Below are positions 1 through 64,000 of a DNA stretch of 64,000 nucleotides, in pieces (position 1 is the stretch's first letter; each line of letters opens with the position of its first letter). The notes beneath the pieces were generated by a model. It was not told the DNA's origin and ran no database searches. It was given only the letters and a program-made list of their open reading frames with translations. The DNA lies in the NCBI RefSeq assembly GCF_963576615.1, contig NC_088716.1, positions 61,040,228 through 61,104,227 of the forward strand, written 5' to 3'. Origin of the DNA: Watersipora subatra. Lineage: Eukaryota > Bryozoa > Gymnolaemata > Cheilostomatida > Watersiporidae. The position numbers and the translations under genes were made by a program.

Positions 1-186
1 ATACTTATGCAGATGACTATAGGAACCATATGAGTCATAGAAAGTGAGAGAGCCAATCAGAACCAGCCTCCGTAAGAGCTCATGGAAACCAAGGAACTGA
101 CCAACTATACAGTCTAGTTAAATGCATAACTTATAAAACACTTCTCAACTTATAATAACTCCCCTCATCCTCCCAGACCTTTCGCA

Positions 187-252
187 CTATGAACTCCAGA
201 AGACTCACCCACAGAAAACACTATGAACTCTAAGAGACTCACCCACAGATAA
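187..252. repeat. 34-bp minisatellite, left remnant (2 units)
   Basis: Two imperfect units sharing the core GACTCACCCACAG are seen. They match the unit of the array at 3001-3290. The intervening 2.75 kb is a retroelement, so this is probably the far side of one array that was interrupted by the insertion. Confidence 0.75.
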
Positions 253-720
253 TGTCAGCAATACAACAAGTATGTTGCCACGCAGCACCAAGCTGCTACG
301 ATGGCACACCAATCTTCACCACCATGGCGATGCACGCCCACAGCAGAATGCTGTCACGAATCTAACGGCAGTTTCTACTGCCAACCTGTAGCCCAATCAA
401 ATAAGCAGCCTCGCTGCTATACGATCGACTCTTAAACCTGTCCACCACAATGCAGAATGCTTGTCAATAGAAGCACGGCAACATACACAACCAGCTCACT
501 TGCTCTCCCACTGAGGCTTCTGCCAAGCATCTGACTCAGGCCAGTTTATATAGCCAGTCCTGTTAGTCCCTCAGCTTTCTTGTGAAAAGCTAGTTTTTTC
601 AAAGCCCTGACCTTCCATGAAAGCTCGCCCTGGCTCTCCATGAAAGCCAGCCCCCGTGTTACCGGCTAAGGACTAAGGCTAAGGACTGGGAAGCCTCAAA
701 CATTTACATAATATCTCACA
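253..720 (-). repeat. Candidate 3' LTR of the truncated Gypsy-like element
   Basis: On the minus strand the segment begins TGTGAGATATTATG at 720, directly after a purine-rich tract (GGAGCTGGAGAGA, 733-721), and ends TTGCTGACA at 253. It therefore has the TG...CA ends of an LTR and lies 63 bp after the pol stop. No second copy is in the window, so the limits rest on the ends and the polypurine tract alone. Confidence 0.5.
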
Positions 721-783
721 TCTCTCCAGCTCCTTACAAAGCTAACAAAAAAGTTACATCAGTCTCGAGTGATTAGCAACCAG

Positions 784-2996
784 TCATCCAATTACGCAGG
801 ACGCTGTCGCGCGCTGCGACCGTCTGGGCAGTTCAGGCTGCTCAGGCAGGGTGTCTGCCTCGACCGCCGGCCTGTCTGCATTGGCCTCAAGTTTGACTTC
901 CTCAGCTGGCAGCTGCACTCTGTCGCCTCCCTGATTCTCTGCTGACTTGCCATCGGCCTCACTTAGAGGCCCAACAGGCAATATAAGGTCAATAGCCAGC
1001 TCCACCAGCGACATATTGACGGCATCCGCCTCCAAATAGTGGTTGCCACCTAAACCCAATGGTCTAGGTCGAATGTCACTGACAAGTCCATGGCTGACAT
1101 AGCCAGTACCTACTGTATGTTGTTGCCACAGCGTCATTGCCTGACATCTCTTACATGCCTAGGCATGCCATCCACACACACTGTGTGATTAGAGATGACA
1201 CTGGTAACGTGACCTAGCGTCCAGTGATCTGTGCAAAATGGGGATATGGTTTCACCCATACCTCATCACCCACACTAAAACAGCTCTCAACATCTTCCTT
1301 ACTGTTGACATCAAAGGGCACTTGCCATTAGTATCGAAACAGCACATTCGAAAGAACAGAGGTCTCCTTCCTCTCCTTCTGAAGCATCACATTATACCAA
1401 AAAGTCGCCTCCTCCGGGGTGATCCCACCACTTTCGGCAATTTCTTTGTTTGTCCGTCCGACGATTTCTCTCAACTATTCCATTAATGCCAGGGGCGTAA
1501 GTGGCTTGAAAACGAAAAAAGAATCCCCATTTGTCAGCAAACTGATGAACAGCTGCTGACTTGAACGCCGCAAAGTTGTCCAGCAACAACTCATAACACG
1601 GTCCACGCTCAACCATGAAGCTACACAGCTGAGTCACTATCTGTGCTGCAGACTCAGTTTGCAGCATACACCAGATGGAAAACAGTGACGGTCCACAGTC
1701 CACCATTGACAGGAAAGGACTGTCACCATAATGAGTCGCATCAATAGCAACTCGGCACCAGTTCTCATCCACAGCCAAATTTCTAACAGCCACAATACTC
1801 TTTCCCATCGCAGTGCTGGGTCAATACGCTGGCATGCCTCGCACCCAGCCAGATTAGTCTTTACCTGTTCCCATGACAGATCTTTACAAATCTGCCATGC
1901 AAGGTAAAGAGTTCTGTCAAATCCCAAATGGTGCGGCAAATGTGCTACCCAAATGGCATCTTCAAAACTTTCGCCGCTGACAATGGCAGCTGACACCTCA
2001 ACTGCTTCAAAGTCAGCCTCTCGGTGCTCTAGCCAATGCTTTGGTACCTTGGTCATTCGATCAGCTTTATTCTCTACAGAAGGAACAAAGTGAACAGACA
2101 CTGCAAGTTCATACTCGGCTATCGTGTCACGGATCACCCCCAAACGACGCTTCACAACCATCTCCGCAACACCCATTATTCGGACACGGTTTCGTTCATC
2201 AATGGTGATAGTCAACCAGTTAACAACTGTAAGAGAATCAAGAACCAACGTGAAAAGTTTTGAACCCCTGCCATTGCCAAATTGCTCCCTCGACCAACTG
2301 CCTCCAACTCAGCAACATTGATGTGCTGATGGTCAGACTCCTTTCGGAGCCATGAAGCATCCTTCACAATGTTGCCACCGACCTCCAAAGCCACACCCAT
2401 GCCAAGAGAGCTTGTATCAATCCACACTGTAACAGAACCATGAGGGTTCCCCCTCCAAACTCCTATGACTGGGTTCTCACGGCGGGCTCTTGCCAAGAGC
2501 TCACCATCCAGACTGCCGACCATTTTCCCGACAGGAGAGACCCAAGCTCCACTGCAGCACAGCCATTTTTAAAAAACTGCACTACGGGCACAATCACCCT
2601 GCCACAGGGTAGCGGCCAACTAGTCGGCCACCTATCGAAAACAGCTCCCTCTTCGTGAGCGCTGATGGCTCAAAGTTGTACCCCAAAAAAGCTGTTCCTT
2701 TTGACATCTGCAGATGCCCGCTGAAATCTTTCTGCGAAGCAACACCCAGCAACTGGCCTTCATCTAAGGCCTCAGGCTCCTTTGTCTTGAGCCCATACCT
2801 AGCCAAGTGGTCTCTCAACTCTTGAGCACTCAGCATGGACTCCTTAACTACTATGTCATCAATATAGTGATCAGTACCACGATGAACACGTTAATCCAAT
2901 GACAGAACTTTTTCAAGGATTGAGGTCATTATTCTTGGTGCACATGACAGGCCAAAACCTAGTCGAGTAAAGGCATACTGCACGCCCTTGTGCCTC
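784..2996 (-). pseudogene. Gypsy-like pol remnant (RT, RNase H, integrase)
   Basis: Read from high to low coordinates, the minus strand gives an RT fingers/palm piece with a FGLS box and a YIDD catalytic box (about 2985-2850). An RT thumb segment follows (2836-2594), then an RNase H-like segment with IDTSS (2523-2212). Next come a zinc-binding integrase piece with a CEAC pair (about 2248-1800) and an integrase core (1808-1392) with AIDATHYGD, LLLDN and GIVERN for the D-D-E triad. A basic tail ending LPRRSQR runs to the stop at 784. The pieces are in different frames with stops between them, so the gene is dead. The family assignment within Ty3/Gypsy is open. Confidence 0.7.
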
Positions 2997-3000
2997 TGCA

Positions 3001-3290
3001 GATAATACAATCAACTCAAAGAGACTCACCCATAGGTAATACAATCAACTCCAAGAGACTCAACCATAGATAATATTACCAACTTCAAGAGACTCACCCA
3101 CAAATAATACAATCAACTCCAAGAGACTCACCAACAGATAATACTATCAACACCAATAGACTCACCCACAGATAATACTATCAACTCCAAGAGACTCACT
3201 CATAGATAATACTATCAACTTTGAGGGACTCACCCATAGACAATACAATCAACTCTAAGAAACTCACCCACAGATAATACAATCAACTGT
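3001..3290. repeat. 34-bp minisatellite at a P450 exon-intron junction
   Basis: Eight and a half head-to-tail 34-bp units (plus-strand core ATAATACAATCAACTC, then GACTCACCC). On the minus strand most units carry the word GGTGAGT, a consensus 5' splice site. The first unit overlaps the end of the CYP3-clan exon at 3268-3434. The array looks like an expansion of that exon-intron boundary. Confidence 0.85.
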
Positions 3291-6200
3291 TGCATGAATT
3301 TAGATCTTGTGTTTGGAATACCAAAGAAAGTGCGGGCGTGTTGGACAAACGGGTGGTTAGTAGAGCCTTGTACATCAATTTCCATACCAAACGCAGTCCG
3401 AGCAATGACATCCATAGTATACGCTTCACAATAGCTACAAACCAAAGTATACCATTAGACATGCTGGGTATGTACGTACACTGTCCAGCTACTGTAAATG
3501 TATGGTATATTTACAATGCATATACTGAACGTGACAGCATACTGTCATGCACGCTATTAATCCAGGGTCATATATATTATGAACTCATGACATATATATT
3601 GTACACCTGTGACATATATACTGTACACCTGTGACAGATATACTGTACACCTGTGACATTTATACTGTACACCTGTGACATATATATTGTACACCTGTAA
3701 AATATATGTAGGTCTGTGATACATCCTGTGTACATATATGACATATATATTGTATACTTGCGCCTAGAATATGGTATATTTGTAGCATATGTACTACACA
3801 CCTGCAACATACAGACCCTGCATATACTACACATATCCTGTAAATCTAAACCAGACATGGCAAATGTCAGATGATCCCTTGTATGCAAACTAAAGTTACA
3901 CTCTACAAACATTATACCTGTATGTTACATTTCTAGTTGATGTGTGACAAGCAGCAATAAAACATTATACATGTACCTGTATGTTACATTTCTAGTTGGC
4001 GTGTGACAAGCTGCAATGAAGAACACTATATGTTAAATAATCAACGTATCTCTATCAATAGTTTAATAAGACTCCAAATGTGCTACACATATGAGCTGAC
4101 TCTCAAAGATTCTGAACTAACCTCACGCTGCACCACCTGCTCTGCATCACTTGTGCTGCAACACCTGAGCTGCAGCACCTGCGCCATACTACCTGCATTG
4201 CACTACCTGATCGCATCACCTGCACTGCACCACCTGCACTGCATCACTTGTGCTGCAACACCTGAGCTGCAGCACCTGCGCCATACTACCTGCATCGCAC
4301 TACCTGCATCGCACTACCTGATCACATCACCTGCACAGCACCACCTGCACTGCACCACCTGCATTATACTACCTGCACTGCACCACCTGCATTATACTAC
4401 CCGCACTGCACCACCTGCGTTCCACATATGTTAAATCCACAATAGCAAACTATTTGAATTTTTATTTATCATAATAGACCGAGCCTTCTGCGTCTCATAA
4501 AATCGAAGAAGTAATGGTGGACAAGAAAGACGGACAAACAAACAAACAGACAATATTATCTTCGTCCCTTAACATAAGGGTGTGATAATAACTTACGCTT
4601 TGATGCCAAATGGAGCTGAGGAGGTTTTATGTATGTACTCCATGAACCTGTCCGCGCAGTCAGTAATCACCCCATGCATCTGTCATACATTGAAATGTCT
4701 TCAAAAATAAATTGATCAAAATTTTTCAGAATGGACAGAACTAGATAATAGTATCGCAGTACTCAACTAAAGCCAAATAAAGATAAATTTCACAAGTTCA
4801 CTTTATGAACACGTAGCAACTTGTGAGGGTTACAAAACAAGTGCACAAATCACTCCAGGTAGGTAGTAGCTAATATATGGAAGCTATCCATAAGCATTAT
4901 GAAGACTTTAAAATGTCCATTCACTGAAGCTGTAAATAACCTGGCCTAAGTACCAGGTTAAACTGAAGTCACTCTGTTAACCAATACACAGTCATAAAGG
5001 TTTTTTGAAGAGCGTCATAAAATTTGAGCATTGGCTTGTCTCCATAGATATGTATTTCAACAGATGATGCTCAAATAATGCTAACAGCCTTGCTCTTCAA
5101 ATAATGTTTTGTAAGTTGAAGTGAAAAAGCAGATGGAAAAAAAAACATAAACATAAAAATAATAACAAAATATATATTAGGTCACTTAAAATATATTTAA
5201 AAAAAGACAGAGTAAGTCACTGTTATAATGTGGAGTTTCCAGTAGGTTATTTATTGTATATTTATTGTAGGTTACAAATGTATTGATAGATACAAGGTAA
5301 GGCAACTGCCTAGCTCAGCTACTTAATCCATACTGAGGAGTCATAAAAATAACCCCTGAACTACCCATAACATTGCTGCAAGGTCACAGATACTTAGAGC
5401 GCATATAACAGTCACGGCTCTATGACTGAGCCTTAGCAACAGCAAGCCTACCATTCTACTCAGTGTTCAATGAACGCCTCTTTTTATTAATTATCTCTTT
5501 GTTAAGTTGGTTTGTAAATAAAATTTCAGTTTTTACCTTTAGCCTTGTATTTATTTGTGTGTAACATATTTCTTCTAATACTGCATGTAACTATTTAGTA
5601 TTTGACACAATTTTTGGGCTCTGGTAAGAATTGAGCAAAATACCATGTATTCTAATAGTTTCACCAACACGCAACAGGTTCGACATACAAAGCTAATATA
5701 AGAACAGATTAATTTGGTATTTAATAGGTTGATTGTGCTATCCAACAATTTATCACACATGAGTTCTCATAACCTAGTGAGTTCCGAGAACAATTTCAAG
5801 GTCTTACTTGCTTGAGTTTCCCAGAAGTAAATGTTGGAGTGAGAGTTGATCGTACGTGTTTCCAATGATCATCTTTGATGAGCAGCAAACTTGCACCCAT
5901 GTCATCATCTCGCTGAAGAGGATCTCTACGATTGGTGAAGCTGGAAAACTCCTTAATACATACCTGCTTAGCAAATTCAGCATCTGCTACATCAATAACA
6001 GGCAAGCGACCTTGGAATGACCTGCAACAAGTACCACAAAGTGTTTGTGATTGACATTTCACTGCTCCAACTTGTGGCTGAGATAATTGAGAGCCAGGCA
6101 CAACCATTAAAAGTAGTCTTGGGTGTATCAGAGTGTAGGATATTAGACACAGTCATATCAGTAGACTTGGGCCTATTAGAGTGTAGGATATTAGACCCAG

Positions 6201-9200
6201 TCATACCAGTAGACTTGGGTCTATCAGAGTGTAGGATATTAGGCACAGTCATACCAGTAGACTTGGGTTTATCAGAGTGTAGGATATTAGACCCAGTCCT
6301 ATCAGTAGTTTAATAATTCATATAACTTTTATAGTGACCAAATAGCCAAATGTACAATTTAAATCACAAAAATTGACCAGTCATGTTCAGCCAAATAAAT
6401 ATTATTACCGTGACAGGCGTTTGTAATTTTACACAAATCAATTCTGCTTACTTATTTTTCAATTACCGGTATATTACAGCGTTGAAAGGTATCTCTGCAG
6501 ACCCTACCAGCTCTATCATACGGTATATTTACCATAGAGATTAGGGAATTCCTTACTTATCAATTGTCTGTATTAGAAAATCAAAACCTTTATATCGGTA
6601 GTCAAAAGTAAACGTTTGCGAGACATGCAGTGTACCATAACTCAAGTCTACCCACATTCAAATCCCAGAACACATTTATGGACTGACTTTTCTATTTCCT
6701 CACTAAAACTCAGATGATGAATACTTACTGATGTAAGCATAAAAGCCATTAAAAAGCAGCAGCAAACTCAGAAAGCTGACTAAAACTTTGTCAGGAATTA
6801 GTTAAGCTTGCAAGGGCCCTGTAGGATCCACTCAAGTCTGTCAAAATTTTCCCATTCTAGAAGCTAAATACGTCAACTTATTGGGCTCGCTACAGTTGTC
6901 CGAAGCTGAATACGCCAACTTATTGGGCTCGCTACAGTTGTCTGAAGCTAAATACGCTAACTTATTGGGCTCGCTACAGTTGTCTGAAGCTAAATACGCT
7001 AAATTAATGGACTCGCTACAGTTGTCTGAAGCTAAATAAGCCAACTTATTGGGCTCGCTACAGTTGTCCGAAGCTAAATACGCCAACTTATTGGGCTCGC
7101 TACAGTTGTCCGAAGCTAAATACGCTAACTTATTGGGCTCGCTACAGTTGTCTGAAGCTAAATACGCTAAATTAATGGACTCGCTACAGTTGTCTGAAGC
7201 TAAATAAGCCAACTTATTGGGCTCGCTACAGTTGTCCGAAGCTAAATACGCCAACTTATTGGGCTCGCTACAGTTGTCCGAAGCTAAATACGCCAACTTA
7301 TTGGGCTCGCTACAGTTGTCTAAAGCTAAATACGCCAACTTATTGGGCTCGCTACAGTTGTCTGAAGCTAAATATGCTAACTTATCGGACTCGCTACAGT
7401 TGTCTGAAGCTAAATAAGCCAACTTATTGGGCTCGCTACAGTTGTCCGAAGCTAAATACGCCAACTTATTGGGCTCGCTACAGTTGTCCGAAGCTAAATA
7501 CGCCAACTTATTGGGCTCGTTACAGTTGTCTGAAGCTAAATACGCCAACTTATTGGGCTCGCTACAGTTGTTTGAAGCTAAATATGCCAACTTATTGGGC
7601 TCGCTACAGTTGTCTGAAGCTAAATACGCCAACTTATTGGGCTCGCTACAGTTGTCTGAAACTAAATACGCTTACTTATTGGGCTCGCTACAGTTGTCTG
7701 ATTCAAAAACTTATTTTTGGGTTTTGCAATGGCTAGTTTACAACCATTCGTTTTGGGAAACGTTAAAAATTCACTCAGTTCTTTAGTATTGAGCTTTGTG
7801 TCAGGATAATCATGAAGACCTGCACGGTTGTTGACTTCAGCTTGTAGGCTCAATAAATCTAGTGTGATTGGTCAGGAGAAGGTTTTTCTCATGAATTATC
7901 AAACTAGACCCATGACCTCATGACCCATGAACTCAAGATCCATGACCTGATGACCCATTACAAATGTAATTACCAAAGTTCTTTGTACAGCTAATCAGGT
8001 GATGTCATGCACTAGCTTTAGGTGACAATACTTTTTGAGCTGGTACTACGCCTCGTGCGACCATTAGAAATCATGAAATCGAATGAAAATGAATGAAATT
8101 GCCAAGCAATTGTTGTAACATCAAAACTGGAAATTTTTGTTACACATATCATTGCCCAAAATGTACAATGACACCTCCTATGAACATTTCGTTCGTTGAG
8201 GCGTACATATTGTCAACCACTAGATACTCGAGGCATGCATATTGTCAATCTTTAGATAGTTGAGGCATGCATATTGTCAATCTTTAGATAGTCGAGGGTG
8301 TATATTGTCAATATTTAGATCGTTGAGACATGCATTTAGTAATTCTTTAGATAGTTGAGGGTGCCCATTGTCAATTTTTAGATAGTCGAGTGTGTACATT
8401 GTCAATCCTTAAATAGTTGAGGCATGTATATTGTAAATCTTTAGATAGTTGAAGCATGCATATTGTCAGTCTTTAGATAGTCGAGGCATGCATATTGTAA
8501 TTCTTTAGATAGTTAAGGCATGCATATTGTCAGTCTTTAGATAGTTGAAGCACGCATATTGTCAGTCTTTAGATAGTCGAGGCATGCATATTGTAATTCT
8601 TTAGATAGTTAAGGCATGCATATTGTCAGTCTTTAGATAGTTGAAACACGCATATTGTCAGTCTTTAGATAGTCGAGGCATGCATATTGTAATTCTTTAG
8701 ATAGTTAAGGCATGCATATTGTCAGTCTTTAGATAGTCGAGGCATGCATATTGTTAATCTTTAGATAGTCGAAGCATGCATATTGTTAATCTTTAGATAG
8801 TTGAAGCATGCATATTGTAAATCTTTAGATAGTCGAGGGTGTATATTGTCAATTTTTAGATGGTCGAGGGTGTACATTGTCAATCCTTAGATAGTTAAGG
8901 CAAGTATATTGTAATTCTTTAGATAGTTGAAGCATGCATATTGTAAATCTTGAGATAGTCAAGTTAAAAGCACCGCATATTTATTCTGCTCACCCATGAA
9001 CTTTGCTTGACAATTTCTTGAGCACACATACTTCATAATCGTGTATTGGCTGAAACCAAAACGAAAAATATAGTTTTCAGATATCTGACAACAGCAAATG
9101 TTAAAAACTAAGGAAGAGCTTAGAGCCACCTATAATTAAGAAGCAACTTTGTCTTTTAATTTTAAGCATTTTTAGGCATTATGAAGCCGAGTAAAATTCT

Positions 9201-12200
9201 TTAGTGAGAATAGAAATAGTGTAAAATAGAAAATATTTCAACAAACTTTGGGCTGACCAACCTAATGAATGCCTGTCATTAAAACACTTCAATGAAAAAG
9301 GTGGAACAATGCAGCAATCCACAACATGTGTAAAAACCTGTCCTTACTGTGGCTAACAGCAATACCTGCCATTTACTACGCGTAGCCCTGATAACATCTG
9401 CTACAGACAATGTGTACTATGTCTAATGACTAATGCTAATTAACAGTCATACTTGCCACTCGGCATCACAGATAAAAATTTTGCGGAGGTCTTTAACAGA
9501 AAAGGCTTTATTTTATATTTTTTATGAGTTAACTACCTCATTCTCAATATGTTTAGTGCTTTTGTAGCTGAAATTAACTATTACAATTTGTTTGTGTTAT
9601 GCTTGTTGCTTGCATGTTATATTGTTTTATCAGTTGTATTGAGTTATGGTCATTTCTGTTTTGTAGTTGTTGTGAGTCGAGTGGACCTTACATTAAAGCA
9701 CTAAACTTACAAATCTCAAGTTGATTCTTCACCAACTAACAAAAAACATACAAACACACTAGCTCTACTAACAATCACAAACATGGTGCCCCAAGTCAGG
9801 AAATAAAAGACAATTGTCCAGCTGTCTGATAACAATCGTCCTGAAGAACAATCTACTCTGTTGGACTCAGATAGTGAGATTAAGACTTTGACCAGCATCT
9901 AACCATAGAACTGCACCAGTATGAGTGTCGATTTCTTAGCACCAAAGCCTATCCAAGATAGATCCAATCTGTCCAACCAATGGACAAGATTCAAAGAAGA
10001 ATCTGAACTGTTTCTCACAGCTGCTGAGAAGTCAGCGTCGGATGACAAAATCAAGGTGGCGATCTTGCTAAGATGTATTGGACCAAGAGGAGTAGACATA
10101 TTTAAGGCATTCACATTCACAGAAGGAAAATTGAAAGATAGATATGCAGATGTTGTGGAGAAGTTTGATGCCTTTTGCAACCGAGGAACAAACAAGCTGG
10201 TGAAAAGACATCAACTATTGTCTACAAAACAGAATACCATGACTTTAGATGAGTATGTGACCGTTCTCCATAACATTGTTTGGGAATGTCAGCTAGATAC
10301 AATGTATGATGATTTTATGTTACAGGCCTTTCTTCTAGGCATTAATGATGGTCATCTTCGACGAAAACTATTTGATGATGCTGGGGGAGATGGCGGTCTG
10401 AGTCTAGAGCAAGCGATTAAGAAATGTCGCATTGCTGAGAGCTCACAAAAAGACATGACAGTACTTCAAGGTGAAAAAACAGTGAAAGTTGTCAACCCAA
10501 GAAGGAAGATCAGCAAGAGTCATGCATCACAGCATGACCAAGATGAGTCAACAAGGTCTACTCGCCCACTAAGAAAACAAAAGGATCATGTGGAAATTGT
10601 GGCCAATTACATCCACCGAGACAGTGTCCTGCATACGGACAGCAATGTCATACCTGCAAGAAGTACAATCACTACAAGGCCCTCTGTAGATCAAAGAAGC
10701 AAGTGAATGTAGTAGCGGAAGAGGAAAGTGATGAATCCGATGAATCTCTTCTCTGCTTGCTAGTGAGGAAAAATAAGAAACTGATGTTCATTATGAAAAC
10801 ATGTGCGGGTGACAGTCGTAAAGATATCACGTTTCAGCTAGACACTGGAGCCTCGTGCAACATATTGAACTACCGGGACTACTGTGATCTTGGTAAACCG
10901 CCATTGGTTGGTAGTCAATCTAAACTCCGTCAGTTTGATAGATCAGTGACTCGTGCCCTGGGAGGATGTAACATACAGGTAGCCAGGAGATCTCTCTATG
11001 TCTTTGTTCACACACAACCATAGTTTACTATCTCTGGATGCATCATTGGAACTAGGCCTCATATCACTAAAAGAGGAGTGGGTGAATCTTGTGTCAGATG
11101 AAAACTTAGAAGATATACTTGGCAGCTATGAGGATGCCTTTGAGGGAATTGGTTGTTTGCCTGGAGAATATCACATTGAGATTGACAAAGGAGCAGTGCC
11201 AAAACAGTCACAATAGGAAAACACCTCCCTCAATGGTGAACGATCTCAAAGCAAAACTGGATTTGTACACACAGAAAGGAATTCTTGCTACAGTAGATCA
11301 CCCAACAGCATAGATTAGCAATCACGTAGCTGTGCGAAAGCCAAATGGAACACTCCGAGTATGCCTCGATCTGTCAAATCTTAACAGAGTAATACTAACA
11401 GGGTAATACAAAGGAATCATTTCCCAATGCCCACTTTGGCTGATGTGCTATCAGAACTGTGTTAGGCTAAAGTCTTCTCTTTGTGATGCAAAGGACGGTT
11501 TCCTGCAGATAAAACTGAGTGACAGTTCCAGTGATCTTACTACCTTCTGGACACCTTTCGGAAAGTACAAATGGTTGAGAATGCCCTTTGGTCTGTCTTC
11601 GAGCCCGAAGAATTTCAAAGGAGATTGTCTGATGCGTTGAGTGGCCTCAAAGGAGTAACCATGGTTGCAGATGATATCTTGATTTATGGAAAAAGATCAA
11701 CATATAAGGAGGCAGTCAGAGATCACAATGAGAAGCTAGAGAAACTACTGACTAGAGCTGGGCAAGTCAATCTCAAACTCAACAAAGAAAAATGCAAGTT
11801 CCTAATGGAAGAGCTCTCCTGCAATGGACATGTGATAACTAAGGAGGGTATCAAGCCAGATGGTGCAAAGGTAGCTGCTATAACTGCCATGAATCCTCCA
11901 ACTGACAGTGATGAGGTAAGGCGATTTTATGGGCATGTGAACTACCTATCAAAGTTCATCCCAAATTGCTCTGCTGAATGTGAACCTTTGAGACGATTAA
12001 TCGGCAAAAGCTCGGCAGAGTTTGTGTGGCAAAAGGAACAGGAAGAAGCTTTCAAGAAAATCAAACAGTTGATAACTAGCACTAAAGTTCTAAAATACTT
12101 TGACGTTAACAAACCGGTCGTGGTACAGACCGATGCCAGCACAGACGGCTTAGGAGCGGTGCTGCTTCAGGATGGTTGCCCAGTAAGTTATGGGTCAAAA

Positions 12201-14806
12201 AGCTTGACAAATTCAGAAAAGAACTATGCACCTATTGAGCTGGAATTGCTAGCCATCGTGTATGGCATGCAGAAGTTCGATCAGTATGTATTTGGCAATC
12301 CTTCTGTAACTGTTCATACGGATCGCTGCCCTCTTGAGCCAATTTTCCTCAAGCCACTGAACAAGGCACCAAAACGACTCCAATCCATGCTGTTGGCTCT
12401 GCAGCAATATCCCATGACAGTAGTATACAAGCCTGGAAAAGAACAAATCACTGCAGACTTGCTATCAAGATCACCAATAGAACCAGCCACGAAGGGAGTT
12501 CCTGTGGAACAAATATTCATGGTGAATTAATTCAAATCCTTCATGTCGGATCTCGGCACACAAAACATGAAGAGAGACCTACCTGTTTCAGAAACTACCT
12601 ACAATTTCACACAGCAGGAGACCAGCAGAGATGAGGTTCTCAAACAACTCCAGTCAATTATCCTAACTGGATGGCCTCAGAAGCCAGCGGATGTGGTAGA
12701 CAGTATCAAGGTTTACCATTCCTTTAGAGACGAGTTGGCTGTTCTGGATGGTATCATGTATTGTGGTTTAAGACTGGTAGTGCCAACTGCCGCACGACCA
12801 GAAATTCTAAAAAAAACTGCACAGCAGTCATCAAAGGACCATAGCAACAATCAGACGTGCCAGAAGTGCTGTTTATTGGCCCAACATGGCAGAAGATATA
12901 TGACAGAAAACGAAAAGTTGTGTAGCTTGTGCAGTAGAATGACCTGTCCAACAACGAGAGACAATAAAACAACATGATATCCCTGGTCAACCCTGGATCA
13001 GAGTCGAGATGGATATTCTCACACACAAGAATAGAGACTATCTCCTGCTTGTAGATTACTACTCAGATTTCTTCGAGTGTGAGCCTCTCTATGAACTCCA
13101 GTCGCGTGATGTGATTAAGCTGTGTAAAGAGACCTTCTCGAGATATGGTTTTCCTCAACAGCTTCAATCCGACAACGGATCGCAGTTCACATCTGCGGAA
13201 TTTGCGACTTTCAGCAAAGAGTGGGGTTTTCACCATACTACCTCCTCCCCTGGACATCAGCAGTCAAATGGGAAAGCCGAATCTGCAGTGAAGATTATAA
13301 CAAAATTGATGAAAAGAGCTGAATATCCATACCTGACTCTTCTAGAATATCGCAACACTCCAACAGCAGGATTAACGACATCACCAGCTGAGCGGATGTT
13401 TGGACATGCCACCAGGTCTATACTACCAACTAACAGTCAACCACAGGCAGAAGTTTTGCAGCAGAAAGCACAGCGCAAAACACTGATCCAGCAGCAGTAC
13501 AATAAATCAGCCAGAGATTTACCGCAGCTCGAGATAGGGTCTCCGGCGCTGTTGAGAGACTTTCAAACTCTCAAAAATCGATGGCAGCCAGGTCGAGTAG
13601 TTGATCATCTCTCTGATAGATCTTATCTCATAATAAATGATCAAACTAAGCAGTCTGTCAGACGTAACAGAGTAGATTTGAGACCGGTTGCAGATCCAGA
13701 TACAGCAGCTTCACCAGCTAAACAAAATGCTTCTGATATGCCTGATGCAGATAGTCCAGTTAACATACCTTACACGTGTCCATCAACAGAGTGCAGTGAA
13801 ATACCGAGTGCTATGCAACCATCATCAGATAGCAACGAAGAGTCGACTTGTAACACTGGTGCTGTATCCAACTCCAAGATGGCACCAAAACCAGCATGGC
13901 AGAGATCTAGACCCACGAAAACGCCCAGTAAATTTAAGCCATATGTACTATACAAATAGTTTGATACTTGCCACAAATGGACAATTGGGCGCTTGTGTTA
14001 AATTGTCACAAACCATGTAAATTTGATTTATTTCTTATATTTTGTCAGGTGATGTTTTCGTTCATATATTTCTTGCAAAGTCGTGTTAGCTGTCACAATT
14101 TTTTCCATGTGATGTTTCAGTTTGATAAGTTTCAACTTCATGCATGTCACATGTACGATATGTTTTTTTGTTTTGTTTTCAAACTAACCACTTGCAAGTT
14201 ATGCAAAAGGGAATGTTTGTGTTATGCTTGACGCATGCATGTTATATTGTTTTATCAGTTGTCTTGAGTTATGACCATTTCTGTTTTGTAGTTGTTGTGA
14301 GTCGAGTGGACCTTACATTAAAGTACTAAACTTACAAATCTCAAGTTGATTCTTCACCAACTAACAACAAACATACAAACACACAAGCTCTACTAACAAT
14401 CGCAAGCACAATTCTCACCATTGACATCATTTGCGCAGTATTTCCGATGAATGGCAGTGGCTTAGGGTAAGGCAGGCCCATCTTATCAAATGTGTCAAAT
14501 GTTGACGTGCCATACCTGGAACATATATAGGCCTACATGATTATTTAATTTCATATTACATAGATAAGTAATGCAGCGATAATTGAAAATGAAATGCAAA
14601 TTCAATTATACTTACAAAACGTCAGTTTTTTAACAGCTTCGAAATGGAATAATGTGCTGTAGAGTGTAAAGAGACAACATGCACAGGCCACTGAGTAATG
14701 AAGAAGTTAAATAATTTATACTAGGTTATACTAACCAGTAAAGAAGACCACACGCAATGAAGACAAGGGTAAGCCATACAGGGATATCTATTCCAAAAAC
14801 AAGCAT
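3268..14806 (-). CDS. CYP3-clan cytochrome P450, 5' part (six exons)
   Basis: Heme-thiolate monooxygenase of the CYP3 clan, presumably ER-anchored. Exons read by eye: 14736-14806 (start at 14806, hydrophobic anchor), 14419-14515 (PKPLPFIGN), 8994-9049, 5808-6021 (FTNRR, then helix C WKHVR and LTPTFTSGKLK), 4597-4679 and 3268-3434 (EAYTMDVIARTAFG, then HPFV). All joins are in frame with GT-AG introns. Lengths 71, 97, 56, 214, 83 and 167 bp parallel my memory of human CYP3A4 exons 1-7 (71, 94, 53, 100+114, 89, 149) with the same phases, so the fourth exon equals two vertebrate exons fused. About 229 residues are encoded. The I-helix, K-helix and heme-binding parts are not in the window and should lie to the left unless lost. 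Exon 3 is the most divergent (a CxxKK core remains). The last donor is uncertain because the minisatellite repeats it. Confidence 0.85.
3585..3760. repeat. 22-bp minisatellite in the CYP3-clan gene
   Basis: About six to seven imperfect copies of a 22-bp unit built on CTGTACACCTGTGACATATA, in the intron between the exons at 4597-4679 and 3268-3434. The open frames through it are products of the repeat. Confidence 0.75.
4125..4425. repeat. CACCTG-rich short-period repeat
   Basis: Dense, imperfect repetition of CACCTGCACTGC-type words (12-15 bp). A longer ~98-bp period is seen where GCATCACTTGTGCTGCAACA recurs at about 4143 and 4241. It lies in the same intron as the 22-bp array. CACCTG is an E-box word, but here it is simply part of the repeat unit. 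Confidence 0.7.
4426..5807. other. Intronic sequence around a short P450 exon
   Basis: Apart from the 83-bp exon at 4597-4679 this is AT-rich intron of the CYP3-clan gene. No further exon, RNA gene or recognisable element was seen. Confidence 0.5.
6131..6310. repeat. 48-bp minisatellite (4 units)
   Basis: Units start at 6131, 6179, 6227 and 6275, each opening AGTGTAGGATATTAGAC. It lies about 110 bp upstream (in gene direction) of the exon at 5808-6021. Because 48 is a multiple of three, an open frame runs through it, but it is not a gene. Confidence 0.85.
6850..7700. repeat. 42-bp minisatellite, ~20 units, with higher-order structure
   Basis: About 20 tandem copies of a 42-bp unit (core TTGGGCTCGCTACAGTTGTC). 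42 is a multiple of three and the unit lacks stops in several frames, so long repetitive ORFs exist on both strands (14-residue period AYLASDNCSEPNKL on the minus strand). Variant units containing CTAAATAAGCC recur after four and then five units (about 7029, 7198 and 7408), which indicates higher-order amplification. It lies in intron 3 of the CYP3-clan gene. Confidence 0.9.
8195..8962. repeat. 33-bp minisatellite, ~22 units
   Basis: Tandem units of about 33 bp built on GGCATGCATATTGTCA and CTTTAGATAGT. A three-unit (~98 bp) super-repeat is repeated around 8470-8720. Many units carry the palindrome GCATGC. The array ends about 30 bp from the donor of the 56-bp exon at 8994-9049. Confidence 0.85.
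9050..9583. other. Intron 2 sequence without recognised features
   Basis: AT-rich intron of the CYP3-clan gene between its third exon and the Gypsy element. No ORF, repeat or RNA gene was seen. Confidence 0.5.
9589..9783 (+). repeat. 5' LTR of the Gypsy element
   Basis: 195 bp, starting TGTTTGTGTTATGC and ending CACAAACA, directly followed by the primer-binding site. Its partner is at 14214-14408, with about 5.6% divergence counted by eye. Confidence 0.92.
9784..9800 (+). promoter_or_regulatory. Primer-binding site
   Basis: TGGTGCCCCAAGTCAGG follows the 5' LTR without a gap. The TGG start is the complement of a tRNA CCA end. The tRNA identity was not determined. Confidence 0.7.
9921..10706 (+). 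pseudogene. Gypsy gag (capsid-like), frameshifted before the zinc knuckle
   Basis: A 261-codon frame begins ATGAGTGTCGATTTC. Its capsid-like helical region includes NQWTRFKEE, LLRCIGPRG and KRHQLLSTKQ, as in invertebrate Ty3/Gypsy gags. The CCHC knuckle CGNCGQLHPPRQC and a following CHTCKKYNHYKALC are in the next frame (from about 10589), so a frameshift lies between about 10505 and 10588. Translation of the open frame therefore loses nucleic-acid binding. Confidence 0.8.
10586..13959 (+). pseudogene. Gypsy pol: protease, RT, RNase H, integrase (broken)
   Basis: The protease motif LDTGAS is at about 10837. It is followed by a damaged linker with frame changes near 11000 and 11216 and stops near 11313 and 11406. 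RT palm motifs (KDGFLQIKL, RMPFGLSS) lie in one frame, and after a shift near 11575 a VADDILIYG catalytic box follows. RNase H (QTDASTDGLGAVLL) ends with KQITADLLSRSP near 12475. A frameshift near 12810 cuts the integrase zinc domain. The integrase core (13009-13959) is one clean frame with EMDIL, SDNGSQF and NGKAES for D-D-E, then a C-terminal tail. The catalytic words survive but the breaks make the polyprotein non-functional. Confidence 0.85.
14214..14408 (+). repeat. 3' LTR of the Gypsy element
   Basis: 195 bp from TGTTTGTG to CGCAAGCA, preceded by a polypurine tract and followed by the target duplicate CAATT. Five bases further on, at 14414-14418, is the minus-strand GTGAG donor of a P450 exon. 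Confidence 0.92.
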
Positions 14807-15526
14807 GACCGTGTTTGTTTTGGAGTAGGAACTAACGATTTCAATGAAACCTGCTTGCAAACGTCAGTATCGGACGCGTTAAAACTGATAGGCACAATTG
14901 GGGTGTCAGCGACCTGTTTGCTGACCTTGGTCATTCGAAGGTAAACTAGGCCCGTCTTTCTATACAATTAGGGCTAACAATTACGACTAATACACTATTA
15001 TAAGTATAGACATGTCTACTTTTATCGCAAGATACAACATAGAGTTATCTCTGATGCGCGATTTCTGTGCATTAAGTGGCTAAATTTTAGCAGTTTCCTC
15101 AATTTTATTAAAACATGTTAGAGACGGAATACTCCAAGCGTTAACAACCTTTAGTTCAATGGACTAGCATTTACCACTCCTATAACTCTTTTTTCGTAGT
15201 CAACCTGGAATTCCCAATAACTTTTTGTGATCTCAGCAAGAACCATGCTCACGTGCAATTAGAGTTCAGCTTAAATCTCCACAAGCTAATTTTTGTTTAA
15301 CAAATATAACAGTTGCAACTGTTGTTATATTAACAACAGTTGCAACTGTTGTTAATATAACAGTTGTATGTTAATGTAGTGAAAACGAGAGTTGTGTGTA
15401 AAAATATACCAAATTTTACCACGGTTTGTCGGCTTAGTTTCATATTAATGACAATTGCTAGTAGCTAACTAGCGCTGAGTCGATAGCTAACATTGTTATG
15501 TGTGGTTGTGGAGAAATTATGTTATG
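14807..15526. other. Upstream region of the CYP3-clan gene
   Basis: Sequence 5' of the P450 start codon. It must hold that gene's promoter, but I see no unambiguous core promoter element. A strong perfect palindrome is at 15327-15358. No ORF of interest was seen. Confidence 0.4.
15327..15358. repeat. 32-bp perfect palindrome
   Basis: Both halves read ATATTAACAACAGTTG towards the centre with no spacer. Related partial copies (GCAACTGTTGTTATAT, TAATATAACAGTTG) flank it, so the wider stretch 15305-15366 can form alternative hairpins or a cruciform. Confidence 0.9.
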
Positions 15527-16960
15527 CATAACTAATCCGAATCTACACACAATATCAGTGTTGAATTTGCTTGTCATATTATTCTATTTTGACTATGTTT
15601 AGTTTGTGCACTTTTACTTAGCTTGTGGGTGCTAATTTGTTTATTACTGGTTCAGGTATAGTGAAGGTTGTTATAGCTGAAAATCATGTTTTTAAATAGC
15701 TGTATATTAGCAATGTTCCCACAAACGTAAATGTCAAGAGATTAGTTAATAGGTAGGAAACTTAGCAGTTACAATACATTCCTACAGCATATATTATCTC
15801 CCACTAACGGAAACAAGTATGCATCAACAACCATTGTTTACATGCTGCATACGTGTACAATATTCTTACCATTTGATGGTGGAGTTGGGAATTACTTACT
15901 CAGTCCATAGCAACACTATAGTAGGAAAACAACTCCTATTCAGTCTATCCATTTATATAGAAGTAGCTTTATAGTTATATTCATTCCATGTCTAGCAACT
16001 AAGGAAGCAACATCATTTAATTGTATACTAATAGTTGATCGATCAACATGTATATTATATCATAATATCTTACATCTAGACTGCTAATCTAACCCCAACC
16101 CAGTCTTTAGAGGGTTGGTTGGAGGTGTACGTACATTAGCGTATATATGAGGCATCGTTACATGAACTATAGCATTGGATTAGCCTTGTTGTAGAACTGT
16201 AACCTGACCATCACTAGACTACCTCCCACCTATCGGCATCGACACTCACATAGACGGTGAATAACACTATAGCACCAGCTAACCAGAGTCCTCTGCACCT
16301 AACGACAACCACAACTGAAGTGAAGACTATCCATATATAAGGAGATTTGGACTCATACTAATACTGAAGGTAGATAGCTCATTTACAACAAAATAAGCTA
16401 CAACAAGGTGTTAAGCTATTGTAAGTAATGCTGATATTTACCAGTACAAGTTACTTCTTTATTCTATAAGTCAAACAATTAAAATACACAACTAACAAAA
16501 TTCTAAAACAATAATATTAATGACAAAACAATTAGAAGAGCTAATAAAAATTACATCCTTACTCGAACGGTCGTCTGTGTTTGCTTGGCTCGGTCCATGC
16601 GGCTGCGAGTTTCGATAGTCCAACGAGAGTCGTGAGAGGTCATAGGTAGAGAGTGTCGGCAGTTGAGATAGTGGCGTAGAGGAGGCTCAGCTGGTGGAGG
16701 AGAAGGAGGCTCAGCTGGTGGAGGAAAAAGAGGCTCCATTGGTAGAGAAGAGAGAGAGAGAGGCTCCTCAGCAGGCAGATGGGAAAGCATCCAAGGAGGC
16801 CCTCGGGAAAAGAGAGAGCCAGAGCTCAAGCTAGAGCCGGAGATAGAGATGGGGATGGAGGGATGCTGAGTCATTGGAGCTGTTCTCTTTTATAGATGTC
16901 TGGCATGTGGGATGGTTAGCCTGTGGGTGTAGGTTGAGTGTTAAGGTTCGATGCTTTCTG
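15527..16960. repeat. Dispersed repeat, copy 1 (interrupted by ~720 bp)
   Basis: Segment 15527-15690 (starting TTATGCATAACTAATC) and segment about 16405-16960 match, in order, the contiguous copy at 17578-18240. The ~720 bp between them is therefore either an insertion here or a deletion in copy 2. The second segment carries a minus-strand proline-rich ORF (16551-16874, PPAEPPSPPPAEPP). Copy 2 carries a diverged equivalent at the same place, so the ORF might be ancestral to the repeat. The function is not recognised. Confidence 0.65.
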
Positions 16961-17577
16961 TCAGGCGTGTGAAGATATCTTGTTTGCGTAAGTTTTCAGC
17001 TGGTGCATGTGATGTTGACATGTAGGGTTGAGCTCGTGACTTACTCCTGGTATCTAGGTCATGTTTGACAGGAATGGCAGATCTGTATGTGACTCATTTG
17101 ACTCGTCTTTAATGTTTCTCTGGTGGCTTCTTGATGATAGTGGTTGGTAAGTTTAATTGCTTCGACTTCCCTTTGGCATGTTCTCCATCTGGTGTTGATG
17201 CAGTTTCTATGATTGATTTCTTCCAAATTTGAAGTTTCTAATTTGCTTTTGACATTTTCTAATTATTGAATCTTTTAATGTCTTTGGGTGTCTTGCTGCT
17301 TGTACGAATTATATGCTTATCCTGTGGTCTGGCTACATTCCCTGTTGGTATCTTGTTTTCGCAGTATTTCCATACAACAACATTCATGTTTCGCGTTCGA
17401 AGTCAATTTAGATATATAGTTTTCGATAATTTAATTTATGCGTAACTTGCAATATTTGTTTACTTATTTTTTTGATGATTAGAAACGAAGCACTATAACG
17501 TGTGCCACAGTGTTTGGTGTGTATTTTGTAAAGAAAACAGCCCGTTCCTTTACTCTGCCAAGGATTAATATGAAAAA
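16961..17577. other. Spacer between the repeat copies
   Basis: AT-rich DNA without a recognisable gene or element. Confidence 0.4.
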
Positions 17578-18240
17578 AATATGTTATGCATAACTAATCT
17601 GAATCCACACACAACATCAGTGTTGAATTTGCTTTTGTCATTTTATTCTATTTTGACTATGTTCAGTTTGTGCGCTTTAGCTTAGCTTGTGGGAACTAAT
17701 TTGATTATTACCGGTTTAGGTACTAGTAAAATTGTTAAGCTCCTGTAAACAATACTGATATTTATTAGCAAAACCTATTGTTTATTTTTCAGGTCAAACA
17801 CTTGAAATACACAACTAGCAAAATTCTAAACAATAGTATTGATTACAAAAAATTAAAATAGCCAATAAAAGTTGCACCCTCACTCGAACAGTTGTCCATG
17901 TTTGCTTGCTCTGTCTGTGTGGCTGCAAGTTTCGACAGTCAAAAAAGAATTGCGGCAGTCCTTAAATGTAGAGGCAGTTATAAGTAGTTGATATAGTGAG
18001 GTAGAAGAGGATCAGGCGATGATGGAGAAGGAGGGTTCATAGATAGCGAAAAGCTAGAAGCTCCAAAGGTAGAGGGAAGAGAGAGGGAGACTCCAGAGGT
18101 GGAGGAATGCGCTTCAGCCGGCAGAAGGAACCTCAGCAAGTTTTTGAAAAAAAGAAAAATAGATCTTGAGTCGTTGTTGCTGTTTTCTTTCATAGATGTC
18201 TCTGTTAGTCTGTGAGAAGGTGTTTAGGCGCTCAGGTTCT
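17578..18240. repeat. Dispersed repeat, copy 2
   Basis: This copy is uninterrupted relative to copy 1. Shared words include ATGCATAACTAATC, TCAGTGTTGAATTTGCTT and ACACAACTA(G/A)CAAAATTCTAA. A minus-strand ORF (17978-18193) shares a Pro/Ser-rich stretch and a H-Y-(L/I)-N motif with the copy 1 ORF. No protein family was recognised. Confidence 0.65.
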
Positions 18241-18658
18241 GTTCCATATGTTGCAGAGTGTTAGCAATTGAGTGAACTTCTCGTAAATACATCATGGGAT
18301 TGTAATGATTGGAAATGAAAACTAAATCTAATTGCCTTGGTCGTGTCTGTTACATGTCTGATATATTTCAATGGTTTTCTGGCATGTCAATCGATGTCTC
18401 TTTCCTTATAGATTACCTCCTTTTCACAGGAGGTTTCTAAACAGCTTTTAGATGAGTATATGATGACTGTTTTTATTGCTGGTCTTCTGGTGTATTAGGT
18501 GTCATGTTTATTGTAATATTGCATCTATCGCCGGTGTTTAGGCGTTTTTCCATTATGCTATTTGCTTTTGTTAATACTTCTATACAATAACTCTCCACAA
18601 GACAGCAAAGCCAATAAACACCCCGCGTTTTTAGCCACAAGAATATATATATATATAT
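18241..18658. other. Non-coding spacer
   Basis: No gene seen. It ends in a short (AT)n tract at about 18645-18659. Confidence 0.4.
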
Positions 18659-18659
18659 A

Positions 18660-18790
18660 CTAGCTGTGCTACCCGGCGTTGCCCTGATATCAAAAATCAG
18701 CTTACAAACAATGAGAGGTAATGAGATTTGCCTGTCACTTGCTGTTAGCCTGGCACAGTGCCAATGGAAAATTTTAGTAATTTCACTAAT
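18660..18790 (-). repeat. Dispersed repeat end with Helitron-like terminus
   Basis: On the minus strand the segment ends GGCAACGCCGGGTAGCACAG then CTAG, followed by T. That resembles a Helitron 3' end (CTRR before T), although the hairpin (GGC/GCC) is very short. The adjacent text (AAAAATCAGCTTACAAACA...GAGGTAATG) recurs in diverged form near 30787 and belongs to the same family as 30727-31015 and 31383-31570. Confidence 0.35.
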
Positions 18791-18884
18791 AAAAGCTACT
18801 ATTTGTACGGAACTATGCCATGACTTTATGTCGTGACCAAAAGCGCTAGCCTATTTGCTTTCCTATACCGACATATCGCCTCGC

Positions 18885-18975
18885 AAATCTATCAAGCTCT
18901 GTAGCGTAGTTAGTAAGTCGTCGGTCTGGCGAACAGAAGGGTCTGATATCAAACTTCAGCGATACGACTTCATTA
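18885..18975 (+). repeat. tRNA-like SINE head (candidate)
   Basis: TAGCGTAGTTAG resembles a pol III A box, and GGTCTGATATC about 45 bp later is a weak B box. It could be the decayed head of a tRNA-derived SINE or a chance resemblance. Confidence 0.3.
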
Positions 18976-19248
18976 TTTCAATAGCTATAGCTGGGCGCAC
19001 CTACAGACGACATACGACCAATTTTGAGAAATATAGATATAAGATATATATATTTAATAATATATATATTATATATCATAGATACATCATATATACATAT
19101 AACATGCAAAGCTCATCACTTTTGTGATTTGAGCACTCTGGTGTCGGCACATTGACTTTCTTAAAGTCTGTGAGGCAACTTAGTTGTTCTATGGCAGGAA
19201 GTCAACTTTCATTGGTAATGGGATTTGTGTTCCTTGCCTAAGCTCTGA

Positions 19249-19294
19249 GCTGCACTGATGAGGCTTCAATAGCCGAAAAAGTACTGTATGTAGC
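19249..19294 (+). ncRNA. Hammerhead ribozyme, copy 1 (slightly degraded)
   Basis: Stem I GCTGCA/TGTAGC, core CTGATGA (19255-19261), stem II GGCT-loop TCAAT-AGCC, core GAA (19275-19277), then a nearly palindromic stem III with one mismatch and A at the cleavage position. The mismatch and the A suggest reduced activity compared with copy 2. Confidence 0.75.
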
Positions 19295-19507
19295 ATGAAT
19301 ATATGCTCCCTCACTTCGGTTTGGTTGAGCACTCTGTGAGAGGTGCGACACTATATGCCTTTGTGCAAAGCTCATCACTTTTGTGATTTGAGCACTCTGG
19401 TGTCAGCACATTGACTTTCTTTAAGTCTGTAAAGCAACTTAGTTGTTTCATGGCAGGAAATCAACTCTCATTGGTAATGGGAGTTGTGTCCCTTGCCTGA
19501 GTTCTGA

Positions 19508-19553
19508 GCTGCACTGATGAGGCTTCAATAGCCGAAACAGTACTGTCTGTAGC
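19508..19553 (+). ncRNA. Hammerhead ribozyme, copy 2 (canonical)
   Basis: Stem I GCTGCA/TGTAGC (one G-U pair), core CTGATGA (19514-19520), stem II GGCT/AGCC with loop TCAAT, core GAA (19534-19536), and stem III ACAGT/ACTGT with no loop. The cleavage-site base is C at 19547. Every conserved core position of the hammerhead fold is present. The loopless palindromic stem III would favour a dimeric (double-hammerhead) active form. Confidence 0.85.
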
Positions 19554-19562
19554 ATGAGTATA

Positions 19563-19598
<36 letters not shown>

Positions 19599-19601
<3 letters not shown>

Positions 19602-20740
19602 TCAAACATGGATAACTCGGCCACGGATAGCTCGAAAACATGGTTAATTCGAACGGTTTCTTTGGTCCGTTCCCATGTAATGATAAATTGCTATAGATAA
19701 CTCGAACTCAACACTGTTAATTCGAACTGTTTTTTTGCCCAACGGCTACCGAAACGGTTGTTATCGCTTTAGAAAATCACTTTATTCAAAGCCATAGAGG
19801 TAAACCTCATCTTTTCGTAATTCATAAGCGTTGTTATTACCACCATCGGCAAAATAATTTTGTCAACGACTTTTCTAAAGGTTTGGTGAAATTTGATTTA
19901 TACTGCTATACGATTAATAGCACGGGCTTGCCGGGTCACGCGCGCAAGGATTTTCGCCACGCACATACAAAACAAAACAGCATGTTGTTTTGTATCTGCG
20001 TGGCGAAAATCCTTGAGTGCGTGACCCGGCTAGCCCGTGACGAATAGTTTTCCGACGTTGATTCCGTGTTGAATCAACGTCGGAATGTTGAATGTTTAAA
20101 ACGTCTTAAAATTGTTTTTATTAAACGTATACGTTGTCTTAGCTAAAAAAACTATTCATCGTTTGACCTAAACGCAGAATACGTGTGTACATTCAATAAG
20201 TATCCATTCAAAAAGCGTGAGTGATATGCAATGTACCGTTAAACCTCGTAAAACTTTTAATTGAACTGCCTCGGAGTGTTGCTCTTAACGAATCCCAGGT
20301 AAAGTAAGGGATTTTTCTTTGGTAACTTTTTCTTGAAGTTGCATAAACTTCAAGAAAAATCGGCAAAATTGATCGTGGGTAAAACGCTCAAAAGAAAAAG
20401 ATGTCTTTTCTTTTGAGCATTTCAACAACGATCAAATTTTGCCAATGTCAATCTAAAAAAACGTCCTGGCAATAACATCACCTCAAACAACAAACCAATC
20501 TCAAGTGATAGAAAAATTTCTATACTTTTTGATAAAAACGTTTAAAACTTTACATTAGAAGCATTTAATTTGAAACAAGCCATTTGTGCTTTTGATTTAT
20601 ATTATAGTTTGCATATGTACATGTATCTACTAATAAATAAGTAAATACATGGACTTGTGACAGTGCTCTGATAACTTGAACGCTCTGATAATTCGAACAC
20701 TTTTGCTCGGTCCCTTGAAGTTCGAGTTATCTATGTTTGA

Positions 20741-20743
<3 letters not shown>
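19599..20743 (+). mobile_element. TIR element with nested hairpins, copy A (1,145 bp)
   Basis: It starts CAGTCAAACATGGATAAC and ends with the near-exact inverse (GTTATCTATGTTTGACTG), with TA on both sides, inside an AT microsatellite. The CAG start and TA target suit a Tc1/mariner-pogo (Tigger-type) MITE. Inside are four inverted repeats: a 119-bp hairpin (19921-20039), 14-bp perfect arms TTCCGACGTTGATT (20050-20085), 14-bp arms TTTTTCTTGAAGTT (20327-20359), and GCTCAAAAGAAAA arms within a larger imperfect hairpin (20362-20443). There is no coding capacity. Confidence 0.85.

Positions 20744-20780
<37 letters not shown>
20744..20780. repeat. (TA)n microsatellite
   Basis: Pure TA tract directly after copy A, probably the insertion target. 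Confidence 0.9.
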
Positions 20781-20781
<1 letters not shown>

Positions 20782-20804
20782 AAAGAAGTAAGAGATGACT
20801 AAAA

Positions 20805-20863
20805 ATGAGTTTTTGTTACTAATAGTTTCATGTACAAAGTACAATCATCAGACAACAACTCAT
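20805..20863 (-). ncRNA. Hammerhead ribozyme downstream of the Penelope-like ORF
   Basis: On the minus strand: stem I ATGAGTTGTTGT pairs with ACAAAAACTCAT (11 of 12 pairs). The core is CTGATGA (20851-20845), stem II TGTAC/GTACA with a TTT loop, core GAA plus A (GAAA at 20829-20826), a short stem III ACTA/TAGT, and A at the cleavage position. It lies about 190 bp 3' of the Penelope-like stop codon, where these elements are known to carry hammerheads. Confidence 0.75.
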
Positions 20864-21049
20864 GCTAAAATGACTACCCTATTGCCAACGTTAGGGCTCA
20901 CATTCAAAACTGCATCATTAAAAGATTAAAATATTAAAATCAGGGTACAAGCCTGTAGCTTACATATGAGATAGAGAGCTTTTAAAAGTTATTGTCCAAA
21001 AACAAAGTTTACCAAAAAGTAAATTAAAATGATGTACAGTGAGTGTTTA

Positions 21050-22440
21050 TGTAATACTGTCAGCTAAAAGAAATTTTCTATCATGTCTGCAGGTTGATGT
21101 TATTTCCTGTCGTTTATTCAGACTACTCTTTTCAGGGTGCATAATAATGTAATATTTTTCAAGCAGGCACAAATTGCACAGATTAGAAGTGTTGTTGTAT
21201 GCAGCAGATTGCTTGACGATGCTCCATTTAATGTCATATGCGATGTTGCGATCTTTTAGCGCCCATATATGTTTGCCAAGGCTGGTTTTATTTCTTTTGT
21301 TGGTGTCATTAAATGTTGCTCTGTGGTTAGAGTAGCGAGCCTTAAACGTTGTTTCGCAAAGTCCAATATGTGACTGGTTTTGTTGGTTAGCATCTGTAAC
21401 AGTCGCTTGGTAGATAATGCTACTAGATAGGCAATGTCCTTCCAGCGGGCATTCCTCCGCTCTTCTGCAGTTACAGGTTGTTCTTGTGATGGTATCTTGA
21501 TTTGCTGCACTCTTAATTAGTTGTTTATTATGACTATTATGATTATTATGATGTTGCTGATATTTCCCATGCAGCTGTAGCTGAGTTTTAAGGTATTTTC
21601 ATTGAATATCTTTCTGAGTGGGTGGCCTTTATAAAATACTTTGCGGACCATAGTTATAAAAACATGACATACATTTGTACTCGTTGCAGCATTGAACGGT
21701 GGGTTGTACCATATGATATTTCTTTTTCTGTTAGTTTTACGGTTGCTGTGTTGAATTGGAGTGTATGCCAATTTATGGTGGTATCTGCTTTTGTTTAAGG
21801 CCTCTTGATATATGCCAACTGTTTCTTTGAATAGTCTCACTTGATGATATAGCGGACAGGCGCTTGCTGATGGAGTCTGGTATGTTCTCTAATATCTGAA
21901 GCGGGTGGTTTGATTGGGTATGTATATAACGAGGGACGTTGTTCGGTTTATTGTAAGGCTTGTACGTGTTCTGGTTGATGTCGAGTGTGACGCCCAAAAA
22001 GTTCACAACTTTTCTATTTGCCTCTATAGTTATTTTTAAAGCATACTTGCTAAATATTGCACAGAGTTCTTTCTTTATCTTCTCAGCATGTCTGGGGGTG
22101 CACCTAACCATTCCCAAGCCGTCAGCTCAGTATAAGCCAAAGTTGTTATCATACTTGCTGCTGATCTTATGCAACATAAATAATCCCATCAGCTCGCAGG
22201 TCTCGGCACCATCATATGACCCCATTGTTACATCGAAAGAGCTGTTGTCTCTACTGTTTTTATCCAGCAATTGTCATTGTTTACAAGCACAGATCTTTTA
22301 GCATGTGTAATTATGTTTCTTGTGTCAGGATCTATTGGGGTAAAATCTGACGCATAGTCTAGTGCTTGGTTCATTAGGTCTAATGTGATTGAAGGGTAAA
22401 AGTTAACGACATCAAATGAGATAAAGCTCATAAAGCATAA
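21050..22440 (-). pseudogene. Penelope-like element: RT plus GIY-YIG endonuclease (dead)
   Basis: From 22440 downwards the minus strand shows FDVVNFYPSI (RT palm), then GSYDGAE. The RT catalytic box is mutated: the expected Y-R-D-D reads Y, stop (22127-22129), A, D. Next come NFLGVTLD with a KPYNKPNN stretch, GHPLRKIFN and a C-terminal GIY-YIG domain with IIYQATV and HIGLCETTFKARYSNH, ending near 21050. RT followed by a GIY-YIG nuclease defines Penelope-like elements. Several frameshifts and the lost catalytic residues show it is inactive. The 5' part is missing before copy B at 22522. Confidence 0.85.
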
Positions 22441-22521
22441 AGAGATAAAGCATACAGCTCTTACTTCTAGTAATAGAGCACTATGCTAGAGAAGCGTGAC
22501 ATTACTCCATATATATATATA

Positions 22522-23612
22522 CAGTGAAACATGGATAACTCGCCCTCGGATATAGCGAACACATGGTTAACTCGACTGGATTTGCTTGGTCCGTTCCCAC
22601 GCAATGATAAATGGCTCTATATAACTCGAACTCAACACTGTTAATTCGAACTGTTTTTTGCCCAACGGCTACCGAAACGGTTGATATCACTTTATAAAAT
22701 CACTTTATTCCAAGCCATAGAGGTAAACCTCAAATTTTCGTAATTCATAAGCGTCGTTATTACCTCCATCGACAAAATATTTTTGTCAACGACTTTTCTA
22801 AAGGTTTGGTGAAATTTGATTTATACTGCTACAGTGTATACGATGAATAGCACGGGCTAGCCGGGTCACGCGCACAAGGATTTTTGCCACGCACATAACA
22901 AAAACAGCATGTCGTTTTTGTTTTGTAATTGCGTGGCGAAAATCCTTCCGACGTTGATTCCGTGTTGAATCAACGTCGGAATGTTGAATGTTTAAAACAT
23001 CTTAAAAATTGTGGTAATTAAACGTATACGTTGTCTTAGCTAAAAAAAACTATTCATCGTTTGACCTAAACACAGAATACGTGTGTACATTCAATAAGTC
23101 TCCATTCAAAAAGCGTGAGTGATATACAATGTACCGTAAAAACTCGTAAAACTTTTAATTGAACTGCCTCGGAGTGTTGCTCTTAACGAATCCCAGGTAA
23201 AGTAAGCTAATCTTTGCATAAACTTCAAGAAAAATCGGCAAAATTGATCGTGGGTAAAACGCTCAAAAGAAAAAGATGTCTTTTCTTTTGAGCATTTCAG
23301 CAACGATCAAGTTTTGCCAACGTCAATCTAAAAAACGTCCTGGCAATAACATCACCTCAAACAACAAACCAATCTCAAGTGATAGAAAAATCTCTATACC
23401 TTTTGATAAAAACGTTTTAAACTTTACATTAGAAGCATTTAATTTGAAACAAGCCATTTGTGCTTTTTATTTATATTATAGTTTGTATATGTACATGTAT
23501 CTACTAATAAATAAGTAAATACATGGACTTGTGACAGTGCTCTGATAACTTGAACGCTCTGATAATTCGAACACTTTTGCTCGGTCCCTTGAAGTTTGAG
23601 TTATCCGAGTTT

Positions 23613-23617
<5 letters not shown>
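22522..23617 (+). mobile_element. TIR hairpin element, copy B (1,096 bp)
   Basis: Same family and orientation as copy A, starting CAGTGAAACATGGATAAC and ending GTTATCC...TTCATTG, in AT repeats. The right arm of the large internal hairpin (CACGGGCTAG...) is deleted here: the sequence jumps from AAAATCC to TTCCGACG. The other hairpins remain. Confidence 0.85.
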
Positions 23618-23680
<63 letters not shown>

Positions 23681-23770
23681 GTATGTATGCATGTGTATGT
23701 ATGTATGCATGTGTATGTATATATGTATGTATATATATATATATATGTATGTATATATAGATATATATAT
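23618..23770. repeat. (TA)n/(TATG)n microsatellite
   Basis: TA tract grading into TATG/TATGCATG words. Tyr/Ile-rich frames through it are artefacts. Confidence 0.95.
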
Positions 23771-24786
23771 ATGGGTCGCGGTCACAGAAACCATGGTTAA
23801 GTCGCAAACCACGAAGTTGAGTTATCCGACATTGAAGTTGCACTAACTGAATTTATAATATTGGTAACGATTTTTGTAACACGTGCATCTGGACCAATCA
23901 CAGAGTGATCTTTCTGAATCTGAAGTCAGTTTAGCCAATAGAAGTCTTTAACCCTCGGAAAACCCCATTAAAACCGTTGCTATGCTAAACAGGAAGTACT
24001 AAAAAATGGCGTCCGATAAATATAATTGTTTCTTTTTTGCTGATTTTAAAGATAACTTTGACATTTTTGACACTTATAATGAGTACTTTGGTATTCCAAC
24101 TGATGTCAAAAGCAGTAAAAGTAAAGGGAACTACGATGATATTTTCCTAACGATTCTTACAAGCTTATTACAATATTTAACTCTAAGAATAATTATTCGA
24201 TTTTATAAGAATGTTTTCAGATTTAATTTTAAGAACAATCATTCGAGTTTACAAGATCGAAGTATATAGTGATCGATGGTGTGCAATATGTTACTGTTGT
24301 TATTTTTCTAAAGATTTTGTTGATGATTTGGCTGTGCCCAATATCGCGATACTGCCAAGCCGTTTTTAATATCTGCAAAATTAAGTAATACGTTTTTTTT
24401 ATAAATATAAAGCTATTTCTATGACAACCAGCTAAAATCTGTTTAGATTTTTAAATTCAGCATAATTTTTTGAATGTAAATACAAAAATCTAGACAAATA
24501 TCACAACTTCTTGATATTTGTTGCTATGACGTTTTGAAGTGTAAACAAAATTGTGCATTGGTTTTCGTTTCTCAAACTTTAACGCCAGTTTTCTCGGAAC
24601 TATGTTTTCGCACTAATGGTAAACGTGCATTCAGTTTTTTGACCATAGAATCTGCTGTAATTAAGCTAGAATCAAAATTTTTTTTGCAAAATAGCTGTGA
24701 GAAATTTCACCTTCTGCTAGTGTAGATAACTCTAAATCTCATAATCCCGACTTAACCATGGTTTCTGTGATCATGACACATATATG
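23766..24786. mobile_element. Second TIR element (about 1.0 kb)
   Basis: The ends carry perfect inverted repeats TCACAGAAACCATGGTTAAG plus TCG (23779-23801 and 24750-24772). Weaker symmetry extends outwards to the AT tracts on both sides. It lacks transposase. A small plus-strand ORF (24006-24269) follows AAAAATGGCG but has no recognised domain. It is probably a MITE with a TA target. Confidence 0.75.
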
Positions 24787-24836
24787 TATGTATATATATG
24801 TATGTATGTATGCATGTGTATGTATATGTATGTATA

Positions 24837-25956
24837 CAGTCAAACATGGATAACTCGAACTTCAAGGGACCGAGCAAAAGTGTTCGAATTATCAGAGCGT
24901 TCAAGTTATCAGAGCACTGTCACAAGTCCATATATTTACTTATTTATTAGTAGATACATGTACATATACAAACTATAATATAAATCAAAAGCACAAATGG
25001 CTTGTTTCCAATTAAATGCTTCTAATGTAAAGTTTAAAACGTTTTCATGAAAAAGTATAGAGATTTTTCTATCACTTGAGATTGGTTTGTTGTTTGAGGT
25101 GATGTTATTGCCAGGACGTTTTTCAGATTGACATTGGCAAAACTTGATCGTTGTTGAAATGCTCAAAAGAAAAGACATTTTTTTCTTTTGGGGTTTTACC
25201 CACGATCAATTTTGCCGTTTTTCTTGAAGTTTATGCAGATTACCTTACTTTACCTGGGATTCGTTAAGAGCAACACTCCGAAGCAGTTCAATTAGAAGTT
25301 TTACGAGGTTTTACGGTACATTCTATATCACTCACGCTTTTTTAATAGATACTTATTGAATGTACACACGTATTCTGTGTTTAGGTCAAACGATGAATAG
25401 TTTTTTGTAGCTCAGACAACGTATGCGTTTAATTACAACATTTTTTAAGACGTTTTAAACATTCAACATTCCGACGTTGATTCAACACGGAATCAACGTC
25501 GGAAAACTATTCATCACGGGCTAGCCGGGTCACGCACTCAAGGATTTTTGCCAAGAACATACAAAACAACATGCGATTTTTGTTTTGTATGTGCGTGGCG
25601 AAAATCCTTGCGCGCGTGACCCGGCTAGCCCGTGCTATTCATCGTATCGCAGTATAAATCAAATTTCACCAAACTTTTAGAAAAGTCGTTGACAAAAATA
25701 TTTTGCCGATGGTGGTAATAACGATGCTTATGAATTATGAAAAGATGAAGTTTACCTCTATGGCTTTGAATAAAGTGATTTTCTAAAGCGATAACAACCG
25801 TTTCGGTAGCCGTTGGGCAAAAAAACAGTTCGAATTAACAGTGTTGAGTTCGAGTTATCTATAGCAATTTATCATTACGTGGGAACGGACCAAAGGAAAT
25901 GTTCGAATTAACCATGTGTTCGAGCTATCCGTGGACGAGTTATCCATGTTTGACTG
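24837..25956 (-). mobile_element. TIR hairpin element, copy C (1,120 bp, inverted)
   Basis: Reverse-orientation copy of A and B with the same termini (starts CAGTCAAACATGGATAAC, ends ATGTTTGACTG). It keeps the large CACGGGCTAGCCGGGTCACG hairpin and the TTCCGACGTTGATT arms. With copy B it forms an inverted pair around the second TIR element. Confidence 0.85.
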
Positions 25957-25990
25957 TATATGTATATATATATGTATGTATATATATATG

Positions 25991-26021
<31 letters not shown>

Positions 26022-26105
26022 ATGTATGTATATATATGTATATGTATATATATATGTATGCATGTATGTATATATATGTATGTATATATAGATATATATA
26101 TAAGT
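25957..26105. repeat. (TA)n/(TATG)n microsatellite
   Basis: TATATATG-type repeats after copy C, like the tract at 23618-23770. Confidence 0.95.
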
Positions 26106-26135
26106 ACATGATGTTCAATACTATGAACAACAGGG

Positions 26136-26230
26136 TTGGAAAAAAACCACTGTTTTTATAAAAAAAAAATGAAAAAACCAGGGTTTTTGGTTTAAACCGG
26201 TTTTTATGGTTTAAACCGATTTTAAATTGG
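26136..26230 (+). repeat. Possible hAT terminal fragment
   Basis: CAGGGTTGGAAAAAAACC is typical of hAT-type inverted-repeat termini, and the following GGTTTAAACCGGTTT words are self-complementary. No matching other end or 8-bp target duplication was found, so it may be a fragment. Confidence 0.35.
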
Positions 26231-28290
26231 AATGATGACTAACTCCGGGTATTTCAGTCATGTCTGGTAAAAGTTGGCAAAACTGTGTACATGCAATCGC
26301 CTATATGTTTTTTGGCAGTTTTTCGATCCACTGATTAATGCATTTTCTTGATTGAGTTTTCTGAGGACCTTTGGGTGTAGCAGATGTTTGCGGGTTGATT
26401 GAACTGCAAACATTTTTTTTGCTCAGGTTCTTCTCCTGATTAGTATCCCATTTCTCTGATATCTCAATGCGTTTGAGAAATATATTAGGTGAAAACTTGT
26501 GACAGTAGTTTTTGCTAATCATTTGTTATTTCATATCTTTGAAGAATTTTTCCTCGTTTTGTTATTTTCTTTTTGTTTCCATTAAATATAACAATAAAGT
26601 GTGAAATAAACTTGCGGTAATGCTACCTCCAACAGAAGTTGTCCGTCATTGAAGTTGTTTTTATATAGTTTTGTTGTCCTTTTTGTAATTATACTTTTAG
26701 GGCAATATTAACTTGTGTTGGACAAAAAACTTTAACACTGATAACTTGCTAAAAATGGATTTGATCGGCTGATTTGAACTACTTCCATTGTCTTAGAGGT
26801 AGTTGCTATCTAACAGTGCGCACTCGATTAGCATGTATAACTTACTAGCATTAAGATAACTTAATAAAAAGTCTTGATTATCAATAGCGATGATCAACCA
26901 CTAGTCTCAATGATGGAATTGGCTAACGAAGCAAAACTGTTTTGGCTCAAGTATCTTATTGTGCATTTTCCAACGTGGAAACTTGAGTCCCTGACGTGTT
27001 TGTTTTACTTTGAGCTTCACAATGTTGCAGTGATTTTGCAAGAGCACTTTCTATCTGTCTACCACACACCTCAAACAAGTCTTACAACATTTTTTCCTGC
27101 AAATTTTTTAAATCCTGGTACACCACTCTTTTAAGCATTATGCGAAGGAAGTATGAGACCATAGACACTCCTACTTCTGGCTTTACAATGACAAGTAGCA
27201 ACAATTAACTCAGATGTTAGTGATCAACTTTTGCCTAACTATTTTAGATCAGGCGTTGTGACCTTCGTCACTAATACACCAATAGATTTATTTCAATTTG
27301 CAAGCTAAAAATTATTAAGGTAAACATGCTTTGCCAAAGCGCTAGCTCTAATAAAAATCATTGTCAAGTAAAAAGAATCAGTGCTGTGCATGTAGGAGGA
27401 GACAACTCTAGTTAAGTCATAAAAGCTCAACTCAAAAGGGTTACACACTGATGGTGATGAGAATGAAGAGACTTCTTTTTCGGATGAGTCGTGCTTTCGA
27501 TGACCTCACTTAACATTTTACTTGTATGGAATTTGGCCCTAGTCCCTATTTCTCTCATTCACCCAATTAGAAGAGCAGATGGCCCCAGTGATCTCTCATT
27601 CACCCAATTAGAAGAGCAGATGGCCCCAGTGATCTCTCATTCACCCAATTAGAAGAGCAGATGGCCCCAGTGATCTCTCATTCACCCAATTAGAAGAGCA
27701 GATGGCACCAGTGAGTGTGTACGTATTGCTAGCACAGTCCAATGTTTATTCGAGTTTTGAAATTAGTAAGCTCCTGTGCATTGCTAGCATCATCTAGTTT
27801 AGTGCTGGGAATATTGACTGTATAACTGGTTTTGTTGAAAAAAGTGTATGACTGTATGTTAGACCGGTATTATAATAATAGTTATTTGCTTACTAACCTA
27901 CAGATATGAAGCAGAGACTATTCAACTCATATGTGCCTCCTTCACCTTATACATGCATGATTACTTTTGATTACCTTCTGTGTTAATCTAGTAAATGAGT
28001 GTAAGCATGTCAACTGAAATATAGAAAATATCGGTGTATATTATTGTATTTCATATACAGATTGCGTAGAGAAATAGCACTGTCAGATTTTTGCTTGTAA
28101 TCAAGGGCTCGGTTATATGCTTATACAAAAGCTGCTGCTGAGAAGAATGAAAGTCTAATGACAGTGTTATGTCAAGGGTTGTTAAACTTATGGATTGTTC
28201 GCTGTAAGACACCTCAAGCCACTTACACCTACAGCCTGTGAATCCTAGACACATAAAGTAATCTCATTATGTCAGCCATCAGTAATGCTG
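26231..28290. other. Gene-poor spacer downstream of CYP2-clan gene 1
   Basis: AT-rich DNA. Small ORFs at 26301-26522 (minus) and 26874-27134 (plus) show no family I recognise. A 41-bp minisatellite is at 27549-27712. Confidence 0.4.
27549..27712. repeat. 41-bp tandem repeat (4 units)
   Basis: Four near-identical 41-bp units beginning CTCTCATTCACCCAATTAG. Confidence 0.9.
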
Positions 28291-28297
28291 TAAAGTG

Positions 28298-28312
28298 TTT
28301 ATTTATTTATTG
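28298..28312 (-). terminator. Candidate poly(A) signals of CYP2-clan gene 1
   Basis: Minus-strand overlapping AATAAATAAATAAA about 145 nt after the stop codon at 28453, a normal distance for a short 3' UTR. Confidence 0.5.
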
Positions 28313-28452
28313 TCCATCCTTTCTTGGCTCCACTCATTGTAGCATATACAATTATACAGTGCTACTGTGAGCAATCAATGTAAACAACTTTTAAACATCC
28401 CGATAATAGACAGGAGTAGTTATACATTGGCTAGCATTTTTATTTGAAAGAA

Positions 28453-31400
28453 TTAATTCTCTCGACGAGAGAAGATAATTTGATATGGCTTGGGTGTGCT
28501 GACTATCATCTCGATTGGCTCTTCTGTTGCTGTCAGAGCATCTGCCAGTCTGATATCGTACTTCTGAAGGAATGTTGTAAAGAAAAGGAAAAACTCCATC
28601 CTAGCCAAGCTCTCACCTAAACAAGCTCGACGACCTGCAGCATACAATTTAGGGTACAACTATTGCCTTTGTTAGTGTTTGTAGGTCATATAAACATCAG
28701 GTAACACCGTTGAACTGTCACATGAATTGGTCCTTAGTAAGTATGCAGTGAATGTCAATTGTGCATGCCAACTATGCATGGCGAAGACAAGCTGAGAAAA
28801 ACCTTGACATGTGGAATACTCCTTTAATGCATGCGTAAACACGAGCACAATACAAAAAGTTACTTACAGAAGTGTGAAGGATTTTAATTTTACTTTGTAT
28901 GTTAATTTGGTAAATTCACCAGAATTTTGCATTTTTTGGCACTACAAAAAGGTAGATTCAAATTATGTTCTCTATTACACAACCATATAGAAGAACAGTA
29001 AGTTAGTCAGTTATGTTAGTAAGTTATTTAAGTTATTTCACCACCTGTTTACAAACGCTAAAAAATCTTTGGTATATTATTTACAAACTGAATACTTTTT
29101 AAATGGTGATTTAATAAATATGCTAACAATGATGCAATAAAAGAGACCAAATCATCGTCTTGTCACTTTAGACTGCAACGTGTAACTGAATTACGTGGAC
29201 ACACAGTGCTTTTGTGTACACACTCTCTACACTATATAGAGTGTACACAATAGACACAGTGCTATTGTGTACACCCTCTATACACTGTGTGTACACCATA
29301 TCGTTGTTTAGCATGGGTGCTCACATACAGAATGCACATTCATATCGAGGTATATCTCTATGTAAACCGCTATAGTTTGGGTTATGTATAATGAGCTAGT
29401 GAAAGCAAAAGACATGCTCATACAATGACATAGCTTCACATAATACCTAATCCAAAAGGAATTGTCCTTTGCTTCTTGAGGGCGATGTCTCCTGTCAGGT
29501 ATCTCTCTGGTTTGAATTTCTCTGGTTCCTCAAAGACTGCCTCATCATGTAGCACTGAGCCCATGTTTAGCATGAGCTCTGCTCCGGCAGGGATAGTCTA
29601 AAGTCAAATGTTCACAGTTGTGTGAGCTATCGTAAACCCCTGCTAATAAACGACTCATCTATGCAGGACTTCATGGTGGATCACAACTCACTAATTCTTG
29701 TCTAGAATCTTGACATATTCAGCCCAAAATCTGTAAGTGTGGCATCCAACTTTCCAAAAAAAGATTATTTTTTTGTTGCAACATTTGGAAACTTCGGCAG
29801 TTTAATTTACCAGCAAGTTATTGTACTACCAACATAAATTTGGCTATTACGCTCTTGAATTTTTTGCTAATTTATTAAAGCATCAAAATACACCTGCACA
29901 CATTGAACACGCACAAATAACTAAGAAAACCTTTATGACAATTCAGAGTAAATTGACTTTGACGCTGGTTGATACGAACCACTCCATCGATAATCATTTC
30001 TTCATCGAGGGTGTGAGGCAAAGCTGTGCTGACCATGTTAGATTTTCTCAGTGTCTCCAGGAGAACAGCATCTGTATATGGCATGCTAACTCTGTCCTTG
30101 CATGTAGGGTGTCTGTCATGACCTTGATGAAAACAGAGTTCAAATCAGAAGACTAGCTGAGGTGATGAAATTAGAGAAGTGTGGTAACATCTAAACCTCA
30201 ACAAATTATTTCGAGAACAGCTATTAAAAAACCTGCTTAAAGACAAGGGCTCTGACAATTAATATAATTGAATGAAGAAATAGAACATTTGTAGTAATAT
30301 GTATTACGTACAATTAAAGAGTTTATTAATATGTATTACTTACAATAAAAGAGTGATTATTGCAGTCGTAATGCTGTATCCTGTTTCCTAAATTTCAACC
30401 GATATTAGATAGATCATTATGGTTATTACCAATATTGAATTTCTAAGTCCAATGTATATCATAACACAAAAATATTAGTTATAAAACAACATAAAAAGTT
30501 TTCATACTATAGTTTAGCAAGCATAGTACCATAATACTCGGGGATTAATGTATTAAAATTAACAGTTTTGTTTATTTTCTGTAAACTACCGGATATCTGA
30601 AAGAAGTCATTGACAAGGTCTTTAAAGATTATTCTCGAGTACAAGAATAGAATCCAAAAGTACCTTTAGCAAAGAATTCTTAGCGATTCAATTTGTTGCT
30701 GCCTTTCATGCGCTGGCAAAGCCCTGACACATACCTCTTTGTTGCAAATGTATAATACTGGATAAACGCTTGGTGTTGCACGAGTGACCAAAAACAGCTT
30801 ATAAACAGTGACAGGTAATGTAGTTGCCATTGGCTAAGTTTCTTTATCTAATGAATTTAAGTAACTCGAGCTAATATTCACTATAATAAGAACCATGTCT
30901 GTCTGTCTTAGGCCAGCTTGTGTCTATAATCACTAAGTTACAGATCACAATCTCTCATGCAATCATGATCTTCAAATGTGTTAATAGTAACCTATAGAAT
31001 TTTCACAAGCGCTTTAAGCATGCCTAGTTTAACCTGTGTAATAGGTACATGCACAATTATTCATTAGTATCGTCAATTGTACGCTTAGTGTAATGCATAG
31101 TATGCCTGGCCGGGGAACTAGAAGTTCCACAGTTAAGTGTTGCAGAGTAGATTTAGTATAAGTCATTTCAAATACATAAGACCTGATAGCCCAAGTTCTT
31201 GCATACGTAGGAGAAAAATAACTTTCTAGTTTGATGCATTTCAACTCCTTAGCAATTACAATTGATATGAAAAGTTTTATTTTAACAAAACATTATAGCT
31301 GTTGTCGTGCCTAGAAGAAAAACGTTTGAACAATTCTACATTCATGATTATCAACCTATAAAAACTACAAGGTGAATTACAAAGCCCGGCATTACACGGT

Positions 31401-32747
31401 AATGAAATAATTACCAAATGAATTTGAGTAACTTGAGCTAGTAACTTAAGCTAGTATAAATCTTTACTATAATAAGAGCCGCGTTCTTCCGTCTGAGGCC
31501 AGCTTATGCTTATAAGTGTGTTTATAATCGTTAAGATACGGATTACAATCTTTCATGCAATCATGATTTTAAAACCTGCTAGTAGTAAACCTGCTAGTAG
31601 TAAACCTGCTAGTAGTAAACCTGCTAGTAGTGAACCTGCTAGTAGTAAACCTGCTAGTAGTACACATGCTAGTTGTAAACCTGCTAGTAGTAAACCTGCT
31701 AGTAGTAAACCTGCTAGTAGTAAACCTGCTAGTAGTAAACCTGCTAGTAGTATCCAATAGTATTTTTGCAAGCGCTACAAGTGTGCGTATTGTAATCAGA
31801 TTAATAAGTACAGTAGACTGCCGCCATACAACATTAACAACATTAATTATTTCTGGTGTTGGGATTGTTACACAAAAATGTCATACGAAGGGGTATACGA
31901 AGGGGTATAGGAACCTATAGTAATTATCCAACGCGAACCCTGGTGAAAACATCAAAAATGTTCCATACGTACTCCTATATATTAAAAATTAGTAACAAAG
32001 TAGTATAATAACCTTAGTAGCTATAGTTACCTATTTAGTAATTATGATCTGCAATAAAATGTAACATTACCATGTACAATACGAAGTTTGCACTTTCGAG
32101 ACACACGTAGTGGCGAACCGCGGTGTGAGAGGGACTTGGACAGCAGCGCATTCGATACACTAGACCTTTGTGACTCTACGTAACATGACATAAACTAACT
32201 TTAAATTAAATTTAAATGACATCAGCTTACTGCACGCACACCACGCACGCACACACACACAAAGCTAGGTTTAATATTCATTACTAAACTTAGTTTAAAT
32301 TCTGTCATTGCCTTAATTGTATTACCTGTTTCTGGTTTGGTACTTTTTGCCTTGTTTTCACTATTTTAGCTTTTAGCTATCACAGTTAAAAAAGTTAACC
32401 AACTTTTAGACTACCTTATTTACACTTTTGCAAACTAATTCGACAAGAAAGACCAAGTGATGCTGTTCAAATTTGAATTTTGCAAGAAAATGTTGATGCC
32501 GTATGGTGGGAAACTGCTGTAACGAGGAGCCTTTGTGCTATACACCGCAATGCGAAAAAACCTCAAGACAGTACACCCTAATCCAGGGTTTCCTGTCTGT
32601 GCACAATTATTCCATAGTAGGCCAGATAGGCCACGTGGCATAGTGGATGCAAAACTAAGGATTTTGAGCTCAATTCCAATATGAAACGGATTTTATGTTT
32701 CTAATACTTAATGCTCTAACTGGACATATGAATGACAGACACTCACA

Positions 32748-32838
<91 letters not shown>

Positions 32839-35800
32839 TTATTATGGCTTTTTTTAAACATTGGTTATTGAGCCTAATGTTTCTAATCAGAATTTTAAAA
32901 ATTATCCATCTGCTGTGCTATATTTCTGGATCTATGTGTTGCTCCTTACCTATAATATTGTCGATCTCTTCTTGCACTCTTTTCTTCTTCTCGGGATACC
33001 GACACATTAGCAGCATGGCCCAACGAAGTGCAGTAGATGTAGTCTCTGTTCCAGCGACATAAAGTTGCAACTCATAGATACAATTGTTGTGTTCTAAAAG
33101 AATTCACAGAAATCTGAAGAGGTCTGAATGGAATGGAATACCCATAAAACCAAGAAGGAAGGCAAGAATATTTAGTTCTATGTAGGTATGTCAACAGATA
33201 TGGAGATCTTTGAAGTACCTTACTGTGGTTATCGACAAAAAACTTTCCTTATTCAAGTTATTCACCTAGGCTAATGAATAATGCTTGCAAGATGTTATGA
33301 AACTTATAGCCTTAAGCTGATGGCTGACAGGAAGTAAGATGGTAAGATGGAGCAGTTTCGCTGTGTGACTAGATATCGGCATATCCCTTAGAGAGACATG
33401 CCATACACTCTGTTGATATAACTGGCTGAAAAATTGCTTGCTATCTACGCTAGTCAACTTAATCTCACGATTAAACAGATAAATGCTAAACAAGCTACTA
33501 TGCAAGCCCCAAACATTGCCGATTACCTGAATAGCAGCTGTCACCGTCACTTCGTTCTGCATGTATGAGAAACCTATCCGTTAAATCTCTCGGGTTCTCT
33601 CTATCAAGATCAGCTTTATGCTCATCTATGTATGACTGCAGGCTTGGCATCAAGATTTCCTCATTTAAGTATTTATCTCTTTCCATAGTTGACCCGAGCA
33701 GCCACTCAATACCAGGAATGTTTATGTTAGCTGTAATGGCAATTTTCACACCAAGTGCTAGGCTTTCATCCACCGCTGCAATCAGTCTGTTGAACTTCTC
33801 ATCGTCGTAGTCGAAGCGCTTGGCGTACATCATTTGTGAGATGACATTACATGTTGCCTGAGCGAGGCTATGTTTCAGTTCTATCGGGCTGCTTAGATTA
33901 GGCTCAATAAATGTTGAACAATAATGCCCTATTTCCTGAAGGATTTGGGGCTCTAGTGTTGTCTTTCCCATTCCTTCTTCTCTCAGGGTACTGAGGCTAA
34001 AGGAGCGCAGAGTCTTCCAATGAGGATATGGAGCCCAAAACAGACCTAGAGAAGCAAATTGTTCGATAAGCTGCTAATGATAATTGTAGCTATGGTGGAA
34101 CCAACCAAATAATTGTTCATCATATCAGAGTTTAGGATTTATAAAATTTTACTAATTAAATTAAAGACTTCGTAGATGTATATTAAACGAGTAAACTGTG
34201 TTTCATTTGTTTTCCGTTAGTGGATTGTGCTGCTAGAGCTTAATATCTCACTGGGCCTAAGGCTACGCTTTCGAAAACTGTCATATTCAGACCATTAAAA
34301 AACTCAATGCGCCATTTGCGTAGTGGACCTAAGGCTACAAGGCGGCGAACTTATATTCAGGGTACTAACAAACCCGACATAGCATTTTATACTTTTTACA
34401 AACCTGGTGTCTTTTTTACGATTTCCTGAGTTCTTTTAGAGAGTATACTTCCAGGTGTGCGACTGCTTGTTATGTCACCACGTTTCACGAGTAGTTGGTA
34501 GAAGTTGTCATAGCCACTTATTATCACTCGACGACTAGATCCAAAGGTAAATGTAAATACCTGTGAATAATAAGTCGGCACACTCAATATTTTAGTCTAA
34601 CTTTCTAGGGTTGGTGAAAAATCTGGCTTCCTTGACATATAGAAAAAGTTGACTTCTTCTATAATGTTAAATATGATATTCAGTAATACCTTGAGATACA
34701 AGCTAAGCGCGTTACATGACAGAGCTTGTATGTCAATTTACTCGCATCTCATATAAATTTTTCCACAAAAACAACTAAATACAAATTAAGCAGTTTCCAC
34801 TTGTCCACTGTTTCCTGGTGGTCAACTGGGTAGATTTCGTTGACTTACTAGTTGACCTACTATTTGACCTACTTACTATTTGACCTACTTACTATTTGAC
34901 CTACTTACTATTTGACCTACTTACTATTTGACCTACTTACTAGTTGACCTACTTACTAATTGACCTACTTGAATAAGGCATGCTGTGACCAACCATGATC
35001 CCTCTACGAAAGCTTTCCTAACTTCACTAATTGCTTCCACTTTACCTAAGCTGCAATAAATGTGTTGTCTCCTTCAACTCTAAACTACCCAAGTATCCTG
35101 TGTTCATTCTCCAAAGGTTGGATTCTGCAGTATCTGATAGCAAGAACGATATCTTAAGTTTCTGGGTTTAGATGCTAGCATCCACCAGCATTTTTTATGT
35201 CATTCAGATGTTAGTGTGAGTGAATGAGTAAGTCTAAGCTTCCTTAGACATGGGCAATAGATGCAAGTTGATAGCCTTTCAGGTTCTTTTTGTCTCTCTC
35301 CATATATCTCTCTCTTTGTCTCTCACCGTATGTCTTTCTTTATGTTTCTGTTTTCCTGTTTTTTCTGATCTGCTGTTAGCTTTACTCCCAGGAGCCTGTT
35401 TCATTTTGGCAACTTGATACACCTACTTGCATGTTCTCCATCTCCACATATTCATATGTCTGTACTACTCTACACTTGTACTTTTACTATTTGCATTTCA
35501 TTCACTTACTTAAACCTGCAGAGACCTACTCATCATTTTAGTATTTACTAATAAATAAACCATAACAAACATGCCGTTGCTCAATAATGCTGTTATTCCT
35601 GTGTGTACTGTTGCCTGTTATGGCACATGTACTGTTATACAGTATGCTACCTCTGTGTAAATTATTGCACCCATACACACATCTGTATGTCACACCTTTA
35701 CATACCAATAAACCTACATATACTTACATCACCAATATACCTACATATACTTACATACTAATATACCTACATATACTTACATCACCATATACCTTCCTAT

Positions 35801-38350
35801 AATACTTTGCATATTTAGGAACAGAGCCATGAAAGACTAGCTGTGGCAGGTTTCCAAGCAGAGGAAAGGCGAGAGGTCCTGGAGGGTATTTAATCTTGTC
35901 TCTGGTTAGTAGGTAGTACAAGAGTGCTGCTGTGGCAGCGACCAAAGCAAGAGTTCCTATAGAGATCCTAAAACATGCAGCAAGTCATCTGATATTGTAC
36001 ATTAAACTAATGCTAATGGTCAGATAAAGACTCTTGTGGTATTCATACAAGTACAATGAACATGCAGTTTAAATCTAGTTTCATTGGAAATTGTGTTCAT
36101 GCAAGCCCATATCTCACATGTAAGAAGGATTTACTGAGCTGAAAACTTTATGGACACGAAATGCTTTTCAATACCATTAAAATTCTAAATATTTCAAAGT
36201 TGAATGCCAAAAATGTCATTATTTTTTCATTGTTTGCTATATTTTACAAAAATTGTACGAAACATTTATGATATTTGTAGTTTAGTTTATATAATGCCAT
36301 CATAAGCCAAGTACGTTTTATGTGTAATGATGCGCATTTACAGCTTAATATACAATGTCCAATACAACTACATTCCACTAAACTGTGTGTCTATTTTTAG
36401 ATATTTGAATAAATGCAAGGAGTTAATGATAAATAGTACAAAGGGACAACAAGACAACAAAGGCCTTCCAAGTTTTCTCAGATTTATCTCATCTAATGTT
36501 AAAATTTTGTTATTAGTTTTTTTACATCATAAACAATACGATGGTGTTGTAGTATACCTATGATACCTTCGTAATTTGTTTGTCGATAAATAATTTGTTT
36601 ATTTGGTTCATAGAAATGAGTACATATTACATGGGTACACAACTTCCATTGTAATTCATTCTATCTAAAGTCAGCTTCCTTTGAGAATCAATTAACAGGA
36701 CTCACAGATCCGTCACTAATAAAGGGTAACTTCTGAATCAATGTTAATTTGTCAGAAATGATCAAATGCAGTGTGCATGTCAAGGCCTTTTATTTTTGTT
36801 ATAATCACCGTTATTTTAAATGTACCAATGTCTATGCAATGGTAAAATTATGTACATGCAATTACTGAGACAACTAAAATGTTGGTCAATATAGAGTGAT
36901 GTAGAAACCTTTTAAACACACCTATGTGCGTGAGACTTTTAATAATGAAACCAATAACAAACATTTTACAGGAAGACACCCTGCCTCTTAATTATCTAAC
37001 AGCTACAAGCACTAAATAAGGTGGCCCAATGTGACCTGCTGTCTTTGTGTCAATGAGTGCGTCGTGTCACTGAGTGCGTCGGTGGTGAATTCCACGTTTT
37101 TACCGTTGACCTGCTGCCTGTCCTGACGTTGATCGGACCGTCAGGTGCACTCGCAGAGAGATTGACCAATCCGAGGACCCCTTTTGGTGCTTTAGTTTAT
37201 ATTTCTTTAAATTCAAATAAGTCAGCCGAATTCAGAGACAGTTAATTGGAAGCTTTAGTACTGGAAACAGTGTTTACTTCAGAACAATTTTATTAAACAA
37301 AGGTTGTTAAAAGGAGACAAAGGTCAGTGAATTTAATGTATGTATTTTTGATGTAATATCTTTTATTTGCTGTAAAGATACATGTTTCAACAAAGTTAAT
37401 TTTGGCATTTGGAAGACCTTTAATGGAAAGGTTAGGCAGCCACCAGCATTAGTTCCATGACTTTTATATTGTATACTGTGTGTTATTTTACGCTATTGGG
37501 TTGTCCAGTTTATGTTTTATTATTTAGTTAGTATTATGTAACATTTTCGCCTAGTTTATGTGAAGTTATGTTTTACAGACTTCACGGTAGTCTAAATAAA
37601 ACAAAGACTAGCAGTGAAACTTATTCCTTCTTCAAGCAACCCCAAGTAATTATAAGCGGGACGTAAAAGTCTCCACAAGTGAGTTCCCATGACATTTAGC
37701 TTATTAGACTGGTGCTCTAGCCAACTGAGCTAATCATCTGTTATACCATCTCAAAGTAATTGTGCCAAACAGAAAATAAATTCTGCTTTGTGACAGAAGA
37801 AGTGGACAACAGCCAATAATATTAGTAGGCTATGCAATAATTTAAGACAGCATTTAATAATCAAACATCTACATGTAACTTCATCTATGTCAAATAAATT
37901 AATAGAACAAATACAAACAATTTGACCTTACTGCCAGCATCAGCAAAACTAAAATGATTGCGCGGTGAACGTAGTCAGAAGTGAGTAAATACAAGCAGCT
38001 AACAAGTAGTATTTCAAAAAACATTTGTTAAAACTGAACATATGAACACGGCGTGAGTTACTTCTGCAGGCATGTCAGCTGTGAAAAGGTGTTTACGGCA
38101 GTTGATTACCTAATTGTTGTTGTATGCATTTCCAGCCAATAATGACGGAGTTACTTGTAGCATTCTGGTTAGAACTTAAAAGGCACTTTAGAGAAATTTG
38201 TTATGATACTTCAGTTTTATGACATAGATAAGCGTTATAATAATAAAACGTTGAAGGTTGTACTTCCAAAATGTCCTTACCACTACTAAAACCTTTTTTC
38301 TATACAGGCTGCTCTGGTCAACAATGCAATAATAGTTTGTAAACTCACAT
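28453..38350 (-). CDS. CYP2-clan cytochrome P450, gene 1 (494 aa, complete)
   Basis: Probable ER-anchored heme monooxygenase. Coding exons: 38349-38350 (the AT of the start codon), 35781-35967, 34404-34560, 33527-34045, 32950-33093, 29980-30122, 29447-29597 and 28453-28634. All junctions are GT-AG and in frame, totalling 1,485 bp. Motifs: N-terminal anchor then [12 protein letters not shown], helix C WKTLR, I-helix AGTETTST (302-309), K-helix ETLR (359-362), PERY, and heme loop FGLGRRACLG with Cys about 439. The length is normal for the family. The start is inferred: exon 2 begins with G after a TTTTAG acceptor, and ACCAT|GTGAGT at 38349 supplies the missing AT, as in the paralogue. Gene 2 lies upstream in the same orientation with identical exon lengths apart from one codon. 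The substrate is unknown. Confidence 0.9.
30727..31015. repeat. Dispersed repeat, copy in intron 5 of gene 1
   Basis: Shares long diverged stretches with 31383-31800 (AATGAATTTAAGTAACTCGAG, ACTATAATAAGA, GGCCAGCTT, CATGCAATCATGAT) and more weakly with 18660-18790. No coding capacity is seen. Confidence 0.65.
31383..31800. repeat. Dispersed repeat, second copy, with a 15-bp expansion
   Basis: Same family as 30727-31015. Where copy 1 has a single TTAATAGTAACCTATAG-like stretch, this copy has the 15-bp array at 31571-31755, so the array grew from the repeat's own sequence. Confidence 0.65.
31571..31755. repeat. 15-bp minisatellite (12 units)
   Basis: Twelve copies of AAACCTGCTAGTAGT with few variants. 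It is open in several frames (PASSK period), which is a consequence of the unit length. Confidence 0.95.
32632..32695 (+). repeat. tRNA-like SINE head (candidate)
   Basis: TGGCATAGTGG matches the pol III A box and GAGCTCAATTCC is a fair B box about 33 bp downstream. The rest does not fold as a full tRNA, so a tRNA-derived SINE fragment is likelier than a tRNA gene. Confidence 0.4.
32752..32835. repeat. (AT)n microsatellite, about 84 bp
   Basis: Uninterrupted AT dinucleotides in intron 5 of gene 1, about 115 bp from the donor of the I-helix exon. Confidence 0.98.
34852..34970. repeat. 16-bp tandem repeat (~7 units)
   Basis: Units of TTTGACCTACTTACTA in intron 2 of gene 1. Confidence 0.9.
35968..38348. 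other. Intron 1 of CYP2-clan gene 1
   Basis: 2.4 kb between the split start codon and the anchor exon. It holds a tRNA-like fragment at 37668-37745. No other gene was seen. Confidence 0.45.
37668..37745 (-). repeat. tRNA pseudogene or SINE head
   Basis: The minus strand gives GATTAGCTCAGTTGG, a perfect A box and D-arm, then CTAGAGCACCAGTCTAATAA like a tRNA D/anticodon region with a TAA centre. The B box (GGGAACTCAC) is broken and the acceptor ends do not pair, so it is not a functional tRNA. Confidence 0.5.
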
Positions 38351-40236
38351 GGTGTTAGCGGTAGAGTCACTCTTGTCTTTGTATCTTATTCAAATGATAG
38401 CAGTGATAATGGCTTTAGTAATGAGCTAGTACTGCGGGCTATTCAATACTAGTAACAGCTGATGAAAGGGTGCTGATTGCTAACGCAATAAGGGCACCAC
38501 CGGTTTGTATTGCTAATCACTTTGGACTATCGATACCAGCACGCTTGAGTGATCCTAGTGTTGATAGCCAAGGTTCTATTCTATAAGTTCAGTCTCAAAA
38601 TGCAAGCCAACCTGGAAAGTTTACAACGCACATATGATTAATTAGGATGTCAAGTATTGTCACCAACGACATATGCATGCTAACACACATTGCATTCGTG
38701 ATTCAAATGCCATGGAAGGTTGCAAAAGTAGAAAAGTATGACTTTTTCCTGTGGCTGTAGTCAACACAGAATACAAGCATCGCAGGGACAACACCTGCAC
38801 TTATTAAGAGTAGATTTAGGATAAAAGCAAGTAGAATATCAACTAGGAAATGTTTCAGTTTAAACTGTCATCGGAAAAGACACGTGAACTGCATTCTTGT
38901 ACGCCCAGTAGATTTGCCATGTTCAACTCTATCTCCAATCATCTCTGAATACTAATAAACACTCATACAAACCTTTAATGGCCTGGTTTGAATACTCACC
39001 GATACATTTTATAACAAAGATTCTCTAAGCAAGGATATTTATTAACTTATCAGGAGTGGATTTCTGACACTACTCTTCTTGCCTGATAGGTCTTCTAGCT
39101 TGTGAAATCAGCTAGTAACATCACATAGTTTATATGGCAGCTTAAACCAGGCTATTCTCTGGAACTCAAATTGAAGGGTGTAGATAAATGGCTGTTAAAT
39201 GTTTAGTCATTGGAATGAGTTATCTGTAAACGAAACCTATTTAATAGAGTTAAGAAAACTTTCATGTTACAATGGCAAAAGCCGATCAGTAAATTCCATA
39301 TCACTGGCTAAGTTTAGATAACTTAATCTCCTCTAGATAATTTATAAGCCAAGCACTGCGCAGTCAGGAAAATGGAAGAATTTCAGAATATACTCCTGTA
39401 TTAGTGAATAGACTTTGTGAGCCACCGATTACTAACAGGATATAGCGTTAATGAAATCAAAAGGCTCTTACACTTTATCAACGGTCAAGTCTAGCTACAG
39501 ATGCATTTTAGATTTTGTGGTAGAGCTTATTTATTGAGAAGATATCATGCACATGGGGTGACAAATCAAAAAAGCAATGAATAGAAAAATTATATAAATG
39601 ATCCCTGATACACCTTTTAGTAAATTTCATTGCAAAATTGAGTCTTCAACTAGTATACTATATATTGTTTGAACCTTTATATACTAATATAGGTTTTATT
39701 ATTTAAAAAAATAGTTTGAAGAAAGGCCTTCGACAAGAATGGAATACATATACTTGTAGTCAGTAAGCCACTATCTAAAAAGTGGCCTAAAAATTGAGTT
39801 CCGCTCCAGTTACATGGATATACACAATTTAAGTGGTTTCTGGGTCATAAAAACCTGAATTTTTCAAATCTTGGTAGTAACTCGCTCCAAACTGGCACGA
39901 TAGCCGGGAAAACAGGGGTGTATAAAAATACGAACAAACCCTCTTCATTACATATGGCAATCATTTAAAATCAAACTGAGCGTTAAGTTTTCTTAAATTT
40001 ATTGACTGAACACTCATATCTTTTAAATGAAAGTATATCTAAAGGTTTTGATTGTAAAAAAATCACAGGGGTGGATAGAAATGCCCCCTTGCTGGCACAT
40101 GCTTTGCGAATTATCAAACAAGTTAAAAAACATTGATAGTTGATTTGTTTGATTATCCACTGGTCTATGGAAAAGTTAAAACTAGATTATGTTGGAAATA
40201 AAGAAAATAATGAACTCAAATACACCAGAACTAAAA
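38351..40236. other. Intergenic region upstream of CYP2-clan gene 1
   Basis: This should contain the gene 1 promoter and 5' UTR, but no core element can be assigned by eye. No ORF of interest was seen. Confidence 0.4.
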
Positions 40237-42847
40237 TTAGCCATCAAAGTCGTCATCCTCTTGGATTTCTCCTTCGTCGTTGTCATCTCCTCCAGCTTTA
40301 TTCTTACAGTGACAACACTGACAGAACTCGGTGCATTTCAGGTTCTGCTCATAGCAGCCACATTGTCCTGTCTGACATTTACTAGCCTTACATGAGCAAA
40401 AGGCATCTTTGAGTACTTCCTCACTCTGTGTGAGATACCATCTTTGCAGAGCACCTAGACAAAAAAGTATGATGATCAGCTTGTAAACTATTATTGGCAA
40501 ACCAACAGGTTTTTGAGCAATTTAAGATATTCTTGGCTGCAAATCAAATCATGTTTGGTTTTTTTTTTCACAAATGAAACATCTTTCCGAATAAACTAAT
40601 GAACAATTCATTACTGGCGCTATGTATTGATCATGCATACCTCTCGATATCAGGGGCATCATCATACTTATTGTGGAGCTCTCTTTACTGAGTCATTGAT
40701 AAGATCTGCTTCATGGTGACTAACTGATAAGTGATCACTTCCCGGCAGAAGGCAGGGCTGAGTCGTGTCTCTAGGTTACTAAAAAAATAAGTAAAACATT
40801 ATTATAAATGCATATGGTACTGCTTGTTGCAATAGATTCCCATGTACCGTTATGTTCAGATAGCATGTACTGTAATTCATAAGAAGGTGCTCCCTCACAA
40901 AGGAAACAATCATCAATTTTTTTATTGTTTAGAAGGACACCAGTCCAGCATAGGCCATGTTAACAAGTTTTTACGATTTCACATACACAGACAGGATGAA
41001 AGTGTATTAGGTGTTAGATTATGCATCCTGTTTTGTAGAGTTGCCCCGATTTCGGTATCGGAATTGGTATCGGTGCCGATATGGGTGTTAAGTATCTGAA
41101 TCGTTATCGGCCTATTTTTTCTGAAACTATCTGAAACTTCCGATACTTTTTACAGATCAACTATTTTGCAGAAAACCGTATTTTAGCCTGCAACACTAAT
41201 AAAAAATCATCAGCGGCAAGCTTCTTACTTTTACCTAATGAATTTCAGGCCTGCCACACAATTTATTTCATGTCTATAGCCTGATAAACACAGCTAAGGA
41301 ACCTTTTTGCTTTAGTCAGAACGTAATCACAAAGTGTGGTATTTCCCAATTACAGCGATAGGATTTATTGCAGCCAATCACGAGCAAGATAACAAATACG
41401 GAGACAAAAACGCAGTGTAATATTTCTGTTTGCTAGCATTACGAAAGTAATTTAAACAGTCGGTGTATAAAGTTATCTATCACTTTCTTGATCCTGACGA
41501 TACAATGTATCGTTTATACCGTATAAAAAACGGTAACCTCAGTGGCTTATCGGTTTTAGCTTGTCCTTCATCATCTGTGGCATCGCCCTTCAGTATGACT
41601 GGCTACATTAATAGTGATGGAAGAAAAATACTTCTTTCTGAGAGAATTGAATCACTAACGGTAATTAAAACAAACGCTGATTTGCTCTAAACTGGTACAG
41701 ACGCAGCAATTGATCTAGCAATAAAAGAGAGACTTCGTTATCACAGAGAGAACTGTACCACTAACAGTAATTACCTTTATTTACAAATTACAAGAAACAT
41801 GGACTGTTTTGTTACTACATGCACGGTATGTCAGTATGTGATTATGCATATACATGTATATTTTTTCCATAAATACAAACAAATAAATACATTAACATTT
41901 ATATTTTCTTTGCATTATGTTTGTATTTGCATAATAAGAAGAACAACTATCTGTGCGACACAAAAGATCTGAAGCGGATTATTTTTCAATGAGAATCGGT
42001 ATATCGGATCGGTATCTGAATCAGCTGGTGAATTTAGAATCGGGGCATTTCTACTGTTTTGCAAAAGAAATAGCCACATTTCACACAATCTATTTATTGT
42101 GCAGTATTACATATATTAGGTTTTTACCTGATTGAGTAAAGATTCACTGAAAAGAAGCAGAGTATAGCTGAACTATGGCATGTTATAAATAATTTAAAAT
42201 CTACATATTAAGTATTGATGTAAATCACAATTTACACACTTTTCATATTTCATTTGGTGCTTTGCTAAAATCTAAGTATATGGTAGACATGTCATATTAG
42301 TTTGTACTCTGGTTTTGGTTGATATTGGATGATGGGAGCAGTTATGTACAGAACATCCAGCAATAATGTTCATATTCACACAGATAACAATGTACAGTGA
42401 TTACACCAACCTGGATTATGCGCCCGTGTCTTGTGTGTGGGAGTTATACAATGATTTCAGCCCTGGGTATTGGTAGTAACACTGTCTGTGGTAACACATC
42501 TCCTGAGCGACGGTGTCAGCAGAGAGAAAATGTACCAGGAGGCTATGATCAGCTCTTAGCTCAGCAGCGTGTTTTAATTTACCTTGTAAAAACAAACATA
42601 ACAATTCAACAAATCATCACAAATGCTAGATTATTTAGTCTCTACGGTAGACCATGGTTGTGATAAACATAATGCCAAGGTTACCTAACTTACCAGCATC
42701 TTTGGTCTCTGCCCTTAGTAGACCATCTCTGATGCGCTTACCAGCTTTCTTAGTCCACCACTCCTTTTTTTCACAAATAACACATAGTTTGGGTAGCATA
42801 GTTTCAGCTTTTATTGAGGATGAGGAGCGCAATTGTTTAGTAGTTGG
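40237..42847 (-). CDS. Cysteine-rich multi-exon gene, partial or pseudogene
   Basis: Exons supported by splice sites: 42694-42847 (LPKLCVICEKKEWW, a C-x2-C zinc-like start), joined in frame to an exon from 42582 down to near 42420 (KLKHAAELRADHSLL, then CYHRQCYYQY). A last exon at 40237-40454 carries a cysteine cluster CSCKASKCQTGQCGC and CTEFCQCCHC and an acidic tail ending at a stop at 40237. This layout (C-x2-C, a DAG...AA..R.D region, YHR.CY, terminal CXC-like cluster) matches a family of long uncharacterised proteins expanded in many invertebrates. I do not know its function. The middle and N-terminal parts were not found, and the second exon reaches a stop if not spliced, so it may be a broken copy. 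A hAT MITE lies in the intron. Confidence 0.45.
41036..42053. mobile_element. hAT-type MITE (1,018 bp)
   Basis: The ends TAGAGTTGCCCCGATT and AATCGGGGCATTTCTA are inverted repeats (14 of 16). An exact 8-bp target duplication CTGTTTTG flanks the element (41028-41035 and 42054-42061). The 8-bp duplication defines the hAT superfamily. Subterminal CGGTATC/GATACCG-like words recur. There is no full transposase; a 75-codon ORF at 41463-41690 could be a remnant. Confidence 0.88.
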
Positions 42848-43155
42848 CTAAGGATCTTCATTCTTATGAGTTACAATCTTGTAAGAAGCATGTACCAATA
42901 AAATTTAACCAGATGCAGGCATTCATACATTTCATTCATCATTCAGAGTTGTCTAAACAACAGTGAAAACCTAGCTCATAGTTTGTAATTTTAATTTAAT
43001 AAATGTAATTTAAAATTTTTAAAACATTAGGTACTGCAGATTAGTTCAGAATTATAAGATTACTTACATTTGACTGTTGTGCTGATTTGAGCTTTGCTAA
43101 GCTGGTTATCCTTCCATAGCAGGTTCAGTGGATTAAAGGCAGCTCAGCTTTGCTA

Positions 43156-43350
43156 TCATGCAGTTGACTTATCAACAACATGATCATAAGTATAAGAATG
43201 TATAAATTCCTTGCACAAAGTTCTTTCTGAATCTTTATTAGTAACTACCCAGTCTTTGGCATACTTCAGCAACTTATCATAGCAATGCTGACTCAGTTGT
43301 TTGAGTAGATTTCTTTGACTAGTGCTTTGAAAGTGGCAGCAACAGCTCAT
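43156..43350 (-). other. Possible orphan exon near the cysteine-rich gene
   Basis: The minus-strand frame CYDKLLKYAKDWVV...ERTLCKEFI has a protein-like composition. It lies on the 5' side of the cysteine-rich exons, but no splice join was established. Confidence 0.2.
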
Positions 43351-43830
43351 AATGCTGATTATCTTCCTCAGAAATCAAAAACATGTCGATTGGAACTCAA
43401 TTTCTCAATATAAATAAATGCTTGAACTCCACACACGGTATTAACTCATGAACGACCTTGCGCTCTAAACCAATCAAATGGCCGAAATTCGTTTGGCAAG
43501 AGAGGGCAACTCCTCAATTTTAGTTCTCCAAAAAATCATTAATTCTGAGTGAATGTGCCGGTTTGCAGTGAGTTACTACCTGCCATGTTGTTCAGCACCT
43601 TCAACTCTATAACCCACAACTTACACAGTGTATATCCATGCAACTGGAGCGGAACTGAACAATAATTGGAGGTGGCTTACTGACTATTGTGTTATTAGCG
43701 CTTTGCAATGTCTGTAAAAGCTTATGCTATGCATTGCACTCAGAAAATATGCCTTTTGCCTGTAAAAGGTTATATAGAGTTATTATGCCCCTGATATGCT
43801 ATTGCACTGTATATAGGATATAGTTTTTTT

Positions 43831-46800
43831 TTATAAAAATCGATGAGAGAAGACAACTTTATGTGACTGAGGTGTGCTAACTACGCCCTCAACCGGTTCC
43901 TCTGTTACTCTCATGCCATCTGCCAGTCTGATATCGTACTTCTGAAGGAATGTTGTAAAGAAAAGGAAAAACTCCATCCTGGCCAAGCTCTCACCCAAGC
44001 AAGCTCGGCGCCCTGCAAACAACCACCTGACCAGTTTACGACGCACCTTACAGCAAGGTTAATTTTTATTCGATCAAAAAGTCATTGACAATGTCAGATT
44101 TAGTGCTGCCACAAAAACAAATATTCCAAAAAAGTAAAAAACACAGTTTGGATCGAGCGCTATTCGATTATCTTTCATAGCTGATCATTGGTAGATATGT
44201 CACAGTTAAAACATATTTGAACAATGGCCTTGCAAAAGAAACTTCTATTTTGGTAACACAAACCAATTCCAAATGGTATCGTTCTCTGCTTCTTTAAAGC
44301 GACGTCTCCTGTCAAGTATCTCTCCGGTTTAAAGTTCTCTGGCTCCTCAAAGACGGTTTCATCATGTAAAACTGAAGCCATGTTTAGCATAAGATCAGCG
44401 CCGGCTGGAATATTCTGAAGAGGACAATATATGTCTGAGAATGATTCGGATGAAAGACTACACGAATGGAGAAACTTTACATATGGGTGAGTAGATGAAA
44501 ATCACCCCTATGCTAGAGTCTCATGTCAGTATTTTGGAGGAACTTGAGATTGCTGAAAACAAAACCAAGAAAAAAAGAAAATGTTACTCAAGATATGTGT
44601 AAACTGTTAGCTGATGTCAAATGCACTGTCTGTGCTATCATAGATGTATGCAACACTAGAGTGGTGCATGCGAGCTGAGCTTATTATTAAGTTGGCTAGC
44701 TTCTAATAAGGTTAGTGAAAGCCCTACTAGCAGGAGATTAACAAGGTCTGTCAAGGTTAACAAGAGGTGCAATGGAACACATTTATCCAGACAAAGAGAG
44801 GATAGGACTCGCTGCAGAAGACCCACGGTACCCACCACTCCACTTATTGTGATGCTTTTCTCGAGGGTGTGAGGTAAAGCTGTGCTGACCATATTTGATT
44901 TCCTGAGTGTCTCCAGGAGAACAGCATCTGTGTATGACATGCTCACTCTGTCCTTGCATGTGGGGGGTCTGTCACGACCTTAATAAAATGATGCAGAAGG
45001 GACTATTGAACCGTGTCCACAAGTAGATGCACTTGGACTAAACTCAGAATTAACATACGAACTGCTAAGTGAAAGGGTAGAGTTTACCTATGACACTGTC
45101 AATCTCCTCTTGCACTCTCATCCTCTTCTCAGGATACAGGCACATGAACAAAATGGCCCAGCAAAGAGCAGTTGAAGTAGTTTCAGTTCCAGCAACATAC
45201 AGTTGCATGTTATAGACCCACGCATTGTCCTCTGTAATAACAAAACTCAAGCTGTGAAGCTGGAACCTTAAAAATCCATGAATATTGCCAATTGACTTAG
45301 TATGCGCACAAACACAGGTTGCACGCATAACCCAGTCAAAGTGTTGATGAAATTGGTTAGAGAGCTATAGAGAGTCAAATTTGACAGGCACAAAGTAAAC
45401 TGGTTGACTTACACACCACAGCAAAGACCGGTTGAATACAGCTGCAAAATGATCGAAAGGCGCAGGGTTCGCATAAACAATCACAGCAAGTTCATGCTCA
45501 GGCGCTGACAGCCTGAGAGTCGATACTAGTTCAGGCCCTCAACTTGTGTATACCTTACTTACAGTTTCTGAATGAAACCAAACTGGTGAAACATGCTCGT
45601 AGAAATTAATGCTGTAGGAGAAAATCAAAAGAAAAGTCCTTTAATTGTTTCTAAAATTGTTGATGAATAATATTAAGCATCTAAATTGTTTTCTCTTTTC
45701 ATGTTCGTATATGCACAAAGTTGCCAACGCTGTCAGCCCATGGTAATATATGGTACTTGAAACTGATTTAGTTGGTGGAAAACAGGCTTGGGGCCACTAG
45801 CAGTGCAGTGCGCACTGCACTAGTGCAGTGCAATTTAAAAATAGAAATGTCTAGTGCAATGCTAGTGCAAATTTGACATGAGTCCCTGGGAACACTAGTG
45901 CAAGTGCAGTGCTTAGTGTGACATGGTATGTACTAGTGCAGTGCCTAGTGCGGATTAGAAAATTCCCATAAACGCACTAGTGCAAGTGCAGTGCACAGTG
46001 CAACATAAAATGCTCTAGTGCAATGCCTAGTGCGGATTGGAAACTTTTTCATAAATGCACTAGTGCAAGTGCAGTGCCTAGTGCGACATAGTATGCACTA
46101 GTGCTTACTATTGCACAATATTGCCTATCAATTTTGCCATCAATATGACTTACTGTTTACATGATACTGGTTTATCCAAGGGTAGACTTTCTTGTTGTAC
46201 ATAGTGCATTTATGTAATAAGAAGTGAATTCTTCCATTCCATGCTTGCTTAGTATATTTAGTTATTGTAATTGTAATACATTGCACTATTTGATATCTGT
46301 TGTCATCTGCACTATTTAATATTGAGCATTATTGTAGGTCTATGGTTTGTTTGAAATTTTAGGTGAGGCTAGTTTATTTGACAAATACATGGCTGACATC
46401 CTTTGCACGGCTATAATTGTACTATTGCAGTGGATAGCAGTAGATATCTGTTGATTAGCAAGCAATTCTTGCAGCTGCTATAGCAAAAAAGCTCATTGGT
46501 CTAGTGCCTAATGAAGTTTAATAGTGAAGTGCCTAGTGCATTTATGATTTTACACTGCACTAGTGCTAGTGCAATGTCTAGTGCACAAGAATTTTTGCTA
46601 TTGCAATGCCTAGTGAATTTTTGACTTCACTTTTCGATGCACTAGTGCTAGTGCAGTGCCTAGTGCACAAGAATTTCTGCTAGTGCAGTGCCTAGTGAAT
46701 TTTTGACTTCACTTTTCGATGCACTAGTGCTAGTGCAGTGCCTAGTGCACAAGAATTTCTGCTAGTGCAGTGCCTAGTGAATTTTTGACTTCACTTTTCG

Positions 46801-49800
46801 ATGCACTAGTGCTAGTGCAGTGCCTAGTGCACAAGAATTTCTGCTAGTGCAGTGCCTAGTGCATTTTATATTATTACTATGCCATGCACTAGTGCTAGTG
46901 CAGTGCCTAGTGCACCTTACTGTCGTCTAGCCAGCAAATAGTGCAGTGCGCTCAATACTCACTAGTGGCCCCAAGCCTGGTGGAAAACAATTTATTAATT
47001 ATGAAACTACCACCCGAAGATGGCAAGGTCAAAAAGATACACGGATACGCTGCAATCAACTATTGACTGATGATCAGTGAAATACGCTAGCACAAAAAGT
47101 GCATGTCGGTTAGCACTCAAATGCTAAACTTTATCATGCAACCTGAGTTTGTTCATACTGAGTATACTATCATACAACATAACTCACCTCTGGTCTGTTT
47201 ATACTGAGTATACTATCATACAACATAACTCATCTCTGGTCTGTTTATACGGAGTAGACTATCATACATCATACCTCACCTCTGGTCTGTTTATATGGAG
47301 TAGACTATCATACAACATAACTCACCTCTGGTCTGTTTATACTGAGTATACTATCAAACAACATAACTCATCTCTGGTCTGTTTATACGGAGTACACTAT
47401 CATACAAAATAACTCACCTCTGGTCTGTTTATACGGAGTATACTATCATACAACATAACTCACCTCTGGTCTGTTTATACGGAGTACACTATTATACAAC
47501 ATAACTCACCTCTAGTCTGTTCATACGGAGTATACTATCACACATCATCCCTCACCTCTGGTCTGTTTATACGGAGTATACTATCATACAACATAACTCA
47601 CCTTTGGTCTGTTTATATGGAGTAGACTATTATACAACATAACTCACCTCTGGTCTGTTTATACGGAATATACTATCATACAAAATAACTCACCTCTGGT
47701 CTGTTTATACGGAGTAGACTATCATACATCATACCTCACCTCTGGTCTGTTTATATGGAGTAGACTATCATACAACATAACTCATCTCTAGTCTGTTTAT
47801 ACAAAGTATACTATCAAACAACACAACTCAACTCTAGTGAGTTATGTTGTCAACTTATACTGAGTATGCTATCATCCAATGTAACCTATTTCTGGACTGT
47901 TTATGAGTCTAGATATGTCAAACTGCTCTGAGTGTGAAGTACAGTATATAGCTCTCACCTCGATAGCTTGCCTCTGATTCTCCAACTTGCTGCGCATGAA
48001 TAAGAAATCTGTCAGTCAAATTCCTCGGGTTGTTTTCATCGAGGTCTGCTTTGTGCTCATTGATGTAAGATTGAATTGTGGGTCTTATGACATTGTCACC
48101 AATATACCTGTCTCTATCTATTATGGATTTTGCCAACCAGGTTATACCCGGAATATTCAGGCATGAAACCAACGCGATTTTTATGGACAGTGCCAGACCT
48201 TCATTTATAGAAGAAATCATTGTGTTAAACTTCTCATCATCAAAGTCAAACCGCTTGGCGTACAACATTTGTGAGATTACGTTACACGTTGCTTGTGCAA
48301 GGCTATGTTTTAATTCAACTGGACGATTTAAATTTGGCTCTACAAATTTAGCTAAATACTTTTCTAATTCATCATGAATACTTGGCTCCATCCATGCCTT
48401 TCCCATGCCTTCCTCTCTCAAGGTACTGAGACTAAAAGAGCGTAGAGTTTTCCAATGAGGATATGGCGCCCATAGTAAACCTGTAAAACAGATTCATATG
48501 ATAGAAAATAAATTGAAAACTTTTGCTACAGCAACCCTGACAAAACTGCTCATACCACAATGCGAGAAAAGCCGGGAAGACAAGCAACAGCTCTCTTACC
48601 TGACCCAAAGCTGCTTGCAATGTTCCTCTTATCCTTGATGGTTTATCGGTGGTGACATATTTGACAACAACAACACCCACATGAGTTAACCACGTTAAGT
48701 TCTCACTATGTGCTATAACATGCAATTTTCCATTGATATAACCTTTGCAACCTCATGTAAACGTATTGCACCTCCGTGTACACATATTGCCCTCTCACAT
48801 ACACGTATTGCAACCTCATGTACACATATTGCACTCTTTTGTACACATACTGCATTCTCATGTAAACATTACACCTTGGTGTACACATATTGCACCCTCA
48901 TGTACATGTATTGCAACCTGATGTACCCATATTGCAACTTCGTGTACACATACTGCACTCTCATGTAAACATATTGCAACCTTATGTAAACATATTGCAC
49001 CCTTATGTAAACATATTGCACCTCCGTGTACAAATATTGCACTCTCATATACACACATTGCAACTTCATGTACACATATTGCGCCTTCTTGTACACATAT
49101 TGCACTTTCTTGTACACAGACTGCACTCTCATGTAAACATATTCCACCTATGCGTACACATATTGCACCATCATGTACATGTATTGCAACCTTATGTACA
49201 CATATTTCACTTTCGTGTACATATATTGTACTCTCATGTACACATATTGCACCCTCATGTACACATAGTCCACTTTCATGCACACATATTGCACCTTCAT
49301 GTACACATATTGCACCCTATATATATTGCACACTGCACATATACGAATGATCGTTTATTAAAATAATATGGTCAGAACTACTCATTATCTCTTCAGGGCA
49401 ATAGCCTTTTTGAAAATCAGTAAAAAGTGAATACAACTCCATAACATAATACACAGGTTTTTACTGCAGCTGAACCAGCGTGTGCCATGAAGTGCTTTGA
49501 AACGATTGAGAATCATTTGCCCAGTTCACCGTTTAGTGTAAATAAACGAGGTGTATTCACGCAGCTAACTAGTGATATATAGAGAGCAGATTTAGCTTAC
49601 CCGGTGTCTGCTCCACTAAATCTTTACCAGTCTGAGATAGAAAGCTTCTTGGACTTCTCACGCTTGTTATTCCTCCGCGTTTGACCAGAAGTTCATAAAA
49701 ATTGTCATAACCACTTATTACCACTCGATTGTTTGAGCCGAATGCAAATGTGAAGACCTACGATTGATCAAAATACTAACCATAAAATGATGTTATTTAT

Positions 49801-52800
49801 TTAAAACTATTACAATTGTTTTTAAGTATACACTTTGGCGCCTTTTTGTAAAATTTGACTGTACAGCTACACAATTTGCTAATCAAAATAAAAAGTTTCA
49901 ATGACAATGCGTGAACAGTCCTCAGGTTGTCAAGAAGCGAACAGTGAATGCTCTTAGAGGATATACTTTTATTCATAAACATGTTCTCATAACCGAAGCC
50001 ATTAGAGGCGGCGATGTCCTCTGTATATCTTGAGATCCAAGGTGCATTTTCAATTACGCTGTCCCCAATGTAGTCCTTATACAAGATGTAAGAGAATCAA
50101 CATAGACTGTCCTTGGTAGGCCTATATAGGTATAATATGCACTCATTGAATTCAGCCGAGTCAAATCACCGCAAATTCTGACCACATTTTTTCTGAGCTT
50201 AACAAAATGCATCAAAAAGATTTAACAGTTGAATGCTTGTGACTTGATGATTAGTCACATAGTGCATCGAGCAGTTAAGAGAAACCTTCAAGTTTCACAT
50301 CTTCAAAGTGCGCCCAAAATACTGTATCCTAGTTTTCAAGTATTAATAGTATATAGATTTGTCTTAATAAAATAAATCATTAGTTTTGCATTGAAAGAAT
50401 AAACCTAATTTTTGATAAGATTACCCGAGTTTTCATAAGATTTTTTGTGAGTCAGCAAATAAAGCTAACACTGCTTTTAAAAACGGACTATTATGATAAA
50501 AAACAGTGAAAATGCCACGAATCGAGATGACAGCAGGTTTTGCGGTGGTTTAAACTGAACTGATCGTATTCTGGTAGATATGACTGTTTATTTTACTGAT
50601 AGCCAGAATAGACCGTGAAGTCTACAAGAGTACATGTCACAATAAAACTACAGTGTAAAGTATAATAACATAAAACAAACATTATATAATTAACATGAAA
50701 GTCACATTAAAACAAAAGCATTCAATTTAGTCAAATAAAATACATATAGGTATATAATAAAACTGACCTTTTGCCTCCGTAGGCCTGCTAGTCTCTCACT
50801 TATAATTTTGTCACTTATTGATAATAAAACTTTTTGTGCTGGGTTACTTGCTGCCCACAGCACTAAAACTGCTACTGCGTGGCTAATCTGAAACTGGCGT
50901 ATATATATGTAAAAGCAAATATGAGTCAGCACGTACAATGTCACCATTAGGGAAACCAGTGGAAGGTGTTCAGAAAAACCATTTCCAGTGCGGCAGCATG
51001 AGTATGTTTTAATAAGCAGTGTAATTATGGCATAACTGATATTTTAATGTGTTTCGGCAAGGTTAATGGGTTTCATGCGTGGCCCGGTGGTGGCAGCGAA
51101 CTATAGACATTACAATGAACTGTAATTTGTGAGTGCATAGGAAATGGTACTACTAGCTGACTTTACACTTCACACTCCCACCTAAATTTGCATTAAATTT
51201 AAGATGAAGGGTGTTCAAGTTTTGTTTTGTATTATGTAAATATAATTGCCCAGTAATATGAATTCACTATTTAAGTTGCATATGATCATACGATAAAATG
51301 GACTATAAGCAATTGAATAAGTGTACTAGATAACATTCTTAAGGTGACACAAGCAGGATCAGTTTCTGTACTGGTCTATCTATAACCTTTCTATTGTCGA
51401 TAGGTTTTCCCTTAGCGTCCAGATCTGGTGTTGCAAGCATTACTGTTGCTTTTCTCACTCGTGAGTCAGCTCCGAAATGTAAGGCAACTATCTTTCCAGT
51501 TGACCAAAAGTTCCTGGGCTGGTGTTCGTCTATGATCAAAACAACATCTCCCACCTTGAGGTTTGGCTGCGGATGCTGCCATTTACTTCTCGTTTCTATT
51601 TTGCTTAAATATTGACAGTTCCACATTTCCCAGAATTCCTGTGCTAGCTGTTGGGTTTTCCTATACATGTGCCTTCCATACAGCTCATCCGATGTGAATT
51701 CTCCTGGGGGTGGTAAAATATTCTGAGATTTGCCCGTCAGTAAATGGTTGATCGTTATAACTGGTTCGGTGTCCGTTGCACTTATGGTTGAGAGAGGCCT
51801 GTTGTTTATGGCTGCTGTAATTTCCATGAAGGCTGTATGCAAACTTTCTGTGGTTAGTCGTCCGGAATACTTTGGAGTCATGCTGTTGAGGATACTTCGG
51901 ATTGTGCGTATTTGTCTTTCCCACAAGCCCCCCTGATGACTTGCTGAAGGCGTATTCATTTTGAACTGTATTTTGTTGTCTAATAAAAATTGTTTGGCTC
52001 TGGAGTCTTTCATTTCTAATAGATCCCTTTCTAGCTGATTTCTCCCACCAACGAAATTTGTGCCATTATCGCAGAATATTGTTCGTACTTGTCCTCTTAT
52101 GGCTTGAAACCTTCTCAAAGCTTGCAAGAAATTATCAGTTGTCAAGTTGTCAATCAGTTCAATATGGATACCTCTGGTATAAGTACATGTGAACACTATG
52201 CCCCATCTTTTAATCTCTGACCTACGCTCTTTGACAAGAAAGTGACCAAATACGTCGAGCCCAACGTGAGTAAATGGCGGAGAAGGGGTGGTGCGTTCTT
52301 CAGGTAGCAATCCCATGATCTGCTCTGTCGGTCTGCTTCGCTGTAGACGGCACTTGACGCAGTTAAAAACAATTGATCTCGCTAGGGCTGTAGCTCCTGT
52401 GACCCAGTAGCCAGCTTGTCTGACTGCTGACACAGTCACATTAGTGCCTGAATGATGAGTGGACTGGTGAAAGTGGCTGATGAGCAGTTTGGCTAAGTCT
52501 GTTTTGGGAATGATTAGCGGCCGCTTTTCTTGAAAGGTTAAGATAGACGTCGACCTACTATTGACTCGTAGCAATCCGGACTCATCAAGAAATGGTGTCA
52601 AACTGCGGATTTTGCTGTCCTTGTTGATTTGTTTCCCAGCTGCTAACTTCTTGATTTCTTGCAAATAAGTTGTTCGTTGTAGTAGTCGAATTATAGCTGT
52701 CTCAGCGTCTTGCATTTGCTCTACGGAAAGTTTCAACACTTTCTTCAAGCTCTTGTTTCTTAAAATGGATTGAACGTTTGCTATGGCTCTAACAAAACGT

Positions 52801-55800
52801 CTCCACGAGCTGAATTTCTTTGAGATTGTCTCAATGAAGGATTCTGAAGTACTTTTGACCATTAACGCTGTTTTAAGGTTCTTTACCTCTGGGTCGTTTT
52901 TTAAAGTTTCTTGATAGTCTTTGTCACTCTTTACTTGTTCATCGATAGTAAGTTGCTGGAGAAAGGCTGGTCCTTTGTACCAATTGCTTGCTGCTAGTTG
53001 TTCGGCTGAAGCACCCCGCGATACAATGTCGGCTGGATTTTCAACTCCTGAGATATGGTACCACTGGTTGGGGTTGCTGCTCTCTCGGATCTCATTAACT
53101 CTGTTTGCTGTGTACATGCGGAATTGAGTATCACTGTTCTTAATATATCCCAAGGTGGTTGTAGAGTCTGACCAAAAGTATTCTTGGTCCATATGTGTCT
53201 GCAGCTCTGTTCTAATAAAGTTGGCAAGTCTCACCGCTTCCACTGCTGCTTGTAACTCTAAGCGAGGAATCGTTAGCCCTTTGACAGGTACTACTCTAGA
53301 TTTGGCAGAGATCAGTGCAACGTGCACTCTTTGTTCTTTGTTGATAATCCTCAAATAGGCACAGGCACCAAACCCTTGCAGACTTGCATCACCAAAATAA
53401 TGCAGCTCACTTCTGAGAGCCTCCCCAAAACCAGCTGGTTTTAGACACCTTGGTATTTTAATGTTTTGGAGTTGGTCAAAACCATCATTCCATTTTCTCC
53501 ATTTTTCTTGTAAATCAGGGGATACGGTTTGGTCCCAACTTTTGTCCTCTTTGCAAGACTGCTGCATCAAGATTTTTCCTTGAAGGGTAAAAGGTGCGAT
53601 AAGACCAATAGGATCGTACAATTGGGATACAGAAGAAAGAATGCCCCTTTTAGTAGGTGGCTTCTCAGTCTTATTGTTAGTAAAGGTGAAGGTGTCACTG
53701 TCTGTGCACCATTCCAGGCCAAGTGTTCTTTCTGAAGGTAGTTTGTCTTTGTAGATGTCGAGTCCTTGCAAGTTCTTGCTTACTTCAGTGTTTGGGATGG
53801 TTTCAAGCACATTTCTGTTGTTGCTGAGAAACTTGTGCAAACGAAGGTTGATTTTTTTGCATATGCTCACTGCATTCTCGATCAAGTCTGTGGCTTCCTG
53901 TTCGGTTTTGACGCTAGTTATGCCATCATCTACATAAAAGTCATTTATGATGAACTTTGCTGCTTCGGGATATTTGTCTGAAGAGTCGGCTGCTACCTTG
54001 TTTAGAGCAAAGGTAGCTACTCCTGGAGAGCTTGTAGCTCCGAATAGATGTACAGTCATCCGATACTCTTTGACAGTCTGCAAATCAGCCTCTACCCACA
54101 AAAACCGTAAATAGTTTCTATCTTTTTCATCGACTTTGAAATTGTGAAACATCTTCTGTATGTCGCATGATATGGCTATAGGTTCGCGACGAAATCTTAA
54201 TAAAATTCCACGCAAGCTGTTCATTTGGTCAGGCCCAGATAGCAGTTCTTCATTGAGACTTCTGTTTCCATACCTTGCACTGGCATCAAATACAACTCGA
54301 AGACTTTGCTTTTTAGGATGAAATACAGCGAAATGTGGTAAATACCATGTCTGCCCTTCAGGTGTGCTTCCGTCAGGCACAGGTTCTGCGTGTCCACTGT
54401 TTATCATATCCTGCATAAACTTGAAATACTCACTCTTTAGGATGGCATCACCCTGCAATCTTTTGATGAGCTGTTTAAGTCTTTTCAAGGCTTGAGACTT
54501 GTTGTTTGGCATGTATGGAGTAGTAGTAAAAGGTAATGGTAACGAAAGAGAACCATCATCTGTTGTTTTAGTTCCACTTTCTAGTATTTTCAGAAAGGTC
54601 ATGTCATTTTGCGACATCTTTCTTTGGTCGTTTATGTCATGAAACTCATCGTTTTGTGTAGCGAAACAGCTCGATGGTAGTGCATCAGCACTTGGATTTC
54701 CTCCACATAGTGTCCAACCTAAAACTGTTCTCATAGCAAACGGCTCTGACGCATCTGCAATTATCGACTCATGTGGTGCTAATAGGTGAGAATTGTCTCG
54801 TCCAATCAGCATGTCTACAGCAAGGTCCAGCTTTGGTGAGATGAGGTGGGCGATATGACTCAAATGAGGTATGGATTTGGCTACCTTTTCGGTTGGTATT
54901 TGGTTCTCATTGTGAGGTATAGTTTTTTGTTCTAGCGCAACAATTGAAAAACTAGAGCTATCTGCTGCTGGTCCAGTTCCTTTAATGGAGAACTTATACT
55001 TCTTTCTGTACCTAGTTTCTTCTCCTGCCAAAGTACATATTGTAACCTTTTCTGGTTCACCATAAGATTTCAGCTTTATCTGATCTACAGCATTTTCTGT
55101 GATATATGTTGTGTCAGATCCATTGTCTAGTAACGCATAGACTGTCATTTCGCGTCCATTTCCTGATAAGATTGTTACTGGAAGAAGCATACTTAGTAGT
55201 CCGATTTGGTTGGGTTGTTTAGCCATAGCCACAATATGTTGCTTAGATGGTTGAGTTGAGTCTTTAGGGCTTGCTTGCGAGCTCTGAGCTACGGGCATTT
55301 TTTCTGTTTTGTTGTACTGCTGAGGCTTTTCACTTTCCCAATCACTGCGTGATTTATGGAGACAATCTGGATGTCCACGTTTACAGACCTTGCACTTCCA
55401 CCGATTAGAGCATTCATTGTGTTTGTGATTACCCTTTCCACAATGGAAACAGAGGTGATTTTCCTTAAAGAACTGTAAGGCTTCTTCGTATGTGGCCTTG
55501 ACAAGCAAATTACACTGGGCTGTATGGTGATTGTATTGATCACACTTCTTGCAATACTTGGTCGATTGTTCTGTTGTCATGCTTTTCCTGTCTTTCGATG
55601 TTGAAGCTTGCAATGTTTGCAACTGCTTCGAATTTGCTCTTCTATTTAGCTCCGAAAACTTGTCACTGCGTGTACTTTCTTTGGTTCCCAAAATGTTAGC
55701 TGTTGAAGCTTCCTCATTAATGAACTCCTTGAATATGCTGAAGGGAGGGTAGTCATCATAGTCTTTTTCATACTTACGTATTTGGTACTTCCACTTGATC

Positions 55801-58800
55801 TTTAACCAGTCAGGCAGCTTCTCGAGCATTTCTTCGTTGCTTTCAGATTCATCAAGACTGTTCAAATGTGAGACTGTTTGTTTTGCGCTAAGTAGATGAC
55901 TGAGAAAGTCTGCAAACTGTTGCAATGCTTGACCATCCCTGTTTCCTATTTTAGGCCAATCTTTGAGTTTTTTCTTCAGATGACGAGCTATGTTCACTTT
56001 TTTCCCAAATCGTTCTTGTAAGAGTTTTCTTGCTTCAGTATACGAATTTAATGAGTCATCCAGCAAAAAGCCTTCAACACATCGGCGGGCATCGCCACTG
56101 ATAAACTTCTTGAGTATGCGCATCTTTCTAGCACTTGTTGTGATGCCTTCTGCGTCGAGAAATTCATCAAAATCGGATTCCCAATCTCTAAACTTCATCG
56201 GGTCTCCGTAGAAGATTGTGGGTTCAACAATAGTACGTTTTGTAATTTTCACTGCTTCTGTGATGGAGTTTGTTAGTCGTTCTAGAGCACCGTACTCCTG
56301 ACTCGTGCTTGTGAGCTTTGGTGTCGATTCCTGTGAGAGGCGATTGCTTGCGTGTTGTGTTGGCGACGACTTCACAACTGACCTAGAGAGAACTGGCTGC
56401 TCATTTAAACTTCGAGAAGGAGATTGCATATCAATGGTTGTTGGCATCTCCACTTCTGCTGATTGGTCAAGTTCAACACTGAGTGGTTGACTAGTAACTC
56501 TTCTCAGTGTTGGGTTCAACCGTTCTTGAAATGCTCTTCTTGCTTCTGCTTGCCTCTTCCTTTGCTCCTCCAGCATTGCTAGCCGTCTCTCCATCTCTTG
56601 CTCTATTAAAGCTTTCTCCTCCTCTTCCTTAGCTTCGATCTCATCCAAAAGCGCATTTAATGATGCAACATTTTCTTCTCGCTCGCTGCGATAAATTGCT
56701 CTCAGGTTTTCAACTTGTTCATCTGTTTTATTATTACACAGAGTATAAAATTCTTCACAAAGCAATTGTATTTCACTACCATCATCTTTCTCAAGGTGAG
56801 ACAAATATGTATACAATGCATCATAATCAGTTCTGTCTATGCTAGAAAAACTCTTTTCAAAAGAATCTAGCTTTGAGCTAATCACACTGATTATTTCTGT
56901 CTTTAGCTGGCTGGCTTTATTCTGTTTACTTTTTTCAGATGGCTTTCTATAGCTTCGCTGTTTTACAACATCTATACTGCTCAAATGTGTCGTACTTTGT
57001 TCACTAGCTGCCATGCTTACAGATTGTGCCTCTGCACTTTCTGTTTCAGTTACATTTTCAAAAGAATTTGTCGCATGATTTTCTTCATCAGCCATCATTA
57101 CTCAACAAGGTGGCACACCAAGTATTATGTGTAAAATCAAGGTTTCTAATAACTGTGATGAGTATTGCACTTGGTTAATTATTGCTGCTGCCAAATCTGC
57201 ACGCAATTACCCACAATGCCCGGCCAGCAAACCACAAAATATGTAAGGATTGCGATGAGTTTGTGCCAATATTAATAGCCTATTAATTCATCTCACGCGC
57301 AAGCGACAATAGAACGGCTGACTAAACTTCTTCCACCGTAACCACAAACGCTGGTGACACTCTAGCTGCTTTTAACAATTAACGAACACAAGTTTTCATG
57401 TAACTGCCTTTCAGATTAGCCAGCACGGTTTACAATACGATTCTAAATAAATCAAAACCAAATTGTCTAAACAAAGACTGATAGCAAGCTTGTTCCAAGT
57501 TACTAAAACTGGAGTTGATTGCAAGTTTGAAAGGAAAGCTTGCAAAAACACTGATTGAAAAATAAGAATAGAAGTAAATTGCTTATCTGTTCCTGTTGAG
57601 GAGAGTTGGGATGCTGTGGTTTTCTGCTGATGCAATAAGTAACTGCCTTTTGCTGAGTTGACTGCTTTAAGACGATAATGTCCTGTACTGATAAATGTTA
57701 CGTATGCTGATTCTCTTGATATACTGATCGACTGCTGTGGTTCTTTCGTTCCACGAATAACTGGTTGTTCAACAATTCTAACGATATGTCTCTTACGTTG
57801 AATAGCTGACTGTTTTCTGATGATCCAGAAGATTTGTTGCTTCTGTGCTGATTTACTGATTGTTTCTTATTCCACCATAGGATAAGACTTCACTGTAGCG
57901 AAAATGCCACGAATCGAGATGACAGCAGGTTTTGCGGTGGTTTAAACTGAACTGATCGTATTCTGGTAGATATGACTGTTTATTTTACTGATAGCCAGAA
58001 TAGACCGTGAAGTCTACAAGAGTACATGTCACAATAAAACTACAGTGTAAAGTATAATAACATAAAACAAACATTATATAATTAACATGAAAGTCACATT
58101 AAAACAAAAGCATTCAATTTAGTCAAATAAAATACATATAGGTATATAATAAAACTGACCTTTTGCCTCCGTAGGCCTGCTAGTCTCTCACTTATAATTT
58201 TGTCACTTATTGATAATAAAACTTTTTGTGCTGGGTTACTTGCTGCCCACAGCACTAAAACTGCTACTGCGTGGCTAATCTGAAACTGGCGTATATATAT
58301 GTAAAAGCAAATATGAGTCAGCACGTACAATGTCACCATTAGGGAAACCAGTGGAAGGTGTTCAGAAAAACCATTTCCAGTGCGGCAGCATGAGTATGTT
58401 TTAATAAGCAGTGTAATTATGGCATAACTGATATTTTAATGTGTTTCGGCAAGGTTAATGGGTTTCATGCGTGGCCCGGTGGTGGCAGCGAACTATAGAC
58501 ATTACAATGAACTGTAATTTGTGAGTGCATAGGAAATGGTACTACTAGCTGACTTTACACTTCACAGTAGGCCTATATAGGTATAATATGCACTCATTGA
58601 ATTCAGCCGAGTCAAATCACCGCAAATTCTGACCACATTTTTTCTGAGCTTAACAAAATGCATCAAAAAGATTTAACAGTTGAATGCTTGTGACTTGATG
58701 ATTAGTCACATAGTGCATCGAGCAGTTAAGAGAAACCTTCAAGTTTCACATCTTCAAAGTGCGCCCAAAATACTGTATCCTAGTTTTCAAGTATTAATAG

Positions 58801-59659
58801 TATATAGATTTGTCTTAATAAAATAAATCATTAGTTTTGCATTGAAAGAATAAACCTAATTTTTGATAAGATTACCCGAGTTTTCATAAGATTTTTTGTG
58901 AGTCAGCAAATAAAGCTAACACTGCTTTTAAAAACGGACTATTATGATAAAAAACAGTGTACTAGAATACAAATTTGGATTGCGTCCATCGAAAGGTGAG
59001 AGTGCAGTATTCAACTCGGGAGATTTAATGGAGCTGGAATATATATTTATCTACTCACGTCCCCATATATTTTTCTATAGTATTGAGCATAGTTGGTGAG
59101 GGAGCCCAAGACTGCTAACTGTGGCAGGTTTCCTAACAGAGGAAAGGCAATAGGCCCAGGCGGGTATACATCTCTTTTCTTGGTTAGCAGGTAGTAGACC
59201 AGTGTAGCTGAGACAGCAACCAGGACTAGCCATTCTAAAGCAACCCTACAAGTGGTTGGGTTGAGATTGACAAAATGTTGCCAGCATTCGCAAAAAAGCG
59301 TACATTTATAGTAAAAATTAATAATTTTCATTAACTAAATTGGCTTACAAAAGGATACAATCATGTGTAAACATATACCAGTAAAAGCATGATATTGATG
59401 CAAGCCAAGCAGCCTATGAGCTACAAAAAATGACATTTTGTAATAAATTTTTTAGTTTTTGACACAATATTTTCAAATCAATTGCTAAACCTCAAACTAT
59501 GTTTTTGAACAAACTCGTGACCTTTAATCAGAAATGATGACACTGCATCGCCAGCTAGCTGTGGCGATGCAGCTCTGGCTTTACCTTTAACAAGAAGGAA
59601 ATGTTCGACTAGCTCTCTATTTAAACACCAATGCTATGTAATAACAAACAGACTTACAT
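43831..59659 (-). CDS. CYP2-clan cytochrome P450, gene 2 (495 aa, complete)
   Basis: Paralogue of gene 1, with the same predicted role and membrane anchor. Coding exons: 59658-59659 (AT of the start codon, AACAT|GTAAGT), 59059-59245, 49601-49757, 47959-48480, 45088-45231, 44836-44978, 44264-44414 and 43831-44012. Lengths equal those of gene 1 except exon 4 (522 versus 519 bp), and all joins are in frame. Motifs: [33 protein letters not shown], and FGIGRRACLG with Cys about 440. The 9.3-kb intron 2 (49758-59058) contains the BEL/Pao element and a 393-bp direct repeat. Intron 3 holds the 21-bp array, and intron 4 the 46-bp array and a hAT MITE. The open frame is intact despite these insertions. 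The substrate is unknown. Confidence 0.9.
45783..46979. mobile_element. hAT-type MITE filled with CACTAGTGC repeats (1,197 bp)
   Basis: Perfect 18-bp terminal inverted repeats CAGGCTTGGGGCCACTAG and an exact 8-bp target duplication GTGGAAAA (45775-45782 and 46980-46987) place it in hAT. The two flanks consist of many copies of AGTGCAGTGCCTAGTGC and CACTAGTGC, including a roughly 83-bp unit repeated in tandem at about 46560-46850. The middle (46130-46500) is unique AT-rich DNA. No transposase is present. It lies in intron 4 of CYP2-clan gene 2. Confidence 0.92.
47153..47850. repeat. 46-bp minisatellite (~15 units)
   Basis: Units of about 46 bp opening CTCACCTCTGGTCTGTTTAT, in intron 4 of gene 2, ending about 110 bp from the donor of the 522-bp exon. 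Confidence 0.9.
48724..49320. repeat. 21-bp minisatellite (~28 units)
   Basis: Units of 21 bp such as CATGTACACATATTGCACCCT, with many variants. Because 21 is a multiple of three, long repetitive ORFs run in five or more frames (e.g. VHEGAIC period), but these are not genes. It lies in intron 3 of gene 2. Confidence 0.92.
50116..50508. repeat. 393-bp flanking direct repeat, left copy
   Basis: Identical by eye, base for base, to 58567-58959 (constant offset 8,451). It directly abuts the outer end of the left LTR of the BEL element, overlapping its terminal TG. Confidence 0.93.
50507..51174 (-). repeat. 3' LTR of the BEL/Pao element
   Basis: Minus strand: begins TGTGAAGTGTAAAG after the polypurine tract and ends GGCATTTTCA. 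Matches 57900-58566. Confidence 0.92.
51339..57098 (-). CDS. BEL/Pao gag-pol polyprotein (1,919 aa)
   Basis: One frame encodes, in order: an N-terminal coiled coil rich in E/K/R (about 150-195); a gag domain (about 285-360, with [15 protein letters not shown]); three zinc knuckles from about 516 ([22 protein letters not shown]); an aspartic protease with [10 protein letters not shown] (about 655); RT with YVDDG (about 1054); a connection with [10 protein letters not shown] and RNase H from about 1230 (YFGDAS); an integrase zinc domain ([10 protein letters not shown]...CVKC); and an integrase core with D (GLDVFG, about 1612), D (CDNGTNF, about 1674) and E (GLWERQ, about 1722). A C-terminal LKVGDVVLI domain is near 1850. 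All catalytic residues are present. No envelope gene follows. The element moves by reverse transcription of its RNA in cytoplasmic particles and integrates in the nucleus. Confidence 0.95.
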   Translation of the reverse strand: MMADEENHATNSFENVTETESAEAQSVSMAASEQSTTHLSSIDVVKQRSYRKPSEKSKQNKASQLKTEIISVISSKLDSFEKSFSSIDRTDYDALYTYLSHLEKDDGSEIQLLCEEFYTLCNNKTDEQVENLRAIYRSEREENVASLNALLDEIEAKEEEEKALIEQEMERRLAMLEEQRKRQAEARRAFQERLNPTLRRVTSQPLSVELDQSAEVEMPTTIDMQSPSRSLNEQPVLSRSVVKSSPTQHASNRLSQESTPKLTSTSQEYGALERLTNSITEAVKITKRTIVEPTIFYGDPMKFRDWESDFDEFLDAEGITTSARKMRILKKFISGDARRCVEGFLLDDSLNSYTEARKLLQERFGKKVNIARHLKKKLKDWPKIGNRDGQALQQFADFLSHLLSAKQTVSHLNSLDESESNEEMLEKLPDWLKIKWKYQIRKYEKDYDDYPPFSIFKEFINEEASTANILGTKESTRSDKFSELNRRANSKQLQTLQASTSKDRKSMTTEQSTKYCKKCDQYNHHTAQCNLLVKATYEEALQFFKENHLCFHCGKGNHKHNECSNRWKCKVCKRGHPDCLHKSRSDWESEKPQQYNKTEKMPVAQSSQASPKDSTQPSKQHIVAMAKQPNQIGLLSMLLPVTILSGNGREMTVYALLDNGSDTTYITENAVDQIKLKSYGEPEKVTICTLAGEETRYRKKYKFSIKGTGPAADSSSFSIVALEQKTIPHNENQIPTEKVAKSIPHLSHIAHLISPKLDLAVDMLIGRDNSHLLAPHESIIADASEPFAMRTVLGWTLCGGNPSADALPSSCFATQNDEFHDINDQRKMSQNDMTFLKILESGTKTTDDGSLSLPLPFTTTPYMPNNKSQALKRLKQLIKRLQGDAILKSEYFKFMQDMINSGHAEPVPDGSTPEGQTWYLPHFAVFHPKKQSLRVVFDASARYGNRSLNEELLSGPDQMNSLRGILLRFRREPIAISCDIQKMFHNFKVDEKDRNYLRFLWVEADLQTVKEYRMTVHLFGATSSPGVATFALNKVAADSSDKYPEAAKFIINDFYVDDGITSVKTEQEATDLIENAVSICKKINLRLHKFLSNNRNVLETIPNTEVSKNLQGLDIYKDKLPSERTLGLEWCTDSDTFTFTNNKTEKPPTKRGILSSVSQLYDPIGLIAPFTLQGKILMQQSCKEDKSWDQTVSPDLQEKWRKWNDGFDQLQNIKIPRCLKPAGFGEALRSELHYFGDASLQGFGACAYLRIINKEQRVHVALISAKSRVVPVKGLTIPRLELQAAVEAVRLANFIRTELQTHMDQEYFWSDSTTTLGYIKNSDTQFRMYTANRVNEIRESSNPNQWYHISGVENPADIVSRGASAEQLAASNWYKGPAFLQQLTIDEQVKSDKDYQETLKNDPEVKNLKTALMVKSTSESFIETISKKFSSWRRFVRAIANVQSILRNKSLKKVLKLSVEQMQDAETAIIRLLQRTTYLQEIKKLAAGKQINKDSKIRSLTPFLDESGLLRVNSRSTSILTFQEKRPLIIPKTDLAKLLISHFHQSTHHSGTNVTVSAVRQAGYWVTGATALARSIVFNCVKCRLQRSRPTEQIMGLLPEERTTPSPPFTHVGLDVFGHFLVKERRSEIKRWGIVFTCTYTRGIHIELIDNLTTDNFLQALRRFQAIRGQVRTIFCDNGTNFVGGRNQLERDLLEMKDSRAKQFLLDNKIQFKMNTPSASHQGGLWERQIRTIRSILNSMTPKYSGRLTTESLHTAFMEITAAINNRPLSTISATDTEPVITINHLLTGKSQNILPPPGEFTSDELYGRHMYRKTQQLAQEFWEMWNCQYLSKIETRSKWQHPQPNLKVGDVVLIIDEHQPRNFWSTGKIVALHFGADSRVRKATVMLATPDLDAKGKPIDNRKVIDRPVQKLILLVSP
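57099..57899 (-). other. 5' untranslated leader of the BEL/Pao element
   Basis: About 800 bp between the 5' LTR and the ATG. No ORF or clear packaging or primer site was recognised. Confidence 0.6.
57900..58566 (-). repeat. 5' LTR of the BEL/Pao element
   Basis: Identical by eye to 50508-51174 except at the junction base (minus strand GGCATTTTCG versus GGCATTTTCA). Small ORFs inside it occur in both LTRs and are not genes. Confidence 0.92.
58567..58959. repeat. 393-bp flanking direct repeat, right copy
   Basis: Starts GTAGGCCTATATAGG directly after the LTR end CTTCACA and ends AAAAAACAGTG before unique DNA (TACTAGAATAC). Perfect copy of 50116-50508. Confidence 0.93.
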
Positions 59660-60675
59660 GTTGGCTGCTAAAAGTATCTTTCGATTCGGCTGTCGTTTGG
59701 CAATCCTAAAAATACCGTTATTCTGAATGTCAACAATTATAATACGGAGCAAATGATTGTGTCCCCACGGCTCTGTCAAAAGAAATGTAATTTTTTTCTA
59801 CTATTGATAGGCGTACATGCTCACTTATTATATGCTCTAGCGGTCACCTGTCTATAGTAGTCACATGTCACTTTATAATACATTTTTGATGCTTGATAAT
59901 GGTTATTTTGCACTGGTTGGCTGCTATTACTTCAGAGAAGCTTCAGAATTTGCAAAAACTGATTAATAAATAACTACTTGTGAAAATCAGTGCAATGAAT
60001 TTTGATTGGATCATATCGACATAAACAAAGGAAGTGATCCATAATTGTGTTAAAATCAAAATAGCATAGTAAGGATATACATTTCTGTTCAGTGATTATG
60101 AAAATACTAATGAATGCCAGTGTTGCCCGGGTAATAAAAGAGTTTTTGCGCAAAAGAATTGTTGTTATTTAACATATGCAACATTTACAATTCTAACTTT
60201 TAAACTTCATATCATTAAGAAACTACTTTTGTGCAGTTCAAATAAGTTCAGAGAAAATATAAACAATGAGTACATGGAAGTGTGGATAAAAAAGGTTACT
60301 GTTGCAGTAGAAGCTCGTTGTATTCAAAATTTTAGTGGAAGATACTGGTGCCTCTCAATAATGGTACAAATATAAAAAATGAGGTATAGGACTGTCTTTG
60401 TCTGATACTTTGTCTGACTAAACAAAGAGAGAATGTAAAGGCAATTCCTACTCCGGATAGTACAATTGTCCATGTGGAAAGTATTTAGCTTTTACAGAGT
60501 AACCGACAATAGGAGTGTAAAGGCAAATTTGAAATTGAAACGGCACATTTGAAAATTACAAATTAAAAAATAGGTATTGGGTAATGGTGAAAAATATGCT
60601 TTTAATAATAATAAGTGCATGATTAGCATGTGCAACCGCGAGATGGATATACCTATATGTATTAGAGTAAGTATT

Positions 60676-60790
60676 AATAAGAATGGCTTAGCCTAGTGGA
60701 TATGCGCGCTCGTTTGTGAACTACTGATTTGAATGTCGCGAGTTGAAATCCTCTACAAAGTTGATTTTTAACTGCTAGATTTTATTCGCT
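60676..60790 (+). repeat. tRNA-derived SINE (candidate)
   Basis: TAGCCTAGTGG is a perfect A box, followed after about 46 bp by the B-box-like GAGTTGAAATCC, then an unrelated tail. It cannot fold as a full tRNA. Confidence 0.5.
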
Positions 60791-62159
60791 ATAATTGGGC
60801 ACGGGGACGAAAACAAAAATACAAACAAACACTGAGATTCATATCTACATAGATGTAATCATTACTACCTTGCATGCTTGTTTAAGATGTATACTACTTA
60901 AAAGTTTTGAAACTATTATATCATTGCTTTTTAATGACAATTACAGTACATCAATTTACTTGATATGTATGCAAAAACTGCGTAGAGCAATATTGGAGAG
61001 AGTTGCAGTGCTCAAAACAAAGTATGCATCCAACTGATGAGTAGACAATGTCAATCGCTCTGATTAAGCTCATGGCGGTTTTAGTCTTCCCTTAGAGAGC
61101 CTCGACATTTTTAGAATTAGATAAGCAACAGTACATCCATGGTGCTACAAGTAGCTGGTTAATACTACTATGCTGTATCATGTGTGTCATTTTAGTGCAG
61201 AAACCAAGGCATCAACAATAATGTGTAATTTGTATGAAATCACAAGTGATTATCTGCCAAACATGTCTGGAAAACTGTCATACATGTCTGCATGCACTCC
61301 AGTATGGTTAGCAGCTATTTCATATTCACAGGATCAATGTCTACAGATTTTATTAAATGCTTTATTCTTTGTATGTTAGCCAGTTTGCAAAACGAAATAC
61401 GATTGATAACTTCATGTGATATTATTTTTGACCTTATTAGGGACAGAGAAGAATGGATGAGCTGGAAGAAGGGCAATTATGAGATCCTTTCAGTCTAAGT
61501 AGGCCATTCTATAACAAAAACAAAAGTAACTTTTTATAAAAACACTCTTATAGTTAAATTTGGATCACATGAGCGAAGCAGCCGGTCTGCTGTAGCCACC
61601 AGGCACCACATTCTGCTGACATAGACAACCAGACGTCAAACAGATGATAATCTTTAATCGTATAGACATCCACATTTTAAGCTATCATAAAATGAGCAGC
61701 AGCTTCCGTTATATAAAATAACATTAATAAGATATGTTATATAAAATAACATTAATAAAATACGTTCAGCAGTAAGTGATATTACAGACCACACATGCAT
61801 CCATAGTAGCATAGGTCTAATGGTCATGAATCTATTGATCTATGTACAGTAGATGCTCCTATAACGCAAATTCTACATAATGTAAATAATTTATGTAAAG
61901 TTTTCGCTTCATACCATGTAAAAAATTCTATATAGCATAAAGTGTCAGTGCAAACTATTACACTCGATTTCAATAATGAGAATCTCATGGTTTGTCTTAA
62001 AAACATCGCTTTCTCTCTTTCCGCACTTGGGAAAAAAACGACGTAAAGGCCTCGCTATTATATATACTAGTACCCTGTCAAACTAGTTCGCCATTAGGGA
62101 TCGTCAGTTGTGTCGACAAAGCACAGGACATAAGTCGCCGTACAATATAATTCAGAAAT

Positions 62160-62300
62160 ACTTAGAGGCGATCTATTGGTGCAGACGTTGGAGTGTCGAT
62201 ATACCAAGCTGAATGTCACGAGTTTTAGTCTTGTCAAACGCTATTTTCTATCCTAACCGTGAACCCTGGCGACGGTCGGACACCAGCTCTGATGCACTCG
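62160..62300 (+). repeat. tRNA-like SINE fragment (weak candidate)
   Basis: CACGAGTTTTAGTCTTG resembles the CGCGAGTTGAAATCC region of the fragment at 60676, and the spacing to a weak A box is similar. Confidence 0.3.
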
Positions 62301-63476
62301 TAATGCGTATAGTAAGGATATATTTTTGTTTTGTCCGAGACATAAGATATTTTGCTATATTTTTCCTTTGCAGAATAGACCTTGCTGTCTAGAAACAATG
62401 AAGATAACTGATGTAAAGTGATATTAAAAATGTGCCCTTCCCGTAGCTCATTGTAAATTTTCCATGACCATGAACCATAAACTGGGTGAAATTGAAAAAA
62501 GGGAAAACTTTTCGATACAAACCGTTACTACTACAGTTACTGTATAATTGTTAAGTTAAAAAGTCAAGTTCAGTTTTTTCCTTTTGGAAGGGCCAAAGGA
62601 GTGAAATTAAGCAAGTATTGGAACGGATTATAAGGCATTTATACGTCTTCTCCTGCTTGTATAACCCAAAATCCTTATAACGTAAATGTTTCTGGAATGG
62701 AATGTTTACGCTGTAAAAGCGACTGCTGTAGTTAAGTTCGTAGTTGATTTGATTGATATCTACTGGTGAAATGACAGAAACCTAATAATGCTAGCTTTGT
62801 TCACAGATTTTGACAATATAATTGGACAAGCATCGTTGTACTACTATGTTACATGTACATAGCTGAACTTTTTCATGACTATGAGAAAGCTAACAGATTT
62901 GCTGATGATTGCATTAAGATGGGGTGTTGCAAGTTGCTTCGGTTTTCTATGTTTTGGTTGAAGATTATGCAATACAACCTCGACCTAATCTTAAAAAGTT
63001 CACCTTATCGATCAACATGTTACAATCGTAATGAGCACATGCATGAAACAGCTGAAATGGCAACAGATTTGAAGAGCAGTAAATAACCAGCAGACCAGTA
63101 CAAGCAACTCTAGCATTCTGTGCGATGAAAATAAAACCAATAAACAAAGGTAAACCAGAAAAGGAGCAGGCAAAAGCGAAATACTGAATATACGGCAGAA
63201 TAAAGATATTATTTTAGCAAAGTTTAAAAGAAAAACTAAACAATTTTTCCAATAATGCCATCAATTTTAGCTGATCACTAATCAGCCAGAGCATGTAAAA
63301 AGACTTCAGACAAAATCAAATGAATAAAAGAAAAAAATGCAAAAACCTTTTTTGTAACACTAAAGCATTAACCATCGTGTATCACTTAAAGTGCCACAGC
63401 CAAAATCACAACAAATCACACAAAACTGGTCACGCTCACTAGAAAGAATGGAGCTTGCCTACTGCTTGATGTGAGA

Positions 63477-64000
63477 CTAATTTTTAGAAGCCATTATATG
63501 CTGCTGTCTTGTTTGTTCCATGACCTCTTCACTTGGTAAAGAAAGTGGATGGTAGAGGTCAAGCTGCTTGAGCATGCATTGAACGGAACACTGTAAAGCA
63601 TGCCCTAGTTCAGAGGACGTATAAGGTTGATCCAGTACGGGAACATGTATGAAGCAGGTGCGGGATTGATCCTGACACAGTGATGCATAATATGTAAAAT
63701 CGCAGAGATACCTTCCGGCATCTTCGGAAGATGTGGCCATCGCGAGGCACCCACTCTGATTCACGTCATCACAGAGTTTAGAAATGTCTAAGCCAGTTTC
63801 AAGACATCGGTCTCCCTCATCAATATTATAACACTGAGATGGTGCTGACTTACCCGCCACATCAGGCATTTTATAGTTGTTGTTGTGTGCTTGCCGTTCA
63901 AATGTGAGCTCACTCGCAATGGAACTGACTCCTACATGGACTACTAACTTAGGCTGCCATTGCTTCCACAACTCGGGTATGATTTTCTGCACGCTTTCAT
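63477..64000 (-). CDS. PGPEP1: Pyroglutamyl-peptidase 1, C-terminal exon (partial at right edge)
   Basis: Cytosolic cysteine peptidase of family C15 that removes N-terminal pyroglutamate from peptides. The open frame enters from the window edge and ends at 63477, covering roughly the last 174 residues. Landmarks: LVVHVGVS, then FERQAHN with the conserved Glu, the catalytic Cys in GRYLCDFTYY and the catalytic His in FIHVPVLDQPY, all in the family order and spacing. The N-terminal exons with the start codon lie beyond 64000. It is on the same strand as the P450 genes but unrelated in pathway. Catalytic Glu, Cys and His are all present, so it is probably functional. Confidence 0.93.
   Translation of the reverse strand, partial: ESVQKIIPELWKQWQPKLVVHVGVSSIASELTFERQAHNNNYKMPDVAGKSAPSQCYNIDEGDRCLETGLDISKLCDDVNQSGCLAMATSSEDAGRYLCDFTYYASLCQDQSRTCFIHVPVLDQPYTSSELGHALQCSVQCMLKQLDLYHPLSLPSEEVMEQTRQQHIMASKN

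Follow-up and report, generated by a model that had tools for sequence, protein, structure and literature searches.

Start-site hairpins shared with Penelope-like elements suggest a probable helper for a hammerhead retrozyme of the bryozoan Watersipora subatra

Which enzyme moves the retrozymes of animals is the question raised by a short tandem array in a 64,000-nt stretch of the Watersipora subatra genome (NC_088716.1, positions 61,040,228 to 61,104,227 of the forward strand; hereafter the window). Metazoan retrozymes, as described in part of PMC7229834, combine a type I hammerhead ribozyme with a tandem monomer of ~150–450 bp that is non-coding, below 50% GC, present in many copies and strongly self-paired, and the same part of that paper calls Penelope-like elements (PLEs) a strong candidate helper on general grounds. 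A 2020 review (PMC7761336) states, in one of its parts, that animal retrozymes show no motif betraying their partner. The reverse transcriptase of one PLE has been reported to start internally at two sites by a stem-loop, on AT-rich targets (PMC11167929), and a portion of PMC3846280 describes PLE copies placed head to head, partial tandem copies and insertion into AT-rich DNA. Herein we describe a hairpin that the Watersipora retrozyme has in common with PLEs of the same genome and that lies at the start sites of both, which points to a retrozyme that very probably parasitizes these PLEs (Table 1). We found no report of such a shared hairpin in the literature covered, which took in few subscription journals and parts of papers and is thus weak evidence of absence.

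Table 1 Features of the retrozyme array and the neighboring PLE in the window
Feature	Position	Strand	Basis or remark
Retrozyme array, 1.77 units of 259 bp	19105..19563	+	459 bp; head-to-tail repeat and genome copies
Unit copy 1 (unit positions 1-259)	19105..19363	+	self-alignment of the repeat
Unit copy 2, stops at unit position 200	19364..19563	+	self-alignment, array ends
Type I hammerhead, copy 1	19249..19294	+	sequence; compared with 130 copies
Type I hammerhead, copy 2, intact	19508..19553	+	every core base; predicted cleavage after C19547
Predicted 259-nt monomer, from the A19288 cut to the C19547 cut	19289..19547	+	sequence and inference from the class
Hairpin H1, GCTC-N-TTGAGCACTCT	19305..19335	+	immediately 3' of start site 1
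Hairpin H2, copy 1	19111..19139	+	hairpin pattern search
Hairpin H2, copy 2	19370..19398	+	motif 63 nt after the H1 motif
Start site 1, TATAT, unit 196-200	19559..19563 (19300-19304 in copy 1)	+	3' terminus in 35/38 arrays
TA microsatellite at the array 3' end	19559..19598	.	sequence
Decayed Penelope-like element, ends approximate	20781..22456	-	3' end in TA tract; classed by motifs and arrangement
Endonuclease piece of the window PLE	21047-21598	-	database relatives
Reverse-transcriptase piece of the window PLE	21773-22126	-	sequence comparison
Hammerhead core of the window PLE	20851-20845	-	sequence
Inverted tail of the window PLE, head to head	22457..22508	+	hairpin 22457-22482, then TA tract

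The initial annotation of this locus had proposed two head-to-tail 259-bp units with a hammerhead in each, and this is borne out, the two copies being identical at 185 of 200 aligned bases with a spacing of 259 bp; the array that it placed at 19106-19558 is real but slightly wider (19105-19563). The hammerhead consists of the core CTGATGA, a stem II (GGCT/AGCC) with the loop TCAAT, the GAAA segment, a palindromic stem III and a stem I (GCTGCA/TGTAGC), and its loops 1 and 2 are present and conserved among copies. Copy 2 keeps all core nucleotides and stem pairs, as the annotation had read it. In copy 1, stem III contains an A.G mismatch and position 19288, where cleavage would occur, is A rather than C, and because of these two changes the window locus may release monomers poorly; judged by its sequence, the window copy looks partly decayed. 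The stem III palindrome (ACAGU/ACUGU) also stood, but the word "loopless" that was attached to it holds only across two molecules, since up to 3 bp and a GUAC tetraloop can form inside a single one. A dimer as the active cleavage form is plausible, and parts of PMC7229834 and PMC7761336 report dimer-assisted cleavage by hammerheads of amphibians and of PLEs. The newt and axolotl hammerhead repeats, as far as PMC7229834 covers them in the part used here, likewise have a weak stem III with a palindromic center and dimers that may aid cleavage, whereas their units measure 330–350 bp (vs 259 bp) and the stem in Watersipora is limited to at most 3 bp with the GUAC tetraloop.

An Rfam scan of the window at gathering score matched the array to no listed family (the best hammerhead match, RF02275, scored 19.7 bits, the cut-off being 52). 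The unit has a GC content of 44.4%, and its circle contains stop-free runs of at most 37 aa on the sense and 66 aa on the antisense strand, in agreement with the non-coding unit that had been claimed. Folded as a circle, it is more stable than 200 of 200 dinucleotide shuffles (z −3.25), with 69% of its bases paired vs a shuffle mean of 64%, and the antisense circle is likewise stable (z −4.05). On these sequence grounds the 259-bp unit is a metazoan retrozyme, a class already described, and the earlier assignment to that class is supported by the type I hammerhead, tandem monomer, low GC, many copies and self-pairing. Compared with the metazoan retrozymes in the relevant part of PMC7229834, the Watersipora unit agrees in hammerhead type, unit size (170–400 nt in the class), lack of a frame, GC below 50%, dispersed arrays, self-pairing and a PLE-rich genome, and differs in having a fixed (TA)n 3' junction beside a hairpin common with its PLEs. 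The plant LTR retrozymes treated in part of the same paper are also non-coding, carry hammerheads and are thought to move via RNA circles, but theirs are type III hammerheads within LTRs, in ~700 bp elements with GC above 55%; a plant-type LTR retrozyme was therefore ruled out here, the hammerhead being type I and an LTR layout being absent. The unit is not a PLE itself either, as it has no frame with reverse transcriptase and GIY-YIG endonuclease. As a separate observation, 28 viral contigs from IMG/VR (loci L001-L028) hold a 24-nt hammerhead core plus stem-loop II exactly as in the retrozyme; the phage hammerheads inspected among them have a longer stem III and lie shortly before an ATG, and the identity may reflect either convergence in loop II or a rule that phage hammerheads follow in general.

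A search of the genome (783.7 Mb in 239 contigs) with the window unit gave at least 154 matches on many contigs, from the best 40 scored of 1,404 candidates. Our sample comprises 39 further array-bearing stretches, and older copies are under-represented in it because the stretches were chosen as best matches to the window unit. Full units measure exactly 259 bp in 95 of 99 cases across the sampled arrays. The initial annotation had staked its reading on further genome copies with conserved cores, and 117 of the 130 pieces with a whole ribozyme keep all core bases, 107 of them with every stem pair as well; at least two intact ribozymes are kept in 31 of 42 locus-and-strand groups. Divergence from the consensus is 48/5,980 bases (0.0080) in the ribozyme vs 568/23,854 (0.0238) upstream, and only 8 of 259 circular blocks of ribozyme length, several of them overlapping the ribozyme, are equally or more conserved. 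With one unit per array and two diverged inverted copies omitted (36 of 38 rows), divergence amounts to 0.0054 in the ribozyme, 0.0042 in H2 and 0.0159 in H1 vs 0.0270 elsewhere; with all 38 rows these values become 0.0097, 0.0064, 0.0316 and 0.0324, so that the contrast survives for the ribozyme and H2 but not for H1.

The consensus fold has 88 pairs, which are retained in 98.6% of alignment cells (alignment A1, from which L044, L045, L058 and L059 were omitted, as they were from the covariance scan of the arrays described below). Pairs changed on both sides number 8 vs 2.4 in shuffles (0/500 as high), a support that is abolished by sliding the pairing partners along the alignment, and one consensus pair occurs as UA in 22, CG in 11 and UG in 3 sequences. 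The number of further pair types (34 vs 32.1 in shuffles, 29/500) is less clear. These controls are indicative, since one alignment of related sequences served both to derive the fold and to assess it; from the sequence we read the conserved fold as selection on a functional RNA.

Two of the 40 arrays, L045 and L059, were set aside because they are probably copies of L044 and L058 made by segmental duplication, which leaves 38 distinct arrays. In 35 of these the 3' end falls at unit positions 196-200, up to 16 nt beyond the cleavage site, the termini of L044, L048 and L058 lying elsewhere. At the 5' side, 16 of 38 arrays end at unit 255-6 and 14 at 182-200, hence 30 in two windows (binomial 1.6e-21 for both, the windows having been picked after viewing the data); the most populated 11-nt window contains 16 arrays vs a maximum of 9 in 500 simulations. 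A TA-like repeat of at least 10 bases directly adjoins the 3' side in 36 of 40 arrays and both sides in 19 of 40, and these flanking repeats mask any target-site duplications. Units differ by a mean of 0.0101 within arrays (148 pairs) vs 0.0310 between arrays (5,105 pairs), a within-array value that none of 500 label shuffles matched; six units are identical in L040 and five in L043, the least uniform arrays being L071, L072 and L062 (mean differences 0.039, 0.029 and 0.023). Neighboring units differ about as much as non-neighbors (0.0093 vs 0.0107). Because the 3' ends are fixed and the units are alike without a neighbor gradient, the arrays appear to stem from one circle read repeatedly from a fixed start. 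Six of 38 arrays have an inverted word of at least 9 nt in their 5' flank (single-flank shuffles reached 11), and it is clear in about four (L042, L051, L053 and L073); in L042 and L064 the 5' end bears an inverted arm ending after H1, as in the long arms of the PLE pairs described below.

The decayed element downstream of the array in the window and its relatives in the genome are elements that we take to be Penelope-like on the reverse-transcriptase motif YRDD, the endonuclease motif, the hammerhead and the arrangement. A protein database search with the endonuclease piece yielded 47 relatives, and an alignment of 28 endonuclease sequences including the query has the Y...YIG pattern and conserved cysteines; Pfam and PDB searches with the PLE protein gave no meaningful match. 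With this piece the genome search returned at least 150 matches (the best 150 scored of 4,237 candidates), among them stop-free frames of more than 700 aa and many minus-then-plus, i.e., head-to-head, neighbors. In one locus (L096, G000:C8:13503700-13511500) tandem PLE copies with the same unbroken frame are spaced 2,455 bp apart, as long head-to-tail PLE arrays. A PLE tail or frame lies near 8 of 38 arrays (L038, L041, L046, L047, L056, L062, L064 and the window), a count based on flanks of ~500–700 bases for most arrays and on 35 arrays scanned with a covariance model. In the window, the retrozyme and the PLE flank TA tracts that are broken by a MITE-like insert (~19598-20746). The simplest reading of this proximity is a shared target preference. 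A PLE on the minus strand of L116 (G000:C4:59414800-59418800) has a fuller hammerhead with a different palindromic stem III (ACAAATTTGT) and shares the TA tract at its end with a retrozyme array; judging by these sequences, the ribozymes of PLEs and retrozymes may both tend to have a palindromic stem III. A second hammerhead family had been suspected in L104 and L064; the hammerhead in L064 belongs to another PLE.

The link between the two kinds of element lies at their start sites. The hairpin GCTC-N-GAGCACT is common to PLE groups A-F (labelled in this analysis from their tails), and in all six groups it stands beside a terminus in (TA)n, as in the retrozyme. Among 46 distinct PLE copies, (TA)n comes before the hairpin in 24 (short) and after it in 18 (long), four being unassigned by a script rule that misfiles some decayed copies, at least L084 with its changed hairpin base. 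Head-to-head PLE pairs have one short and one long arm in 7 of 8 cases, L111 being ambiguous. Five leaders from four loci of group A contain two hairpins 62 nt apart, against 63 nt in the retrozyme, the long end of this group lying just before the second hairpin and the start codon (ATG) directly after H2. Paired hairpins were observed directly in group A only; in group C, TTGAGCAC recurs 118 nt onward, without GCTC, and group D has one second-type hairpin at L106, its partner being absent nearby. At the junction between body and hairpin, TATAT is found in 107 of 112 retrozyme junctions, and the PLE junctions read TATATCA, TATATAGCT, TTATAATTTA and similar, group A site 1 (TACATC) being the poorest fit; these counts include overlapping loci, so not all junctions are independent. 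The order of hammerhead, start site, H1 and H2 is the same in retrozyme and PLEs. Both have a hammerhead upstream of a start site that lies just 5' of a hairpin, a (TA)n target, occasional inverted 5' arms and partial tandems, whereas the retrozyme differs in its lack of a frame, in a canonical hammerhead nearer the start site and in several turns of a short unit.

How much weight the motif bears was assessed in several ways. The hairpin pattern occurs four times in the window vs 0.48 expected (0/100 shuffles), three times in the retrozyme and once in the inverted tail of the window PLE, and among 20,000 shuffled units 30 contain at least two patterns and 13 contain the 11-mer. When one mismatch is permitted, the window shows no enrichment of the 11-mer (4 vs 1.78 expected, 12/100 shuffles as high). 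A covariance model built from 16 PLE hairpins alone matches H2 in 34 of 35 arrays, weakly (~14–19 bits, E 0.015–0.79 each), and as the arrays are relatives these matches count as one repeated observation; H1 is matched in just 4 of 35. In the window the same model scores 16.0 bits at H2 and 13.6 bits at an unrelated site, a further site in L047 scores 17.1 bits, and 263 kb of phage contigs gave zero matches. Local alignment of the unit with four PLE leaders is weak (levels reached by 0, 7, 21 and 63 of 500 shuffles), and BLASTN of the unit against the PLE loci found no similarity beyond inserted retrozyme pieces and one 22-base match (E 0.54). A 10-nt word that the 3' end of the retrozyme has in common with the 5' arm of the hammerhead in the window PLE was dropped, since it occupies different structural places and is probably chance. 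We rest the PLE link on the motif taken jointly with start-site position, duplication and spacing, target and insertion pattern.

Taken together, the sequence evidence makes it very likely that this is a metazoan (non-LTR) retrozyme parasitizing the PLEs of its own genome. Its hammerheads would cut read-through transcripts of tandem units, and the 259-nt monomer would close into a circle, as its class suggests. The PLE reverse transcriptase-endonuclease would then bind and recognize H1 and H2 and nick a (TA)n microsatellite, and reverse transcription would start at UAUAU just 5' of H1 through microhomology with the target, as the junctions suggest. The circle would be copied for about two to eleven units, mostly halting close to the 5' base of either H2 or H1, and the outcome would be the observed tandem array, in which the 3' end is fixed and the units closely resemble one another, presumably made by the PLE enzyme; the window copy would be one such insertion, since partly decayed. 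That animal retrozymes in general are PLE parasites mimicking the start hairpins of PLE leaders, with the same two hairpins marking both cDNA start and stop, we regard as likely, a lower grade given because the paired hairpins were directly seen in one PLE group only. If true, this would name the enzyme that moves animal retrozymes and make frame-less PLE leaders their likely origin. What is new here is the apparent mode of movement rather than the retrozyme class: motif, start site, target and insertion pattern point to PLEs, and exact cDNA start sites are predicted, which makes the prediction directly testable as an in vitro PLE assay exists (PMC11167929).

The retrozyme might instead be moved by a LINE with a TA-rich 3' end or target, its hairpin likeness to PLEs being a coincidence. 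LINEs are listed besides PLEs as possible helpers in part of PMC7229834, and the alignment of the unit with PLE leaders is weak; yet in the retrozyme as in six PLE groups the hairpin directly adjoins the start site that was measured, both kinds of element terminate in (TA)n with near-equal paired spacing, and repeated patterns are rare in shuffled units, so that we hold a LINE helper to be unlikely. Origin as a deletion derivative of a PLE, i.e., a leader with hammerhead, H1 and H2 but minus its frame, is compatible with parasitism on PLEs. It would fit the identical order of these parts and the group A start codon directly after H2, and part of PMC11722881 proposes that retrozymes arose via PLE reduction, but BLASTN gave no similarity beyond the matches named above, the hammerhead sequences differ and the retrozyme hammerhead lies closer to the start site than in PLEs; we see this origin as possible but rather doubtful. 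The preferred reading of a PLE-dependent retrozyme has points against it as well, in that the motif is short, an anole PLE started without homology to the cut DNA (PMC11167929) as against the TA microhomology here, 3 of 38 arrays end elsewhere and the units of L071, L072 and L062 differ by 2–4%.

Ordinary satellite DNA growing by unequal exchange, with the hammerhead as a relic, would also yield tandem units, and the hammerhead repeats of amphibians were for a long time classed as satellite DNA (PMC7229834, in part). Such stepwise growth does not easily account for the array anatomy, as far as the sequences tell: the arrays are short, scattered on different contigs and share a single 3' junction, neighboring units are no more alike than others, and ribozyme and structure are conserved, which leaves this explanation very improbable. 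As to a chance hammerhead-like motif inside a tandem repeat, a strict motif scan of the window matched copy 2 alone, and 1 of 40 Markov-simulated windows also gave one match, so the single motif is by itself not overwhelming. Chance is excluded for practical purposes by the tandem register and by conservation among the genome copies, with a core kept in 117 of 130 copies and better than most of the unit, and we give it almost no credence.

Several further elements were noted in the window. Just upstream of the retrozyme, the segment 18900-18967 (+) resembles a tRNA weakly (16.1 bits, below the cut-off of 29) and may be the head of a SINE. Three MITE-like copies of ~1.2 kb with terminal inverted repeats (~19598-20746, 22520-23620 and 24836-25957) are 88–92% alike, one of them inverted, and all lie inside TA tracts. 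A Gypsy-like retrotransposon at 9589-14408 (+), with Pfam matches to RNase H and integrase, is located between 195-bp repeats that are 94% alike. On the minus strand, a 1,920-aa stop-free frame (51339-57101), BEL-like by eye, is flanked by direct repeats (50116-51174 and 57897-58959) whose two parts stand in swapped order, with 670 bases at 99.9% and 393 bases at 100% identity. Cytochrome P450 fragments on the minus strand (5796-6152, 33498-34073 and 47918-48493) probably belong to a local gene cluster, and together with the PLEs they represent the gene and element content of an animal.
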